Source of the DNA: Oehlia diaphana
Taxonomy: Eukaryota > Glomeromycota > Glomeromycetes > Glomerales > Glomeraceae
Assembly: GCA_003833135.1 (NCBI GenBank)
Contig: QZLH01000195.1
Location: 20,302-84,301, forward strand
DNA length: 64,000 nucleotides
Reading direction: 5' to 3'
Shown: positions 1 through 64,000 of the stretch, one piece after another
How positions within the stretch are numbered: the first letter of the stretch is position 1
How the letters are laid out: each line of letters starts with the position of its first letter
Made by a program: the position numbers and the translations under genes
The notes under the pieces: model-generated
The model's database searches: none
Told to the model about the DNA's origin: nothing
The model's input: the letters and a program-made list of their open reading frames with translations, nothing else

Positions 1-540
1 ACTTATTAATATATATGTTATTAAATATGATATTTACATGACATGTTAAAAATTCCTATTAATATTATTTAAAAAGCATTATAAAATACTACCAAAAAAA
101 TCACCACTGATAGCAAAGTATACTCAGGTGATGAATAGACACCCAGCCAAACTGCTGGGCTGAGCTTAGGCTGAGGTGTTTATTTATCACTTGAGTAAAC
201 TGTCACATTGGGGTTCATACTATACTCATCACGCTGACCTGACACCACTCACTCTGTAGCACTCTTATGTTACACACTGCCAAATGTCACCATACTATAC
301 TTATCACCCCAACCTGACACCACTCCTTTCTGTAATACCGGTAAAATAATGTGTGTGAAGCATACACAAGTGATGAATCCCACACCAAATCACGTGTTTG
401 GCCCGTCATGTTACTCATCACCTGTGTAAACTGTCACATAGGGGACCATACACCACACAGGTGCTCGACCCTACACCACTCATCTCCGTATCACTCATGT
501 AGACATACATAGGTATCCATACACTACATGTTATCATAAC
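1..540. repeat. Degenerate interspersed repeat block, no gene
   Basis: Imperfectly repeated blocks fill this stretch. A block containing GTAAACTGTCACAT occurs near 193 and 429. A block reading CATACTATACTCATCAC then CTGACACCACTC occurs near 217 and, slightly changed, near 292. GTGATGAAT recurs near 128 and 371. A short CCCAGC/GCTGGG inverted pair lies near 143-160. The same wording (ATACACAGGTGATGAATAG, then CGTGTTTGG) recurs at about 12569-12620, so this is a dispersed repeat in the window. No reading frame of note. Origin, transposon or satellite, is undetermined. Confidence 0.6.
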
Positions 541-721
541 ACCCTATTATTAGAAAAAAAAAATTTGAAGAAAAAATTTCTGTAAGATTTTATTATATCT
601 ATAACAATCTTATTGACGTTATTAAAAAATGTTTCGTTATGTTTATTATTAATAATAATAATAAAAATATTGCGAAATATTTTTTTTGCAAATGTGATAT
701 ATCACGTGACCGATAATATGT

Positions 722-935
722 AACAACTGGTGTTGATCATCCAGGGTAATGTTTGCATCCAGGGTAAATGTTCAAAAATCCCGGGTGATCACCCGGGATG
801 TATCCAGGGTCATCCTGGATTTTTGAACAGTACGGCGCTTGGTAATCCAGGGTAAATCCTGGATACATCCCGGGTAGCTACCCTGAATGCATCCAGGGTG
901 GCCACCCGGGATTTTTGAACAGTATGGCGCATTAT
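722..935. repeat. Cluster of CCCGGGT/ATCCAGGGT palindromes
   Basis: Short palindromic words are packed together: ATCCAGGGT, CCCGGGTGATCACCCGGG (a perfect palindrome at about 781-798), ATCCTGGAT, CCCGGGTAGCTACCC and GGGTGGCCACCCGGG. Two subunits end with the same phrase, GGATTTTTGAACAGTA followed by C or T and GGCGC, at about 816-839 and 909-932. The inverse, TTCAAAAATCCCGGG, is at 771. It looks like a foldback element, probably nested copies. The short minus-strand frame through it has no support as a gene. Confidence 0.65.
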
Positions 936-1749
936 AAAGAATGATACTTTTGCCTCCCTGGAACACTTTAAGATTTCCCTTATACATATGTGTACAAGTT
1001 CATGTGATTTTCAAATTTACCAGCAAGTTTCCAGATATTGGGACAAAAATGTTCAGAAAATATCCAGGTAATATACGGAACGAATTATATATCGAAAATG
1101 AATGTCCAGAAAACAGCACGCACCATGTAACATCCTATTCGAAGAAAATTTAAGCGAAAGTTTCATACTTTTATTTATGTAAACCTCAAGAAAGACTTAC
1201 GAGTTACGAAAAACCTTATGTATGTAGTTGCTTAATTTATAAATATTGTATTGATTAAACATTTTTTTTTTTTTCTTTAGAAGTCGGAATGGTAATTAGA
1301 AAAATAAAAGAGATACTCAGATACATCGTACATATGCTAAAGTATAAATTACTAAAACCGTAAGTGGACAACCCTTGTTTAAAAAAAGGCTAAATATAGA
1401 AACATTGTCGCTACATATGTAGTCTAAATTGATTTACTATTTTCAGACATGTCACGTGATTCTGCATAACGTTTCAGTTATTAGGGGTAGGGGCTATGGT
1501 AAAAGAAAGGTTTCATATATTTATTTACCCGAATATAATGTATTTTGTTAATTATGAAATATCTTTTTTAAGAAATATTTAACAAGATGGGAGTTACAAC
1601 AAATTAATAAGATTTTCTGAGAAATTTACTATTAAAGGGTACAATAGGTACAATCAAAAAGAAATAAATAAGCCTTTTTTTTTCTTTTTTTTTTTAAAAA
1701 AAAACAAAAAAAAAAATTTGAACTTACTCTCTCAATTACTTTCACAAAA
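936..1749. other. Gene-free upstream region of the first kinase
   Basis: AT-rich, with homopolymer runs at 1261-1275 and 1677-1720 just before the kinase start. A TCACGTGA palindrome lies near 1452. The plus-strand frame at 941-1153 has no recognisable domain and is treated as chance. Confidence 0.5.
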
Positions 1750-3002
1750 ATGATCACCGATAAATCATCCCGCCTTGTCGGAGTGACAAGTGGAAATATA
1801 TCAATTGATAATTTTATTAAAGCAACGCGAAAAAATAAATCCAACATTGACAAATGCATGAAGTGGTTTGAATTCGAAAAATTTGTAAATTTAAAACAAA
1901 TAGGTGAAGGTGGTTTCGCAAAAGTATATTCAGCGACTTGGTTACATGGAGGAAAAAAATTTATTTATACAGATCCAGTAACCAAAACTAAAAAAATTCG
2001 TACATATCCAAATACTGTTGCACTTAAAAGTATTAAAGGGTCAAATGAAATTTCTGCTGAATATTTAAACGAGGTAATTATTTAATACATTTATATACTT
2101 GATCTTTTATTTTTAATAATAAAAAAAAAAATTAATGATTTTTTTAAAAATAGCTGGAAGTTTATCATAAATTGACACTAGATAATGTATCATTACCGTT
2201 TTATGGAATTACAAAAGATCCAAACAGTTCAGAATTTATGATGGTAACAAACCTTGCAGAGCAAGGATGTCTACGATCCTTATTAGGAGAAAGGTTTACC
2301 GAATTAAATTGGCAATATAAATTACTTATATTATTATATATTATAATAGAATTAAAAATTTTGCATGAACAAGGAATATGTCATAAAGATCTTCATAGCG
2401 GAAACATATTACGATCACTAGGTCGTTATTATTTAACAGATTTTGGATTATCGGGACCATCAAATAAATCTTCAGATAAAATTTATGGTGTTTTAGGTTA
2501 TTTAGCTCCCGAGGTGTTAAAGGGAAAACAATATTGTAGTCATGCTGATATTTATAGTTTTGGCGTTATGATGACAGAATTGTCATCTGGTTTCCCCCCT
2601 TATCTTAATAAAAGTATGAGTGAAACTACTCTTGCTTTATCTATTTGTGATGGATTAAGACCCGACTTTGGTAAAGGTACTCCCGAAATTTATAGAAGTT
2701 TAGCCAATAAATGTATGAATGCAAATCCCGATAAGAGACCAACTGCAAGTGAATTAGAAGAGAATATGTTATATTTGTATAATTGTTTATGTGGAAATAT
2801 TAGTGGAGACGACGCTAAAAAAATTAAAGTGGAATTTGACATAGCTGATAAAGAAATTCCAAATGTTCAATCATTATTTAAAAAAAGTTCAAAACATTCT
2901 AACTTAATGTTTGTAAGTAAACAGTTAGGTTTTAATGATATAATAGAAACTTCTGTATACGATAGTAAGTATGAAATTACAAACTTGTCAACTTGTTCTT
3001 AA
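1750..3002 (+). CDS. Protein kinase (fungal TKL-like family), two exons
   Basis: Predicted Ser/Thr or Tyr-kinase-like enzyme. I join exon 1750-2073 to exon 2154-3002 (phase 0 intron, GTAATT...TAG), giving 390 residues. The junction restores the helix-C region (EYLNE then LEVYHKL). Seen: glycine loop GEGGFAKVY, ATP lysine K93 in VALKS, catalytic loop HKDLHSGN with D187 (Arg of HRD replaced by Lys), DFG at 204-206, and an APE-like PEV after LGYLA. All key catalytic residues are present, so activity is plausible. Unlike the kinases at 39-57 kb it lacks the N-terminal Cys pairs. A GTAAGT donor at 2965 offers an alternative 3' end with extra exons (3050-3099, then from 3157) that could add a tail, though the most acidic reading of the last exon is out of frame. 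A decayed paralogue lies at 5160-5745. Confidence 0.85.
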
Positions 3003-3190
3003 ATATTTATATACGATCATTAATATTAAATTACTCACTTTTTAATCAGATTTAGATTCAGGTCTAATAGGGCTCAATTTATCAGGTGAATATTTATCTG
3101 TAAGTCTTATGCAATTATTAATTTAAACTTATATATTTATTAAAATTCTATATTAGATGATATCGGTGAGGACAATGAAGATGATGATAA

Positions 3191-3544
3191 TGAAGATTGA
3201 TATTTTAAATGCATATTAAATATATAGATTATATTCAATCATTGTTTACCCTATTTATGTTCGTAGATTGTAATAAGATTTAAACTGTATGATAATTTCC
3301 TATTTATATTCTTTTACCTCTTATACTTTTTTAATTTTCATCAAAATAAAATCAAAAAAGGTTTTTGCGTAGTGCAATAAACAAATAATTTTTATTTAAA
3401 CTTATTTAATTTTTAAAATATTGTCGATAAAGACAGATAATACTATAAATATTGTATCGATTATTCATTTTTCTGAACGAGTATTTATATATATAATATC
3501 ATACATTAATCATGAACCATCTTCTATAAATTAATAATTCACCA
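3191..3544. repeat. 3' flank of kinase, duplicated at about 5930-6290
   Basis: No gene. Words such as AAAAAGGTTTTTGC and CATTAATCATGAAC, with the ATATATAATATCAT stretch between, recur in the same order at about 6058-6290. This shows the kinase/Ulp1 interval was duplicated as a block. Confidence 0.7.
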
Positions 3545-4830
3545 AGGCACAAAAAATCCATCTTCAAATATGAGAATAGAACGTGGTCGTCAAATGTTCT
3601 TTAATTGGTTATTATTATTATTCGTTATATTCCCATTTTTCACTGGTTTCCAAAACTTACAAAGTTGAAGCTGCTGGCCAACAGGTAACAATTCTGAATT
3701 ACTATTTCCCATACCATTTTCAAGCGGAAATAATTCATTTACTTCAGTGGTACAATAAGCACTGAAGCACCCCTGATATATTTAACAAAGGTCATTGAGA
3801 ACAACGCGTTAGTTTGCTGTAGTAAATTATTCACTCTGTAGTACTTCCATTCATTCATGTCGTAACTTGCTTTCTTCTTGTCTTTGTACTCTCCCTCGAC
3901 ATAATGTTAAATAATAATAGCACTGATTCGTTACATCCTTTACTCATTGAATCATAATATTCTAATCAGTATTCTTTAATGTTTTGACCAACAAAGCTGA
4001 TGAATTTGCAATGTTGCTAACATATCGAGAGAAAATACAACTTCACCTCTAGCTACACTCGAATATCAGTAATGTATAGAATAAAGTATTGAACATATGT
4101 ATTTTAAGGTATTTTCCCGTTTACTAGCGACACGTTTGAGCATTAGCTCGATTAAAAGTTATCATTTCATCATTTAACCAGCTTCGTTTTTAAGAGTTAA
4201 TTGGGTCATTTTCACGTACTAAAATCCAACTTCCTCTATAAGAATTTTGTCACCGAATTCAACATAACGACAAGCTTCTCAGCTTGCTCTAATGTCAATG
4301 AGAGATACCCATCGCAGTCTCGTAAACTTCTAGTGACGGACGACTCACAATATCAAAATAGAGTAATTCACGGCCTTAAAGTTATCATTATTCTTATATG
4401 TTTAATCGTGGTATGTATACTCATTTCCCCGACTTTTTCAAGATATGGCAATTCTTCTTAGCTGCATATTCACGATTTTCCTTTATAATTTTTTCATTTT
4501 TTAGATACACCTCTTTGAAATGACCTCTGTTGATCATCTTATTCTCCTTGTGGCATTAATACTCGTTTACTATTTTCAAACTTATTTACTGCTCTTACAC
4601 CATGAATTTAATCTATTTATATCTGAGGGCCAAGAAGCTCAAATGAATAAATTTGTTCAAATTTCTTTAGGTATAGTAAGGTTATCGTACATGCGTCTCC
4701 ATCAACGTTAAAAGTAGCTCTTTTATAAACTCAACCAATGAATCTGAACGAGTCTTGGCGACGGAGAGTAGTTGTATGAAGGTGTCGGGCTTGATGGCTT
4801 GTCCGTACTGAAACAAACGACGGTGTCAAG
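3545..4830 (-). pseudogene. Decayed Ulp1-like SUMO protease copy
   Basis: On the minus strand this tracks the intact Ulp1-like gene at 6315-8321 almost end to end with many indels and stops. Matching plus-strand phrases include CCCATTTTTCACTGGTT (3628), TTTGCTGTAGTAAATTATTC (3813, gene: TTTGCTGAGGTAAATTATTC at 6585) and ATTCAACATAACGACAAGC (4257). The catalytic Asp-Cys region near 3800 has a deletion, and reading frames change repeatedly. Short plus-strand frames here are shadows. Non-functional copy from tandem duplication of the kinase-Ulp1 pair. Confidence 0.85.
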
Positions 4831-5159
4831 CTAGCTATAGAAGTATGATCATTATTCTTTCTGAGAAGGTTTTTTCAATATGAAGGTAATTTCCTACAGC
4901 TCTAGGTGACTGTTTTCGAATCTTGAGAGTGGGCTCATCGGATCTTTTGATCCAGGTTTTATGGAATTAGTTGTGCCAACATTATAATATCAAAGGAAAA
5001 GCAAGGGATATAATTCAATTTTTAAAATCTAATAGAGTTAGACAGTATTTAGATCCGGAAACGCTATATTATTGAATAATACTCCGACAAAAATATATTT
5101 ATACTCGTGAAAAGCAAGATATACAACTATCGAACACGTGATATCAAATAATAACTGAT
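4831..5159. other. Spacer before the kinase pseudogene
   Basis: No gene seen. It holds the junction between the decayed Ulp1 copy and the decayed kinase copy. A CACGTG palindrome lies near 5136. Confidence 0.45.
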
Positions 5160-5745
5160 CTACAATCAAAATGAATCGATGATAATAAAATAACTGATGA
5201 ATCAAAACCACCATACCTTACCGAAAAGTTAAGTGGAAATAAATCAATTGATAATTTTTTTAGAAACGAGTAAAAATTAAATTCATATAATAATGACAAG
5301 TGTATAGAGTAGTTTGAGTTCGAAAAATTTCGAAAATTTAAAACAAATGGATGCATGAATGCTCTTATAAGCCATAAATTTCGAAAGACCCTTATAGACA
5401 AAACATAAGTGCATGGATGGTTAATCCTGTGAAGAGACCAATTGCAAGTTATTTAAAAATGAATATATCATATTGGTATTAGTAATGATGCTGCTAATAA
5501 AATTAAAGTGGAATTAGATATAGCTGATAAAGAAAAAAATGTTTATTCTAAATATGTAAGGAAACAGTTAGATTTTAATAGAATAACGAATTATTCTCTT
5601 TTAATTAGATTTATAATAGAGCTCAAATTGTTATGTGAATACTTATCTAGAAATCATATAAATTATAAAAAATTAATCTACCTATATATTAACTATTATT
5701 TAATAGATGATATAAAGACAACGACGAGTCTAATAATATTTTAAG
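5160..5745 (+). pseudogene. Truncated, decayed copy of the kinase at 1750-3002
   Basis: Plus-strand similarity to the intact kinase. AAGTGGAAATAAATCAATTG (5228) matches AAGTGGAAATATATCAATTG of exon 1. GAGTTCGAAAAATTTCGAAA matches the pre-kinase segment. AAGAGACCAATTGCAAGT (5433) matches the C-lobe. TAGCTGATAAAGAAA and AAACAGTTAGATTTTAATA match the C-terminal tail. The whole catalytic core between them is deleted and stops interrupt the rest. It is the partner of the intact Ulp1 gene in the second tandem unit. Confidence 0.8.
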
Positions 5746-6314
5746 GTACATATATCACTTAGGGGGATGATATGAAGACAGCAACCAGTCTATAATATTT
5801 TAAGGCATATATATCACTTAGGACATTTATATACTCATCCGATCGCTTTCGATACGCCTTCGATACTCTAACTTTTGTTCTTGATTAATGAAAACATTCC
5901 TGGCAAATGCTTTCACCAGTATATAATATAACCACACAATGTTGTATTTTATTTATATTAATTTATAACAAAAAATCAATGTATAATAAATACGTTAACT
6001 TCTTTCATACCTTTAGAACTCTCGTCAATATATTTAATATATTACATAAATAAATCAAAAAGGTTTTTGCATAGTGCAAACTAATCATAATTTTTTAATT
6101 AAACTTAATATTTAATTTTAAAATGTTTCTAATATTGATAGAGAGAGAATATAAGAAAAATAATACTATAAATATTATCTCAATTTTGAACTTTGCTGAG
6201 TGGGTATTTTATATATATATAATATCATCCATTAATCATGAACTATCTTCCATTCATTAATAATTCACCAAAAACACAAAAATTCATAGGAATAAAAACG
6301 TATAATTATCTTAA
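5746..6314. repeat. Second copy of the kinase-to-Ulp1 spacer
   Basis: No gene. Contains a local duplication (TAAGGTACATATATCACTTA at 5741 and TAAGGCATATATATCACTTA near 5802). Its right half mirrors 3340-3545. Confidence 0.6.
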
Positions 6315-8321
6315 TTACCTAATATACAATTGATCCTCGAATGTTCTTTTTTGGCCTGAAGAATTAACATAATTATTAGTTATACTCCCATTTTTCACTG
6401 GTTCTGAGACTTTACAAGGTTGAAGTTGCTGGTCAACAGGCAACAACTCTGAATCTATTATTTCCCACATCATTTTCAAGCGAAAGTATTTCATGTACCT
6501 CGGTGGAGTAAAAAGCACTGAAGCACCTCTACTGATGTGTTCAGCGAAGGTCATCGAGAACACACCACAATCGTACGCGTTAGTTTGCTGAGGTAAATTA
6601 TTCACTCTGTAGTACTTCCATTCACTCGTATCGTAGCTTGACGCCTTCTTCTTGTCCTTGTACTCTTCCTCAACATAATGTTTCAATAACGACAACACTG
6701 ATTCATTACATCCTTTACTCATTGAATCATAATATTCCAATCGGCGTTCTTTAATATTGATGACCGCCAAAGCCCAATGAATTTGTAAATGTATAGGAAC
6801 GATCACCATGTCGAGAGAAAATATATCAAGTTTAGCTCTCTTTGTAATCCTAGCTACACCTGAATATCCTTTTTTCTCCAGTAATGGGTAGAAAAAAGTA
6901 TTAAACATATGTATTTTCGGGTATTTCTCCGGTTCTCTAGCGGCGCGTTTGAGAATCAGCTCGACATAAAAGTTTATCACTTCATCATTTAACCAGCCTC
7001 GTTTTTTAAGAGTAATTAGGTCATTTCCACGCACCGAAACCTTATCCCCCTCTACAAGAATCTTGTCACCTGAATTCAACATAACGACAAGCTTCTCAGC
7101 TTGTTCTAATGTCAATGAGGGATACCCATCACATTGAATCCAGTCTCGTAAACGTCTTGTGGCAGACCTCTTCTTATTTGTCAAGTTACCATTATATAGT
7201 GATGACTCATTACGCGGCGATTTAAGTGATAATTCACGACATATATAAGCCTTAAGGTTATCATTATTCTTATTTTCTTCTTTTATATGCTTAATCGCGG
7301 CTTGTACTCCCATTTCTTCGACTGTTTCGAGACATCGCAATTCTTCTTGGATTTCTTCTTTAGTTGCATATTCTCGATTTTCTTCCATAATTTGTTCGCT
7401 TTCCTTAGATATACTTTCTTGTAACTCCCTCGATCCATCTTCAATTGAAAATACTTCCGGATTCTCTTTATATTGCAATACTAGTGTTTTATAACACCAT
7501 TCATCTTCTTCTTCGGTTTTTTTAAGTCTTTGAAATGACCTCCGCTGATCACCTGTTCTCCTATTGTAATATGACCAACATAATGTTTCTTGTGGCAATA
7601 ATACTCGTTGATTGTCTTCAGACTTTTCTACTACTCTTTCTACATTCACTATCGACTTATTCCATATCCATGAATTTAGTTTATTATATATCTGAGGGTC
7701 AAGAAGCTCAAGTGAATTTATCTGTTCAAATGTCTTCGTATTATAATAGGTATAACAAGATTGTTGTATACATGTCTTCACCAATTGTGGAGGTGGAGGT
7801 AGCTCTTTTGTAAACTCAATCGAAGAAGCTGAGCTAAGTCTTGGCGATAGGGAGTAGTTATGTGTTGAAACATATGAAGGTGTCGGGCTTGACCGTACTG
7901 AAACATACGACGGTGTCGGGCTAGCTATAGGTGTAGAGTAATTATACGTAGGATCTTTTAGGCCATTTATGCCTTTTTCTGCTCGTTTCTGAAATGTAAG
8001 GGGAATTAAAGGTCTTGATCTTTCGATGGTTGTATCGGCTACACCTAATCTAGCTGGTGACTTAAACTTCTCGGCTACACCAAATTTATTCTCATATGAT
8101 TCTAACAAATTCTTTGAAATAGCTGGTGACTTAAACTTCTCGGCTACACCAAAAGTATTCTCATATAATTCTAATAAATCTTTTGGAACATTGGTATATC
8201 GTTGTTTTGATATTTTTTTAAGTCTGACAATTCTTTCTTGTGCTTTTCGTTCTTGTCTTCTCATCGTTATTCGACCATGCATAACTCTTTTCTCTGGGCT
8301 TTTGGAACCCCAACATTCCAT
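6315..8321 (-). CDS. Ulp1/SENP-like SUMO (or NEDD8) protease, C48 family
   Basis: Single open frame, 668 residues from the ATG at 8321 (an open extension upstream to 8402 has only a TTG and is not used, because truncated paralogues share the MECWGSKSP start). The C-terminal third is a C48 cysteine peptidase: WLNDEVINFY substrate-groove motif, H515 in IHWALAVI, D532 in YYDSM, Q579 and C585 in PQQTNAYDCG. The complete triad plus oxyanion Gln implies an active deconjugating enzyme. Family members cleave SUMO precursors and conjugates in the nucleus or at pores. The N-terminal 430 residues are low in recognisable domains, basic near the start (RRQERKAQERIVRLKK), Ser/Pro-rich around 110-170, and carry a 23-residue tandem duplication (DNA period 69 nt, 8051-8188). 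SUMO versus another ubiquitin-like substrate cannot be decided from sequence alone. Confidence 0.9.
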   Translation of the reverse strand: MECWGSKSPEKRVMHGRITMRRQERKAQERIVRLKKISKQRYTNVPKDLLELYENTFGVAEKFKSPAISKNLLESYENKFGVAEKFKSPARLGVADTTIERSRPLIPLTFQKRAEKGINGLKDPTYNYSTPIASPTPSYVSVRSSPTPSYVSTHNYSLSPRLSSASSIEFTKELPPPPQLVKTCIQQSCYTYYNTKTFEQINSLELLDPQIYNKLNSWIWNKSIVNVERVVEKSEDNQRVLLPQETLCWSYYNRRTGDQRRSFQRLKKTEEEDEWCYKTLVLQYKENPEVFSIEDGSRELQESISKESEQIMEENREYATKEEIQEELRCLETVEEMGVQAAIKHIKEENKNNDNLKAYICRELSLKSPRNESSLYNGNLTNKKRSATRRLRDWIQCDGYPSLTLEQAEKLVVMLNSGDKILVEGDKVSVRGNDLITLKKRGWLNDEVINFYVELILKRAAREPEKYPKIHMFNTFFYPLLEKKGYSGVARITKRAKLDIFSLDMVIVPIHLQIHWALAVINIKERRLEYYDSMSKGCNESVLSLLKHYVEEEYKDKKKASSYDTSEWKYYRVNNLPQQTNAYDCGVFSMTFAEHISRGASVLFTPPRYMKYFRLKMMWEIIDSELLPVDQQLQPCKVSEPVKNGSITNNYVNSSGQKRTFEDQLYIR

Positions 8322-8419
8322 TTTGAAGTAAAATAAAAACTGTGAAAAATGGTTCGTATGTTTAGAAAAAAAACTAAATCTGGATTGAAAAAAAATTTGC
8401 AATTAGCCCAAAATATAAA

Positions 8420-8660
8420 AACAGGTATTAACAAAATAAATCGTCCAAATAAACAAGTTTAATGGACCTTAAGTCAGATCTAACCTTGTGTCTGCTGCGA
8501 TCTATAAAACCGTGAAATAAAATCCTTTGAAATGAAGTAGATTATTTTCTCGCTCTAGAAAAACGACAAAAAACAATGCATGTGTTAGTCCAAAAAAGGA
8601 AGAGTAAATACTAGAAGCTTATACAATTATTTATTGATCACGTGACTCGATTTATTAAAC
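8420..8660 (-). promoter_or_regulatory. Conserved upstream module of the Ulp1-like gene
   Basis: This block is copied with the gene's 5' half at about 9735-9960, 13528-13745, 15003-15145 and, weakly, 16290-16400. Constant words are AAACAAGTTTAATGGACC, TCAGATCTAACCTTGTGTC, ATCTATAAAACCGTGAAATA and TTGATCACGTGACTC. The CTATAAAACC and CACGTG words are candidate core-promoter and E-box-type sites, but no transcription start can be seen. Orientation follows the minus-strand gene. Its role as a promoter is inferred from position. Confidence 0.5.
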
Positions 8661-8879
8661 ATCTGAAATTTAGCATAATTATAATAATAACGATGAAATA
8701 GGTAAATATATTTATTTGAATTGTCCATAAAATTTCATATTTTGTTAAATTCTTATCATTTAATGTGCAAATATATCTAAAGAACAAAAATCGCCAGTAG
8801 TAATACCTTTAAAAAATAAAACACCTTATCGAAAAGGTAAAAATGGTTTGTAGTATATTCACCATCCAACTTCTCGATT

Positions 8880-9658
8880 TCTTTTGCAATCTTTTCCTTT
8901 CTTTAGATATATTTTCTTATATCCTTTTCGATTCAGCTTCAATTGAAAATTCTTTTGGATTCTCTATATATTGTATCTTATTCTTCATCCTCATCGGTTT
9001 TTTTTGTCTTTGAAATGACCTCTGTTCTCTATTGTAATATGACCAACATTCTTGTGCCACTAATACTCGTTGATTGCCTTCAGATTTTATTACTACTTTC
9101 TACATTTACTATCGACTTATTACATATCCATGAATTTAGTTTATTATATATCTGATGGTCAAGAAGTTCAAATGAATTTATCTGTTCAAATGTCTTCGTG
9201 TTATAATAGGTATAACAAATACATTTCTTCACCAATTGTGGAGGTAGAGGTTGCTCTTTTGTAATTTCAATCGAAAAAGCTGAGCTAAGTCTTGGCGATA
9301 GGGAGTAGTTATGTGTTGAAACATATGAAGGTGTCGGGCTAGCTATAGGTGTAAAATAATTATACTTAGGATCTTTTAGGCCATTTATGCCTTTTTCTGC
9401 TCGTTTCTGAAATGTAAGGGGAATTAAAGGTCTTGATCTTCGATAGTTGTATCGGCTACACCTAATCTAGCTAATGACTTAAACTTCCAAAAGTATTCTC
9501 ATATAATTCTAATAAATTTTTTTGAACATTTGTTTTGATATTTTTATAAGTCTAACAATTCTTTCTTGTGCTTTTCGTTCTTGTCTTCTCTTCGTTGTTC
9601 GACCATGCATAACTCTTTTCTCTGGGCTTTTGGAACCCCAACATGATTCCATTTTTAA
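8880..9658 (-). pseudogene. Truncated 5'-half copy of the Ulp1-like gene (copy B)
   Basis: Minus-strand copy of residues 1 to about 290 of the gene at 6315-8321, starting at the equivalent ATG (about 9658-9656; short frame reads SKSPEKRVMHGR). It has frameshifts and lacks the protease domain. The matching plus-strand text GGTGTCGGGCTAGCTATAGG occurs near 9330. Copy junction: sequence upstream of the intact gene runs directly into mid-gene sequence near 8840-8880, the signature of a tandem duplication with one end inside the gene. Confidence 0.85.
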
Positions 9659-9734
9659 ACTGTGAAAAATGGTTCGTAAGTTTAGAAAAAAACTAAATCT
9701 GGACTGAAAAAAAAATTGGCAATTAGCCAAAATA

Positions 9735-10140
9735 TAAAAACAGGTTTAAACGAAATAAATCGTCCAAATAAACAAGTTTAATGGACCTTAAGTCAGATCT
9801 AACCTTGTGTCTGCTACGATCTATAAAACCGTGAAATAAATCCTTTGAAATGTAGATTTTCTAGAAAAATGACACACACACAATGCATGTGTTAGTCCAA
9901 AAAAGGAAGAGTAAATACTAGAAGCATATACTATTATTTCTTGATCACGTGACTCGATTTAATTAACATCTGAAATTCAGCATAATTATAATAACGATGA
10001 AATAGGTATCCATAAAAAATCCATATTTTGTTAAATTCTTATCATTTAATATGCATATATATCTAAATAACAAAAATCGCCAGTAGTAATACCTTTATTA
10101 AAATAAAACACCTTATCGAAAAGGTAAAAATGGTCTGTAG
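9735..10140. repeat. Copy of Ulp1 upstream flank
   Basis: Direct duplicate of about 8410-8840. The phrases TCAGATCTAACCTTGTGTCTG, GATCACGTGACTCGATTT and AAAACACCTTATCGAAAAGG occur in the same order. No gene. Confidence 0.8.
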
Positions 10141-10572
10141 TATATTCACCATCAAACTTCTCGATTTCTTTTCCAATCTTTTCCTTTCTTTAAATATATT
10201 TCCTTATATCCTTTTCGATTCAGCTTCAATTGAAAATACTTTTTGATTCTCTACATATTGTATCTTATTCTTTATCTTCATCGGTTTTTTTTAAGTCTTT
10301 AAAAAGACCTCTGTTCTATGACCAACATTCTTGTGTCACTAATACTCGCTCTTCAGACTTTTCTATATTCACTGTCGATTTATTACATATCCATTAATTT
10401 AATTTATTATATCTGAGTCAAGGAGTTTATCTGTTCAAATGTCTTCGTATTATAATAGGATAACAAGATTGTTGTATAAATGCCTTCACCAATCGTGGAG
10501 AATCGAAGAAGCTGAGCTAAGTCTTGGTGATAGGGAGTAGTTATGTGTTGAAACATATGAAGGTGTCGGGTA
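10141..10572 (-). pseudogene. Truncated Ulp1-like copy C
   Basis: Minus-strand similarity to the mid part of the Ulp1 N-terminal half (for example TCTTCGTATTATAATAGG near 10442 and AAGTCTTGGTGATAGGGAG near 10518). It breaks off at about 10572, where the Mss4-bearing segment begins abruptly, so a duplication or insertion boundary lies here. Confidence 0.75.
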
Positions 10573-11463
10573 TGTGATTACCATTGGCGTGGTGATATTT
10601 CAAAAAGATAATTTTTTCATCCAATAATTCCTAATTGAAGTTATATAGATATTATTTTTATTAAAGGATTTTATTCTACACACTTGAAGCACCCGCGCAA
10701 AATGTGATGTATATACCACTTATTATCAATAAAAATAAAATTCTTTTCCATTCCCAGAATAAACAAATAAGAGAAAATAGAAGGACATATCCCATTACGA
10801 CAACTAACACTTAACCCCATTGTGATCGGAAAAACTATTCAACGACTCCATAACGAACATTGGCTCATTATTATTAACGTCATAAAGTAATGATATCTTT
10901 GTCTCTTTATATAGTAAGTTTACAATAAGGTGTGATCATGAGATCGAATTCGAAAGTCGATTCCCCGTCGGTACGATTGACTTTATTTTCACGTGCTTAT
11001 TTTACTCTCTTTTCAAAGCTTACTTCATTTCCCACTGTACTTGTTCGTTATCTGTTCCACTAGGTTGATTAGTTATTCATTACATTTCTCATAAGGTTAT
11101 TATATTATATAATTTTATAAGTGGGTTTGACACCTCTATTATAAACCTATTGAACGTAAATCGTTTGAAGAGTGATTTATCTTTATGTGACAAAATAATT
11201 ATGCTTGACCATTTTGGTTTTGTGTCTTTTTATTCTATCGTAAAAGTGAATGCAATAATACTATAAGAGAAAAAGACAGGACTTCTTCTGTGATATATTT
11301 AAGGTAGATTTTCTTTTTTTCTCATTTTTTACGACGTTTGTCAATCCTGCTACTTGTGAATAACACGAAATAGATTTATTTATTTATAATATGTTTATAG
11401 ATCTTGTGATAGATAGATCATGTGACTAAAGCTCATATAGAAATTGATTTATTCTTAAAAATG
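10573..11463. repeat. 3' flank of Mss4-like copy 1 (segmental duplication)
   Basis: No gene. Related to about 16525-17150: both carry a CACCCGCGCAAAA / CGCCCGCGCAAAAA word, CCATTCCCAGAATAAAC, and AAGTTTACAA followed by a similar AAAGTCGxxx-GACT block. The duplication extends well beyond the gene. TCACGTG lies near 10990. Confidence 0.65.
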
Positions 11464-11545
11464 ATCAGATAACTTTAAAGATTATACTGTAACTTCGTTC
11501 ACTTTGTGAATAAAAATAGAATAAAAAAATCAGATAACTTTGAAG
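11464..11545. mobile_element. 48-bp retroelement tail flanked by 17-bp target duplications
   Basis: ATCAGATAACTTTAAAG (11464-11480) and ATCAGATAACTTTGAAG (11529-11545) flank 48 bp that contain TACTGTAACTTCGTTC, CACTTTGTGAATAAA and an A-rich tail. The same phrase, over 30 bases, recurs at about 44417-44450. The paralogous site near 17180 has only one copy of the target word and no insert, so it is an empty site. This is a severely 5'-truncated non-LTR element or SINE tail inserted by target-primed reverse transcription (inference). Confidence 0.75.
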
Positions 11546-11731
11546 CACAATAGTGGGAACCGAAAATTAAGAAGACAAATAATTATAAAAGAAAAAGAAA
11601 ACGAAATAGTAAAATAATCTAAAAGAATACCAAATCCATAAGAGCAAAGTCATAATAAAAAAAAATAATTATTGCTAATGTAAATAGTAGACATATTTTT
11701 AACAGAATGATTCTTAACAAAAAGTGGCAAA

Positions 11732-12238
11732 TTAATTTCGTAAATAATTGACCTGGTCAGCAGCAACCAAAAATTCCTTTTCCGCCGCAGTGGTATCATT
11801 ATATCCTAATGGACCTCTACCAACACATTTAGGACAACATAAATATCTAACTCCCGTATTTCCAGCGTTCGTGACATTAAGATGTTCAAATAGCAATGCG
11901 TCAGTACTAACCCAAAATCCATGGTTAGTAGAATTGTCAGAGTCGGTATCACCAGGTAATCTTAACTGCCAACGTAAAGAGAAATGAGAAAATAATGAAT
12001 TTTTCGCTAAGAAAAGAGATTCCAAAATAAAAATTATACACGAAACTAGTTCTCATACCTTTTCTTTTGATCTTTCAACCCATGTTCCAAGATTTGCACG
12101 TAATATAAGGATCCGACAACCTCCCCCACAGTACATATCATACGTATTGTGGTTTTCGGAATTTACAAGTTGATGTTTAGGATCTGTAAATTCGTTATAG
12201 GGGATACCGGGCTCTCCTGGTGGTTCTTGGGAAGTCAT
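11732..12238 (-). CDS. Mss4/Dss4-like Rab-binding zinc protein, copy 1
   Basis: Two exons, 12238-12059 and 11965-11732 (phase 0 intron, GTATGA...CAG), 137 residues. It resembles the Mss4 (RABIF)/Dss4 family: small zinc-binding proteins that bind nucleotide-free exocytic Rab GTPases and act as weak exchange factors or chaperones in the cytosol. Seen: a first Cys pair, CGGGC (three residues between the cysteines, against two in mammalian Mss4), the segment GFWVSTDALLFEHLNVTN matching the family's W-x-x-x-D-x-x-x-F-E core, a second pair in YLCCPKC, then GPLGYND and a basic/hydrophobic end, AADQVNYLRN. Length is close to the 123-143 residues usual for the family. A paralogue lies at 17444-18037. 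Exon sequence is clean while the flanks have drifted, suggesting the coding part is under constraint. Confidence 0.85.
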
Positions 12239-12620
12239 TTTGAGGGAAATATGTATTTGAGTGAGAGAATTTTAGGTGAAGAGAGTTGGCAAAGGATTAT
12301 ATATATATAAAAAAAAAATCCCTAAAGAATGACAAAAAAGGCAATGAATTTAAAACACGATTAAACGAATGAATTTCTTGAAAACCCATTCAAAACCTGA
12401 TTTAGAAAATGGTATGAGCTGATCTTACCATTTTGTAATCGAATCCGTACCAACTCTGTGACGATCCCTTTGATCTATTTACATCCTGTATAACATTAAC
12501 ACAACGCATCATGTTACTTGGATTCTCTGTATAAAAACGGCAAGACGAATACCAGTGTGTAGGAACCATACACAGGTGATGAATAGCAACTCGGCCCACT
12601 CCAAACTTCGTGTTTGGTAC
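12239..12620. other. Upstream region of Mss4 copy 1 with a repeat junction
   Basis: Shared with 18060-18500 (for example GGCAATGAATTTAAAACACG and ACACAACGCATCATGTTACT). On the minus strand ATTACAAAATG is followed by GTAAGATC, a good donor, in both copies, so a 5' untranslated exon is possible. At about 12555-12620 the shared segment ends in a fragment of the repeat seen at 1-540, then Ulp1-array sequence resumes. Confidence 0.55.
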
Positions 12621-13456
12621 ATATATATCTAAAGAACAAAAATCGCCAGTAGTAATACCTTTATTAAAATAAAACACTTTATCGAAATGGTCTGTAGTAT
12701 ATTCACCATCCAACTTCTCGATTACTTCTGCAGTCTTTTCCTTTCTTTAGATATATTTTCTTATATCCTTTTCGATTCAGCTTCAATCGAAAATTCTTTT
12801 GGATTCTCTATATATTGTCTTATTCTTCATCTTCATCGGTTTTTTTTTAAGTCTTTGAAATGACCTCTGTTCTCCTATTGTAATATGACCAACATTCTTG
12901 TGTCACTAATACTCGCTCTTCAGACTTTTCTATATTCACTTTCGATTTATTACATATTAATTTATTATATATCTGAGTTTATCTGTTCAAATGTCTTCGT
13001 ATTATAATAGGTATAACAAGATTGTTGTATACATGTCTTCAATTGTGGAGAATCGAAGAAGCTGAGCTAAGTCTTGGCGATAGGGAGTAGTTATATGTTG
13101 AAACATATGAAGGTGTCAGGCTTGACCGTACGGCTAGCTATAGGTGTAGAGTAATTATACGTAGGATCTTTTAGGCCATTTATGTCTTTTTCTGCTCATG
13201 TAATGGAATTAAAGGTCTTGATCTTTCGATAGTTGTTTCGGCTACACCTAATCTAGCTGGTGACTTAAACTTCTCGGCTACATCAATAGTATTCTCATAT
13301 AATTTAATAATTCTTTTTGAACATTGGTATATCGTTGTTTTGATATTTTTTTAAGTCTAACAATTCTTTCTTGTGCTTTGCGTTCTTTTCTTCTCATCGT
13401 TGTTCGACCACGCATAACACTTTTCTCTGGGCTTTTGGAGCCCCAACATTCCATTT
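12621..13456 (-). pseudogene. Truncated Ulp1-like copy D
   Basis: Minus-strand copy of the Ulp1 N-terminal half with its start intact (ATG at 13454; SKSPEKSVMRGR) and a short open stretch of about 58 residues before frameshift. It carries only one unit of the 69-nt tandem repeat that is doubled in the intact gene. The protease domain is absent. Confidence 0.85.
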
Positions 13457-13960
13457 TGAAGTAAAATAAACTGGTTCGTATGTTTAGAATCCAGATTGAA
13501 TAAAAAAGTTTGCAATTAGCCAAATATAAAAACAGGTTTAAACGAAATAAATCGTCCAAATAAACAAGTTTAATGGACCTTTAGTCAGATCTAACCTTGT
13601 GTCTGTTGCGATCTATAAAACCGTGAAATAAAATCCTTTGAAGTAGACTATTTTCTCGCTCTACAAAAACAATGCATGTGTTAGTCCAAAAAAGGGAGAG
13701 TAAATACTAGAGCTTATACTATTATTTATTGATCACGTGACTCAATTTATTAGCATAATTATAATAACGATGAAATAGGTAATTAAATTGTCCAACACAT
13801 GGTTATAAAAAAAAAGGTAATTAAATTGTCCATAAAAATTCATATTCTGTTAAACTCTTATCATTTAATATGCATATATATCTAAAGAACCAGTAGTAAT
13901 ACCTTTATTAAAAATAAAACACCTTATCGAAAAGGTAGTAGTAAAATCACCATCCAACTT
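13457..13960. repeat. Copy of Ulp1 upstream flank
   Basis: Repeats the module of 8420-8840, including TCAGATCTAACCTTGTGTC, GATCACGTGACTC and CACCTTATCGAAAAGG. A small internal duplication (AGGTAATTAAATTGTCCA) occurs near 13778 and 13815. No gene. Confidence 0.8.
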
Positions 13961-14900
13961 CTCGATTTCTTCTGCATTCTTTAAATATATTTTCTTATAT
14001 TCTTTTTGACTCGGCTTCAATTGAAAATACTTACATATTGTATCTTATTCTTCATCTTCATCGGTTTTTTTAAGTCTTTGAAATGACCTCTGTTTTCCTA
14101 TTGTAATATGACCAACATTCTTGTGCCACTAATACTCGCTCTTCAGACTTTTCTATATTCACTGCCGATTTATTACATGCGTATTTACATTGCTTAAACA
14201 AGCTATATCATAATCACTTTGCAACCTTCGATGTCTATCATCTAATTCCTCTCGAACTCTGATGATCTTGTAATAAAGGAAGCACACATTCAACTATCTT
14301 TTTAACAGATTTATCATCTTTACCATCGAAAAAATTTAAAGGCGCGGGATATCCATAAAATATCCATGAATTTAATTTATTATATATCTGAGGATCAAGG
14401 AGTTTAAACGAATTTATCTGTTCAAATGTCTTCGTATTATAATAGTTATAACGAGGTAGTTGTACATGTGTCCTCACCAATGAGTGAAGATGACTCTTTT
14501 AATCGAAGAAGCTGAACTAAGTATTGAATGTCGAGCTCGAACATACGATGGTGTTGAAGTTATAAAAGTATAATTATACGTATTGTTATCTTTCAGACTG
14601 TTCGTATTCTCGTCAGCTCATTCCTGAAGTGTAAGGAAAATTAAGGTCTTGATCTTTCAATGGCTGTGTTAGTTACACCTATTCAAGCCGATGACTTAAA
14701 CTTCTCAGCTACACAAAGTATTTTCATATAAACCCATCAATTCTTTTTGAAGCGTTAGTATATCGCTGTTTTGATATTTTTAAGATTATCATATCTTTCT
14801 TGTTTCCTCGCTTCTTTCCCCATTGATGTTTCAACTTGTTAACTCGACCTTTCATAACACTACACTCTGAGTTTTAGGATCCCGAAATTCTAATTTTAAA
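13960..14900 (-). pseudogene. Truncated Ulp1-like copy E, with foreign insert
   Basis: More diverged minus-strand copy of the Ulp1 N-terminal half. Open pieces include YYNTKTFEQINSFKLLDP, matching the intact protein. At the codon after NKLNSWI a segment of about 180 bp with no counterpart in the other copies interrupts it (see separate entry). No protease domain. Confidence 0.8.
14177..14358 (-). other. Foreign coding-like insert inside Ulp1 copy E
   Basis: Absent from every other copy at this point. On the minus strand it reads as protein in two frames: GKDDKSVKKIVECVLPLLQD followed, after a one-base shift, by ELDDRHRRLQSDYDIACLSN. It ends in ATATCCAT-AAA-ATATCCAT, a direct duplication of the flanking word, as expected after repair-type insertion. 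The source gene is not recognised. Confidence 0.55.
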
Positions 14901-15189
14901 GTAATTAAAAGAGATTATCTTTTAAGAAATAACCATAGAATTTATTAACAAAATGAAAAAAAATAAAAAGATAAAATTTGTAATAAATCCAAATATAAAA
15001 TACGTTTAAACGTAATAATAGTCTAGATCTTACCGCGATCTAAAAATTCTGTGAATAATCCTAGCAATAGATTCCAGATGAAATATGTTCTCGCTTTACA
15101 AATATAAATGCACGTGTTAATCCATACTGATGATCACGTGACTTGATATAGAAAATCATCAGCTACTTATCTAGATGATACGTTATTTA

Positions 15190-15420
15190 TCTAATTATGA
15201 TTTTCAAAAGTATTTTGTTTAAGCCAAAATATTTTATTTTTTACTGGTGGTGTTATAGCTGGTGTGACGCCGGCCACTTCGTCCCTACCATGCTCTTATG
15301 CAAGATGCGCGCTGATTTCCTTACACAACTAGATGCCGGTGAAAGAGCGACGAACGAAGGATCGGTTGAAGTGCATGCGGGAATCTAGCCAGCTTCAGCT
15401 TATTTTTCATAGTTTATATA
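15190..15420. other. GC-enriched island of unknown origin
   Basis: A block at about 15245-15390 (TGACGCCGGCCACTTCGTCC, AGATGCCGGTGAAAGAGCGA) is much richer in GC than everything around it. A 63-codon plus-strand frame crosses it with no recognisable domain. It may be a piece of a dispersed element. Flanking 14900-15190 is a decayed Ulp1 upstream flank. Confidence 0.4.
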
Positions 15421-15779
15421 TAGATGTTCCTTGATTCCTTTTTTTTTGTTGGATTTTTATTTTAATGAGTTATTGTTAATATAAATTTTTAGTGGGAAAG
15501 AAGAACAGAGCCTTTCGTGGGAATAGGCTGTCCCAACTTAGTATCATATATAAAGTAGTTTTGCATTTATCAATGTCTTTGATGTTTTGTATTAACGTTA
15601 AAGCTATTTCTACTTATGTTTCCCAATGTATTAAATAAAATATATTAAAATAAACAATGGCGATAGAAAATTCATTATTCATTCAATATGGGCAAGTCTA
15701 CAGTTATCAGTAGTAAAGTCCTCATTAAATTAAAAACATAACACTCCATGTAAAGGTAAAAGGTAAATAATTCACACCC
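15421..15779. other. Gene-free spacer
   Basis: AT-rich. No gene, repeat or strong signal seen. Confidence 0.4.
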
Positions 15780-16240
15780 ATCTGATTTCATCATATTCTC
15801 GATTTCTTATACAATATTACACCTTTCGATTCAGCTTCAATTGAAAATTCTTCTGATCGTATCTTCATAAGTCTTTGAAATGATGTATGATGGTTGCCTG
15901 TCTTCCTATTATAAAAGGCTTTAGTCCTTCATTGATCTAGTTGCCGATAGCTTGAACTCCTTAAACGCTCTCATATAAATCTGAAAATTAATATAGAGAG
16001 TCTTTCCGACCTTTCGCCCTTTATCGAAAAATTTGATTTTGGACCTATAAAGTATTTTAGGTTATTAACATCATTTCCAGGTCGTTTTGGTGCATATGAG
16101 AAACTGACCTTTGATGGCTGCATTAGCTACGGCTAATTCAATCTTTTTGATCAGTTCACCCCTTTTCCATAGAATTTAACTTGTTAACTCGACTATTCAT
16201 AATTCTTTTCTCTGATCTTTTAAACTAAACAAAAAATGTT
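15780..16240 (-). pseudogene. Highly decayed Ulp1-like copy F
   Basis: Faint minus-strand similarity to the Ulp1 N-terminal half: CCTTTCGATTCAGCTTCAATTG near 15820 and the start region near 16180-16225 (TCATAATTCTTTTCTCTG). It is followed by a faint upstream flank to about 16400 (TCTAACCTTGCACTAGCTGC). The oldest-looking member of the array. Confidence 0.6.
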
Positions 16241-16499
16241 CGTACTTTACTTAAGATCTGGTTTTTTAAAAAAAAGTTGTGATTAGTTCAATAAATATAG
16301 GTCTACACTAAATAATCGACAAAATAAACAATTTTCAAATAGACCTCGAGTTTAATCTAACCTTGCACTAGCTGCGATCTAAACAAACGTGAATGAAATA
16401 AGTAGATTATATACCTATTTTAAAAAAAATCATAGATGATTTTTAATGATAGAATATGCCGATTGCCGCTAAGATATCTCTGAAAAGATTATTTCTTCT

Positions 16500-17440
16500 C
16501 ATTCAAATCATCTACATATTTATCATAACATATTATAAAAAGTTTTTATTCCACGCATTTACCACGCCCGCGCAAAAATATGATGCATGGCGATGACTGC
16601 CATTTTTTAAACAATAAAAAATTTTTCCCATTCCCCAGAATAAACGGAATAAGAAAATAGAAGGGTATGACATATTGTGGCAACTAACATCCTAAAACTC
16701 AACCTCAGTTATTATGATCAGAAATCTAGCATCATTCTCGTATTATCGTGATGAATGACATCTATGGTCTCCAAATCGTCGTACTATAGTAAGTTTACAA
16801 AATGTTTTCACAAGATCGCGTTCACAAAAGTCGGTAAGACTGACTTCTTTATTTCCTTTTCAACAGCTTCACGTACTGTCTTACTCTTTTTTTTTTAAAA
16901 GCTCTCCGTAGAACTCGTTCGTTATCAGTTAGGTCGACTTAGTTTTATCCATAGATTTTATTCATTTGTATTACACAATTCTGTAGGTGACTTTGGCTCC
17001 TCTTTTAAAAAACTATTGAACGTAAGCTTTTAAGCTATTTTATATTTAATGCAAATCTGATATGTTGGCAAGACTGGCAGATTTTGGCCGGCATTACGGC
17101 ATTAAAAATTAATCAAATAAAAGGATCACCGAATAGATCGATAAGTTCAGATTTATTCAACTTTTTAAATAAAATGATAACATATAACTTTGAAACACAA
17201 TATATATGTCCCATTCTATATAAGTTATAAAATAGGAACCGAAAATTAAGACAATTATTATTACAAAAAAAAAATAAAATAAAATGAAATAAAAATCAAC
17301 AATAACTCGCTAAATGTGTAAAATACCAATACCCATAAGAGCAAAAAAAGTAATAGATTTAATAAAAATAAATTAATTATTGCAAATGTAAATAGTAGAT
17401 ATATTTTTAATGGAAGGATTCTTAACTTAATAAAACCGAA
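16500..17440. repeat. 3' flank of Mss4-like copy 2
   Basis: Counterpart of 10620-11730, including CCATAAGAGCAAA and AATGTAAATAGTAGA just beyond the gene's stop. It contains the empty site (near 17180) corresponding to the insertion at 11464-11545. No gene. Confidence 0.7.
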
Positions 17441-17443
17441 AAT

Positions 17444-18037
17444 TTATTCTTCACGTAAATAGCTGACCCGGTCAGCAGCAATCAAATATTCATTCATTTT
17501 CGTATTAGTATCATTATATCCTAATGGATTTATATTATTACATCTAGGACAACATAAATATCTAATTCCCGTAACTATAGTGTTCGTGACATTGATATTT
17601 TCAAATGCCATTACATCATTCAATACCCAAAATCCTTGATTCAGAGTAACATCATCAGAAGAAGAATTTTCAGAAGAATTTTCAGAGTCGGATTCTTTTG
17701 TATCCTTTTCATTTTCATCAGGTAATTTTAACTGCCAGTGTAAAAAGAAATGAATAAACAATGGAATTTCTCGTTAGAAAAAGTCGAGATCCCAAAATAA
17801 AAAAAGTAATACGAGACTAATTTCTCATACCTTTTCCTTTGATCTTTCAACCCACTTTCCAAGATTCGCACGTAAAATAAGGCTCCGACAACCTTGTCCA
17901 CAGTAAATACTATATGCATTGTGGTTTTCGGAATTTACAAGTTGATTTTGAGGATCTGTAAATTCTTTAAAGGGGACACCGGGTCCATTTTTATCATCAA
18001 AAAACGGACTATTTATATCATCAAAAAACTCTGCCAT
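17444..18037 (-). CDS. Mss4/Dss4-like Rab-binding zinc protein, copy 2
   Basis: Exons 18037-17831 and 17731-17444 (phase 0 intron at the same codon as copy 1), 164 residues. The start is the ATG at 18037, aligned with copy 1; the open frame extends to 18097 upstream. Family features: first Cys pair CGQGC, GFWVLNDVMAFENINVTN, second pair YLCCPRC, then NPLGYND and AADRVSYLREE. It differs from copy 1 by an insertion of about 17 acidic and Ser-rich residues (ESDSENSSENSSSDD region) before the GFW core and a longer N-terminus rich in Phe and Asp. Expected role as for copy 1: cytosolic binding of nucleotide-free Rab GTPases in secretion. The acidic loop could change partner choice (inference). Both copies look functional. 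Confidence 0.85.
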
Positions 18038-18059
18038 TCTTTTAAGAAAAATATTTAAT

Positions 18060-18598
18060 AGAGGAAAAAAATTTTTAGGTAGAGTTGGCAAAGGCAAAGG
18101 AAAAAAAATATATGTATAAACTCCTTTAAGAATAACAAAAAAGGCAATGAATTTAAAACACGATTTAACGAATAAATTTCCTAGCCTTATAATTTATAAT
18201 AAATGGGATTCATTCATTATTAAAAACCATTCAAAACCTGATTTAGGGATTGGTAAAAGCAAAGGAAAAAATGGTATAGTTGATCTTACCATTTTGTAAT
18301 CGAATCCGGAATCTACCTTTCTTAGACTTACCAACTCTGTGACGTCCCTTTGATCTAATCTCTTTTAATATATAAAATGTTTACACCCTGTATAACATTA
18401 AATGCAAATCAGATCAAAAGAAATTAAAAACTGATTCCGTGCGTCGTAACACAACGCATCATGTTACTTGGATGTCTCATTAAAAAATTCTGTGTAAAAA
18501 CCATGAATAAAAAATAAAGATAAGGGATCAAAAAATTAAAATTTTTTACATTTTATAGATATCATAGATAAAAGAAGTGCCTTTTCATATTAGATTAC
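18060..18598. repeat. Upstream flank of Mss4 copy 2
   Basis: Matches 12260-12550. On the minus strand about 18369-18285 reads as a short basic peptide (RSKGRHRVGKSKKGR) before ATTACAAAATG|GTAAGATC. Copy 1 has a one-base change that breaks that frame. No confident gene. Confidence 0.5.
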
Positions 18599-18620
18599 AT
18601 GCTCGTTAAATTTCGAGCAT
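18599..18620 (+). promoter_or_regulatory. Hairpin and overlapping upstream ATG at the PIG-P start
   Basis: ATGCTCG and CGAGCAT form a perfect 7-bp inverted repeat (18599-18605 and 18614-18620). The right arm contains the first two bases of the PIG-P ATG. The left arm's ATG opens a 72-codon frame overlapping the true start out of frame. Either feature could lower translation (inference). Confidence 0.4.
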
Positions 18621-20153
18621 GGAATATACCAATAATGAAAACGAGTCAAAATCACGAGTGGGCTTTAATAACGTTTTGTTTAGTTCAGAAACAAGTGATA
18701 ATTATTTTCAATATGGTGAAAATAATGAAAATGGTCAAGAACCATCTTCACCTACTTCAACACAACACCAAACAAAACCGATCTATCCTAGGACAAGGTC
18801 CCTCGGGTAAAACATAAAGCGAGTTTTTTTTTTGCTTCCGCTTCGTTTAATTTACACTTTGAATGATATTAACACTATATAATTTAGGAGAACTGCTTCG
18901 TATAGTAGTTTACTTGCGAACAAAACCGAGAGTTCGAAAACGAGTTCATCATCAACTTCACAAAATGATCTATCAAAAAATCATGTTCCTGGGTAAGTCA
19001 ATTATAAACAATCTTCGTTGATTTTTATTTTTGGTAAAGTTTCTAATTTGAAACTAAACCTATTTAGTGCGACAAATTTGTATCATACAGACGAATCTCC
19101 AACTACATTAACGAAAACGCCAACATATGAATATTATGGATTCGCACTATATTTATTATCATTTATTGCATTCGGTAACTTTCGTTATTCAAAAAAATTT
19201 TATTTTTTAACGAGTTTAACATTTATCGTAGGACTATGCTGGTTTACTACATTTAAGCAAATGAAATGTTCAATATTGTGATGCGGAATTAAAATCAGCA
19301 CAGTCCTAATAAATGATAAAATAATTTTTTATTGGATGGGATATATATTTAATTTCTTTGGTATTTTTCTTCCCCATACAATAATTATATATTAATAACT
19401 TTTGATCTAACAAAAATAATTTTTAAATTTTAAATTATAGTTATTTATTTGTTATGGGCATATTTACCGGATGAAGTATTAATCTCGCTGGGAATAACTT
19501 ATTATCCAGATAGGTAGTTATGATAATTCTATATAATTACTATATATGATCGCTTTATATATTATATATTAAAGTCAACACGCTTTTTAAGGTATTGGGC
19601 ACTTGCATTACCAGTATGGACATTTGTATTAGTATTATTCATATATGCAGCATTTATATCAATAAATTTCTTGAATACAAGTCCATTTGATTCTTATAAC
19701 ACCATAACAGGTAAAAATTCAAAATTATTATGTTTAAATTTCGACATTTTAATATATATGAATATGGATAACTAAATAATCAATTCATCATTAGATGACT
19801 ATGCGAACATAGGACAAAATTTATCACAATTGTCTGGTATAACGGATGATTTTGTACCAGAATTACATGATATTCCGATTGGTATCGTTAACGCATGCTT
19901 ATATCAGAATGTTGATGGATTAGGATTGTGGGAGGAATATGAAGAGGAGAATAAGAATAAAGAGAATATTTATGATAACGATCAAAATGTAAAGGGAGGA
20001 GGAGGAGAAGAAGAAGGACCCGAATCCGGCTCGGGAAGTAAAATAATAATCATAATAATATTATTATTAGTAATAATCTTTTATTTACTAGATATTCATT
20101 TGAAAATTTTCGAGTGGTTTTTAAGTAGCGATTCAAGTTTAGATGATTTATAG
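18619..20153 (+). CDS. PIGP: PIG-P subunit of GPI-GlcNAc transferase, extended C-terminus
   Basis: Six exons: 18619-18806, 18888-18992, 19068-19174, 19441-19513, 19592-19710, 19795-20153; every junction keeps frame and all introns are GT-AG; 316 residues. PIG-P (yeast Gpi19) is an ER-membrane subunit of the complex that transfers GlcNAc to phosphatidylinositol, the first step of GPI-anchor synthesis. The domain spans about 116-230: YEYYGFALYLL, first membrane helix about 121-142, WAYLPDEVLISLGITYYPDR, second helix about 159-184, then TSPFDSYNTITDDYA and VPELHDIPIGIVN, all family hallmarks. Odd: the family is usually around 130-170 residues, whereas here a Ser/Asn-rich head of about 110 residues precedes the domain, and a Glu/Gly-rich linker plus a third hydrophobic helix (I281-L296) and acidic end follow. 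A uORF begins at 18599. Confidence 0.93.
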
Positions 20154-21275
20154 GTAAGTAATTAATTAAGGTAAGTGATGGTAATAAATAATAAGCATTA
20201 GAAAAAATGTATAATAATTTAATATTTCAATAATTTAATATTTTGTTAATATTAGTATTTTAAGCGAGGATTTTAATATTTAGATATATTATAGACTTGA
20301 TTTCTCTTTTTTTTCCTTCAATAGATTAATTTATTTATTTTTGTACAAAATTATAGAACACAATTTATTTGTATTATATAATTTTATTTTTAATGTAAAT
20401 AAAAAGAATTGTAGATATACATATATAACATAATATATAACTTTATATTAATTAATTAATTTATAAATAGATGATGCAGAATTATGCAAACAAACAAATA
20501 ATGAAAAACGTGTTCAATGTTTTTTTTATCTGGTAATGAATAACTTGCATTAACTTAAAAATTTTTATTAATTTTTTTCTAATAGAGCGCATGGTACAAT
20601 TATATGTACTGTATGAATGGTAGGTCGTGGGGAAGGAGGGAAAAATTTTTTTTCATACATACCAAAAATATATAATCCCGATTGCATCAAAAATTACAAT
20701 TATATGTGACTTTGTGTAAAGTAAATTTATTTATTTATTTTTTTCATTTTTAGGATAACAAAAATATTTTTTTTTTCTTTATTAATAATTCAATGAGATG
20801 ATGATATGAAATATATGTTATACTATTACTATTGTAATGATAATATTAATATATTAATATAATACAGAAAAAAACCAAAAAAATATAATACATTCAAGAA
20901 ATATATAATTATAATTTTTTTTTTTATTATTACTTTTTTTCTTTAATCCCAAAAAATATATACTAATATATATTATATATATTATATATATATTATTATT
21001 ATTTTTTTGTTAGAAAGTTTAGTTTTATATATAATGATATACATCCTTTTTTTTTTTAGATGAATTTTTTTTTTTTTATAAAAAAAAAAAAAAAATTAAA
21101 AAATAAAAATAACCAAAATAACCATAAAATAGCCATAACCAAACGTAATAATAATAATACACTAAGATATTGATTTCTCCTCCTTTTCACATCTCACAAC
21201 ATTCACAACATTCGTTTAATTATCCGCTCTATTAGGGTGTTTACTGTGTATTCGATTAACCATTTTTTTTTTTTT
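20154..21275. other. Convergent intergenic region, PIG-P to SUN
   Basis: No gene. Very AT-rich, with ATATAT and T/A homopolymer runs (for example 20974-21000 and 21045-21100). It must hold the 3' ends of two convergent genes. No distinct terminator can be assigned. Confidence 0.5.
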
Positions 21276-22991
21276 TCATTTTATTTTAGGACCAGAGGCA
21301 GATACAGTAGGTAAAGCAGGATCACCATGTACTCTGAAACGGTAAAGACAAGTATATTCAGGTTTACCCCAATTACTAATTATTTTCATGATGATAGCTC
21401 TTATAGGTTTGTTATACTTTAGAATATGGTCTGGTACTTCAAAAGTTTGTATGGGTAAACCATTAATATCATAAGTAAATTTACCCAAAAATAAATGACG
21501 AGGGGAGCTACCCAAATGTAATTCGCCATTAGTATCAATTTCTAAATGATTCAAATGACTTAATCCATCATCATATTGATCATCATCTCTTCTTCCACAT
21601 GTATCTTCAGTTGATTCCATTCGTGGGCTGAAATCTACGCCGAAATCCTCATCATTATCATCATTTTTACTTACAGTCCCATCATCAATGATTCCCCACA
21701 CTTCAAAATCTTTTGGTGCAGATAATACATCATCTGTAGCAATGTCTTTACTAATGTGATCATAAGTAACAGCTGTAACAAAAACTTTTCTATCAAGAAA
21801 TATTGCCAATTGACCCTCTTGACCAGAAAGTGGCCAACATTGACCAACATTAGTATCATGAGAAATTGCTGTTACCGGAGGTTTACCACGAGTGATACCT
21901 TTACCGGTAACATAAGCGAGAGTTTTTTTATACCATTCATTAGGCCATTGTTCATAAGTTTTGCTAGTATATTTAGAGATAATTTTTGCACCACCTGAAT
22001 GTAAAGCGAAATCACGTCTATTAAGTTTATCCTGAGAATATTTTAGTAATTCTTCTTTAGCAACTTTACGTGCTTCATTACGTATTAATTCCACCGCTTT
22101 TTCATCTCTCGTAGAACCAAACTTTCTAATTGAAGTTTCTTCATCTCTGGAAGAACCTCTCCTTCTAACTGGACTTTTTTTACTATCTGATGATACAATA
22201 TTTTTAATTTCGTCCCTTATTAAAGCACGTAAAGGTTCATTCGATATTGAAGATAAATGTAAATGTTTACTATTCTCAGAATCCATATAATTTTTAACTT
22301 CAGCTATAATCATTTGTTTAAAATCTTCCAAGGTGACTACAATACTATCATTCACATCTTTTTTTTTTTCACCGATCGGTTGAATCTTATAAGTTTTACC
22401 ATCAATAGCCCAAATATATATTCTACTTGATGAAAAGTAATCCATAAAAGATTTATTTTCTTGTTCAACGTTTGAAAATGTTAATAATAATAATACAAAT
22501 AATACTACAAAAATAAGTATCCATCTATTTCTCTTATTCCCAATTAAATTATTCCAAACGAAACTGATTATACTTAAACATATGAAAGATAAACCTCTTG
22601 AATTATTATTATTATTATTATTATTATTTACGGCGACACTACGATCAGTAGGTATATTAGGAACGGATTGATTTATATCATCATTATCAATAACGTCATC
22701 AACATTATCATTATCATTATAATTATTATTATTATTAGAATTAAATATTGATGGTTGTGAACTTTCTAATTGTAAACGTCCATAGAGTTCTTCAGAAAAG
22801 GGATTTTTTTCCTGTGAATATATATCACTTGTAGGGGTAGGACGTTCTCTTAAATATGCTGTATATTTTTGAGAACCCAAAGAAATTTGAGAGCTTTGAG
22901 ATCCTTGAGAACTACCATTTCGTCTACTTCTTGATCTTTTAGGAGTTGCTGGTGGTGTCTGTGGTTCCGATGATTTACGTCTTGCCGGCAT
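21276..22991 (-). CDS. SUN-domain inner nuclear membrane protein
   Basis: Intronless, 571 residues. SUN proteins sit in the inner nuclear membrane and bind KASH proteins across the perinuclear space, forming LINC bridges between chromatin and cytoskeleton. Order seen: basic Ser/Pro-rich nucleoplasmic head (1-80), Asn/Asp-rich stretch (84-130, including a run of nine Asn), hydrophobic segment 134-150, strong membrane helix 157-172, a luminal linker with charged helical parts (about 220-330, repeating SSRDE-like and STRDE-like pieces), then the SUN domain about 336-568 (SGGAKIISKYTSKTY start, GQCWPLSGQEGQLAIFL core, YTCLYRFRVHG end). The Asp/Asn insertion at about 450-490 (DGTVSKNDDNDEDFG) enlarges the domain. 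The start ATG at 22991 is the first in frame. Sad1-like role is inferred from the domain. Confidence 0.95.
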   Translation of the reverse strand: MPARRKSSEPQTPPATPKRSRSRRNGSSQGSQSSQISLGSQKYTAYLRERPTPTSDIYSQEKNPFSEELYGRLQLESSQPSIFNSNNNNNYNDNDNVDDVIDNDDINQSVPNIPTDRSVAVNNNNNNNNNSRGLSFICLSIISFVWNNLIGNKRNRWILIFVVLFVLLLLTFSNVEQENKSFMDYFSSSRIYIWAIDGKTYKIQPIGEKKKDVNDSIVVTLEDFKQMIIAEVKNYMDSENSKHLHLSSISNEPLRALIRDEIKNIVSSDSKKSPVRRRGSSRDEETSIRKFGSTRDEKAVELIRNEARKVAKEELLKYSQDKLNRRDFALHSGGAKIISKYTSKTYEQWPNEWYKKTLAYVTGKGITRGKPPVTAISHDTNVGQCWPLSGQEGQLAIFLDRKVFVTAVTYDHISKDIATDDVLSAPKDFEVWGIIDDGTVSKNDDNDEDFGVDFSPRMESTEDTCGRRDDDQYDDGLSHLNHLEIDTNGELHLGSSPRHLFLGKFTYDINGLPIQTFEVPDHILKYNKPIRAIIMKIISNWGKPEYTCLYRFRVHGDPALPTVSASGPKIK

Positions 22992-25655
22992 ATGTTATAT
23001 AATAATATATAATATTGGTAAACGATCTTTATAAAAAACCTACAATTGTAGTAGGTTTGGTGGCAATGTAGTAGGTTACTACTGAAAAGTGTCTTATTTT
23101 TTTTTTTGAACGGAAAGAGGAGAGGGGAAAGAAGATCTTTTTTTTTTGTACAAGAAGAAAAAATTTTTTAATCGATTTATTTTACTTTTATATATATACC
23201 GTTCTTTTTTTTTTAAAATAGAAAAAAAGAAGATAAAAAAAAAGATGCCTTTTTTTATATACAGATGAATGAATGGCTGATGAATACCCTCTTCCCCTAT
23301 TAGGTTTTATATGTCTTTTTTTTTTATTAAATGGCGAACGGACACAATTGTGTACTTTATAAAAGGTTATTACTTAAACCCTTAAACCCTTCACACTAAT
23401 TACTTAACTAGGTTGTAGATTAAATCATAATTAAATAATATAAGCAGTATAATGGAGTTATTATAATAATAATAATATATAAAATATACATAGTGTAGTG
23501 CACTGTATAATTGTTTATCAGCAAATGTGCAAATGTACAAAATGTACAGCAGCATCGAGCACTTTGCAAGTACAGTAATAAAGGATGAATAGCCGAATAG
23601 ATTGAACAGAAAGAATGTTATATGATATAACTATACGTTTGTTACTTTGTTTAAATAATAGAACATTATTATTAGGGGGGGTTTGGTAATTGAACATATT
23701 TAGATGTAATGTATTTCGTACCAACTTTCTCTACATTTGCATTTCATTTATTAGATTGTTAAAACTTTGAATTTTGTAACACAATCCGCTAAAAAGAAAT
23801 TTATTTCTTTTTGGGAAAGAACAATAAGTAACTATTCTAAAAATAACAAAGAGAAAAAAAAATTTTTTCTTTTCGCGTTTTTTATTAAAGTTTACCGTAC
23901 CTTGTTTCAAACAAAAAAAAAAATAATCTAATAATTTGATTATTGATATTGTGTTTGTTATATAACATCATTGATTACACTATGATTACTTCAAAAAGAA
24001 AAATTCGGTTGATACAAAATAAAAAAAGGAAAATTATTATTATTTTTTTTTGATTAACCTTGGTTAATCGGATAATTCCCAATTCTTTTAATACTAATTG
24101 TAAAAAAAAAAAGCGCGACACTTTGTTTCACATGTTAAAGAATCGAGAATTTTTTTTCATACAATTTAAAAGAACAAAAAAAATTTCTCATATATATATT
24201 ATTACAATAGTAAAATGAGTACAATCGATACATATGCATACATTTATATATTTTTTCCTTTTTTTCATAATGATTTATTAAAGGGGAAATTGGTTTATTC
24301 CTTTTACATATTAACTTGTTCCCTTTTGATATTACTTTACACGCCGAATTTGGTATATATTTCTTTTAAAGATTATTCTCTTCTTTTCTTCCAAAAGAAA
24401 AAAAGCGAAGATATGATATGACGATTAAATTCTTATTTTGTCTTTATAGATGTAATTAGATGTAGTACTTCTGTCTCAGCCGGTTTGTGATCACGTGCAA
24501 CCAATCATTTTTAACCTGCTTTTTGCATGCAAACCATATGTATAATCACGTGATAAATGGTCAAGTGTGTAATAGAATAATAAAAGATTTTTATTGTATA
24601 AATGGCTAAATTATTCTGGTAATTTTTTTTTTTAGATTTACAAATTTATGCAATTTTTCTTATAATTTATAATTTATATTTCAGATAATTAAATCACCTC
24701 TTCTTAAAAGTTTTTAATTTTAAATAAATACTAAAAAAAGCAAAATTTTGTCAATTTTTTTAAATTTTTTTTTTTTAAAAAAAATTTTAGTTTTATATAA
24801 ATATTAAAAAATTTTAGAAATATTTATTTATAATTATATAAACATAATACTTAAATATATAGATTCCATAGTAAAATTTAGAAATTGGTAAAATTAGGAT
24901 TAAGATTAGAATTAGAATAAAGTTGCTTGTCAAAAATAAAAAGGTTATTACTAAAATAATAAAAATAATTTTAACATTTCAATATAATGAAATGATGAAA
25001 TTATTCTATTATTAAAATTAACCAAAATGCAAATATTAAAATAGAAAATAATTTTATCAATTTTAATATGATGAAATTCATTAATTTTGGCAAGCAACTT
25101 TAGATTAGAATAATTAAACTTAGAAAATATGACAAAAAATAATTATTTATTAATTGCTATAGTATTGCTACTATATAATAATAAATAATAGAACATATCT
25201 CAAACATTATTAAAAAACTTAGATCTGAATTTGTATAAACTTTATAATTAATTTCTGTTCCAAATGTATAAAGTTATATGTAGATTTTAGCATAAAATTT
25301 TGCTATCTTGGGATTTAATAATTGGAGTTTAATAATCTTTAGCTTGTTAGATTTATCTCAATGAGACGAACATTTTAATATATAATTCATTTTTTAGGTA
25401 TAATATTGATCAAGATATCGCATTTTAAAATTTTAGGATTTGAGTTATTTTAATAATGTTTAGAGTCCTAGTAGAATTCAAAAACTTTTTATATAATATT
25501 TTTTTTCTATAGAAATCTGATTTTTAGATTTTTTTTTAAATTTTCAAAATTTAATAGTAAAAAATAATTTAAAAAATTTATAAATTATTTTTAGCTTTTT
25601 TTTTCTATTTTTTTTTTCAATAAAAATACTTTTTAAATAAAAAAATCCAATTGAT
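22992..25655. other. AT-rich gene desert upstream of SUN gene
   Basis: No gene seen. Just upstream of SUN, GTAGTAGGTT occurs twice (23049 and 23070). A pair of CACGTG palindromes lies at 24491 and 24546 around a CATGCAAACCATATG word. GGTTATTACTAAAATAATA and related words suggest decayed repeats near 24960-25090. Short frames here have no domain. Confidence 0.5.
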
Positions 25656-26450
25656 CTGATTAAAGTTTTATTTAATTATAGTATTAAAAATTTATATTTA
25701 TATTATTAAATCATTAAATGTAGTTATTAATAAAAATCTTGTAGATATTATAACAAATTTATATTTATATTATTAATATGATTATTAATAAGCACTGACC
25801 AGTCATACTATAAAGTTAAAAAATAGAAAATCTTGCAAATATTAAAAAGATTTATATTTAATTATTGATAAAAATTTTGCAAATACCAAAAAAAGATTTA
25901 TATTTATATTATTAAATGTAATTATTAATGAAAATCTTGTAAATACCAAAAAAATTTTATATTTATGTAATTATTAATAAAAATTTTGCAGATACTAAAA
26001 AAGGTTTATATTTATTAAATATAATTAACGAAAATCTTGCAAATATCAAAAAAGATTTGTATTATTAGGTGTAATTATTAATGAAAATCTTACAAATACA
26101 GTACCAAAAAAATTTTATATTTATATAATTATTAATAAAAATCTTATAGATATCAAAAAAATTTATATTTTAATTTTAAATGTAATTAATGAAAATCTTG
26201 CAAATATCAAAAACTTTATATTTATATTAATTAACGATTTATATTAATTAATGAAAATCTTACAAATATTAAAGAAAAATTTATATTTAAATTAAATGTA
26301 ATTATTAATGAAAATCTTGCAAATATTAAAGAAAGATTTATATTTATATTAAATGTAATTATTAATGAAAATCTTGCAGATATTAAAGAAAGATTTATAT
26401 TTATATTATTAAATGTAATTATTAATGAAAATCTTGTAAATTAATGGCAA
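25656..26450. repeat. AT-rich minisatellite with 50-65 bp imperfect unit
   Basis: About a dozen degenerate units share TGTAATTATTAATGAAAATC, then TTGCAAATA, then an A-run and GATTTATATTTATATTA. The last four units (26230-26440) are the most alike, so the array probably grew at that end. No coding potential. Confidence 0.8.
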
Positions 26451-26695
26451 ATTATTTTAAATCTATTTTTTTATATTTTATATTTATAAAAATTAAATTA
26501 AAACTATTACTTAATATTTTTTTAATATAAATTTATTTATTTATCTTTTTAGTTAAAAAATAATTTATAATTTTATTAAATATAGCAATAAAAATATTAA
26601 AATATCATCTGAACTATTTTGCAATATTTTAATACTTTTAATAATTTGTATTCTATATATCAAAATATAATAAAAAAATTGACAATCAACAATAT

Positions 26696-26800
26696 ATTTA
26701 AATTAGGTTAGGTAAGCTTTAGGTTAGGTAAGTATTACTTTAGGTTATATTAGGTGAGTGTTAATTTGATAAGTTGAATTAGGTTAAGTGCTCAAGTTAG
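26696..26800. repeat. TTAGG-like short repeats
   Basis: Loose tandem of TTAGGTTAGGTAAG, TTTAGGTTAGGTAAG, TTTAGGTTATATTAGG and TTAGGTTAAG. It resembles a degenerate interstitial telomere-type sequence but not a clean TTAGGG array. Confidence 0.45.
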
Positions 26801-27831
26801 GATAGACGGATTATATAATAAGTAAATTTCATATAAATAATAATTCAGTCACTAAAGTAATACATGCTTTATAAAACGTTAGTATATTATTTTGATTATA
26901 TTATCCATTTTAAGGAAATTTCTAGATAATGATTGACAAAATTGTATTAATTTTCAATGCAATTGTAATTGTTTAAAATTAAATGAAAAACAAATTATTT
27001 GAATGAAAATAAATTATTTATTTATTCTCAATTAAAGTAATATTTGCTTCGGGAAATCCATTCAAAAAAAAAAAAAAAAAAAAACTCTTAATACTGCTCA
27101 ATAAAGGTGTAAGACTGTAAGTAATTTAATGTTTGATTAACTTTTGTTTTCGTTTTATTTTACCTGAAAATAATTTAAATAATAATAATAAAATACACGA
27201 ATATTACACGAATATTTTATTCACCGCTCCCACTTCAACGTTCTCGTATATATTTTTTTTTCAAAGGCTATATATATTCCTAATCCAATTAACTAGTAAA
27301 CGAAAAAAAAAATTGTTATAGCCTCTCTTTTTTTAATAACCTAAACCCACCAAAGATAATTCGATCTTTCATTAAACCCACCATTTCATCTCAAGATATA
27401 ATTAATAATAAAATAAAAACTATACAAAAAAAAGTGTTCATATAATAATCATCTGAATTTTGATTTTTTTTTTTTTTTTTTTTTTTTTTGTAATGTTGTT
27501 TTTTAAATCATAATGATATGATAAAAAAATATGCAAATAAAAATATAATCTTCATAAATAAATAAATAACGACTAAAATATATAAAGAATATATTCTTTT
27601 CATATCCGGCCAGCGAGAAATAAATAATAAATAATAAATAAGTAATAATAATAATATATATATATATATAAGATAATTAATTAAATTAAAAGACTAATAA
27701 TAATCACTTATACAACTAAATTTTTCATTCTCTATATTAATTTTTTTTTATTACAATAAAATGTCCAATTTCATACCCAAAAATTTTTATAAAAAAACAA
27801 TATTTTACCCAGAGAAAACCGAGAAATTTAA
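26801..27831. other. AT-rich spacer at 3' end of the next gene
   Basis: Contains A20 near 27067 and T24 near 27465, both likely to be length-variable. Nothing else is supported. Confidence 0.45.
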
Positions 27832-29837
27832 CTATGAACTATCCTGACTATTCTTTCTTGATGTACTTGTTGATGTTGAAGCTGAATTTGAATTTGGTGT
27901 GCTGATGTTTAATTTAGCTGATACAGCTGCTGCCAAGTCAAGATTTCCATTTCCATTGGCTGAATTCCTTGTCGCTTGTTGAAGTAGTTGCATTTGTGAA
28001 TTTGAAAAAACATCCTGCATATACATACTTGCTACTCTTGACATAGGATATTGTTTATAAGAACCTGTTGATATAAGTTCTTCCATGGCTTTTTCACAAA
28101 ATATTTCAAGAATTCGCTCAAGCTATATATTCGTGGAAAGAAAAAGTAAGTAATATGAAAATACGAAATATAAAAAAAAAGGAATTGCAAATATTAAATA
28201 TTAAGATATCTTACTTGAGCTCTTCCAATATTTGTTAATTTGACAATCTCTGTTGGATTAAATTCGTCAAATTTGATTTCAAATCTAAATTTGGCGGCTC
28301 TAAAAATAAATATATAACATATATATTTTTTTAATATACAATTATCGGCGTATCAAAAATTTTAAGCAAAAAAAAAAAAAAATTCAAAAGATATTTACGC
28401 TGCAAAGAATTTCAAATTTTCAGTAGCACGATAAGTTCTTGATGTATCCTCATGTATTTTATCAATGAATCCAAATGGTCGTTTTGATCGTCTTACTATC
28501 GTATTATAAATAATACATAATAATTTACCGTCTCTGTTTTGAAGAAAGAAAATAATTTAAATAAAAAAATGGTAATGACTTTTTAAATAAAAAAGTGTTA
28601 AAATAATACTCACGCTAATGAAGCCAAGAATTCGGTTTTATCGACACTAGGATCTGGTAAAGGAGTGTAATCAGGTAATTGTTTTGATTTTGAAGGACGA
28701 TGAGCTTCCAAGAAAGCATGATATCTGGTTATAACAACATCACCAAATACATCAGGGTTTACCCAATCATTATTTGGATGACCAGGTGATAATGGAGGAG
28801 TAATGGCAGCGACTCCTTGCTTCAAATCTTCCTCTGAACTTACTGATGAAGGTCTTAAATAAGAAGTATTTGGAGGATATAAATCTGTATCATCAAATAA
28901 TAAACATTCCTCAACCACTTCTAAATATTTCGTTAAAATATTACGTTGTCGATCTAAAGAATGAAAATTTGATTCTTTATATAAATGACCATCTTCACTA
29001 CTACTATCATCTTCATCTCTGTGAGATTCTTCTAAATTACTAATCATTTCTAATACTTCTAAAGTAGTAGCACGGATTCTTGATAATGATTCAGCTGATA
29101 AATCTTCTTTAAACATTGAATAATTTTTAACTGATTGTACAGCTTTTGTAGTGGTCTCGATAGCTGATAATATATCAACAGATACTGGATTTGCTTCAGC
29201 TTTAACTTCACCAGTTACCATACACCAAGCATCTATCATGGCTTGAATATCTGCATGACATGTAGCAAGTAATACATCAGGATCCGTTTCCACATCTAAT
29301 TTTGAAGTGAGATATGCTGGAAGTGGTGGTGGTGAAGGTGGAAGTGGAGTTGGAGGGAAATCTTCATCAGGTTCCTCTGTTACTTCTAATAAATCAGTAA
29401 CATTCGTATTTATACTAAGCTTCAATTTCTTTTCAGCTTCCTCTCTGATTAACATAATTAATTAGATATAAATAAATCAAAATAAATGAAAACTCAATAT
29501 ATAAAAAGAAATGGAATACTTACAAATGCTTTGGTTTTTTTGGTTTTATAATTATACCACGTTTAGCGTAAAAATGTTGTAAATGAGTGATAGAACCCAA
29601 AGCAAGTACACTTTGTCTCTTCTTTGCACTTTTAGCAAATTCTCTTGGTTTTGAGGGCTTTTTGTAACCACGTTTCCCAGGAGAACCGGGAGACGGCATT
29701 GTGAAACCTCTAGAGACAGGTCTTGGGTCGTATTCAGTATTTATGGTACCATTAAAAGGACTTGTGGTATATAATACAGGAATGGATTGGTGACGAGGTG
29801 GTGTACTTTTTGGTAAATCGACCACTGGGGAACCCAT
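27832..29837 (-). CDS. Conserved-looking fungal protein of unknown function, five exons
   Basis: I join 29837-29524, 29444-28614, 28533-28399, 28299-28215 and 28122-27832 (four GT-AG introns of 79, 80, 99 and 92 nt; phases 2, 2, 2, 0), giving 551 residues. The start ATG at 29837 begins MGSPVVDLPKST. An open upstream stretch of Lys/Glu codons is probably untranslated. Composition: basic Pro/Ser-rich head (1-105), a Pro cluster (TPLPPSPPPLP) near residue 140, a mainly helical acidic middle (TCHADIQAMIDAWC and following), then a compact block FGFIDKIHEDTSRTYRATEN followed by LKFFAAAAKFRFEIKF, and a Ser/Thr/Asn-rich tail. No signal peptide or membrane helix. I do not recognise a named family. The clean splicing and codon pattern argue that it is a real, conserved single-copy gene. 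Confidence 0.8.
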
Positions 29838-32800
29838 GGTTAACTGTGTATATGTGAATATTTGAAAGTTATTTTTATTTTTATTTTCTCTTTTTTTTTT
29901 TTTTTCTTTTTCTTTTTTTTCTTTTTTAGTCGTTAAAAAATAACTTTTATTATAGAAAAATAAAAGTTTTTTGAAACCGTATAATAGAACCAAACAATTT
30001 AAATTTTGATATTTGATAATATACTTTTATTGAAACTTTTTTTTTAAAAAAAAGAATATTTGTTTCAAAATTTGTTTGAATATTCACAATTAGGATAAAT
30101 CGGTAAATCGGGAAGTAATGAATGATATAAATAGTAGGAGATATACGTTGTTGATGTTTATTATGCGCGGTTTTAGGGGGGAGGGGAGAAAAAATGGAAA
30201 GTTATGGAAAGATTTGATGAATGTGAATATTTTTTCGTGAAAAGATATAAGATAAAATATAAAAGGAATGAAAGAGATAGAAGAGATAGAGAGAGAAAGT
30301 ATGAATGAAAGGAAAATGAAACGGAAGAAATAAAGGAATGTAAAAATTAAAAACAAATTTAAAACGATTAATAAAAAATTAATTAAAAAAATAGGTCATT
30401 CAGGCTTAAATAAAAAATATTAAAAAATATTATTACCTTTTCGTGTATAATTAGTAGTTTATAATTTGTAAGTTGCAGATAATTTGTACGAATAATAATG
30501 CGTCTTTGATAGATTTGTTTGTTAAAGTAGTCTCGAGTGGATTTAAGTGGTACAATTTTCTTTTTAAAATATTAATACATGTGTTTTTTATTGTGTTTAG
30601 TTTATAATTTGGTCTTTATATATATATATATATAATAGAAAGATGAAACGTTTTAATAAGCACGATTTGCAGGTTTGAAAAAAAAAATTATATATATGTG
30701 TAAAAAAAAAATCCAAAAAAAAAAAAATTTTTTTTTTCGAAAAAAATTTTGGAGCAAAAGAAGAGAGCACGGTCATTTTATATATAGTCATAAACATAAT
30801 GGGGATTTCCGCTGATAAATCTTAATACATCACGTGGAATCTAAAAAGCCAACTTTACTGTAAGTTTATTAAACGTGGAATCATATAAATTGTAGTTCTA
30901 TTTTCGGACTATTTTCCGAAAATTTTCTTTTCAAAGCCACTTCACTTCCATTTTTATCAGAAGTGTTTACTATTAAAATACTGTACAATTTAAAATTAAA
31001 TCAAATGAACGTTGAAGTTCTGAATCGAATTTGCTCCTAATGCACCTTTGGTTTTGCAACAGACTAATTAACAAACAATACATTTCGTGATGAAAATTTC
31101 GCAGGATCTAAAAAGAATAAGGTAATTTAACCATTATTGGTTACTTCACTCTACGAATAATAGATTGAACCTTAAAAAAATATTGTCATAGTTATTTGTT
31201 TTTGGCTTTTAACAAAACAGGACCATTGTTTCCTTTGAATGAACGACCATTTATATTTTATCTTTCTTATCTTTCTTCTTTGCCTTGTTAAGAGAGAGAG
31301 ATTTTTTGTTATTATTTAATATTCTTTTCTCATTCTCTATTGCGAATAATATTGTATATTCATTTTCTTCAATGTACAGCTTTATTTAGTAAATACAATA
31401 ATGCCAGCCACATAATTCCTTCTTTAATTAAGATCTACTTTGATATATTCACATGTTATCGATTGTTGTAATGAACATTGATGGATATATTATTATTAAT
31501 GATTTTAGTATCGGTTACGGGAATATCTTAAAAAAGAATATGATTCTTTACTATATTGTGACCGGATTATCCATTTGAAATTTTCGGCCTTTACTTTTTT
31601 TAAAAAAAAAATATTATATATTTTGATTTGATTCCGCAGTAGCTTATTTGTATTACACTTGAAAAATATACTTAACCAATAACGATTTTTTTTAAAATAA
31701 TCGGTCTTCGTTCTAACGATATTAATATTAATGTAAGACGACATTTTCTTTCATCATACCCTTTTTACTTGAATTGTTATCCATTAGTCTGAAATAAATA
31801 ATAATATCATTATTTTTGTGGATGATGATCAAATTGCATATTTTAACAAGTATTTACCATATTTACCATATTTAATATTTCTAGCTTTTTCTAGCGGTTG
31901 AATGAATTCTCCCTTTATATTATTATTATTATTTACAAAAAAAAAAGTTTTGAAAAAAAAAGGGATAAATAAATAATAAATAAATTAGTTGTTGTTGTTG
32001 TTTCTTTTTTTTTCATGAGTAACGTAGGAATTTATCTAGAAAAATTTGTTTGCTTATTAAATTTTTTTTTTTTTTTTTTCTCATGATCATGGGTTATATA
32101 TGCATTAAATTTAAATATTGTTTGTATTTTTGGTATATATTATTTTGTATATATTTTGTACAAGTCCACGCGGTAATTTTTCTACAATTAATTAAATTGT
32201 TAACCAAGAACAAAACAAAAAAATTTGTAGCGCAGTTAATGTTGTTTAATGTTGGAAAATTTCCGGCTGATCATAAAAAAAGTAATACCGGTTTACCGTT
32301 TTTACGCAATATCATACTACAGCATTGCATTTTTTTCGCCAATTTCACGTGATTAAATTAGGGTCACAAAAAAAAAAAACGCCAATTTATACACACTCTT
32401 AAACGTGTAACATAAACATGAATGTCTAAAGCTGCAAACAGGTACCGTAGAACAGAATAAAACCGCCAATTTCTCTTCTCTTGTTCGAATACTAAATAGA
32501 ACTGCATTATGGAGCGAACACTTGGGGAGTTTTATATTTAAATAGCCGACGCTTTTTATTACGAATTTACGATTAAAAAATTTAGGAAAAATCTTTAAGG
32601 CACAGTGATATTGATCAGAAAAAGGATAAGGATGAAATTAGTACAAAATTTTATAGGATAACTGTCTTAGTATGATGCAGCAAAGATTTGATTTTGTGAG
32701 AAAGACAATATTGTTGAATTTGTTATCTGTTGAATCATCGTACTAGTGGTTCTAGAATAAGAACGAATAAGAGCTCTATCGATGATTTACTCTGAATTAT

Positions 32801-33216
32801 TATTACAAGAAGAAACACTACAAAAGTTACATCTTTCGTTTAAAGGTTAAACGACTATATACTTCTTACAGCGTATCCGACGTGCATGATAAATACGATA
32901 AATACCATAGATATAACCATAATTATTATTTTGAGCAAAACTAGCGTACCAGGAATGCATGCGTGATGGACCCAGAAAATGTGGATTTTACTACTCCTTC
33001 TTACTTGATATATGGAAAAAATCAGAAATATAAATGGGTATATTATCCTATTTGCTTTTGAAACCAGCGTTAAGTTTTTAATTCAGCAGAAATAATATTA
33101 TTATTTGTTTCGAATATTATTGTTAGAATAGTGTTAGGGTTTAGTGTAATGGTTTAGTGTTAGATCTTGCGTTTGGGTTAGGCATTAGTGTTGGAAGTTT
33201 TAATGTTAGGATTTAG
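29838..33216. other. Gene-poor region
   Basis: No supported gene. It holds long T/A runs (29888-29935, 30681-30740, 32056-32080), a CACGTG at about 30832 and another at 32345, and AT microsatellites. The frames at 30090, 30597, 31505 and 32050 are low-complexity and lack domains. Confidence 0.5.
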
Positions 33217-33391
33217 GTCTAGGAAATTTTTAAGGGTCACCTCTTCTATTCTTTACTGTGGGAGCGGAAGAGTTATTTGTCATCAATTATATGTAATAGT
33301 CGTCTAGGAAATTTTTCAGTGTCACCTCTTCTATCCTTTACTGTGGGATGTGGGGAGCGGGAGAGTTATTTGTCATCAATTATATTTCATA
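33217..33391. repeat. Two-copy tandem repeat of about 85 bp
   Basis: GTCTAGGAAATTTTT...GTCACCTCTTCTAT...TTTACTGTGGGA...GAGTTATTTGTCATCAATTATA occurs twice in a row (starts 33217 and 33302), the second with a 5-bp insertion. It is preceded by degenerate TTAGGGTTTAG-type words from 33128. Confidence 0.8.
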
Positions 33392-33992
33392 GTCGTCATA
33401 CCATGTCTGTACATCCCATGTAAAAATTAATAATCTTTGTTTTTATCTTATTTAACCCAACCTATCCTGCACTCCTATAAAGAGAACAAGGAAAAAGCAA
33501 GAAAAAGGGATTTTTTAAAAAGAAAGGTTAATGAAAAAGGGCGTATGTTTACTGTATTAATAAAAAATTGTTAATTTATAATAGCTTTTTTTTTTTAATA
33601 CTGTATATACATTTAACGGGATTTTATAGTGAAGTGATATTTGATTTGGGCATTTGGCCAAGTGTTTGAAATTTTTTTTTTTAAAAAAAAATTCCAATTT
33701 TAATAAATTTTATTTAACCTAATAAAATTTTCATAGGATTGATTTATCAAAATATTGATGCTATATAAATAAAGAAAATTAGTGAATTAAGAGTTTATAC
33801 TTTATAAATTAAAATTGAACCCGAAAAAATCCAATAATATTATTATTTACATATTTTTAAAATTATTTACTTTTTTTTTTTTAAAAAAAAAAAATACTCT
33901 TATTAAATTATTTACAAAAAAAAAAAGAAAAAGATTTTTAAAACAATTACATTTTTCAAATAACTATCAAAAATTATTCCTAAAAAGAAATA

Positions 33993-35965
33993 CTACTCTT
34001 TCCTTGTGGCACCATATTGTATTAAAAGTTTCTCATTCATTGGGCTTAAACCATTTACATTTTTAATACGTGCATTATATGTTGTTAACGCTGATTGATA
34101 AGGAACCCAACGTAATTTAACTTGTAACTTATGACCATCTTGACCATCTTGACCATCTTGTTCTATCTGCCAGTAACGATAAAATTTATTTCCATTACCA
34201 ACATTTTCACTACTGTTAATTGTGTGTAGAAATAATCCTTCTGATGTCTTATTCCATGCTATATGAGATACACAACCTATAAAACCTCGAATAACTGCCA
34301 AGGATTTACTGTCAGATGATGCTGACCATATACGTACAGTACAATCACGACTTGCTGATGCACCATCAGGAGAAAATTTAACATCACATATTATATTTTT
34401 ATGCTCATCAAAAATTTTCTGTGGTTTGTTAGAATCCTTTATTGACCATAAAGTTACTGTATAATTCCATCCTCCTGTTATAATAAATTCATTATCAGGA
34501 GAAAATGCAACGCATTCTATGCAGGGTCTCTCGTGACCGAAAGATATTTGATGATTAAAGGTTGCCAATAATTTTCTCTCTTTTAGTGACCATAAACGCA
34601 CGGTATTATCCCAACTTCCTGAAGCAAGTAATTCTCCATCAGGTGAGAATGATACACAGTTAACTTGCCATTCATGCCCTCGAAAAGTATGAATCAATTC
34701 TCTTTCTTTCACTGAAAATAGTTTTATGCCATAATAATTTCCTAAAGATCCTCCCTCAATCCAAGGTCCTGCTGCAATGAATTCACTATTCGGTGAAATT
34801 GAAAACAATTAACATTCTGGTGATTCTTTAGCTTCAAAAGTAAAAAAATGGATTTTGATTTTCTTTTGTAGATAGATGAATAAGATTATCTCTTCCTAAG
34901 ATAATAAATTTACCATCAGGTGAAAATGCAGGCCAATAATCTGATGAATGAAGACCTCGAAGGATGCCAAAACTGTCAACAATCCATTCCTCATTTGGAG
35001 AAAATAATTCATCATTGATTAAAACTCGTCCTAAACTATGTGTGAATTTTTCTTTATTTTTTATTGACCATAGACGTATTTTTCCATCAATACCTCCTGA
35101 CGCAACATAATTACTATTACTTGAAACACTAGTAACTCTATCAGTATGTCCACAAAATACATATAACAACTTTATCTCTTCTACTGACCACGACCATGAA
35201 TTTACTGTACAACCCCAACTTCCTGATATAATACTGTAAGTTCACCATTAGGTGAAAATAAAGTGCATCTTTATATGCTTTAAATGTATGTAACAATTTT
35301 CTCTCTTTTATCGACCATAAGCAAATCATACCATTTTTACTTCCCGAAACAATAAATTCATTATTTGGAGAGAATGAAACACTGCTAACACCACCATTAT
35401 GTCCTTTAAACGCGTGTACCAATTTTTTCTCATTTACGGACCATAAATAAACCATATTATCCATACTACCTGAAACAATGAGGTTACTATTAGATGAAAA
35501 TGAAACACTGTTAACATTGCCTTTATGTTCTTTAAATCCATGTAATAGTCTTTTCTCTCTTACGGACCATAAACGAACAGTACGGTCTCTACTTCCTGAA
35601 ACAACATATTTACCATTAGGTGAAATCGAAACACTTAAGATTTTATCTGTATGTTCTTCAAAATCTGCAAATTTTTCATAAGTGAATGATTCTTTATTCC
35701 TATTTATCCAAAGACCAATAGTATTGTTCCATCTCCCTAAAGCTATTAATGATCCATCTGATAATATTGAAACAGAAGCCTTCCAGCTCAAATCATTTAC
35801 ATAAACATATCTATCTAATTCACCGTATGATCTCCATATTTCTTTATAAGTTTCAGCATTATAAAGTATAATAGTGTCTCTAGTAGCTCCTACTAAAAAT
35901 TTTTCATTTTGGGAATAACAGCAAGAAATACCACCATGATCAGCTTTATGATAACCGGTATCCAA
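33993..35965 (-). pseudogene. WD40-repeat part of a decayed chimeric gene
   Basis: Three overlapping frames (35965-35141, 35169-34834, 34808-33993) hold at least ten WD40 repeats. Each has the pattern H-x-G/D-x-V-x-S-V-x-F-S-P-x-G-x-x-I/V-A/V-S-G-S-x-D-x-x-V-R-L-W-S (for example SISPNGKYVVSGSRDRTVRL and SFSPDGELLASGSWDNTVRL). Frame changes occur near 35150-35240 and 34810-34840, and one is needed to join the preceding pentapeptide segment at about 35991. WD40 propellers act as ligand or partner sensors in NLR-like proteins. Part of the same minus-strand gene as the next three entries. Confidence 0.85.
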
Positions 35966-35990
35966 GTTTTTTAATACTAAAAAAGGATTT

Positions 35991-36206
35991 TCACCAAATT
36001 CTGTTCGTCATGTTAGCATGATTAAAATTTACTCTTTGAAGCCATGCTCCTTGTAAGTGGACATTTCTTAAATCGGCCCCTTGAAATTGTGCATGATCGA
36101 ACATCCCATAACTAAGATCAGCTCCCGGTATACGGACCCCATTTAAGTCAGCTCCTTTAAATTGCACTCCAGCTTTAACTAGTAATGTGATGCCATTGGC
36201 TGCCAC
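35991..36206 (-). pseudogene. Pentapeptide-repeat segment of the chimera
   Basis: Reads AANGITLLVKAGVQFKGADL, NGVRIPGADLSYG, FDHAQFQGADLRNVHL and QRVNFNHANMT: consecutive A(D/N)LXX-type pentapeptides forming a right-handed beta helix. From memory, this order (AANxITLLVxAGVxF, pentapeptides, then WD40) is typical of NACHT-domain proteins of Mortierella and Rhizophagus. A short deletion after ANMTN breaks the frame into the WD40 part. Confidence 0.8.
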
Positions 36207-36890
36207 ATTTGAAAAGATTCATCAGTTTTTGAGCGTTTTATGAATTCATGTAACTGATTCTTAAATGATGATTCCTCCTGAATGCGCTCCGCTAAAAATT
36301 GAATAACTGATTGTTCACCCAAGGGCTTAAGTTTATTTATTATAGCGTCTGCTTTGAGGAACTCCTGTTGAATTTCTTCTGATTCATTAATATCTTCATA
36401 AATGGCATGTGCCACAAAATACTCCAATAAAGAATTATATAAAAAGGAATAGTGATTATTATTACGAAACAGGTACATATTATATAATTTCTTAAATAAT
36501 TCGGAAGCTTTGTCATAATTTTTATCAATAATTTCTCCCTCTTTAAACATAAGAGCAAGATTACGCAGAGCCACATTATGTCCTAAATTAGCTGCTTTTT
36601 CATATAATTCAAATGCCTTATACCTATCAACGCTAGTTCCGATTCCATTACTATAACAATATCCAAGCATAAATATTCTATTTAAATATTCTCCTTTATA
36701 AGATTCTTCAAATAATTTAAAGGTTTTTTCATAATCTAAATTAACACCTTCACCCGTTTTATACATTTGAGCAGATTATATTGAGCTATACTATTCCCTA
36801 ATTTTCCGCTTTCTCATAAATTCAATAGCGTTTTCCTTATTAATCTCGGTACCAATTCCTAAATAATTAAAATTTCCAAGTAAAAAGATA
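36179..36890 (-). pseudogene. Sel1 repeats running into an NLR-type C-terminal segment
   Basis: Sel1 (TPR-like) repeats are visible: MYKTGEGVNLDYEKTFKLFE, LGYCYSNGIGTSVDRYKAFE, LYEKAANLGHNVALRNLALM. They pass without a break into SFLYNSLLEYFVAHAIYEDI and later SVIQFLAERIQEESSFKNQL, wording I associate with the stretch following the NACHT ATPase in fungal NLRs. Before 36766 a frameshift and stops interrupt an earlier Sel1 repeat (SIFLLGNFNYLGIGTE follows a TAG). Confidence 0.75.
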
Positions 36891-36892
36891 GA

Positions 36893-38380
36893 CTAATTCG
36901 AATCCGAATCATGTTGATTATTCATTAACCAATCATTAATTTTGCAGCAATCATCAAGAATATTTTCTTTCAACTCCTTCCCTTCATTTAATTTCATAAA
37001 AATATATTTGAATATTCCATTAATTATATTACTTAACGGTGTTTTTAAACATTTCACTAATTCAGATGTAGCCAAATTACTAAAACCAGTAGAAGAAGTA
37101 GAAGAATTAATAATATTATCTGAATTAAATGATTGTTGTTCAGTAGTATTATTATGTACAATATCTTCCGAATTATCTGTTTGATCATTTCTTATGGTTT
37201 CATGAGATAATAATAATTTCAATTGATCAACCACTTTATTCATAGTTGGACGATTATCTGGTTCTCCATTCCAACAATCTATAAAAAATTAATTTTTAGT
37301 GTAAATGTTGAAATAAGGATGTTTGAAATTATTATATATACTTACCAGTATAAAGCTTAGTATAAGCAATAGGAGTATCAGGAACAGGTGTTTCTCTAAA
37401 ACCTTGTGAGATTCCCATAATCAAACTAATATCATATGGTTCATAATCATTCCGCTGGACATTTCCCATAATAATATCCCAACACTATAAAAATCGCTTT
37501 TTTCATTTAATTAGTATATTTGTATTTGATTTTTATCATTTTTATGTCTATAAAACCTTTTTGGATCAATATAAGGAATCATTCCAGTTAATAGTATCGA
37601 TAATCCAAAATCTGCTAACTTAATAACATTATTTTGATGAACTAATACATTACCGGAATGCTAATAATAATAATAATAATTAATATATACAGTAGATAAA
37701 AGTCGTAAAATATATGTAATGGTAATTATTAACAATTAATGATATAATATAAATTATCTTACCAAATCACGATGAACAATTCCTTCATCATGTAAAAAAC
37801 CACAGCATAAGCCAATTGAAGTGCTAAATTGAATTTATCATCCCAATTGAGATTACTAAAATATTCCTTCAAAAAGTTTCTAAGAGTACCGCCATCGGCA
37901 TACTTCATTACTAATATATAATTTTTATCTAGTTAAGAGAAAATTTTTTTATATTGATTTTTTTATATAAGAGTGATACATATATCGGTATTATTATATA
38001 TTAATTATACCTTGATCAGTTGTAATTCCATAAAAACGAATAATATTCTCGTGAAAATCAACTTCACGTTGATGTTTAAGCTAAATCATATAAATAAAAG
38101 ATAATGTAATTTACAACTCGAAAAAAAAATAACAATCCGAAATATTAATGATAAATAAATTAATTACCTCTTACATAATTTCTTTAAATACTGCGGTATC
38201 GTGATTAAAAAAAGATTTTAATGCAAAATATCTAGGAGCATGTTTCTAATTTGCACGGAATACTTTTCAGCACCAATTACTTTAATATTAGAAAAATGTT
38301 CATAATCATAATATTTAATATGTTGTTTAGAAATAGCTTCATTAATCCATTCAACCCATTCATCATTTTACATGATAATT
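36893..38380 (-). pseudogene. Decayed kinase domain and linker of the chimera
   Basis: Fragments in order on the minus strand, separated by introns: WINEAISKQHIKYYDYEHFS, YILVMKYADGGTLRNFLKEY, a GIVHRDL catalytic loop, HSGNVLVHQNN, KLADFGLS, SVGILLWEMSSG, DNRPTMNKVVDQLK, then a low-complexity linker and LSNIINGIFKYIFMKLNEGK. The HRD and DFG words survive, but the glycine-rich loop is deleted (VIGAEKYS) and at least three indels break the frame (near 38240, 37795 and 37465). The 5' end is missing. This kinase-linker-Sel1 order is the usual layout of a large Rhizophagus kinase family. Confidence 0.8.
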
Positions 38381-39626
38381 AATTGTTAGCGCATAATATT
38401 AATTCTCAAATTGATTTTTGGAAGGAAAGATTTTTTTTTTTTTTCAAAAAAGTTCAATTGTTTCGCATGGAAAATCCAACCGTTTCTGTATTCCTTCACT
38501 AATTTAGATTAATCAATTAGTTTATTTGTATTGTTTAATTCCAATTAGGGTTATCGGAAAAAAAATTCCGAGTTACAATAAACGAACAGGCTTTAGGAAC
38601 AGGTTTTTTTTACACATAAAAAAAAAAAATAACAATATAAAGTATCGTTTAAAAATTGATAGATAAAATTTAAAATATTTTTTTATTTGAAACGGAACAA
38701 TCTTTAACAGATTGTGTATTTGACACGATTTTTTTTTAACGATCAACGTAATCCATATCAAAATTTCGGATTATAAACACCGATGATACATCCTTTTATG
38801 GTTTCATCCAAACCATTGTGTTTCAACGTTTGTTTCACTAATAGTCTATATCATTTTATTATTTTTGATTTTCTGATTTTCTATTATGCATATAAAAACT
38901 GCATTATAATAATTAGTAACGTGATGAAAATCGTGTGAGCGCCGCTTAAATATCGACTGTTATTAAACTTAATTCGGTTTTCGGGAACTAACTTTTAAGG
39001 TAACTTATTACACTGCATGCATCACTTGATTTTTGAATCATTCTGATAAGACTAAGGCTTATTAGTATTTTTATGAATAACTAATATAATTTTAGTAAGA
39101 ATGAATCAAAAACCTTTACGATAGTATGAAATTTTAAATCGACTTGACTTTATTGTATATACCGATCGATAATTATGGAAAATCAAAGCGATTCATTGCG
39201 CATTGAAGAAAAAGTTGTCGCTTACGAAAGTTGAGACGAATTATAATCATAATTATTCATAATGATCTGGCTCATATTTTGCAACTCCCCATTGTAACCC
39301 AAACATTGCTTATATCTCAAAAACAACTTGGTATAACTAAACTTTATTATGTAAAACATGATAAATAAGCTGAATTATTCTCTTATCCAATAATAAAATC
39401 GATTAAAAAAAGTAATAATGAAATTTATTGTCCAATTACAAACTGATTTTATTACTGATAAAAAGAAAAAAAGATTACATTACTCTAAAATATGAATCAG
39501 TATTGAACAAATATTACATCAAAGAAAAACTAAAATAATCCTATTTGTTGAAAATCATTTTGGTCAAAAAAACCCCCCGGTTTAATATTATTTGTACTTC
39601 ATTAAAATAATTAACTTACATTATAT
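38381..39626. other. Gene-free spacer
   Basis: AT-rich. Near 39425 the phrase AATTACAAACTGATTTTATT matches 54869, in the flank of the fourth kinase, so the kinase units were duplicated with their 3' flanks. Nothing else supported. Confidence 0.5.
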
Positions 39627-41345
39627 TCAATCAACGATTTCGCAATCCAAACAATCAACAGTATTATTAGATTTCAGAGAACCTTTTATAAAGATTTAGA
39701 AATTGATGTGAATGACTTAAATAATTAAAATAATTAAGTAAAGATTTTAAATACCTGGATATTCTATGCTTGATATATTATCATAATTACTATAATAATC
39801 ATCAGAATTTTTTGGTTTAGGAAGATTTTTAAAACTAAGTAATTTACTTGTAGTTGCTTCAAAATTTTTATTTGTTGAAGGTAATTTATCATCGGTTGAT
39901 AAACTATCATTTATTCTTTCTGCTTCTTCAACTTGTTTAACTATTTCTGTTTTAATTGATTCTGTTTGATTTTCTATACTACTTAAATGTGCACTAAGTT
40001 CATGAATCCATTTAAAAATACTTTTTGCAAGATATAATGCATTTGGTCGATTTAACGGATTTGCATCTAAGCAGCTTTTAATTAAATGTAAAATCAACTG
40101 AGGTACTTCAAAATTAAATTTGGGTCTTAAACCTTCACAGATTCTTAATGCTAAAACTCCATCATCATTATTATCATAGTAAGGTGGCATTCCTGAAATT
40201 ACCTCATACATGATTATACCAAAACTGTAGATATCAGAAGCTTGAGTATAATGTTGTCCTCTTAAGATTTCAGGAGCTAAATAAGGTAAAACACCATATA
40301 CACTATTTTCTATATTTTCTAATTCCTTATAATTTACTGGTTTACACAATCCCATATCAGTTATACAAATATTACTCCTAAAGCATACAATATTTCCAAT
40401 ATGTAAATCTCGATGAATTAATCCTTTTGCATGAATTCTCTTAAGTCCAGATATAATTTCTCCTAAAATAACAAATTTATATCTCAATTTATAATCAAAA
40501 GTAAAACTTTTACGTGGTTTTGGACGTCGTCGAGACTTTCTAATATTATAATAATTTCGCAAATTTCCGCTGTTTGCATATTCCATAACCATGATATAGT
40601 CTTTTGTATCTAGATTTTGAGTTATTCCATAACATCTAATAAATTGACTTATTGATTTATCTTCAAATATTTTAAGATGTAACGTAATCTAATTAGTTAA
40701 AATAAATTAATTAAAAATTTTATTAAAAAAAAAAAAAAATTTTAATCGTAAATTAATTAATACCTCATTGATAAATTCTAATGTAATATTCTCTGATTTA
40801 TTTAAACTTTTAAGAACTACATCTTTATTTGGTTTATGTCTTTTCCATTTATGTTTATTCACATTCCAATTCGATATATAATTGTCTTTCCATTTTGCTT
40901 TATATATTTCGCCAAATCCGCCTGTTGCAATATGTTTAATATCATGAAATCTATCATAAGATATCCATTCTAGTAAATGATATTCACTCTTTGCTGATAG
41001 TTGAGTATTTTGAATGAACTTATCAACATCATTATTACCACTAGTCCAATTACTAAAATTTTGTTGGAACCTTTTTGAATTACATGTCTGACACCAATTC
41101 AGTCCAGTATTTAATTGTTTGCATTCTTTACACGTTCCGTACTTTTTTTCTCTAAAATTGTCATAACAAATATGACAAATTGTTTTCCCCCTATCTATTA
41201 GTTTTACTTGTTTGCATTCTCTACACTTTTTATAATTTTGTTCTTTTATATTTGAATCACAAGCCTGACACAAGAGTGATGTGTCTACTTGTTTACATCC
41301 CATACACTTTCCATGTATTTGTTCTTCCGCATATGACTGATCCAT
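39627..41345 (-). CDS. Protein kinase with N-terminal Cys-pair repeats, intact
   Basis: Exons 41345-40764, 40688-39755 and 39682-39627; phases 0 and 1; 523 residues. N-terminal 105 residues hold three zinc-ribbon-like units with paired cysteines (CMGCKQ..CQAC, CRECKQ..CHIC, CKECKQ..CQTC), followed by the family word RFQQNFSNWTSGN. Kinase domain about 135-435: GGFGEIYKAKW loop (ATGGFG; first Gly replaced by Ala), K179 in VVLKS, HRDLHIGN with D288, DMG (305-307) instead of DFG, LAPEILRG, DIYSFGIIMYEV. Asp residues for catalysis and metal are kept, so activity is plausible. The tail has a Lys/Glu helix, then LPKPKNSDDYYSNYD, and a small last exon ends in CLDCEIVD. Most like fungal TKL-type signalling kinases; substrate unknown. 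First of three minus-strand paralogues (with 52470-54135 and 55121-56595). Confidence 0.88.
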
Positions 41346-42520
41346 AGTAAATTAGATAAAATTATTATTCAATAATAATTTGACACCAAAATATTGCTAA
41401 AATCATGAAGGGACTGAAGGGTGGTATTTATAAAAAAATGTTTTAGATCGACAATCGACAAATGAGATCTAGAATGGACATATTTTTACAGGATTTACAT
41501 CATTATCAACCAAGTTAAAGAAACTTTTCATGATAACTATGGAATCAAACGACATTTATATATTCAATGGTAAACTTGCATCATTATCAACCGAAATGGG
41601 AAAAATTTTATGATAAGATTTAGTCCAATTGTTAAATCATTAGAACGACATGTCCATTTATAAATCTAAGAGGGAAAATTGCAGTACAGAAAAAGTAAAG
41701 TTCGAATTTTCGTGATAGTAAGATTAATATAGAACAATATTTATTATTATCGTTATTATTATTTTGTTTATTAGTGTGATCGAAAATTGAAATATTTTTA
41801 ATTGTTTTAATAATTTGGATAAAAAAAAACTTTGTTTATATAAAGTTAATATGAACAACACTAACTTTTTAGATTGACTGCTTTCCTATGTACAGTATAT
41901 GTGTTGAAAAAATTAAGAAAAAGTGAATTGTTGATGAAAATTTGATTGTGTAACCAATTAACTTCAGACTAAAGTTTGTTAACTAACAACAAGAATGTAG
42001 TTAAATATTAATTAAGTCTTTTAGATTTTGAATATAAATATTTAAAATATTTAATTTTGGCATTATTAATTTCTTTAGGAGTGAAATGAATGAAAAGAAT
42101 ATAGAAACATATGTCCTTTTTTGAATTAAATGCAGAATGAAATATATATATATCTGTAGAAATTTTGATAATAAAAAATTTAATCAAGATGAATCTTTTG
42201 TGCATAAATCTGAATAAATGTAAAATCAGATATAAATAAACTTGATAACTTGTCTCATTTGAAATCTCAATAAATTTTAGATCTAATAATTAATAATCTT
42301 TGGACATTAATATATGCGCGAAATTAAAAATTTTTTTTTTTTAATGATTTATATATGCTTTATTGATATTTAGTTTATATACTATACAAACAAATTATCA
42401 TGAACTATATCCACCCAGTAGGATGCAATCATCAAAATCGCGAAATTAAAAATTGAATAATCGGGATAACAATTATAGATAAGGAATAATAAGGTGAACA
42501 AATCGTTACTATTTGTTTCT
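41346..42520. other. Gene-free upstream region
   Basis: Upstream of the kinase. ATCATTATCAACC occurs near 41500 and 41580 within a loosely duplicated block of about 80 bp. No gene. Confidence 0.45.
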
Positions 42521-42524
42521 GACA

Positions 42525-42700
42525 TAGCCAGGAGAGGTAGGAAAGGGAAAGAGGGAGAATGAAAGAGGAAGGGGAAGGGAAGGGAAGAGAAAGAGGGAAA
42601 ATGAGAGAGGGGAGAGAAAGGGGAAAGGGAAAAAATAAGGAATAAGGGAAAATTAAAAGGAAAGGAAAGAGGGGAAAGAAGGCGAGAGAAGAGAACAAAA
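42525..42700. repeat. Long purine-rich tract
   Basis: About 175 bp of almost pure G/A on the plus strand (AGAGGGAAAATGAGAGAGGG type). The minus-strand frames across it are all Phe/Pro/Ser/Leu and are artefacts of composition. Such mirror-like tracts can adopt triplex structure (established for polypurine DNA). Confidence 0.75.
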
Positions 42701-43233
42701 ATACACACCACCCACCCATACACAACCAACACTCCCAACCTACATACCTAAAAGGAGATGTAAAGAAAGGAAACCAAAAAGAAGACCTAATTAAAAGAAG
42801 ACCTAAAGGAAATAGAAGGTCAATATTCTTGGTTTATTATTAGTTTCATCTGGCGAGTTACTTATCGCAGAATAACCATTCAAGGAAAAGGTTAAAAAAC
42901 CTAGAAAACTAAAGGTATTGGGGACATAATTATACTATTTATGTTATATAAAATCTACATCGAGATTATGAGTCGCATGAGTATCTTCTATTCATATTAA
43001 AATTATTATTCCAATCGTGAAACATTGTGTATTTCTTCATTGGCAAAAAAAAATGTTAAAAAACGCACTTTTAATTAATAATAAACTATAAAGGTACCAC
43101 TTGCTTTCGCTATAATAGATTGCATATTTTTTTCTCTAAATAATTTTTGCACCTATACATTAAAAATATTAATAACCATGCTACAATACTATTCCCAATA
43201 CATTGTATTAGGTCCAAAACTTCCAAGTTCTTG

Positions 43234-43754
43234 GAGGGCCCCTGAATACGCTATAGTTTAATTAATGAAATTCCGTACAAACCAATTTATAAATCCGTAC
43301 ATTAAACTTCAGGCCTTATATTTATCCGTACTATCCGTACACTGAACTTTTTTTTCTATACGAGGAACTTCACAAAAATTTTTTATATTATTTTGAATAT
43401 TTGATTTTCTTGACTATTTTTTTTTTTGATTTCATCAATGCTTCACTTCTATCTATGTTAACATTTTCGGACGAATTTGAATTACTTCTTTTGCTGAGAT
43501 TCATATTTATGATTAAATTAATTGACAAAAAAAACATGATAAAAAGATATTAATTTGATTTTTTTACGTCGAACCTGCGCAAGTAAAAATTTATTGTAAA
43601 TTCTCACGCGGAGGCAATTTTTATTGTAAATCCGTTTATTGTTTCTTTAAATCCGTACTCTAAACTTCGGCAGACTTTTTATATCCATGCAATAAGAATC
43701 AACACTAAGTTATCAAATCCGTACAATGAGGTTATCAGTGTATTCGGGGCCCCT
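43234..43754. mobile_element. hAT-like MITE, about 521 bp
   Basis: Ends are inverted: GAGGGCCCCTGAATACGCT at the left; the right end, reverse-complemented, reads AGGGGCCCCGAATACACT. GTTCTTG flanks both ends (43227-43233 and 43755-43761), fitting a 7-8 bp target duplication. Ends resembling CAGGGG with 8-bp duplications are typical of hAT elements. The inside is noncoding, with repeated AATCCGTAC words. Confidence 0.75.
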
Positions 43755-43979
43755 GTTCTTGCTGTAGTTTGACGATTTTTTAGTACTCTAGATATCATCA
43801 TTCAATATTTCCAATAATTTAAAATTTGGCCAAATATTTTTTAATCATAGACGGATGATATTTTGGTGATTCTGAGTTGCGTGGCTACCATTTTTTTATG
43901 GTATCGTTTTATAACAACTTAAATATCACATGAGTAATTTTTTAATTATATTACCCATTTACATTTAATTCAAAGAATG

Positions 43980-44470
43980 GGAGTTGGCCAGATACATTAC
44001 TCGCAAAAAGAAAACACGTTATCATACACTTTATAGACGCAATAAGCGCACCGAAATTACCCGCACGATACCGACGGGTCAACATAATACTCGTGGACTC
44101 AGGGTTTCCCTTACTACCGCCGTATGGGATCCTTTGATGAATCAGTACATATTTGGTAGACTTCTAGTGATTTTTTACATTCGAGTTCTTGGGAATTACA
44201 TAGAGATAATTTACTTTTGATAATATAGATTTTTCAATATTTTTTATGATTATACTTTTTTAGATTTTTAGATAATATTCTTATTTCACGCTTATTCTCT
44301 TCTCTTTGGTGGGCCTTAGCGCCGTTTTCCGTTCCATTATTACCACCAAGGTAGTAGCGGTTTGGTTTTCAGTTTTCGAATTACTTTCGATTTTGTTTTA
44401 AAGTCTTTGTAATTTGTACTGTAACTTCGTTCACTTTGTGAATAAAAATAAAAAATAAAATAAAAATAAA
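43980..44470 (+). mobile_element. Probable non-LTR retroelement remnant with 3' tail
   Basis: Ends with TACTGTAACTTCGTTCACTT followed by TGTGAATAAAAATA and an AAATAAAA-type tail, identical over more than 30 bases to the 48-bp insert at 11481-11528. The body is richer in GC than its surroundings (for example CTTTGGTGGGCCTTAGCGCC at 44305). A 78-codon plus-strand frame at 43984-44220 (basic start, then TTAVWDPLMNQYIFGR) could be a C-terminal scrap of an element protein, but I cannot identify it. Confidence 0.55.
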
Positions 44471-45376
44471 TCTGATTTTACATTATATTCAAATTTGCCA
44501 TCAAATTGTTTTTTAATATTGAAAAATATGAAAAGAATGTTTATTGAAATAATTGGATATACAATAATAAATAGTGAATAAAGATTAAAGTATGTGATAA
44601 ATATAAAATATGAGAATACGCGTTACTAACAAAAAAATAAATAAATAAAAAAATATCCAGAGGGATCAATATTTTCTTCTCGATTCCATACCACCTATAT
44701 GTCAAAGGCTAGATGATTAGATGTAAATTTATTTACTTTTTTAACAAAATTTATGATCTACCGATACTCGTAAAAAAATAACGTTTACCGCAGTAAATGA
44801 AGTATAACATGAAAATTAATAAGCAAATTATATTGATCCCTCAGCTTAATAAGATAAACCAATTACTTTAAAATGAAACAATAATACATGGATGACACGA
44901 TTGTTATAAAGTGGCTAATATCCCCATTATTCAATCAATTATGTCTCAGATTTTTAACAAAGCTCATTACGTTGAACTTAATTAACTGGGCCGCTACGCA
45001 AAAATTCAGCCATGTAATGCCTTATTCTCTACAATCAATAATTAAAAGGCGACGTTAGGCGTTCTACATCGTAATTGTACGAACCTTTATCCAAACGACC
45101 TCTTATGTCAATCTTACATCGATAGAAAGCAATTCACATATTTGGTTTTGATCATAAAATCTTTTTGTCTAGCTTACCTAAACAAAAATTATTCCTTACA
45201 GCTCTAAAGTGATTCATTTACGATTTTTCAATTTATACATTACACCACTTTACGTGCTAAACTGCTAATGCATGGACTACTAGTTCCTTTTGACCTCACG
45301 GATATTAATAAATTGCATTCAACATTTTAATCTCCTTCGGAAGAAGCGATTTTGTAAAATATGCTTACCATTGTTG
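44471..45376. other. Gene-free spacer between transposon remnants
   Basis: AT-rich DNA with no supported gene or repeat. Confidence 0.4.
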
Positions 45377-45563
45377 CCCTATAAAAAATTTTATCCCGTT
45401 ATTTCTGTAAAAACTCGTAAAAATGAGCCTTTTCACGGATCCATTCACGAAAAATGTAAATAATTCGATAAATTCCGTGATATAAGGTTATTAATTCCGG
45501 AAATATGAGCCTTTTACGGAAAGGAGATGGAATATAAAAAACGGATTTACTTTTTTTACAGGG
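45377..45563 (+). mobile_element. MITE family A, copy 1
   Basis: Inverted ends CCCTATAAAAAA / TTTTTTTACAGGG (each reads CCCTRTAAAAAA inward). The interior has two related words, AATGAGCCTTTTCACGGA and TATGAGCCTTTTACGGA. Two other copies lie at 47648 and 58812. Noncoding; an open minus-strand frame across it is chance. Confidence 0.75.
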
Positions 45564-45603
45564 TTGGGATATAGATTTGGATGAATCGATAAACCAGACA
45601 TTA

Positions 45604-45904
45604 GGCCACACAAATTCGATTTTTCGGTTCACCTCACCCGGCCGGGTCACTTTTTCAAATTTCAATAAAAAAAAAGTTTATATGTAAAAAAAATTATCAC
45701 GTGATCAGGGCGTAATTTTATTGGTGGGTAAGTTTATCACGTGGCTGAGAACTTCTGGATAAATTCCTCCCCTTTAAACGCCAACCAATCAGATGTCACG
45801 ATTTTATATATAAACTTTTTTATTAATAAACAATAAACCCCGGGTCCCCGGGTCGATTTTAAATTTCAATGTTACGTGAACCGAATAATTGAATTTGTGT
45901 GGCC
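45604..45904. mobile_element. PIF/Harbinger-like MITE, 301 bp
   Basis: 29-bp terminal inverted repeats with 27 matches: the left begins GGCCACACAAATTCGATTTT and the right, reverse-complemented, GGCCACACAAATTCAATTAT. TTA flanks both sides (45601-45603 and 45905-45907), the 3-bp target duplication expected for PIF/Harbinger. CCCGGCCGGG and CCCCGGGTCCCCGGG lie just inside the ends, and two CACGTG words occur in the body (45705, 45737). Noncoding. Confidence 0.85.
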
Positions 45905-46299
45905 TTATGTAATAAGGTTGCGCGTCTTTCCATAAAAAAAAATATTGTTTTGCCTAAAATACTTAATATTTTATTTTACTCTAAATATATTGAACAAGTT
46001 TTAATCAAAGAAAAATATTTATTGAAGCCTATTTTTGTCAAAATAAATAAATAAATAAATAAATAAATAAACGAATGTAAAATAAGATTTGAAGTCGCAG
46101 GAATGCACACAACGATATCATGATACAATAGTGCTGCGATTTAAAATTCTATTGCAAAAAAAAAATCATATAAATATTAATCATTGACTGATCTAAAAAG
46201 TCTTAAATATATAAAATCGAAAAGAAAAATAATAAGAAATTTCCAAATTTTCAAATGAATTAAAAATTTTGACAAGTCGTAAACAAGCTATTTAACCCT

Positions 46300-46587
46300 T
46301 TACACAATAGTAGAAAAGGTAGCATAATGATCAGGAGAATAATAGATGCAACCAGATTCTTGCATTTGTTCCACATGAAAAGATGATACATCTGATGATG
46401 GTAAATCGATCTCGCTGGTAGGTGAATTGAAAATATATTTATTGTAATCATTATCTATGTAGCCAATTGTAGTTGGAAAGTAATACATAGATTGATGTGA
46501 TTGAATCAATGCATTAACATCATAATCGTAAGAAGTATTGTTTGTGTCAAATTGATCCATTGATAAGTCATTATTTGGAAAATACAT
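46300..46587 (-). pseudogene. Possible out-of-frame C-terminal piece of the HMG gene
   Basis: Open minus-strand frame (95 codons) rich in Asn, Tyr, Asp and Ser, in the same style as the end of the HMG-box protein it overlaps (YDYDVNALIQSHQSMYYFPT). A one-base shift near 46595 would join it to that gene. Either the true C-terminus is here (indel in this copy or assembly) or it is chance. Confidence 0.4.
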
Positions 46588-47369
46588 TTTGTTGGTAGGT
46601 ATTGATAATAATTATTAATGGTTTCAAGAGAGTTGAAGTGAGTGTTGTATGACGGAATTGCTTGAATATTTTGTGTTGTTGTAATCGAATCATCTATTGT
46701 ATACGAATTTCCATCAGAATGAAAATTTTCTTGCGAAGGAATTCTTAAATGGACTTGAGGATAAAAATAATTCAATTCTGAATACATGGTCGTCCATGCT
46801 GGAGTAGTTGGTGAAGAAGATGAAGGTAAATTATTTAAAGCAGGATTAAACGAATTATTCAGATTTTGATAAGATTTTTTTTGAAGTGTGTTAGTTTTAT
46901 TCTTTGTAATACGAGATTTACTTCGATTTGGTTTATAAATGTAACCCGGATTAAGTTCACCGTGTTCAAATTTTGCTATTTGTGAAAGTTCGGTAAATAA
47001 TTTGTCAATTTCCAGATTGCATTTTTTCCAAACTTCGTTTGCAAGACCGGATACGGTGGGAACCTGAAGCTTTGAGGAATTGATAGCCGCTAGAAGCATG
47101 GTACGAAAGATGATAAATTTATTGGGAAGTCGTGTAGGCTTATCAGATTGCGTTTTGGATTTCTTATTAAAGAAACGATCTTTTATTTCTTGTGTAGTAG
47201 GTACAAGAAAATCGAACTTTGTACCATCGTTCAAGCTCACAATCATTAAACAACGATTATTTATTCGTGAAAAGTCAAGAGTCACATTGTCAACTTTGTC
47301 GGGAGCCAATTTCTTTTCATAGTGACTTGGGTTGGTATCTTGGTTATTTTTTGATTTATATTGCGACAT
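46506..47369 (-). CDS. HMG-box (MATA-HMG type) DNA-binding protein
   Basis: 287 residues from the ATG at 47369 (MSQYKSKNNQ). The frame is open to 47471, but upstream residues are hydrophobic and unlikely. The HMG box spans about 78-152: TRLPNKFIIFRTMLL start, V-x-x-V-S-G-L-A-N-E-V-W middle, LFTELSQIAKFEHGELNPGY, then YKPNRSKSR. Such boxes bend DNA in the minor groove. In Glomeromycotina these proteins form a very large family, some at mating-type-like loci; family membership is recalled, not computed. The C-terminal half is Asn/Ser/Thr-rich with no domain and probably activates transcription (inference). The last about 30 residues become hydrophobic (LTQTILLTIMM), suggesting a frameshift near 46595. 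No introns seen. Confidence 0.82.
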   Translation of the reverse strand: MSQYKSKNNQDTNPSHYEKKLAPDKVDNVTLDFSRINNRCLMIVSLNDGTKFDFLVPTTQEIKDRFFNKKSKTQSDKPTRLPNKFIIFRTMLLAAINSSKLQVPTVSGLANEVWKKCNLEIDKLFTELSQIAKFEHGELNPGYIYKPNRSKSRITKNKTNTLQKKSYQNLNNSFNPALNNLPSSSSPTTPAWTTMYSELNYFYPQVHLRIPSQENFHSDGNSYTIDDSITTTQNIQAIPSYNTHFNSLETINNYYQYLPTKCIFQIMTYQWINLTQTILLTIMMLMH

Positions 47370-47647
47370 GATAAAAAAAAAATTAACTCTACGTTTGTGA
47401 ATGTATGGTTTGTGTGGAAGAAAGTGAGATGTATATATACAAAGTATTACATTTAATGAATCGAAATTCATATTAATTATAGTTATTTTTATTATTTATT
47501 CTTTTATTCACTTGCCATAACATAAAGATTCTGGTGTAACACTCTTTTTTTTTTAAGTGTAACAATTTCTTCAAGACAATAGTATTATTTCTTACCAAAA
47601 TACGTTTCTTCGATAGCGAGATTATCCACACTACAGGCATTTAATTA

Positions 47648-47812
47648 CCCTATAAAAAATTTTATCCGTTATTTCTGTAAAGCTCCGTAAAAATGGGCCT
47701 TTCGTGGATCCATTCAAAATAATTCGATAAATTCCGTAATATAAAGTTATTAATTCCGGAAATATGAGCCTTTTACGGAAAAAGGATGGAATATAAAAAA
47801 AGGTTTACAATG
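47648..47812 (+). mobile_element. MITE family A, copy 2
   Basis: CCCTATAAAAAATTTTATCC start, then ATGGGCCTTTCGTGGATCCA, TAATTCCGGAAATATGAGCC and TTTTACGGAAAAAGGATGGA, aligned with copy 1. The right terminus is eroded. Confidence 0.75.
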
Positions 47813-49036
47813 ATGTAATTTAATCAAATATATTCGTAAATTAAAAGAAAATTGGAAATTCGGGTACTGCATAACGAACATTTTCTGATTTCATAACAGA
47901 TAATGAATAATGTGCGCTCCGCGCGTACAATAATAATTTGAATTTTCCTAATCATAATCGGAAATCAAGAATTTATTCCAGCCCCACAGCCCCACAACTA
48001 TATTAAGTTAATTCAACATGCATTCATTGTTGTGATTCGCATATTCGGAAAATAAGATATTTTCTTAATTGAAATTGATGCGTTATCTTTTAATCTTCCA
48101 TTCACTAAATAATGTATTATATAAGACGCAAGATGGAAATTAAAATATTAGGATTCTATTTATTTCGTTGTTTTATTTTATTTTATTTTATTTATTTGGA
48201 GCGTGTAAATTATTCTTTAAGTTTAGATGGTTTATAATGGCGATTAACGAAATTGCACGAATAGAATCTACCCAATTCAGCCACTTGCGAAATAAAAATA
48301 TCACATATGGATAGCCCCGTTTGATCCGATTTTAGTGAAATTAATTTTAGCCAATTAAAAAATGGCATAAATTCCGTTTATTTTTTTAATCCATTTTTTG
48401 AATGAATTTGATCAGCGCAAAAATCGGATCAGAACGGAACAGATGGAACAGGGTTAATCATTACCCACTATGCCAAAAAAGATAGTTTATTGGGTTTATT
48501 TATGCGTAGCACGATCTTGGGTCTGTTTAATAACAAAGTTATTGATAAGGGAGGCGGTCGTCAAAAAAAATTTTACATATATGTATGTAATGTAATGTGT
48601 GTATGTTGTGCATAAAAATGTACATAAATTTTAATCTATTTATCTTTTCCGATTCCTTATCTAATCTTAATCTTTTTTTTCATGTTCATTTTTTTATATA
48701 TTCACAGTATTTTAATCTTTTTATTTATATCCAATTTTTTTTATATTCGCTGTATTTTAATCTTTTTTTGTATATGTATAAAAAAAGGTTATTATTAGTG
48801 ACGCCGACTTTAATTTAAAATTGATTTAACATTTTTGATTTAGTTTTGTCTATTTGTTTCAATTGTTAAAGCTATAATAAAGTTTAAATGTTAGTTTGTT
48901 AAAACTTTGTTTAGTTAAAATTTACTTTGTATACAATACGTATCTGATAACAATACAATCCAAAATTGTTTTCATTATAGAATAATAACAAAATGCAGAA
49001 ATTTTTAATAACGTTTGTTATTTGCAAAACGTTTTT
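47813..49036. other. Gene-free region
   Basis: Contains a TTTTA microsatellite (48172-48195) and three T-rich units of about 40 bp built on CACAGTATTTTAATCTTTTT and CGCTGTATTTTAATCTTTTT (48640-48770). No supported gene. Confidence 0.45.
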
Positions 49037-49112
49037 ATACTGAGAGATACGTCTAGATACGTTTAGTATCTCTCTAACGTATATAAACGTATCTAGACGT
49101 ATCTCTCAGTAT
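49037..49112. repeat. Perfect 29-bp inverted repeat (foldback)
   Basis: The left arm 49037-49065 (begins ATACTGAGAGATACGTCTAG) and right arm 49084-49112 are exact reverse complements, separated by 18 nt that contain GTATCTCTCTAACG. CAAAACGT words flank both sides. The transcript would form a stable hairpin. Confidence 0.9.
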
Positions 49113-51469
49113 ACAAAACGTATCTACTTTTTTTATGGGGCTTTAATTATAATTCTCTTAAAACTATCAGTTAAATCGGCATCATTAGTTAAAATCATTC
49201 CTCTTGGTTCATTCCTCTTTTGGTCTTTGAATACGGACAAACGATTCCTATTTGAACGATCATTTTATTTCTGCGTTAACAGATTAATAATTCCGTATAC
49301 ACTAAAGCTAACTCCGCATGCATTCCTGAACAGTACATTAAAGTTTTATTTTTTTATTTATCTGTTGATAGTAAAAGATTCCTTATTTATAAATTCATAA
49401 ACATTTACATTATTATAATGTAGAATTACACCAACCGGCAAAAGTCAGAGATACAATATTTATTACGAAAATATACTTCTAACTATATAACAGATAAAGT
49501 TTTTATATTAATTATTAGCTCACTTTTTGTGTAATAACAAAGAGTTGAATTGCACTTACTCTAAAAAAATTACATGAACATCTGATCAAATTGATGATTT
49601 GTTAATAAATTAAGTTTTTCAAAAATATATTATGCACAGTAGCCCTATTCTCTTGATCGCGATCAAGTGTTCACCCTGGCTAACAATGAAATGATCGACA
49701 AGTTGTATTCATTTGACGATCATCATCAAAATTAGTTAAAATTCGGCTGACTACTATGAATTCTGTTTAGGAAAATTAAAAAAGAAATAATTTTGTGTGT
49801 AACTTATTATTAGACAGTGCAAACAATTTTATTTAAAAAAATATGAAACATAAGCAAATGATTTTTGGTGTTATGTTACATCTAAATATTGTACTGTATA
49901 ATAATCTTGGCAATCAATTTCACTTATTATGACATAAATGGAAGAAAAAAACTTTATTTAAAGCGTATTTCTAAAACGATAATTATAATTTATAGATGAT
50001 TTTGTTGGATAGTATATCTTCGAAAGAAATAGGAAATTTCTCCAGGTTTCAGCATTTTCGGAACAACCAAGACTGAAAATGGTGAAACGTTTCGCCAATC
50101 GCAAAACAGTTTGATGCAGCAGGCGCAATGATGGCATTCCAACAATGCGAAGTATTTGGTTTACATAGAATTCTTTTAAAAGGTTAATTTCTATTTCAAA
50201 TTTTAATATTCTATCTCCTGTGCTCATAAATTGTAACAAAGTTAATTATTATTGAAATTTATATTATGATTAATGCCGTAGTGTAATTTTTTTTAATGTT
50301 ATTACTTATTACTTCTTTAATTAATTAAATCGTAAATTATTATTTATGTTGATTTTTCAAATTTTCCAAGCGTCATTAGAACTTGATTATGAAGTTGTTA
50401 CTTATTTTAATATATTCTAACTTAGCATAGAAGCCTTTATCTTTATTAAATTTGAATTGAAGTTTTATAAATATAATACAATGTAAAGAAACAATGCAAA
50501 ATAAAGAAAACAAAATTAAAGCTATATAGTCTTCTAAATTTCTAGTCCATCACGTGATTAACTAATAACCAATAAAAACTCACTTTTTTGTACGAGCGTG
50601 GATATGAAAGGAAATTGGTAAAAAAAGAACCTGCAGATTGAATTCAAATTTTGAAATGAATTTCGATATATTAAGCTTCGGGATGGAGTTCAGAAATTAA
50701 ATTTCAGTCTGAATTAAAAATATTGGCGGAAAAAATTGCATTTACGTATTTACGTGAAGATTTTTGTTTCCGATAATCTAAAAATGAAAAATCACCGTTT
50801 ATTTTTTTAAAAGCTATTTATTGATATAATGACATGGTGTGGTGAAAGTTAAGCGTTATTATTACTAGATGACGTGAATGAGTGTCCGAAACGTTCATAT
50901 TATTTAAAAAATGTATCACTAGATTATAAAATTATTTAATATAAAAATTTAAAATTTATTAATTATTATAAATTATTATAATTATTATTAGATGATGTTG
51001 AAAGAAAAAAGTACGCTTAATTGTGACGTACGAAAATATAACACACTTCAATACATCACACATCAGCTTCAAATTGTCCGATATGTAGATGATTAAGAAA
51101 ATAGTTTCTATAGGTCATACGAAGTTATTTTGTTCGTAGAGGATAGTGGTGAGTATTTATGGCAAATGTCCAGTTATTATGTAATATAGGGCCTGTCTTC
51201 ATTTACTTAAATTTAAAAATCTAAAATTATATGAATGATATTCTCATTTTTTTCAAAGAACTAACGTACATCAATACTACTGTGTAACAAATTCAATTGC
51301 GTTAGCGTCAATAAAAAGTAGAAAGACAAATGATAAATATTTAATCATAGCAAATACGATCAGACTTTAAGTAATAACAAAAGATAAGTTCGCATGTTAT
51401 TCTATAAAATAAATCAGGGTTGAAGAGAAAACCAAAATGATCTTAATATTGACATATTTAATTTTTAGA
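49113..51469. other. Gene-free region
   Basis: AT-rich. CACGTG at 50553. TTGATCGCGATCAA palindrome near 49654. A 93-codon minus-strand frame at 49958-50239 (LLHQTVLRLAKRFTIFSLG) has no recognisable domain. Confidence 0.4.
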
Positions 51470-52150
51470 ATAAATGTATTTGTAACAGCCTGTTACATAT
51501 CTTATTTGTAACATCCTTTTTTTATTTTTTTTTAATAATAAATTTAGTATNNNNNNNNNNNNNNNNNNNNNNNNNNNNNNNNNNNNNNNNNNNNNNNNNN
51601 NNNNNNNNNNNNNNNNNNNNNNNNNNNNNNNNNNNNNNNNNNNNNNNNNNNNNNNNNNNNNNNNNNNNNNNNNNNNNNNNNNNNNNNNNNNNNNNNNNNN
51701 NNNNNNNNNNNNNNNNNNNNNNNNNNNNNNNNNNNNNNNNNNNNNNNNNNNNNNNNNNNNNNNNNNNNNNNNNNNNNNNNNNNNNNNNNNNNNNNNNNNN
51801 NNNNNNNNNNNNNNNNNNNNNNNNNNNNNNNNNNNNNNNNNNNNNNNNNNNNNNNNNNNNNNNNNNNNNNNNNNNNNNNNNNNNNNNNNNNNNNNNNNNN
51901 NNNNNNNNNNNNNNNNNNNNNNNNNNNNNNNNNNNNNNNNNNNNNNNNNNNNNNNNNNNNNNNNNNNNNNNNNNNNNNNNNNNNNNNNNNNNNNNNNNNN
52001 NNNNNNNNNNNNNNNNNNNNNNNNNNNNNNNNNNNNNNNNNNNNNNNNNNNNNNNNNNNNNNNNNNNNNATAAATGTATTTGTAACAGCCTGTTACATAT
52101 CTTATTTGTAACATCCTTTTTTTATTTTTTTTTAATAATAAATTTAGTAT
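51470..52150. other. Assembly gap bounded by identical 81-bp sequences
   Basis: N's occupy 51551-52069 (519 positions). The 81 bases before the gap (51470-51550) and after it (52070-52150) are identical and lie exactly 600 bases apart. This suggests unresolved overlap or a collapsed repeat rather than genuinely unknown unique DNA. The apparent frame across the gap is meaningless. Confidence 0.9.
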
Positions 52151-52403
52151 ATGTTTTACAAATAAAATTTTTATATGCAAAATTTAATTTTGAAAACTTT
52201 TACTTAATGTACTTAAGACAGTTTCATAGACAAAATTTTAAGTTATAAGCAGTTTCTTGAAATTTTTTAAAAAATTCTTTGTCTTGGTTACACGACTGAT
52301 CTTATGTTTTTTGTTTACATTACGCCTAGTCTTAAATTTTAATTGGATAAAATGGATAAAATTGGGAGTTGTTACAAATAAGACGCGTAACAGGATGTTA
52401 CAA
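52080..52403. mobile_element. TIR element (MITE), 324 bp, at the gap edge
   Basis: The left end TTGTAACAGCCTGTTACATA then TCTTATTTGTAACA is mirrored at the right, where the reverse complement reads TTGTAACATCCTGTTACGCG then TCTTATTTGTAACA. Interior noncoding. The first 71 bp also occur left of the gap (51480-51550), so a second copy may be hidden in the N's. Confidence 0.75.
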
Positions 52404-52469
52404 TTAGATTTATCCTAATTTTTAATGTTAAAATCATAATTATTTGAAATACTGTGGCTTACATTGTAT

Positions 52470-54135
52470 TCAATCAACGATTTCACAATCCAGACATTCA
52501 GCAGTATTGCGAGAATTTTGATAATCTTTTTATAATGGGGTTAAAAATTAATGTAAATAACTTGAACAATTAAACAAAAGTATTTAAATTATTAAATACC
52601 TGAATATACTGGATATACCATACTAGATATATCATCATAATTACTATAATAATCATCAGGATTTTTTGGTTTAGGAAGATTATTAAAATTTAGTAATCTA
52701 CTTGTATAAATAGCTTCAGGATGCGTTTTATTTTTAAAATTTTTAATAGCTGATAAACGATTGTTTTTTATTATTTCTTCAATTTGTTTAATTAATTCTG
52801 TTTGAATTAATTCTTTTTGATCTTCCTTACTCTTTAGGTATGAGTGGATTTCATATGACCATTTAGAAGTAATTCTTGAAAGATCCAATGCATTTGGTCT
52901 ATTTGATGGATCTGCATCTAAACATCTTTTAATTAAATCCAATATTAATTTAGGTACCTTTATATTAAATCTTGGTCTTAACCCTTCACAAATACTTAAT
53001 GCTAAACATTCATCATGAGCAGTATCATAATATGGAGTTAATTCTGAAATAACCTCATACATAATTATACCAAAACTGTAGATATCAGAAGCTTGAGTGT
53101 ATTTTTGTCCTCTCATAATTTCAGGAGCTAAATAAGGTAAAACACCGTACACCAACTGGTTTACACAATCCCATGTCAGTTATACTTATTTTTTCATCAA
53201 AACATACTATATTCCCAGTATGTAAATCTCGATGAATTAAACCTTTTTCATGAATTCTTTTAAGACCAACTGCAATATAATTTAACTTTAAAAATCTTCT
53301 ATTCAACTTATGAAAATTAAGAAAGTTGTTGCTATGTGATCTTCTTTCATTCAAATATTTTCTTAAATTTCCTTTTTTAGCGTATTTCATAACCATAATA
53401 TAATTTTTAGTACTTGGTTCTTGGCTTATTCCATGACATCTAACAACTTGATCTAATTTTTTATCTTCTATTATTTTAATGTGTAATGTGATCTGAAATT
53501 ATTAAATCTAATTAGTAAATAATAAAATGTTTCAAACTTTTTAATTTTAAATTAACTTATACCTCATTGATAAACTCCAATGTAAGATTTTTTGAATTGT
53601 TCAAAACTTTAAGAGCTACGAGTCTATTTGAAGAAATTCTTCGCCATCGATTTTTATTAACATCCCAATGTAATATATTACCATCTTTCCAAGATGCTTC
53701 ATATACTTTTCCAAATCCTCCTTCAGCAATATATTTAACTGCATGAAACCTATCATAAGGTATCCATTCTAATAATTGTTGTTCATTTTTTGCTGATAAT
53801 TGATTTGTTTGAATAAACTTATCTAAATCATCATTACCACTAGTCCAATTATTAAAATTTTGTTGAAATCTTTTTGAATTACAAGTTTGACACCAACCCT
53901 GTCCAGTATTTGCTTGTTTGCATTCTATACATTTTCCATACTTTTTTTCTCTATAATTATAAATACAAGCATAACACCATCCCATATTTATTGACTTTAT
54001 TTGCTTACATTTCATACACATTCCATATTTTTCTTTCAAATTTGAATCACAAGTTTGACATACGAGTGATATACTTATTTGTTTGCATTTCATACATCTT
54101 CCATAATTTTGTTCATAATCACTTGATTGTTCCAT
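52470..54135 (-). pseudogene. Cys-pair kinase paralogue with frameshifted activation loop
   Basis: Exons as in the paralogue at 39627: 54135-53563, 53492-52600 and 52525-52470. Three Cys-pair units (CMKCKQ..CQTC, CMKCKQ..CYAC, CIECKQ..CQTC), then RFQQNFNNWTSGN, GEGG-type loop EGGFGKVYEASW, VALKV lysine, HRDLHTGN and DMG. Right after GLCKPV about 30 nt are missing compared with the paralogue and the frame shifts by one. The reading GVRCFTLF-stop begins here, while the remaining C-lobe (VYGVLPYLAPEIMRG onward to CLDCEIVD) is intact in another frame. As assembled it would give only an N-lobe and catalytic loop. Everything else is clean, so the lesion is recent or an assembly error. Confidence 0.85.
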
Positions 54136-55120
54136 GTTATTTTTCCTAAAAAATTTATTTCAAGAAAAATTCTGCTACGAATAACGAAGAATGGTTTTTT
54201 ATATATTGTTTAGATGATCGATGAGGAATATTTGTAGTAGTAAAGAAAGTACATCGGTTTAGCGGAACCTCTATTTACCCTATCTAGGGCAGTAACATTA
54301 GCCACTCCCCCAGGTAACGATCTTTTTTAACCAATTATATTCAATTATACATATAATACTAATTTCAACCAATAAAAATGTTTAATTTTGTTTCACGTAA
54401 GATTTTGCTTAACTAAAATATTAGCCAATATATTTATGGAACTAAACTTATGTTGGCAATCATTTGTCGATCACATATGACGAATTACTATTGTGTCGGT
54501 CTCATATATATCTCTCTTTAGCTTATTTTATATGGATATGCATCTCGATCAATTCAACAACAAATCATGAATATTTTATAAATAATATAAATCATTATTT
54601 TTTTAAAAAATATTTTTGAATTAAATAAAAGGATTCATAAATTTATTATTAAATATGAATATAACGATTTACGTAGTGTACAGCTCATACAGAAAGTTTT
54701 TACATATATGAAATAAAAGCCGTTCACTCCGTATCATTTTGTTACGAGAATCTGAAATTATTTGCCAAGCCTTATAAAGCAAAATGTAAATAACTTTAAA
54801 AATTTCTTGATAGTTAAAAATGTAATATGTATCGTTTAAGTCTTTGATGCTTCTAACAGAACTGCTCAATTACAAACTGATTTTATTTATGTAAAGAAAA
54901 GTTTGCATGATATTCTATAATCAGTGTTGAACAAAAATTATAAATACAATATTTACCTTTTATAAAAGAAATAAAAAAGAAAAAGAATAGAAAATGTATA
55001 AAAAAAAAAATACTAATAAATCAAAGTTTATGGATTTAACGCATTCTATCATTAACCTTTTATAAAAAATTTAGTAATTAATATAAATAATTTGATAAAT
55101 AAATAAATAAATGAAATAGT
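54136..55120. other. Spacer between kinase paralogues
   Basis: No gene. AATTACAAACTGATTTTATT at 54869 and the text after it match the 3' flank of the kinase at 39627, marking the duplicated unit boundary. Confidence 0.55.
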
Positions 55121-56595
55121 TCATTTAATACCTGAATATTTCATGTTTGATATATCATCAAATGTTTCATAGTAATCATCAGAATTCTTTGGTTCAGGGA
55201 GATTTTTAAAATTAAATGGCCTACTTTTATAAATAGCTTCGGGATGCATTGTAATTGTTAAGGATGAATTATCGGGTAAGGGATTACTATTCATTTCTTC
55301 AATTTGTTCAATTAATTCTGTTTTAATTATTTCAGTTTTCTTTTCTATACACCTGTAATAATTTTTAAAACCTAGTGACCATCCATGAAGAGTCGTTGTA
55401 ATTTCGTTTGGTTCTGGTCGATTTAATGGATTTGCATCCAAGCATCGTTTAATTAAATGTAAAATCAATCGAGGTAATTTAATATTAAATCTGGGTCTTA
55501 ATCCTTCACATATCTTTAATGCTAAATTTTCATCATGAGCGACATCGTGATATGGAAGCGTTGTTGAAATTACTACATACATAACTACACCCAAACTATA
55601 AATATCGGAAGCTTTGGTATAATTTTGTCCTCTTAAAATTTCAGGAGCCAAAGAAGATAAAACACCATACATATTATTTTCATTTTCTAATTCCTTATAG
55701 TTTGCTGGTTTACAAAATCCTACGTCACTTAAACAAAATACATTTTTATAACGCAATACATTTCTAATATGTAAATTTCGATGAATTAGTTCTTTACTAT
55801 GAATTTTCCTGAGTCCAGTTGCAATACATTGTAAGGTATCGATCTTTCTTCTCCACATTTGTAAACTCCAATCTAAATTCATTTTGGACAATTCAGGATT
55901 TCTAAACCAATTTTCTTTAGCATAACTCATAATCAACACATAGTCTTTTGTATTTGGGTCTTGAGTTATTCCATAAAATATATTTGGTGATTTACTTTTA
56001 CGAGTTCTAGCATAAAATGTAATCTGATTTTTTCAATTAAATAAATTAGTAAAATAATAATAATCTAGAATTTAAATTAAATTGATAAATAATAGTTTTG
56101 AAATTATACCTCATTGATAAATTCTAATGTAACATTTTGTGAATTATTCAAACTTTTAAGAGCCACAAAAAAATTTTTTTTACGACCATGCCTTTCCCAT
56201 TGATTTTTACTCGTATTCCAGTATACAATATAACCATCTTTCCAATTTGCTTTATGTACTTTACCAAATCCACCTTCTCCAATATATACAATATTATAAA
56301 AGTTATCATAAGGCATCCATTCAAATATTTGAAAATGATATTTTGCTGATAATTGAGTATCTTGAATGAACTTATCAATTTCTTTATTACCACTAGTCCA
56401 ATTACCAAAATTTTGTTGAAATCTTTTTGAATTGCAAGATTGACACCATTTCCTTCCAGTATATACTTGCAAGCATTCTGTACATCTTTTATGTTTATGT
56501 TCCCGACAAGTTTCACAATATAAAAAATCTGTATCTACTTGTTTACATTGAATACACTTTTGATTTTCTTCTTCTTCTTCAAATTGTTGATCCAT
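55121..56595 (-). CDS. Cys-pair kinase paralogue, predicted pseudokinase
   Basis: Exons 56595-56110 and 56023-55132, with either read-through to the stop at 55121-55123 or a splice (donor GTATTA) to a tiny last exon; about 460 residues. Two N-terminal Cys-pair units instead of three (CIQCKQ..CETC, CTECLQ..CQSC). Kinase domain: GEGGFGKVHKANW loop, K147 in VALKS. The catalytic loop reads HRNLHIRN, so the catalytic Asp (position 245) is Asn. The DFG position reads DVG (262-264), and APE is preserved in SSLAPEILRG. Loss of the HRD Asp normally abolishes phosphotransfer, so a scaffold or regulatory role is inferred. The open frame and helix-rich C-terminus (LPEPKNSDDYYETFDD) are kept, suggesting continued selection. 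Neighbour and paralogue of 52470-54135. Confidence 0.85.
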
Positions 56596-58811
56596 ATCAA
56601 ATAAATTAATTAGTTGATAAATTTTATTGCTGAAAAATATTGTAACGAAATGTCTATATATATATATATTTTCGGCTCAAATGATCATCATTTTTTCATG
56701 GAAACTCAATGCACTAACTAATGCCATTCTTGTTATGATCTACCTCATTACTAACCGAAATAGTTATAAACTTCATTTATAGCAAGAATGAAAAGAATGA
56801 ACCAATGCTTTAAAAATTCATAGAAAGGTTTATTCGAGAAGTTACTAACTTTTTATAGTAAGAATCAGGATAAAAAATAAACAGTGTCGACAATAACGAT
56901 AGATTCCGTTACGGGAAGTTCCCAATATGGGAAAATTGATTCCTTATTTTTTTTTTTACGGATTCTTTTTGACGGAATTAATTTACCGAAGGTTTTAACA
57001 AAGTGAAAAGGTTAAATTAAAAATATAATAAGACGTTCATTAAGCAGTGAATGGTAACACCGATGCTTACGGTGACCTGTGTTACGCAATATTAGTCTTG
57101 TTACTCAAATACTCGTGACTTTATTTAGTCATCATCCGATCCAATTAGATTTGACTTAATTATATTATCACCGAAATAACTTATGCCAAAATTATACCTA
57201 AGGATATCGAAGAGGGATATAATTCTTAGAGTTTTAATTCTTTTTAATTGAACTGAATTCCTTGGGAAATATTGCTGGCCGCAGGATGAGGTAACAATAT
57301 TAATTTTTCATTCTTATTTAGTATTTATTGATTTCTTAAATTCATCTATTCATTTATTTATTTAATAACTTAGTTAATTACATTTTTTTATTCGCGTACA
57401 GTATATATTCGTTCTAATAAAGTTTATTCTGTCAGTTATCATCACGTGAATTTTCAAAGGTAACGAAAAAGAGTCTATTGCATGTTATTTAACAAGTTAA
57501 AAAACGATTTCATCAGTTAAGTCAGTATCACTAATTGCCTAACCACTTGATAATGGAAATATTCATTCTAATTTAGTACGTTAAAGATGTTAAGTTAGTT
57601 GTTTTCTCATCATATATATACGCCACCACGCACCACTTTCGGTTAACTCGAAATTTTTTATGTTTTGTTATTATTCTATAGTGAATGTATTGTTATCAAA
57701 TACGTATTATATACAAAAGTTACATAGGTTTTAACAAACTATTAATTAAACTTTATTTTATCTAGTTTTTAACAATTGCAACAACTAATTAATGGAAAAA
57801 ATGGTAGTGGAAGACGAATTTTAGCTAATTTATAAGTTTATTTTTTGGCCGAAAATTTTGATTCCACCTAACCCTAACCCTAAACTTTACCGTATAGAAT
57901 CAATAACTATACAGTATAGATAATAAAACTTGTACCATACATACAACGAGGGTCATATCATACTCATTATCGGCATGTCGCTTTATAGATAGTCATTATA
58001 AGAATACCAATCTTTTCGTATGATAATTTTATTTTTATATACTACAACGTTAACCTTAATGTTCAGAGGACGCTATTTTTTTACTGTTGTACACGAACTA
58101 TTAAGTTTACAAGAGAAAAAATATATTGATAACGAAATAATCAAAAAATAGAAATAGAAAATTGTGAAGTTGATTGTAAAATTGAATATTATATTACTGG
58201 TTTAAGGTGCAAAATATCAAAGGTATATACAAAGACGAATATGTGGAATTCAAAGAAGAAATCACTAAATATATTCTCACGATAATAATAATTTTACGTT
58301 TAACATTATTTAGCACAAAAGATTTGATAAAAATAATTCAACTTATTTATTATAACAAGAGACTATTCTTATATCTAGAAATGACAATACAACCATGATT
58401 TCAGTTCCAGATTCCAGTAATTAATAACTATCATGGGCAAGGAATTATCCAATACTTAAAAAATGAAATACAGCTAATGATCGCGGGAAAGAAATTATGC
58501 AAATGCTCAAAAAAAAAAATGAAAATATGACTAATCATGAGTCAATAATTCCAGTTCCAGCAGTAGTAGTTAATAGTAATCATAATCATTAGCAAGAAAA
58601 TAACGAGAAGAGTGTTTAATGATCTAAATAATATTAAAAAACAACGCAAGACGGGATTAAATTTACTGAGATCGATTACCTTAAATATTTGTTAACTAAT
58701 AACAAATAAGTTTAAAAAGTTTCATTAAGTTGTTAAGTATTATTTTCGTTAATGTAATACAAAATTTTATTATAGCATTATAACTTGGGCTAAAATTTAT
58801 ATGTTTCTAAT
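56596..58811. other. Gene-free region with short telomere-like word
   Basis: CCTAACCCTAACCCTAAAC at about 57868-57886 is two to three TTAGGG-type units on the minus strand. CACGTG at 57445. Repeated GATAATAATAATTTTA-type text. No gene supported; the frame at 58207-58398 is low-complexity. Confidence 0.5.
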
Positions 58812-58962
58812 CCCTGTAATCCGTTGTTTATATTCCGTCTTTTTTTTCTGTAAAGGCTCATATTTCCGGAATTAATAGCTTATATCACGGAATTTTATCA
58901 AATTATTTACATTTTCCGTGAATGGATCCGGGAAAGGCTCATTTTTACAGAAATTTACGTAC
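58812..58962 (-). mobile_element. MITE family A, copy 3 (inverted)
   Basis: CCCTGTAATCCGTTGTTTAT start, then GGCTCATATTTCCGGAATTA, TATCACGGAATTTTATC and GTGAATGGATCCGGGAAAGG: the reverse complement of copies 1 and 2. The far terminus is eroded. Confidence 0.75.
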
Positions 58963-59443
58963 AGTATATAGATAGAGATCTATTTATCTAATTACGTAAA
59001 TTTTTGTGACCCGATTTACAGATCTTGATATGGTCTGGTCTGGAACGGATTATTATAGTATGATACATACTGTAAATTTATATGTGATACTGTATGTCGG
59101 ATTTCTTGATATCTTGGATTTTTCTAATGGGACGAAAATGAGTCCGGTTTTTCGAGATTTCCTGTGTACATAAAGCCACATAAAGCACGAAGCATAAAGT
59201 CAAATAAATTTCATTTATATTCATGATGCATACATCGAAAAATGATAAGAATCAATGATACAAAGAATGGAAATAAATATTACATCTTAATAATAAAGAG
59301 ATTAATTACAGAAAAGTTTAATATCTTCATTTATATTTTATAGCTATAATCATACGATTTGTTTACAAAATGTTAATTTATCTGTACTGAATAGGATGAA
59401 GCGAAAATAATCACTTCAAATAAATTTGAATTTGTTATTTTTG
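58963..59443. other. 3' spacer of the Hsp70-like gene
   Basis: No gene. GGTCTGGTCTGG and GTGATACTGTATG words near 59035-59095. Nothing else supported. Confidence 0.4.
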
Positions 59444-62429
59444 TCAAATTTGATGTTGATTTCTTTGTACAAAAACTTTTGCAAGAGAATAAACTTCTCG
59501 ATTATTTGATGATGTAAGATCTCTCCCAATTAAAGGAAAATAGCATAAACCGACATACAAATTTTCATTATCATTATCATCATCAAAATTATTTCCTTCC
59601 ATAAACACTTCATTTACTTGAATATCACATGGAATCCAAACATATTGTATAACGGATTCATGAATTTTCAATCTAAACCAAAAAATTTTTGTAACTTCAC
59701 AAATTATAATTGCTGCCAAATTTTCGGATGCAATTTTCTCTTGATCTTTAACAATACGTAATTCATTCATAGTATTGTTTAATTCTTCTTTATAATAAGC
59801 AATGAAAGGATGCTCATATGTAATTTGGTCTTCTCCATATATATTGGCAAATCCACAATTATTAAGGATTGAATATATATACTGACGCAATTTTGTTGTT
59901 GCTACATGTGCTATTTCATCATTTCCAGTACGATACTTAGAAATGTTAGTTAATAATGTGGATAATATAGATGCTTTATTAACAATATTTGCTTCAAGAT
60001 GATAATGTTGTCCTGTACTTTGAAAGTATTTTGTTGCATAGGATAATATTGTCTCAATAATATGGCGTTGTAAAACTGCTTGAATAAGTAATTGATCATC
60101 TTTTTGATTTGTAATTTTAATTGAACATTTATAAAGCAATAAAAGCTTTTTAATTTCTTCCATATTAACAATAACATCCTGATTCAAATCAGTTATGTAT
60201 TTTTTTAGATTATCACTTAATTGTAAGATATCGTTATTTAAACTACTAATATGATTTTGGTTGGTATCTTCTGATTGGTAGTTTGATGTTTCGTCCAATA
60301 AAATATTTTGTTGAAAATTATTTTCTAATTGATTCAATAAATAGATATTTTTTTGGTACAAATTTCCATTTTCATTATCTAATTCTTCCTTTTCTTTTTC
60401 TAACTTTTTTAATTGATTCTCTTTTAATTTTACATCTTGTTGTAATTGATTGATCCTTGGTTCTTGTAATTTGATTTTATTTTGATATCGTTGATTTTCA
60501 ATAATTTGATTTTGATATTTTTCTTCAATTACTTTAATATCGCTTTTTAACTTTTTAACAACTATTTGATGCTGATTAGTCTCATTATTATATTTATTTA
60601 TTAATGTTTTGTATTCTTCCTGTAAATTAACATAAAGTAGTATTTGGTCTTGTAATACTTCATTTTTTTCTTTAACTTCTTTAAGCTCTTTAATAGTATT
60701 TTTTAATTGATTCTGAATACGATTCTGATTAACTAGAACAAATTATCAAAATAAAAAAATTAAATTAATGAAATATTTCCTTTAAAAAAAAAAAAAAGAT
60801 TTATTAATTAAAATCTTACCATGATACAAGCCATACAGTACAGCTAGTAGCAAAAAAGGAAAGAAAGTTAATATCATACTTCAATCAAAAAAAAAAAAAA
60901 AAAAGAATTTATTCTCTTAGTTATGCTCTTACCTCCTCTCATAATAGCGGTAACAGAATAAGGTGGTCTAGAAATAAGTCGTACTCTTGTATTAAATTCT
61001 TTTTTAATTCTTGATTGTAAATAATTTGATTTTCCAAAATCACCGACTAATGATAATGCAAAACAATTATCATCACATAAACGTAATTGGGAGTCAATTA
61101 GTTGTATAATCTTATCTATAATGGGATCAAATATCGCTTTAATATCTTCAAATTTTAACTCAAAAGACCATTCAATTCCTTTTTTATTATTATGACATTC
61201 TTCATTACAATATAGTGCTAAAGCAGTTCGGTGTGCTAAAAATATTATGAAACGAAATTAATTTTTTTTTTTTTTTTTAAAAAAAAAAATAGATTACTTT
61301 TCAATACATTACCTTTTGAATCAAATTTGACGGTATTAAATTCTGATTGGATTCCAGTAAAATTTATCTTGTAAAGTCTAAAAAATACTTGTACCATATA
61401 TTGTATTTGGTCTGGTCGATTTTCTTTAACGTAATTAATTGCTAAAGATCCAACTTTATTCTCTAAAAATTTAAGAAATTCTTGATCTACGGAACTACTA
61501 CCACAATCATTTCCAATTCTTTCTGCTATCAAACTTAGTCTTTCATTTTCCAAAAGCTGCCTTGTTGTTAAATTTACTATGTCCCCTCCACAATCAATTA
61601 TCATGAAATTTTCTAAGAAATTTAAAAATATAATTAAAAGAATAATTTTTTAACAATTTTATATATCATTGTATGTTATTAATGTTTACTACTTACCACC
61701 GACCGATATATCATGAGTTATTAAATATTTCATACAAAAAATCGCAATAGCTTCGGCTATTAAAAACGAAATATTTCATAAATAATACGTTGGTTATCAC
61801 GTGATAAACCATTACATATTACATACATTCTGTTATAAATTTCAAATTTTGACTATATAGATCCCTTAATAATCCTGCTTTGAAGGCGCATTCTCTTATA
61901 GTCCAATTCGAAATTGTATATTTATCTGGAATCTTTATTGTTTATTTTTAAAATTATTTCTATTAATTTAATTTCATAGTAGAAAAATTCACAACGGAAA
62001 TATTGGAAATATTGAACATATTTACCGTTAAGATAAATAAAATCTGAGTATAAAAATCAACCTGTCGTTCACTACGTATAGTTTGTTCTAATACTTTTCT
62101 CAATTCGTGAAGATAATTAGTAATGGCTATTTCATTGGACAAAGGACCACCTTCCCATTCTATATGAATACGAATATCATTTAGATTCATGTACGAATAT
62201 GCGAAGCCCTAATTAAAAAAAATTATGAATTTGAGAGATTAAATCATGAATAATATTATCTCATAACAAATATTATTGAGACGTACCGCACAAGTAATTC
62301 CGAAATCCCTAAAATCTTATTTTAAAAAAAAAAACTTAAGCGGCTAAAATGACAGCAACAAATATTACTAAATAAATACATATGAATATTTGACTTACTG
62401 ATACCGACAATACTGCAATAATCATTCAT
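59444..62429 (-). CDS. HSPA12-like Hsp70 family protein with coiled-coil tail
   Basis: Nine exons: 62429-62399, 62315-62287, 62208-62026, 61932-61827, 61756-61697, 61612-61313, 61235-60933, 60843-60820 and 60732-59444; all GT-AG and all phases agree; 774 residues. The first two exons give MNDYCSIVGINF then RDFGITCAGFAYSY (phosphate-1, usually DFGTTYSGFAY). Later come FKAGLLRDLYSQNLKFITES, phosphate-2 DCGGDIVNLTTR (usual DCGGGTVDLT), and the adenosine motif LVGDFGKSNYLQSRI. The N-terminal ATPase lobe is short: the roughly 60-80 residues normally between the first beta sheet and LHELRKVLE are missing. A 24-nt exon encodes AVLYGLYH. In place of the Hsp70 substrate domain lies a coiled coil (about 350-460, heptads of L/I/V with E/K/Q) and then a helical C-terminal domain ending YVGLCYFPLIGRDLTSSNN. 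Probably a degenerate ATPase that senses or scaffolds; function unknown. The acceptor of exon 2 is the least certain. Confidence 0.82.
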
Positions 62430-62816
62430 GTTTTATTGAAGAAAAAAAAAGGGGGCTTTATAATGGCAAGAATTTATAAATGTGATGTGTTTTATTCATT
62501 CATTCACTTAACACAGATTTCGCAGAAATCAAATCTTTGTAGATGGGAAAATATAAATATCATTTATTTACTTTTTTCACACGATCATACATATTACATA
62601 AATCATCGAATCAGAAATGAATGATCATCATTTAAAAATTCAAATATAAAACAAACAAGTCTCAAAACGGCTCAAAATCACGTAGATCTTTCCTCTTTCA
62701 GGAATGCGGCATAAATCGGCGGCGCAGGAAGCGCGGCACGTATCAGTCGCAAAAATATGGCAAAAAACCGTGTATCAGGCAATATTCAAATCACGGGATA
62801 CCGGATAAATCACTTA
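62430..62816. other. Upstream region of the Hsp70-like gene
   Basis: No gene. A GC-richer patch at 62695-62765 (CGGCGGCGCAGGAAGCGCGG) may be the edge of an inserted element. Confidence 0.4.
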
Positions 62817-62971
62817 TTCGGCACTTCGAGCCGAATAACTAACGCTACCTAAAGATAGCTTGTTATATTGGGAATCAAATTGATCTCGGGCTCCTGCGGA
62901 GCCCGGATCAACCAATCAAACTTGATTTACCCAATATAACAGTAATTCGGCACTTCGTGCCGAATAACTAT
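62817..62971. repeat. Nested palindrome element
   Basis: The centre is CGGGCTCCTGCGGAGCCCG, a near-perfect hairpin at 62887-62905. It is enclosed by TGTTATATTGGG (62861) and CCCAATATAACA (62930-62941), and both sides carry TTCGGCACTTCGAGCCGAAT / TTCGGCACTTCGTGCCGAAT, themselves hairpins. A small foldback element flanked by direct copies. Confidence 0.8.
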
Positions 62972-62984
62972 TAAATATTACTAT

Positions 62985-63690
62985 TGATTGATTAGTATGG
63001 GTAAAATTGTGAGAGTAAAATTGATCGTCTAATTAAGCAAAATTGATTGATCTAAATTCTAAAACCAATTCAATTTTAATTGAAAGTGATAACTCGTGAT
63101 CGATTGATTAATTGACCTAATAACCAATCTTACTTGATTGGATTAAGAGCTGATTTCTCCGCAAAAATGCACAAAAAATCATTGACTAATTTTTGGTCAC
63201 CATGTCACCCTGCTTTTTCATTTTTTATAAGTATTTTGAGGATTTGGAATTTTTTCAGCTGACAAAATCTTATTTGTTACACATTATTTTCAATACTTAA
63301 TCTCTTAATGCAGACAGACATTTTTGTAACATTTTTGTGCGGTATTAATTGTTCTAAAAATTAGTGATTTGTTAATTGATTGATTTTAAGAGTCTATGGT
63401 CAATTAATAATTGATTGTTGATAAATTCACCAATTAATCATTATCAATTAAATCAATCCAGTTAATACTGTATTTATTACATTTTTGAATCCAAAGTATT
63501 GCAGAATTTTTTGTAAATAATAACAAGATAAGCTACAATTCCCGATCTGGTTTGATTGATCGAAATTGGTGAAACATATTATTGATCATATTTAATTGAT
63601 CATGATTGAATCACAATATTTGGATCAAATGCTTGGTCAATTAATTGAATGATTGAGCAATTAATTGATTTTGATTGACTTATATAGGTC
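62985..63690. repeat. Dense TTGATT/AATCAA-rich tract
   Basis: Words such as ATTGATTGATT, AATTGATC, GATCAATT and CAATTAATTGA appear dozens of times on both strands in about 700 bp. No fixed period and no reading frame. Confidence 0.6.
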
Positions 63691-63699
63691 TATCTTTAT

Positions 63700-63985
63700 T
63701 TAAAATTGCTTCGATTCCATCTTTGGATAGTATAACAACTGGAGAACCACCATTTTTTTGAAGCAGCGAGTTGCAATTCAAAAAAAGTTATAATACATTT
63801 GTTCTTTTTAATAAAACCTTATAATTAAATACTAAATTCTTCTACTTATTAGCAATTGAACATGATTTTAGAACTGTTCAAAGTTAAAATCTAAAAGAAA
63901 ATTTTCAGCATCTTTCCATAGTTGACCATTCTCTGGATTAGACGTAGCTTACGTTTGTACTTCTTTCTTTATGTTCAAGAAGAAA
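63700..63985 (-). pseudogene. Possible coding fragment at window edge
   Basis: Minus-strand frames read ATSNPENGQLWKDAENFLLD then FNFEQF-stop (about 63955-63870) and, after a gap, LLQKNGGSPVVILSKDGIEA then ILNKDRPI-stop (about 63775-63690). They look protein-like but are short and in separate frames. Unidentified; the source lies beyond the window or is decayed. Confidence 0.3.
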
Positions 63986-64000
63986 AGATAATAAAGCTTT

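What the first reader, a model, noticed from the sequence alone, without database searches (positions are those of the whole stretch)
33993..38380. Chimeric kinase-Sel1-NLR tail-pentapeptide-WD40 gene
Seen: on one strand, in order, kinase motifs (HRD, DFG), Sel1 repeats, a SLLEYFVAHAIYEDI...SVIQFLAERIQEE segment, pentapeptide repeats and about ten WD40 repeats. Known: kinase-linker-Sel1 is a common Rhizophagus kinase layout, and the LLEYF...pentapeptide-WD40 tail belongs to fungal NACHT/NLR proteins (recalled). Inference: a kinase-Sel1 head replaced the NACHT ATPase of an NLR-like sensor, giving an undescribed kinase-NLR chimera, here decayed. Functional relatives with the same fusion may exist elsewhere in the genome.
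Basis: partly seen in the sequence, partly recalled or inferred. Interest (0 to 1): 0.78.

Follow-up and report, generated by a model that had tools for sequence, protein, structure and literature searches.

The report
Kinase grafted onto NACHT-less immune-receptor tail
In a root-symbiotic fungus, one of the fungus's own kinase genes has been joined to the sensor half of an immune-receptor-like protein otherwise seen in bacteria that live inside fungi and in Mortierella-type fungi; the copy in this window is broken, but another species of the genus has an unbroken predicted version.

Summary
On the minus strand (about 38367 to 33996) lie, in order, a decayed TKL-type kinase, a linker, Sel1 repeats, an LLEYF helical segment, pentapeptide repeats and WD40 repeats. 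Sel1 and LLEYF share one open frame (36182-36775). The fusion is real: Rhizophagus clarus has an uninterrupted 1374-aa model with the same order and the kinase motifs; R. irregularis and R. cerebriforme models carry parts of it. The 815-aa C-terminal half aligns end to end with NACHT-pentapeptide-WD40 receptors of endofungal bacteria (Mycoavidus, Glomeribacter) and Mortierellomycetes. In 97 of 104 proteins with this tail a NACHT-like region precedes it; the four Rhizophagus proteins have none. The seam maps to about 34 bp (36446-36479). In this genome I found the tail once and no NACHT. A full-tail tree puts the Rhizophagus tail nearer endobacterial than Mortierellomycete rows (AU p 4.8e-6; only 0.056 on the short tail). 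The window copy is a pseudogene (ten frame changes, at least three stops, Gly loop unreadable, part of the activation loop lost). Likely mechanism, inferred: a sensor kinase in which kinase-Sel1 replaced the NACHT switch. New variant of a known kind.

The parts
37277..38367 (-). Decayed TKL-type protein kinase domain in several exons: N-lobe remains, HRDL, DFG, C-lobe; Gly loop not readable, part of the activation loop lost, frame changes and stops
   Evidence: Pfam PK_Tyr_Ser-Thr on two pieces; pieces 70-100% identical to R. clarus P0002 residues 7-273
36896..37276 (-). Kinase C-terminal end and linker typical of Rhizophagus kinase-Sel1 proteins
   Evidence: 73% identical to P0002 272-409; same kinase end-linker-Sel1 run in many other loci of the genome
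36480..36892 (-). Sel1 repeats
   Evidence: Pfam Sel1 4.3e-18 on window:36182-36775; similar to P0002 from residue 410 on
36446..36479 (-). Seam between Sel1 head and receptor tail: the gap between the last base matched by other Sel1 loci and the first residue matched by receptors
   Evidence: 83 other DNA matches in the genome, none beyond 36479; tail homology begins at FLYNS, about 36445
36209..36445 (-). LLEYF helical segment, the stretch that follows NACHT in the related receptors
   Evidence: one match in the genome
36006..36215 (-). Pentapeptide repeats
   Evidence: Pfam Pentapeptide 2.6e-13; 89% identical to P0002 637-706; one match in the genome
35070..35930 (-). First WD40 propeller (limits approximate)
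   Evidence: Pfam WD40 2.6e-39; limits carried over from the model of R. cerebriforme P0004
33996..34950 (-). Second WD40 propeller and C-terminal end (limits approximate)
   Evidence: Pfam WD40 1.1e-32; limits carried over from the model of P0004

Best explanation
This is a degenerate copy of a Rhizophagus chimeric gene. Shown: a host-type kinase-linker-Sel1 head is fused, at a seam of about 34 bp, to the C-terminal half (post-NACHT helical segment, pentapeptide repeats, WD40 repeats) of an NLR-type receptor family shared by endofungal bacteria and Mortierellomycetes; the NACHT ATPase is absent; the fusion is an uninterrupted 1374-aa protein model in R. clarus, and parts of it occur in R. irregularis and R. 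cerebriforme models. Shown: the window copy is broken. Inferred: the tail's closest relatives are endobacterial-type proteins, so the tail probably crossed between fungus and endobacterium (direction not shown) before it was fused. Inferred mechanism (about 0.4 likely): in the intact protein the WD40 propellers and pentapeptide helix bind a ligand, the Sel1 solenoid carries the change, and a kinase that the tail held back starts to phosphorylate targets, so that NTP-driven NACHT assembly is replaced by a kinase output.
For: R. clarus P0002: kinase 32-291, Sel1 and WD40 by Pfam, pentapeptide in its precomputed domains, Gly loop, ALK, HRD and DFG readable. Sel1-LLEYF in one open frame in the window, 89% identical to R. 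clarus; the seam is also readable in R. cerebriforme P0004 and at the start of R. irregularis P0003. P0002 560-1374 aligns end to end with 10 of 11 named bacterial rows at 29-34% identity and with unnamed P0052 at 39.5%. NACHT-like region before the tail in 97 of 104 proteins, P-loop pattern in 94 of those 97, none in the 4 Rhizophagus proteins. A kinase match in 2 of 104, both Rhizophagus. Own genome: one match each for the LLEYF and pentapeptide parts, no NACHT match, 195 kinase-end/Sel1 matches, the window's own included. Full-tail tree and AU test. Tail model of P0004: helical segment, pentapeptide helix, two propellers, mean pLDDT 76.
Against: No expression, ligand, kinase assay or phenotype. 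Only one of four Rhizophagus models holds a whole kinase; R. irregularis P0005 lacks the N-lobe and Sel1, P0003 and P0004 lack the kinase, so the head may be dispensable or the models wrong. The R. clarus DNA was not seen. On the short tail the Mortierellomycete side is not clearly rejected (AU p 0.056; 0.45 with P0037 and P0052 added). On the full tail 3 of 10 named bacterial rows lie on the Mortierellomycete side. Three non-Rhizophagus rows also lack the NACHT-like region by my profile: P0074 (named NB-ARC protein by its source), P0104 and P0105 (whose precomputed domains do list NACHT).
Confidence: 0.66

Rival explanations
1. The fusion is real but the tail only serves as a scaffold or localiser for a kinase; no receptor function survives once NACHT is lost.
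For: NACHT, the known switch of such receptors, is absent. WD40 propellers are general binding platforms, and the fold matches are generic (Gbeta and Tup1; AIP1 and ribosome-assembly factors). The WD40 part of a bacterial kinase-WD40 protein, PkwA, is the top match of the first propeller (5yzv).
Against: The whole tail, not just a propeller, is kept over 815 aa in R. clarus. The post-NACHT and pentapeptide stretch is better conserved against receptor rows (49-57% in 8 rows) than the tail as a whole (29-34% for 10 of 11 named bacterial rows).
Confidence: 0.3
2. The tail was inherited vertically from the common ancestor with Mortierellomycetes, and the fusion happened in Rhizophagus without any exchange with endobacteria.
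For: 54 of 104 tail proteins carry Mortierellomycete names; with the short tail the grouping of Rhizophagus with them is not rejected (AU p 0.056, and 0.45 with two unnamed rows added). Three of ten named bacterial rows lie on the Mortierellomycete side of the full-tail tree.
Against: With the full tail, Rhizophagus lies with seven named endobacterial rows, apart from all 36 Mortierellomycete rows kept (100); holding it with 29 of them costs 107 log-likelihood units (AU p 4.8e-6; group named after earlier trees were seen). Published work derives Mortierellomycete NOD-like receptors from Mycoavidus (PMC11291939, abstract and passages).
Confidence: 0.25
3. The apparent chimera is two neighbouring genes, or a gene-model or assembly artefact.
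For: The window copy is broken into many frames, and R. irregularis models begin or skip at different points.
Against: Sel1 and tail share one open frame across the seam in the window, and the R. clarus and R. cerebriforme models read across it. Continuity of kinase end, linker and Sel1 is normal in this genome.
Confidence: 0.04

Closest known systems
NACHT-pentapeptide-WD40 receptors of Mycoavidus, Candidatus Glomeribacter and Mortierellomycetes
   Same: The whole C-terminal half: post-NACHT helical segment and pentapeptide repeats (49-57% identity in 8 rows) and WD40 repeats; 29-34% over the full tail for 10 of 11 named bacterial rows
   Different: No NACHT and no P-loop pattern; a kinase-Sel1 head stands in their place
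Rhizophagus kinase-linker-Sel1 proteins (expanded family)
   Same: Kinase end, linker and Sel1 repeats at 34-67% identity with many loci of the same genome
   Different: None of the listed loci continues into the receptor tail
Fungal NLRs with an N-terminal protein kinase (PKinase row in the domain table of Dyrka et al. 2014, PMC4986451, one passage seen)
   Same: Kinase at the N-terminus; WD40 among the C-terminal repeats named there
   Different: Those keep a central nucleotide-binding domain; here it is missing and Sel1 repeats take its position
Bacterial kinase-WD40 protein PkwA of Thermomonospora curvata (5yzv)
   Different: Whether the kinases are closely related was not tested; no Sel1, LLEYF or pentapeptide part known to me (recalled)
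Apaf-1 (double WD40 propeller with a nucleotide-binding domain)
   Same: Two propellers; Foldseek ranks 2 and 4, apoptosome 5juy with TM (query) 0.49
   Different: Apaf-1 keeps its nucleotide-binding domain and recruits caspases (recalled); here a kinase. The match is generic for double propellers

Membership tests
NOD-like receptor (NLR/STAND) | Central NACHT or NB-ARC nucleotide-binding domain with P-loop | tested here: not met
   No G..G.GK[ST] and no NACHT-like region in the 4 Rhizophagus proteins; PF05729 without a match in the own genome (15 candidates scored); no NACHT among the Pfam rows of the window pieces. NB-ARC was not searched in the genome
NOD-like receptor (NLR/STAND) | C-terminal superstructure-forming repeats | tested here: met
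   WD40 2.6e-39 and 1.1e-32, pentapeptide 2.6e-13
NOD-like receptor (NLR/STAND) | N-terminal effector or signalling domain | tested here: met
   Kinase; PKinase is listed among fungal NLR N-terminal domains (PMC4986451 passage). The window copy itself is broken
Endobacterial/Mortierellomycete NACHT-pentapeptide-WD40 family | Homology over the post-NACHT segment, pentapeptide and WD40 to the C-terminus | tested here: met
   End-to-end alignments of P0002 560-1374; the tail segment matched in 104 of 104 (the set having been gathered with it)
Endobacterial/Mortierellomycete NACHT-pentapeptide-WD40 family | NACHT before the post-NACHT segment | tested here: not met
   Found in 97 of 104 proteins, in none of the 4 Rhizophagus ones
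Rhizophagus kinase-linker-Sel1 family | Kinase, linker and Sel1 in one protein | tested here: met
   P0002; own-genome matches over kinase end, linker and Sel1
Rhizophagus kinase-linker-Sel1 family | Complete kinase motifs | tested here: not met
   Window copy: Gly loop unreadable, activation-loop residues missing. R. clarus P0002 has GTGAFG, ALK, HRD, DFG. Activity itself is not testable with these tools

The most novel reading that the evidence does not exclude
An ancestor of Rhizophagus took a receptor from (or shared one with) an endobacterium, lost its NACHT switch and fused the sensing half to one of its own expanded Sel1 kinases, making an inter-kingdom, NACHT-less sensor kinase that turned recognition of an endobacterial or other non-self signal directly into phosphorylation; R. 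clarus keeps it and the R. irregularis lineage is losing it.
Probability: 0.35. Interest if true: 0.82.

Novelty: new variant of a known kind. Interest (0 to 1): 0.62.

Why it matters
Arbuscular mycorrhizal fungi have greatly expanded kinase and Sel1 families whose inputs are unknown to me. Here one of them carries a recognisable sensor from a receptor family shared by fungi and their endobacteria, which gives a testable input for such a kinase. It would also show an NLR-type sensor half working, if it works, without its defining NTPase, and a route by which a fungus may have turned an endobacterial receptor to its own use. An unbroken model in R. clarus beside broken or partial ones in R. irregularis makes a natural comparison.

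Tried and rejected
Two-gene or artefact reading: set aside because Sel1 and tail share one open frame conserved between species. Transposon or repeat at the seam: the 701-bp stretch around it has 83 matches elsewhere, all from query position 322 backwards, that is on the Sel1 side (40 of 261 candidates scored, so others may exist). Second copy in the same genome: none found for the LLEYF or pentapeptide parts. NACHT parent still in the genome: none found (a six-frame search with a first-look filter, so not proof).

Low-value or weak results. The AlphaFold model of the window's 198-aa seam piece has mean pLDDT 52, its tail half under 50, and was not used. Foldseek and VIA matches are mostly generic propellers; the helical and pentapeptide parts were barely tested there. 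The NACHT profile was seeded with P0032 residues 146-462, which reach up to the tail, so its median distance of 1 residue to the tail follows in part from that choice. The bacterial genome scan (two patterns) gave 40 loci: L037 (Candidatus Glomeribacter gigasporarum) matched from residue 1, L038 from residue 77, and none of the others began before residue 40; it returned none of the Mycoavidus relatives known, so it is not exhaustive. A first AU test left the Glomeribacter row outside the held group, so its p 0.0088 is not used; replace it. In one search the second test did not finish. Rows dropped: the full-tail tree kept 81 of 104; for I took out 24 more by hand, seven Mortierellomycete rows (long branches among them) and 17 unnamed rows, leaving 57; the reduced short-tail set had 52 rows, 51 of the 104 plus L037. 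In one search neither kinase of this window is listed, which means nothing, since 129 of 2632 candidates were scored. One protein search of three was left unused. Paper searches listed nothing that describes this chimera or the two named gene models; only open-licence PMC papers are held, and most listed papers were not opened.
Full report
What is there. The window is G000:C195:20302-84301 of a 108.8-Mb genome in 1672 contigs. The pieces of this gene are 82-100% identical to R. irregularis protein P0005 and 58-100% to R. clarus P0002, so the source is R. irregularis or a near relative (inference). On the minus strand from about 38367 to 33996 run kinase pieces with HRDL and DFG, a linker, Sel1 repeats, an LLEYF segment, pentapeptide repeats and WD40 repeats; Pfam supports kinase, Sel1, pentapeptide and WD40. 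The Sel1 and LLEYF parts share one stop-free frame of 198 aa, 36182-36775.

It is a broken copy. Against R. clarus P0002 the reading frame changes ten times outside the stretches that I take for introns, with at least three in-frame stops; the Gly loop cannot be read and ten residues of the activation loop are missing. General assembly error is an unlikely cause: three other genes of the window keep frames of 313 to 695 aa with Pfam domains, and 115 of 140 listed Pkinase matches in the genome contain no stop (the 129 best of 2632 candidates were scored, so this count leans towards intact copies).

The fusion is real. A protein search with the unbroken LLEYF stretch gave 4 proteins out of 65 candidates: one named Rhizophagus clarus, two named R. 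irregularis, one named Glomus cerebriforme (R. cerebriforme; synonymy recalled). R. clarus P0002 (1374 aa) has kinase 32-291, Sel1 and WD40 repeats by Pfam, pentapeptide in its precomputed domains and the motifs GTGAFG, ALK, HRD and DFG. P0004 (840 aa) begins in the last Sel1 repeat and runs through the tail. P0003 (736 aa) begins just before the LLEYF segment; P0005 (960 aa, cluster of 7) holds part of the kinase and most of the tail but no Sel1. Whether the R. irregularis models reflect true decay or poor gene prediction was not tested.

Where the tail comes from. Searching with P0002 residues 572-735 gave 103 proteins out of 265 candidates. With P0003 these make 104: 4 Rhizophagus, 11 with bacterial names (Mycoavidus, Glomeribacter, an endosymbiont of Mortierella elongata), 54 with names that I take to be Mortierellomycetes (taxonomy recalled), 35 without an organism name (grouping). 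A kinase match occurs in 2 of 104, both Rhizophagus. A profile grown from P0032 residues 146-462 finds a NACHT-like region in 97 of 104, before the tail in all 97; 94 of those have a P-loop pattern upstream of the tail. The seven without it are the 4 Rhizophagus proteins and P0074, P0104, P0105; P0074 is named an NB-ARC protein and the precomputed domains of P0105 list NACHT. Pfam confirms NACHT in Mycoavidus P0032. The tail homology starts at the FLHKSLLEYF-like motif and runs nearly to the C-terminus: P0002 560-1374 aligns end to end with ten of eleven named bacterial rows at 29-34% identity, and with unnamed P0052 at 39.5%. A pattern scan of one genome for each of 84,980 bacterial and archaeal species found the segment from its start only in Candidatus Glomeribacter gigasporarum (L037), in an open frame that I read as P-loop, FIHKSLLEHF, pentapeptide and WD40 (by eye); the scan missed the known Mycoavidus relatives, so it is not exhaustive.

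The seam. In this genome one match was found for each of the LLEYF and pentapeptide parts. DNA around the seam has 83 other matches, none beyond query position 322, which is window 36479 (40 of 261 candidates scored). Tail homology starts at about 36445. So the seam lies about 36446-36479. The head is ordinary for this genome: 195 matches, the window's own included, to the kinase end-linker-Sel1 stretch (132 of 2103 candidates scored); none of the others listed goes beyond query residue 283, nine short of the LLEYF letters. A NACHT search of the genome found no match at E 0.01 or better; the same search rang in 14 of 14 control genomes, over the cut-off in 3.

Descent of the tail. The four Rhizophagus tails lie together, on one side of a branch, in every tree. 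On about 160 columns they sit beside unnamed P0052 and P0037 (90/82), outside the branch that holds all 54 Mortierellomycete rows (96/90), but the alternative is not rejected (AU p 0.056; 0.45 with P0037 and P0052 added). On the full tail (81 of 104 rows) they join P0052 (86) and five more unnamed rows (99), on the side with seven named bacterial rows and apart from all 36 Mortierellomycete rows kept (100); three named bacterial rows lie on the Mortierellomycete side. Holding the Rhizophagus rows with 29 Mortierellomycete rows and P0082 is rejected (AU p 4.8e-6, 57 rows chosen by hand, group named after earlier trees were seen). Limits: WD40 repeats can misalign, the Rhizophagus rows have unusual composition, the trees have no root, and the nearest rows are unnamed. 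Five unnamed relatives (P0040, P0044, P0090, P0095, P0096) list a longest contig of the same length, 2,963,229 bases, a size that would fit an endobacterial chromosome (inference). A 2024 study reports that Mortierellomycetes acquired NOD-like receptors from Mycoavidus and mentions a parallel case in Gigasporaceae (PMC11291939, abstract and passages). A review notes that expression of such genes in Gigaspora margarita appeared to respond to endobacteria (PMC10197012, passages).

How it may work. By model only: the R. cerebriforme tail folds as a helical segment, a pentapeptide helix and two WD40 propellers (mean pLDDT 76, with its first 60 or so residues and the stretch 494-531 under 50). The nearest solved folds are double propellers, Apaf-1 among them, and for the first propeller the WD40 part of the bacterial kinase PkwA. 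Inferred: with NACHT gone, NTP-driven assembly cannot be the switch. The simplest working model is a sensor kinase in which propellers and pentapeptide helix bind a ligand and the Sel1 solenoid relays this to the kinase. I put this mechanism at about 0.4; a plain scaffold function is the main rival at about 0.3. Nothing here tests activity or ligand.

Membership. By its missing NACHT it is not an NLR; by its tail it descends from such a receptor; by its head it is a Rhizophagus kinase-Sel1 protein. PKinase is a known N-terminal domain of fungal NLRs (PMC4986451, one passage; PMC9815663, passage), but those keep a nucleotide-binding domain. Searches of open-licence papers listed no description of this fusion or of the gene models RclHR1_00900001 and GLOIN_2v1482801. 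The kinase and Sel1 expansions of R. irregularis are described (PMC8647823, passages).

Verdict. New variant of a known kind; interest 0.62.

Noticed in passing
window 39747-41351, minus: A second kinase gene directly upstream whose frames look unbroken, with a cysteine-rich CxxC N-terminal part without a Pfam match and a Pkinase part (7.5e-33); similar-looking frames recur at 52592-54159 and 55121-56676 (by eye), so the window seems to hold a small cluster.
   Followed up: partly
window 6318-8402, minus: Ulp1-type protease gene in one long frame (Peptidase_C48, 3.5e-41).
   Followed up: partly
window 21279-22994, minus: Sad1/UNC-type protein in one long frame (6.4e-30).
   Followed up: partly
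window 46509-47495, minus: A 329-aa frame with a stretch that looks to me like an HMG box of the MATA type known from Rhizophagus (recalled); Pfam gave no match at 0.001.
   Followed up: partly
window about 51550-52060: A run of N (assembly gap or withheld stretch) flanked by the same short sequence on both sides, as the frames show.
   Followed up: no
P0062 (Entomortierella parvispora, 2327 aa), residues 2208-2314: A WD40 receptor relative, NACHT listed among its precomputed domains, with a Sel1 match at its C-terminal end: another, separate meeting of Sel1 repeats and this receptor family.
   Followed up: no
   Followed up: no
G000:C742:15802-19269: Many successive Sel1 matches in a 1303-aa open frame, a very long Sel1 protein.
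   Followed up: no
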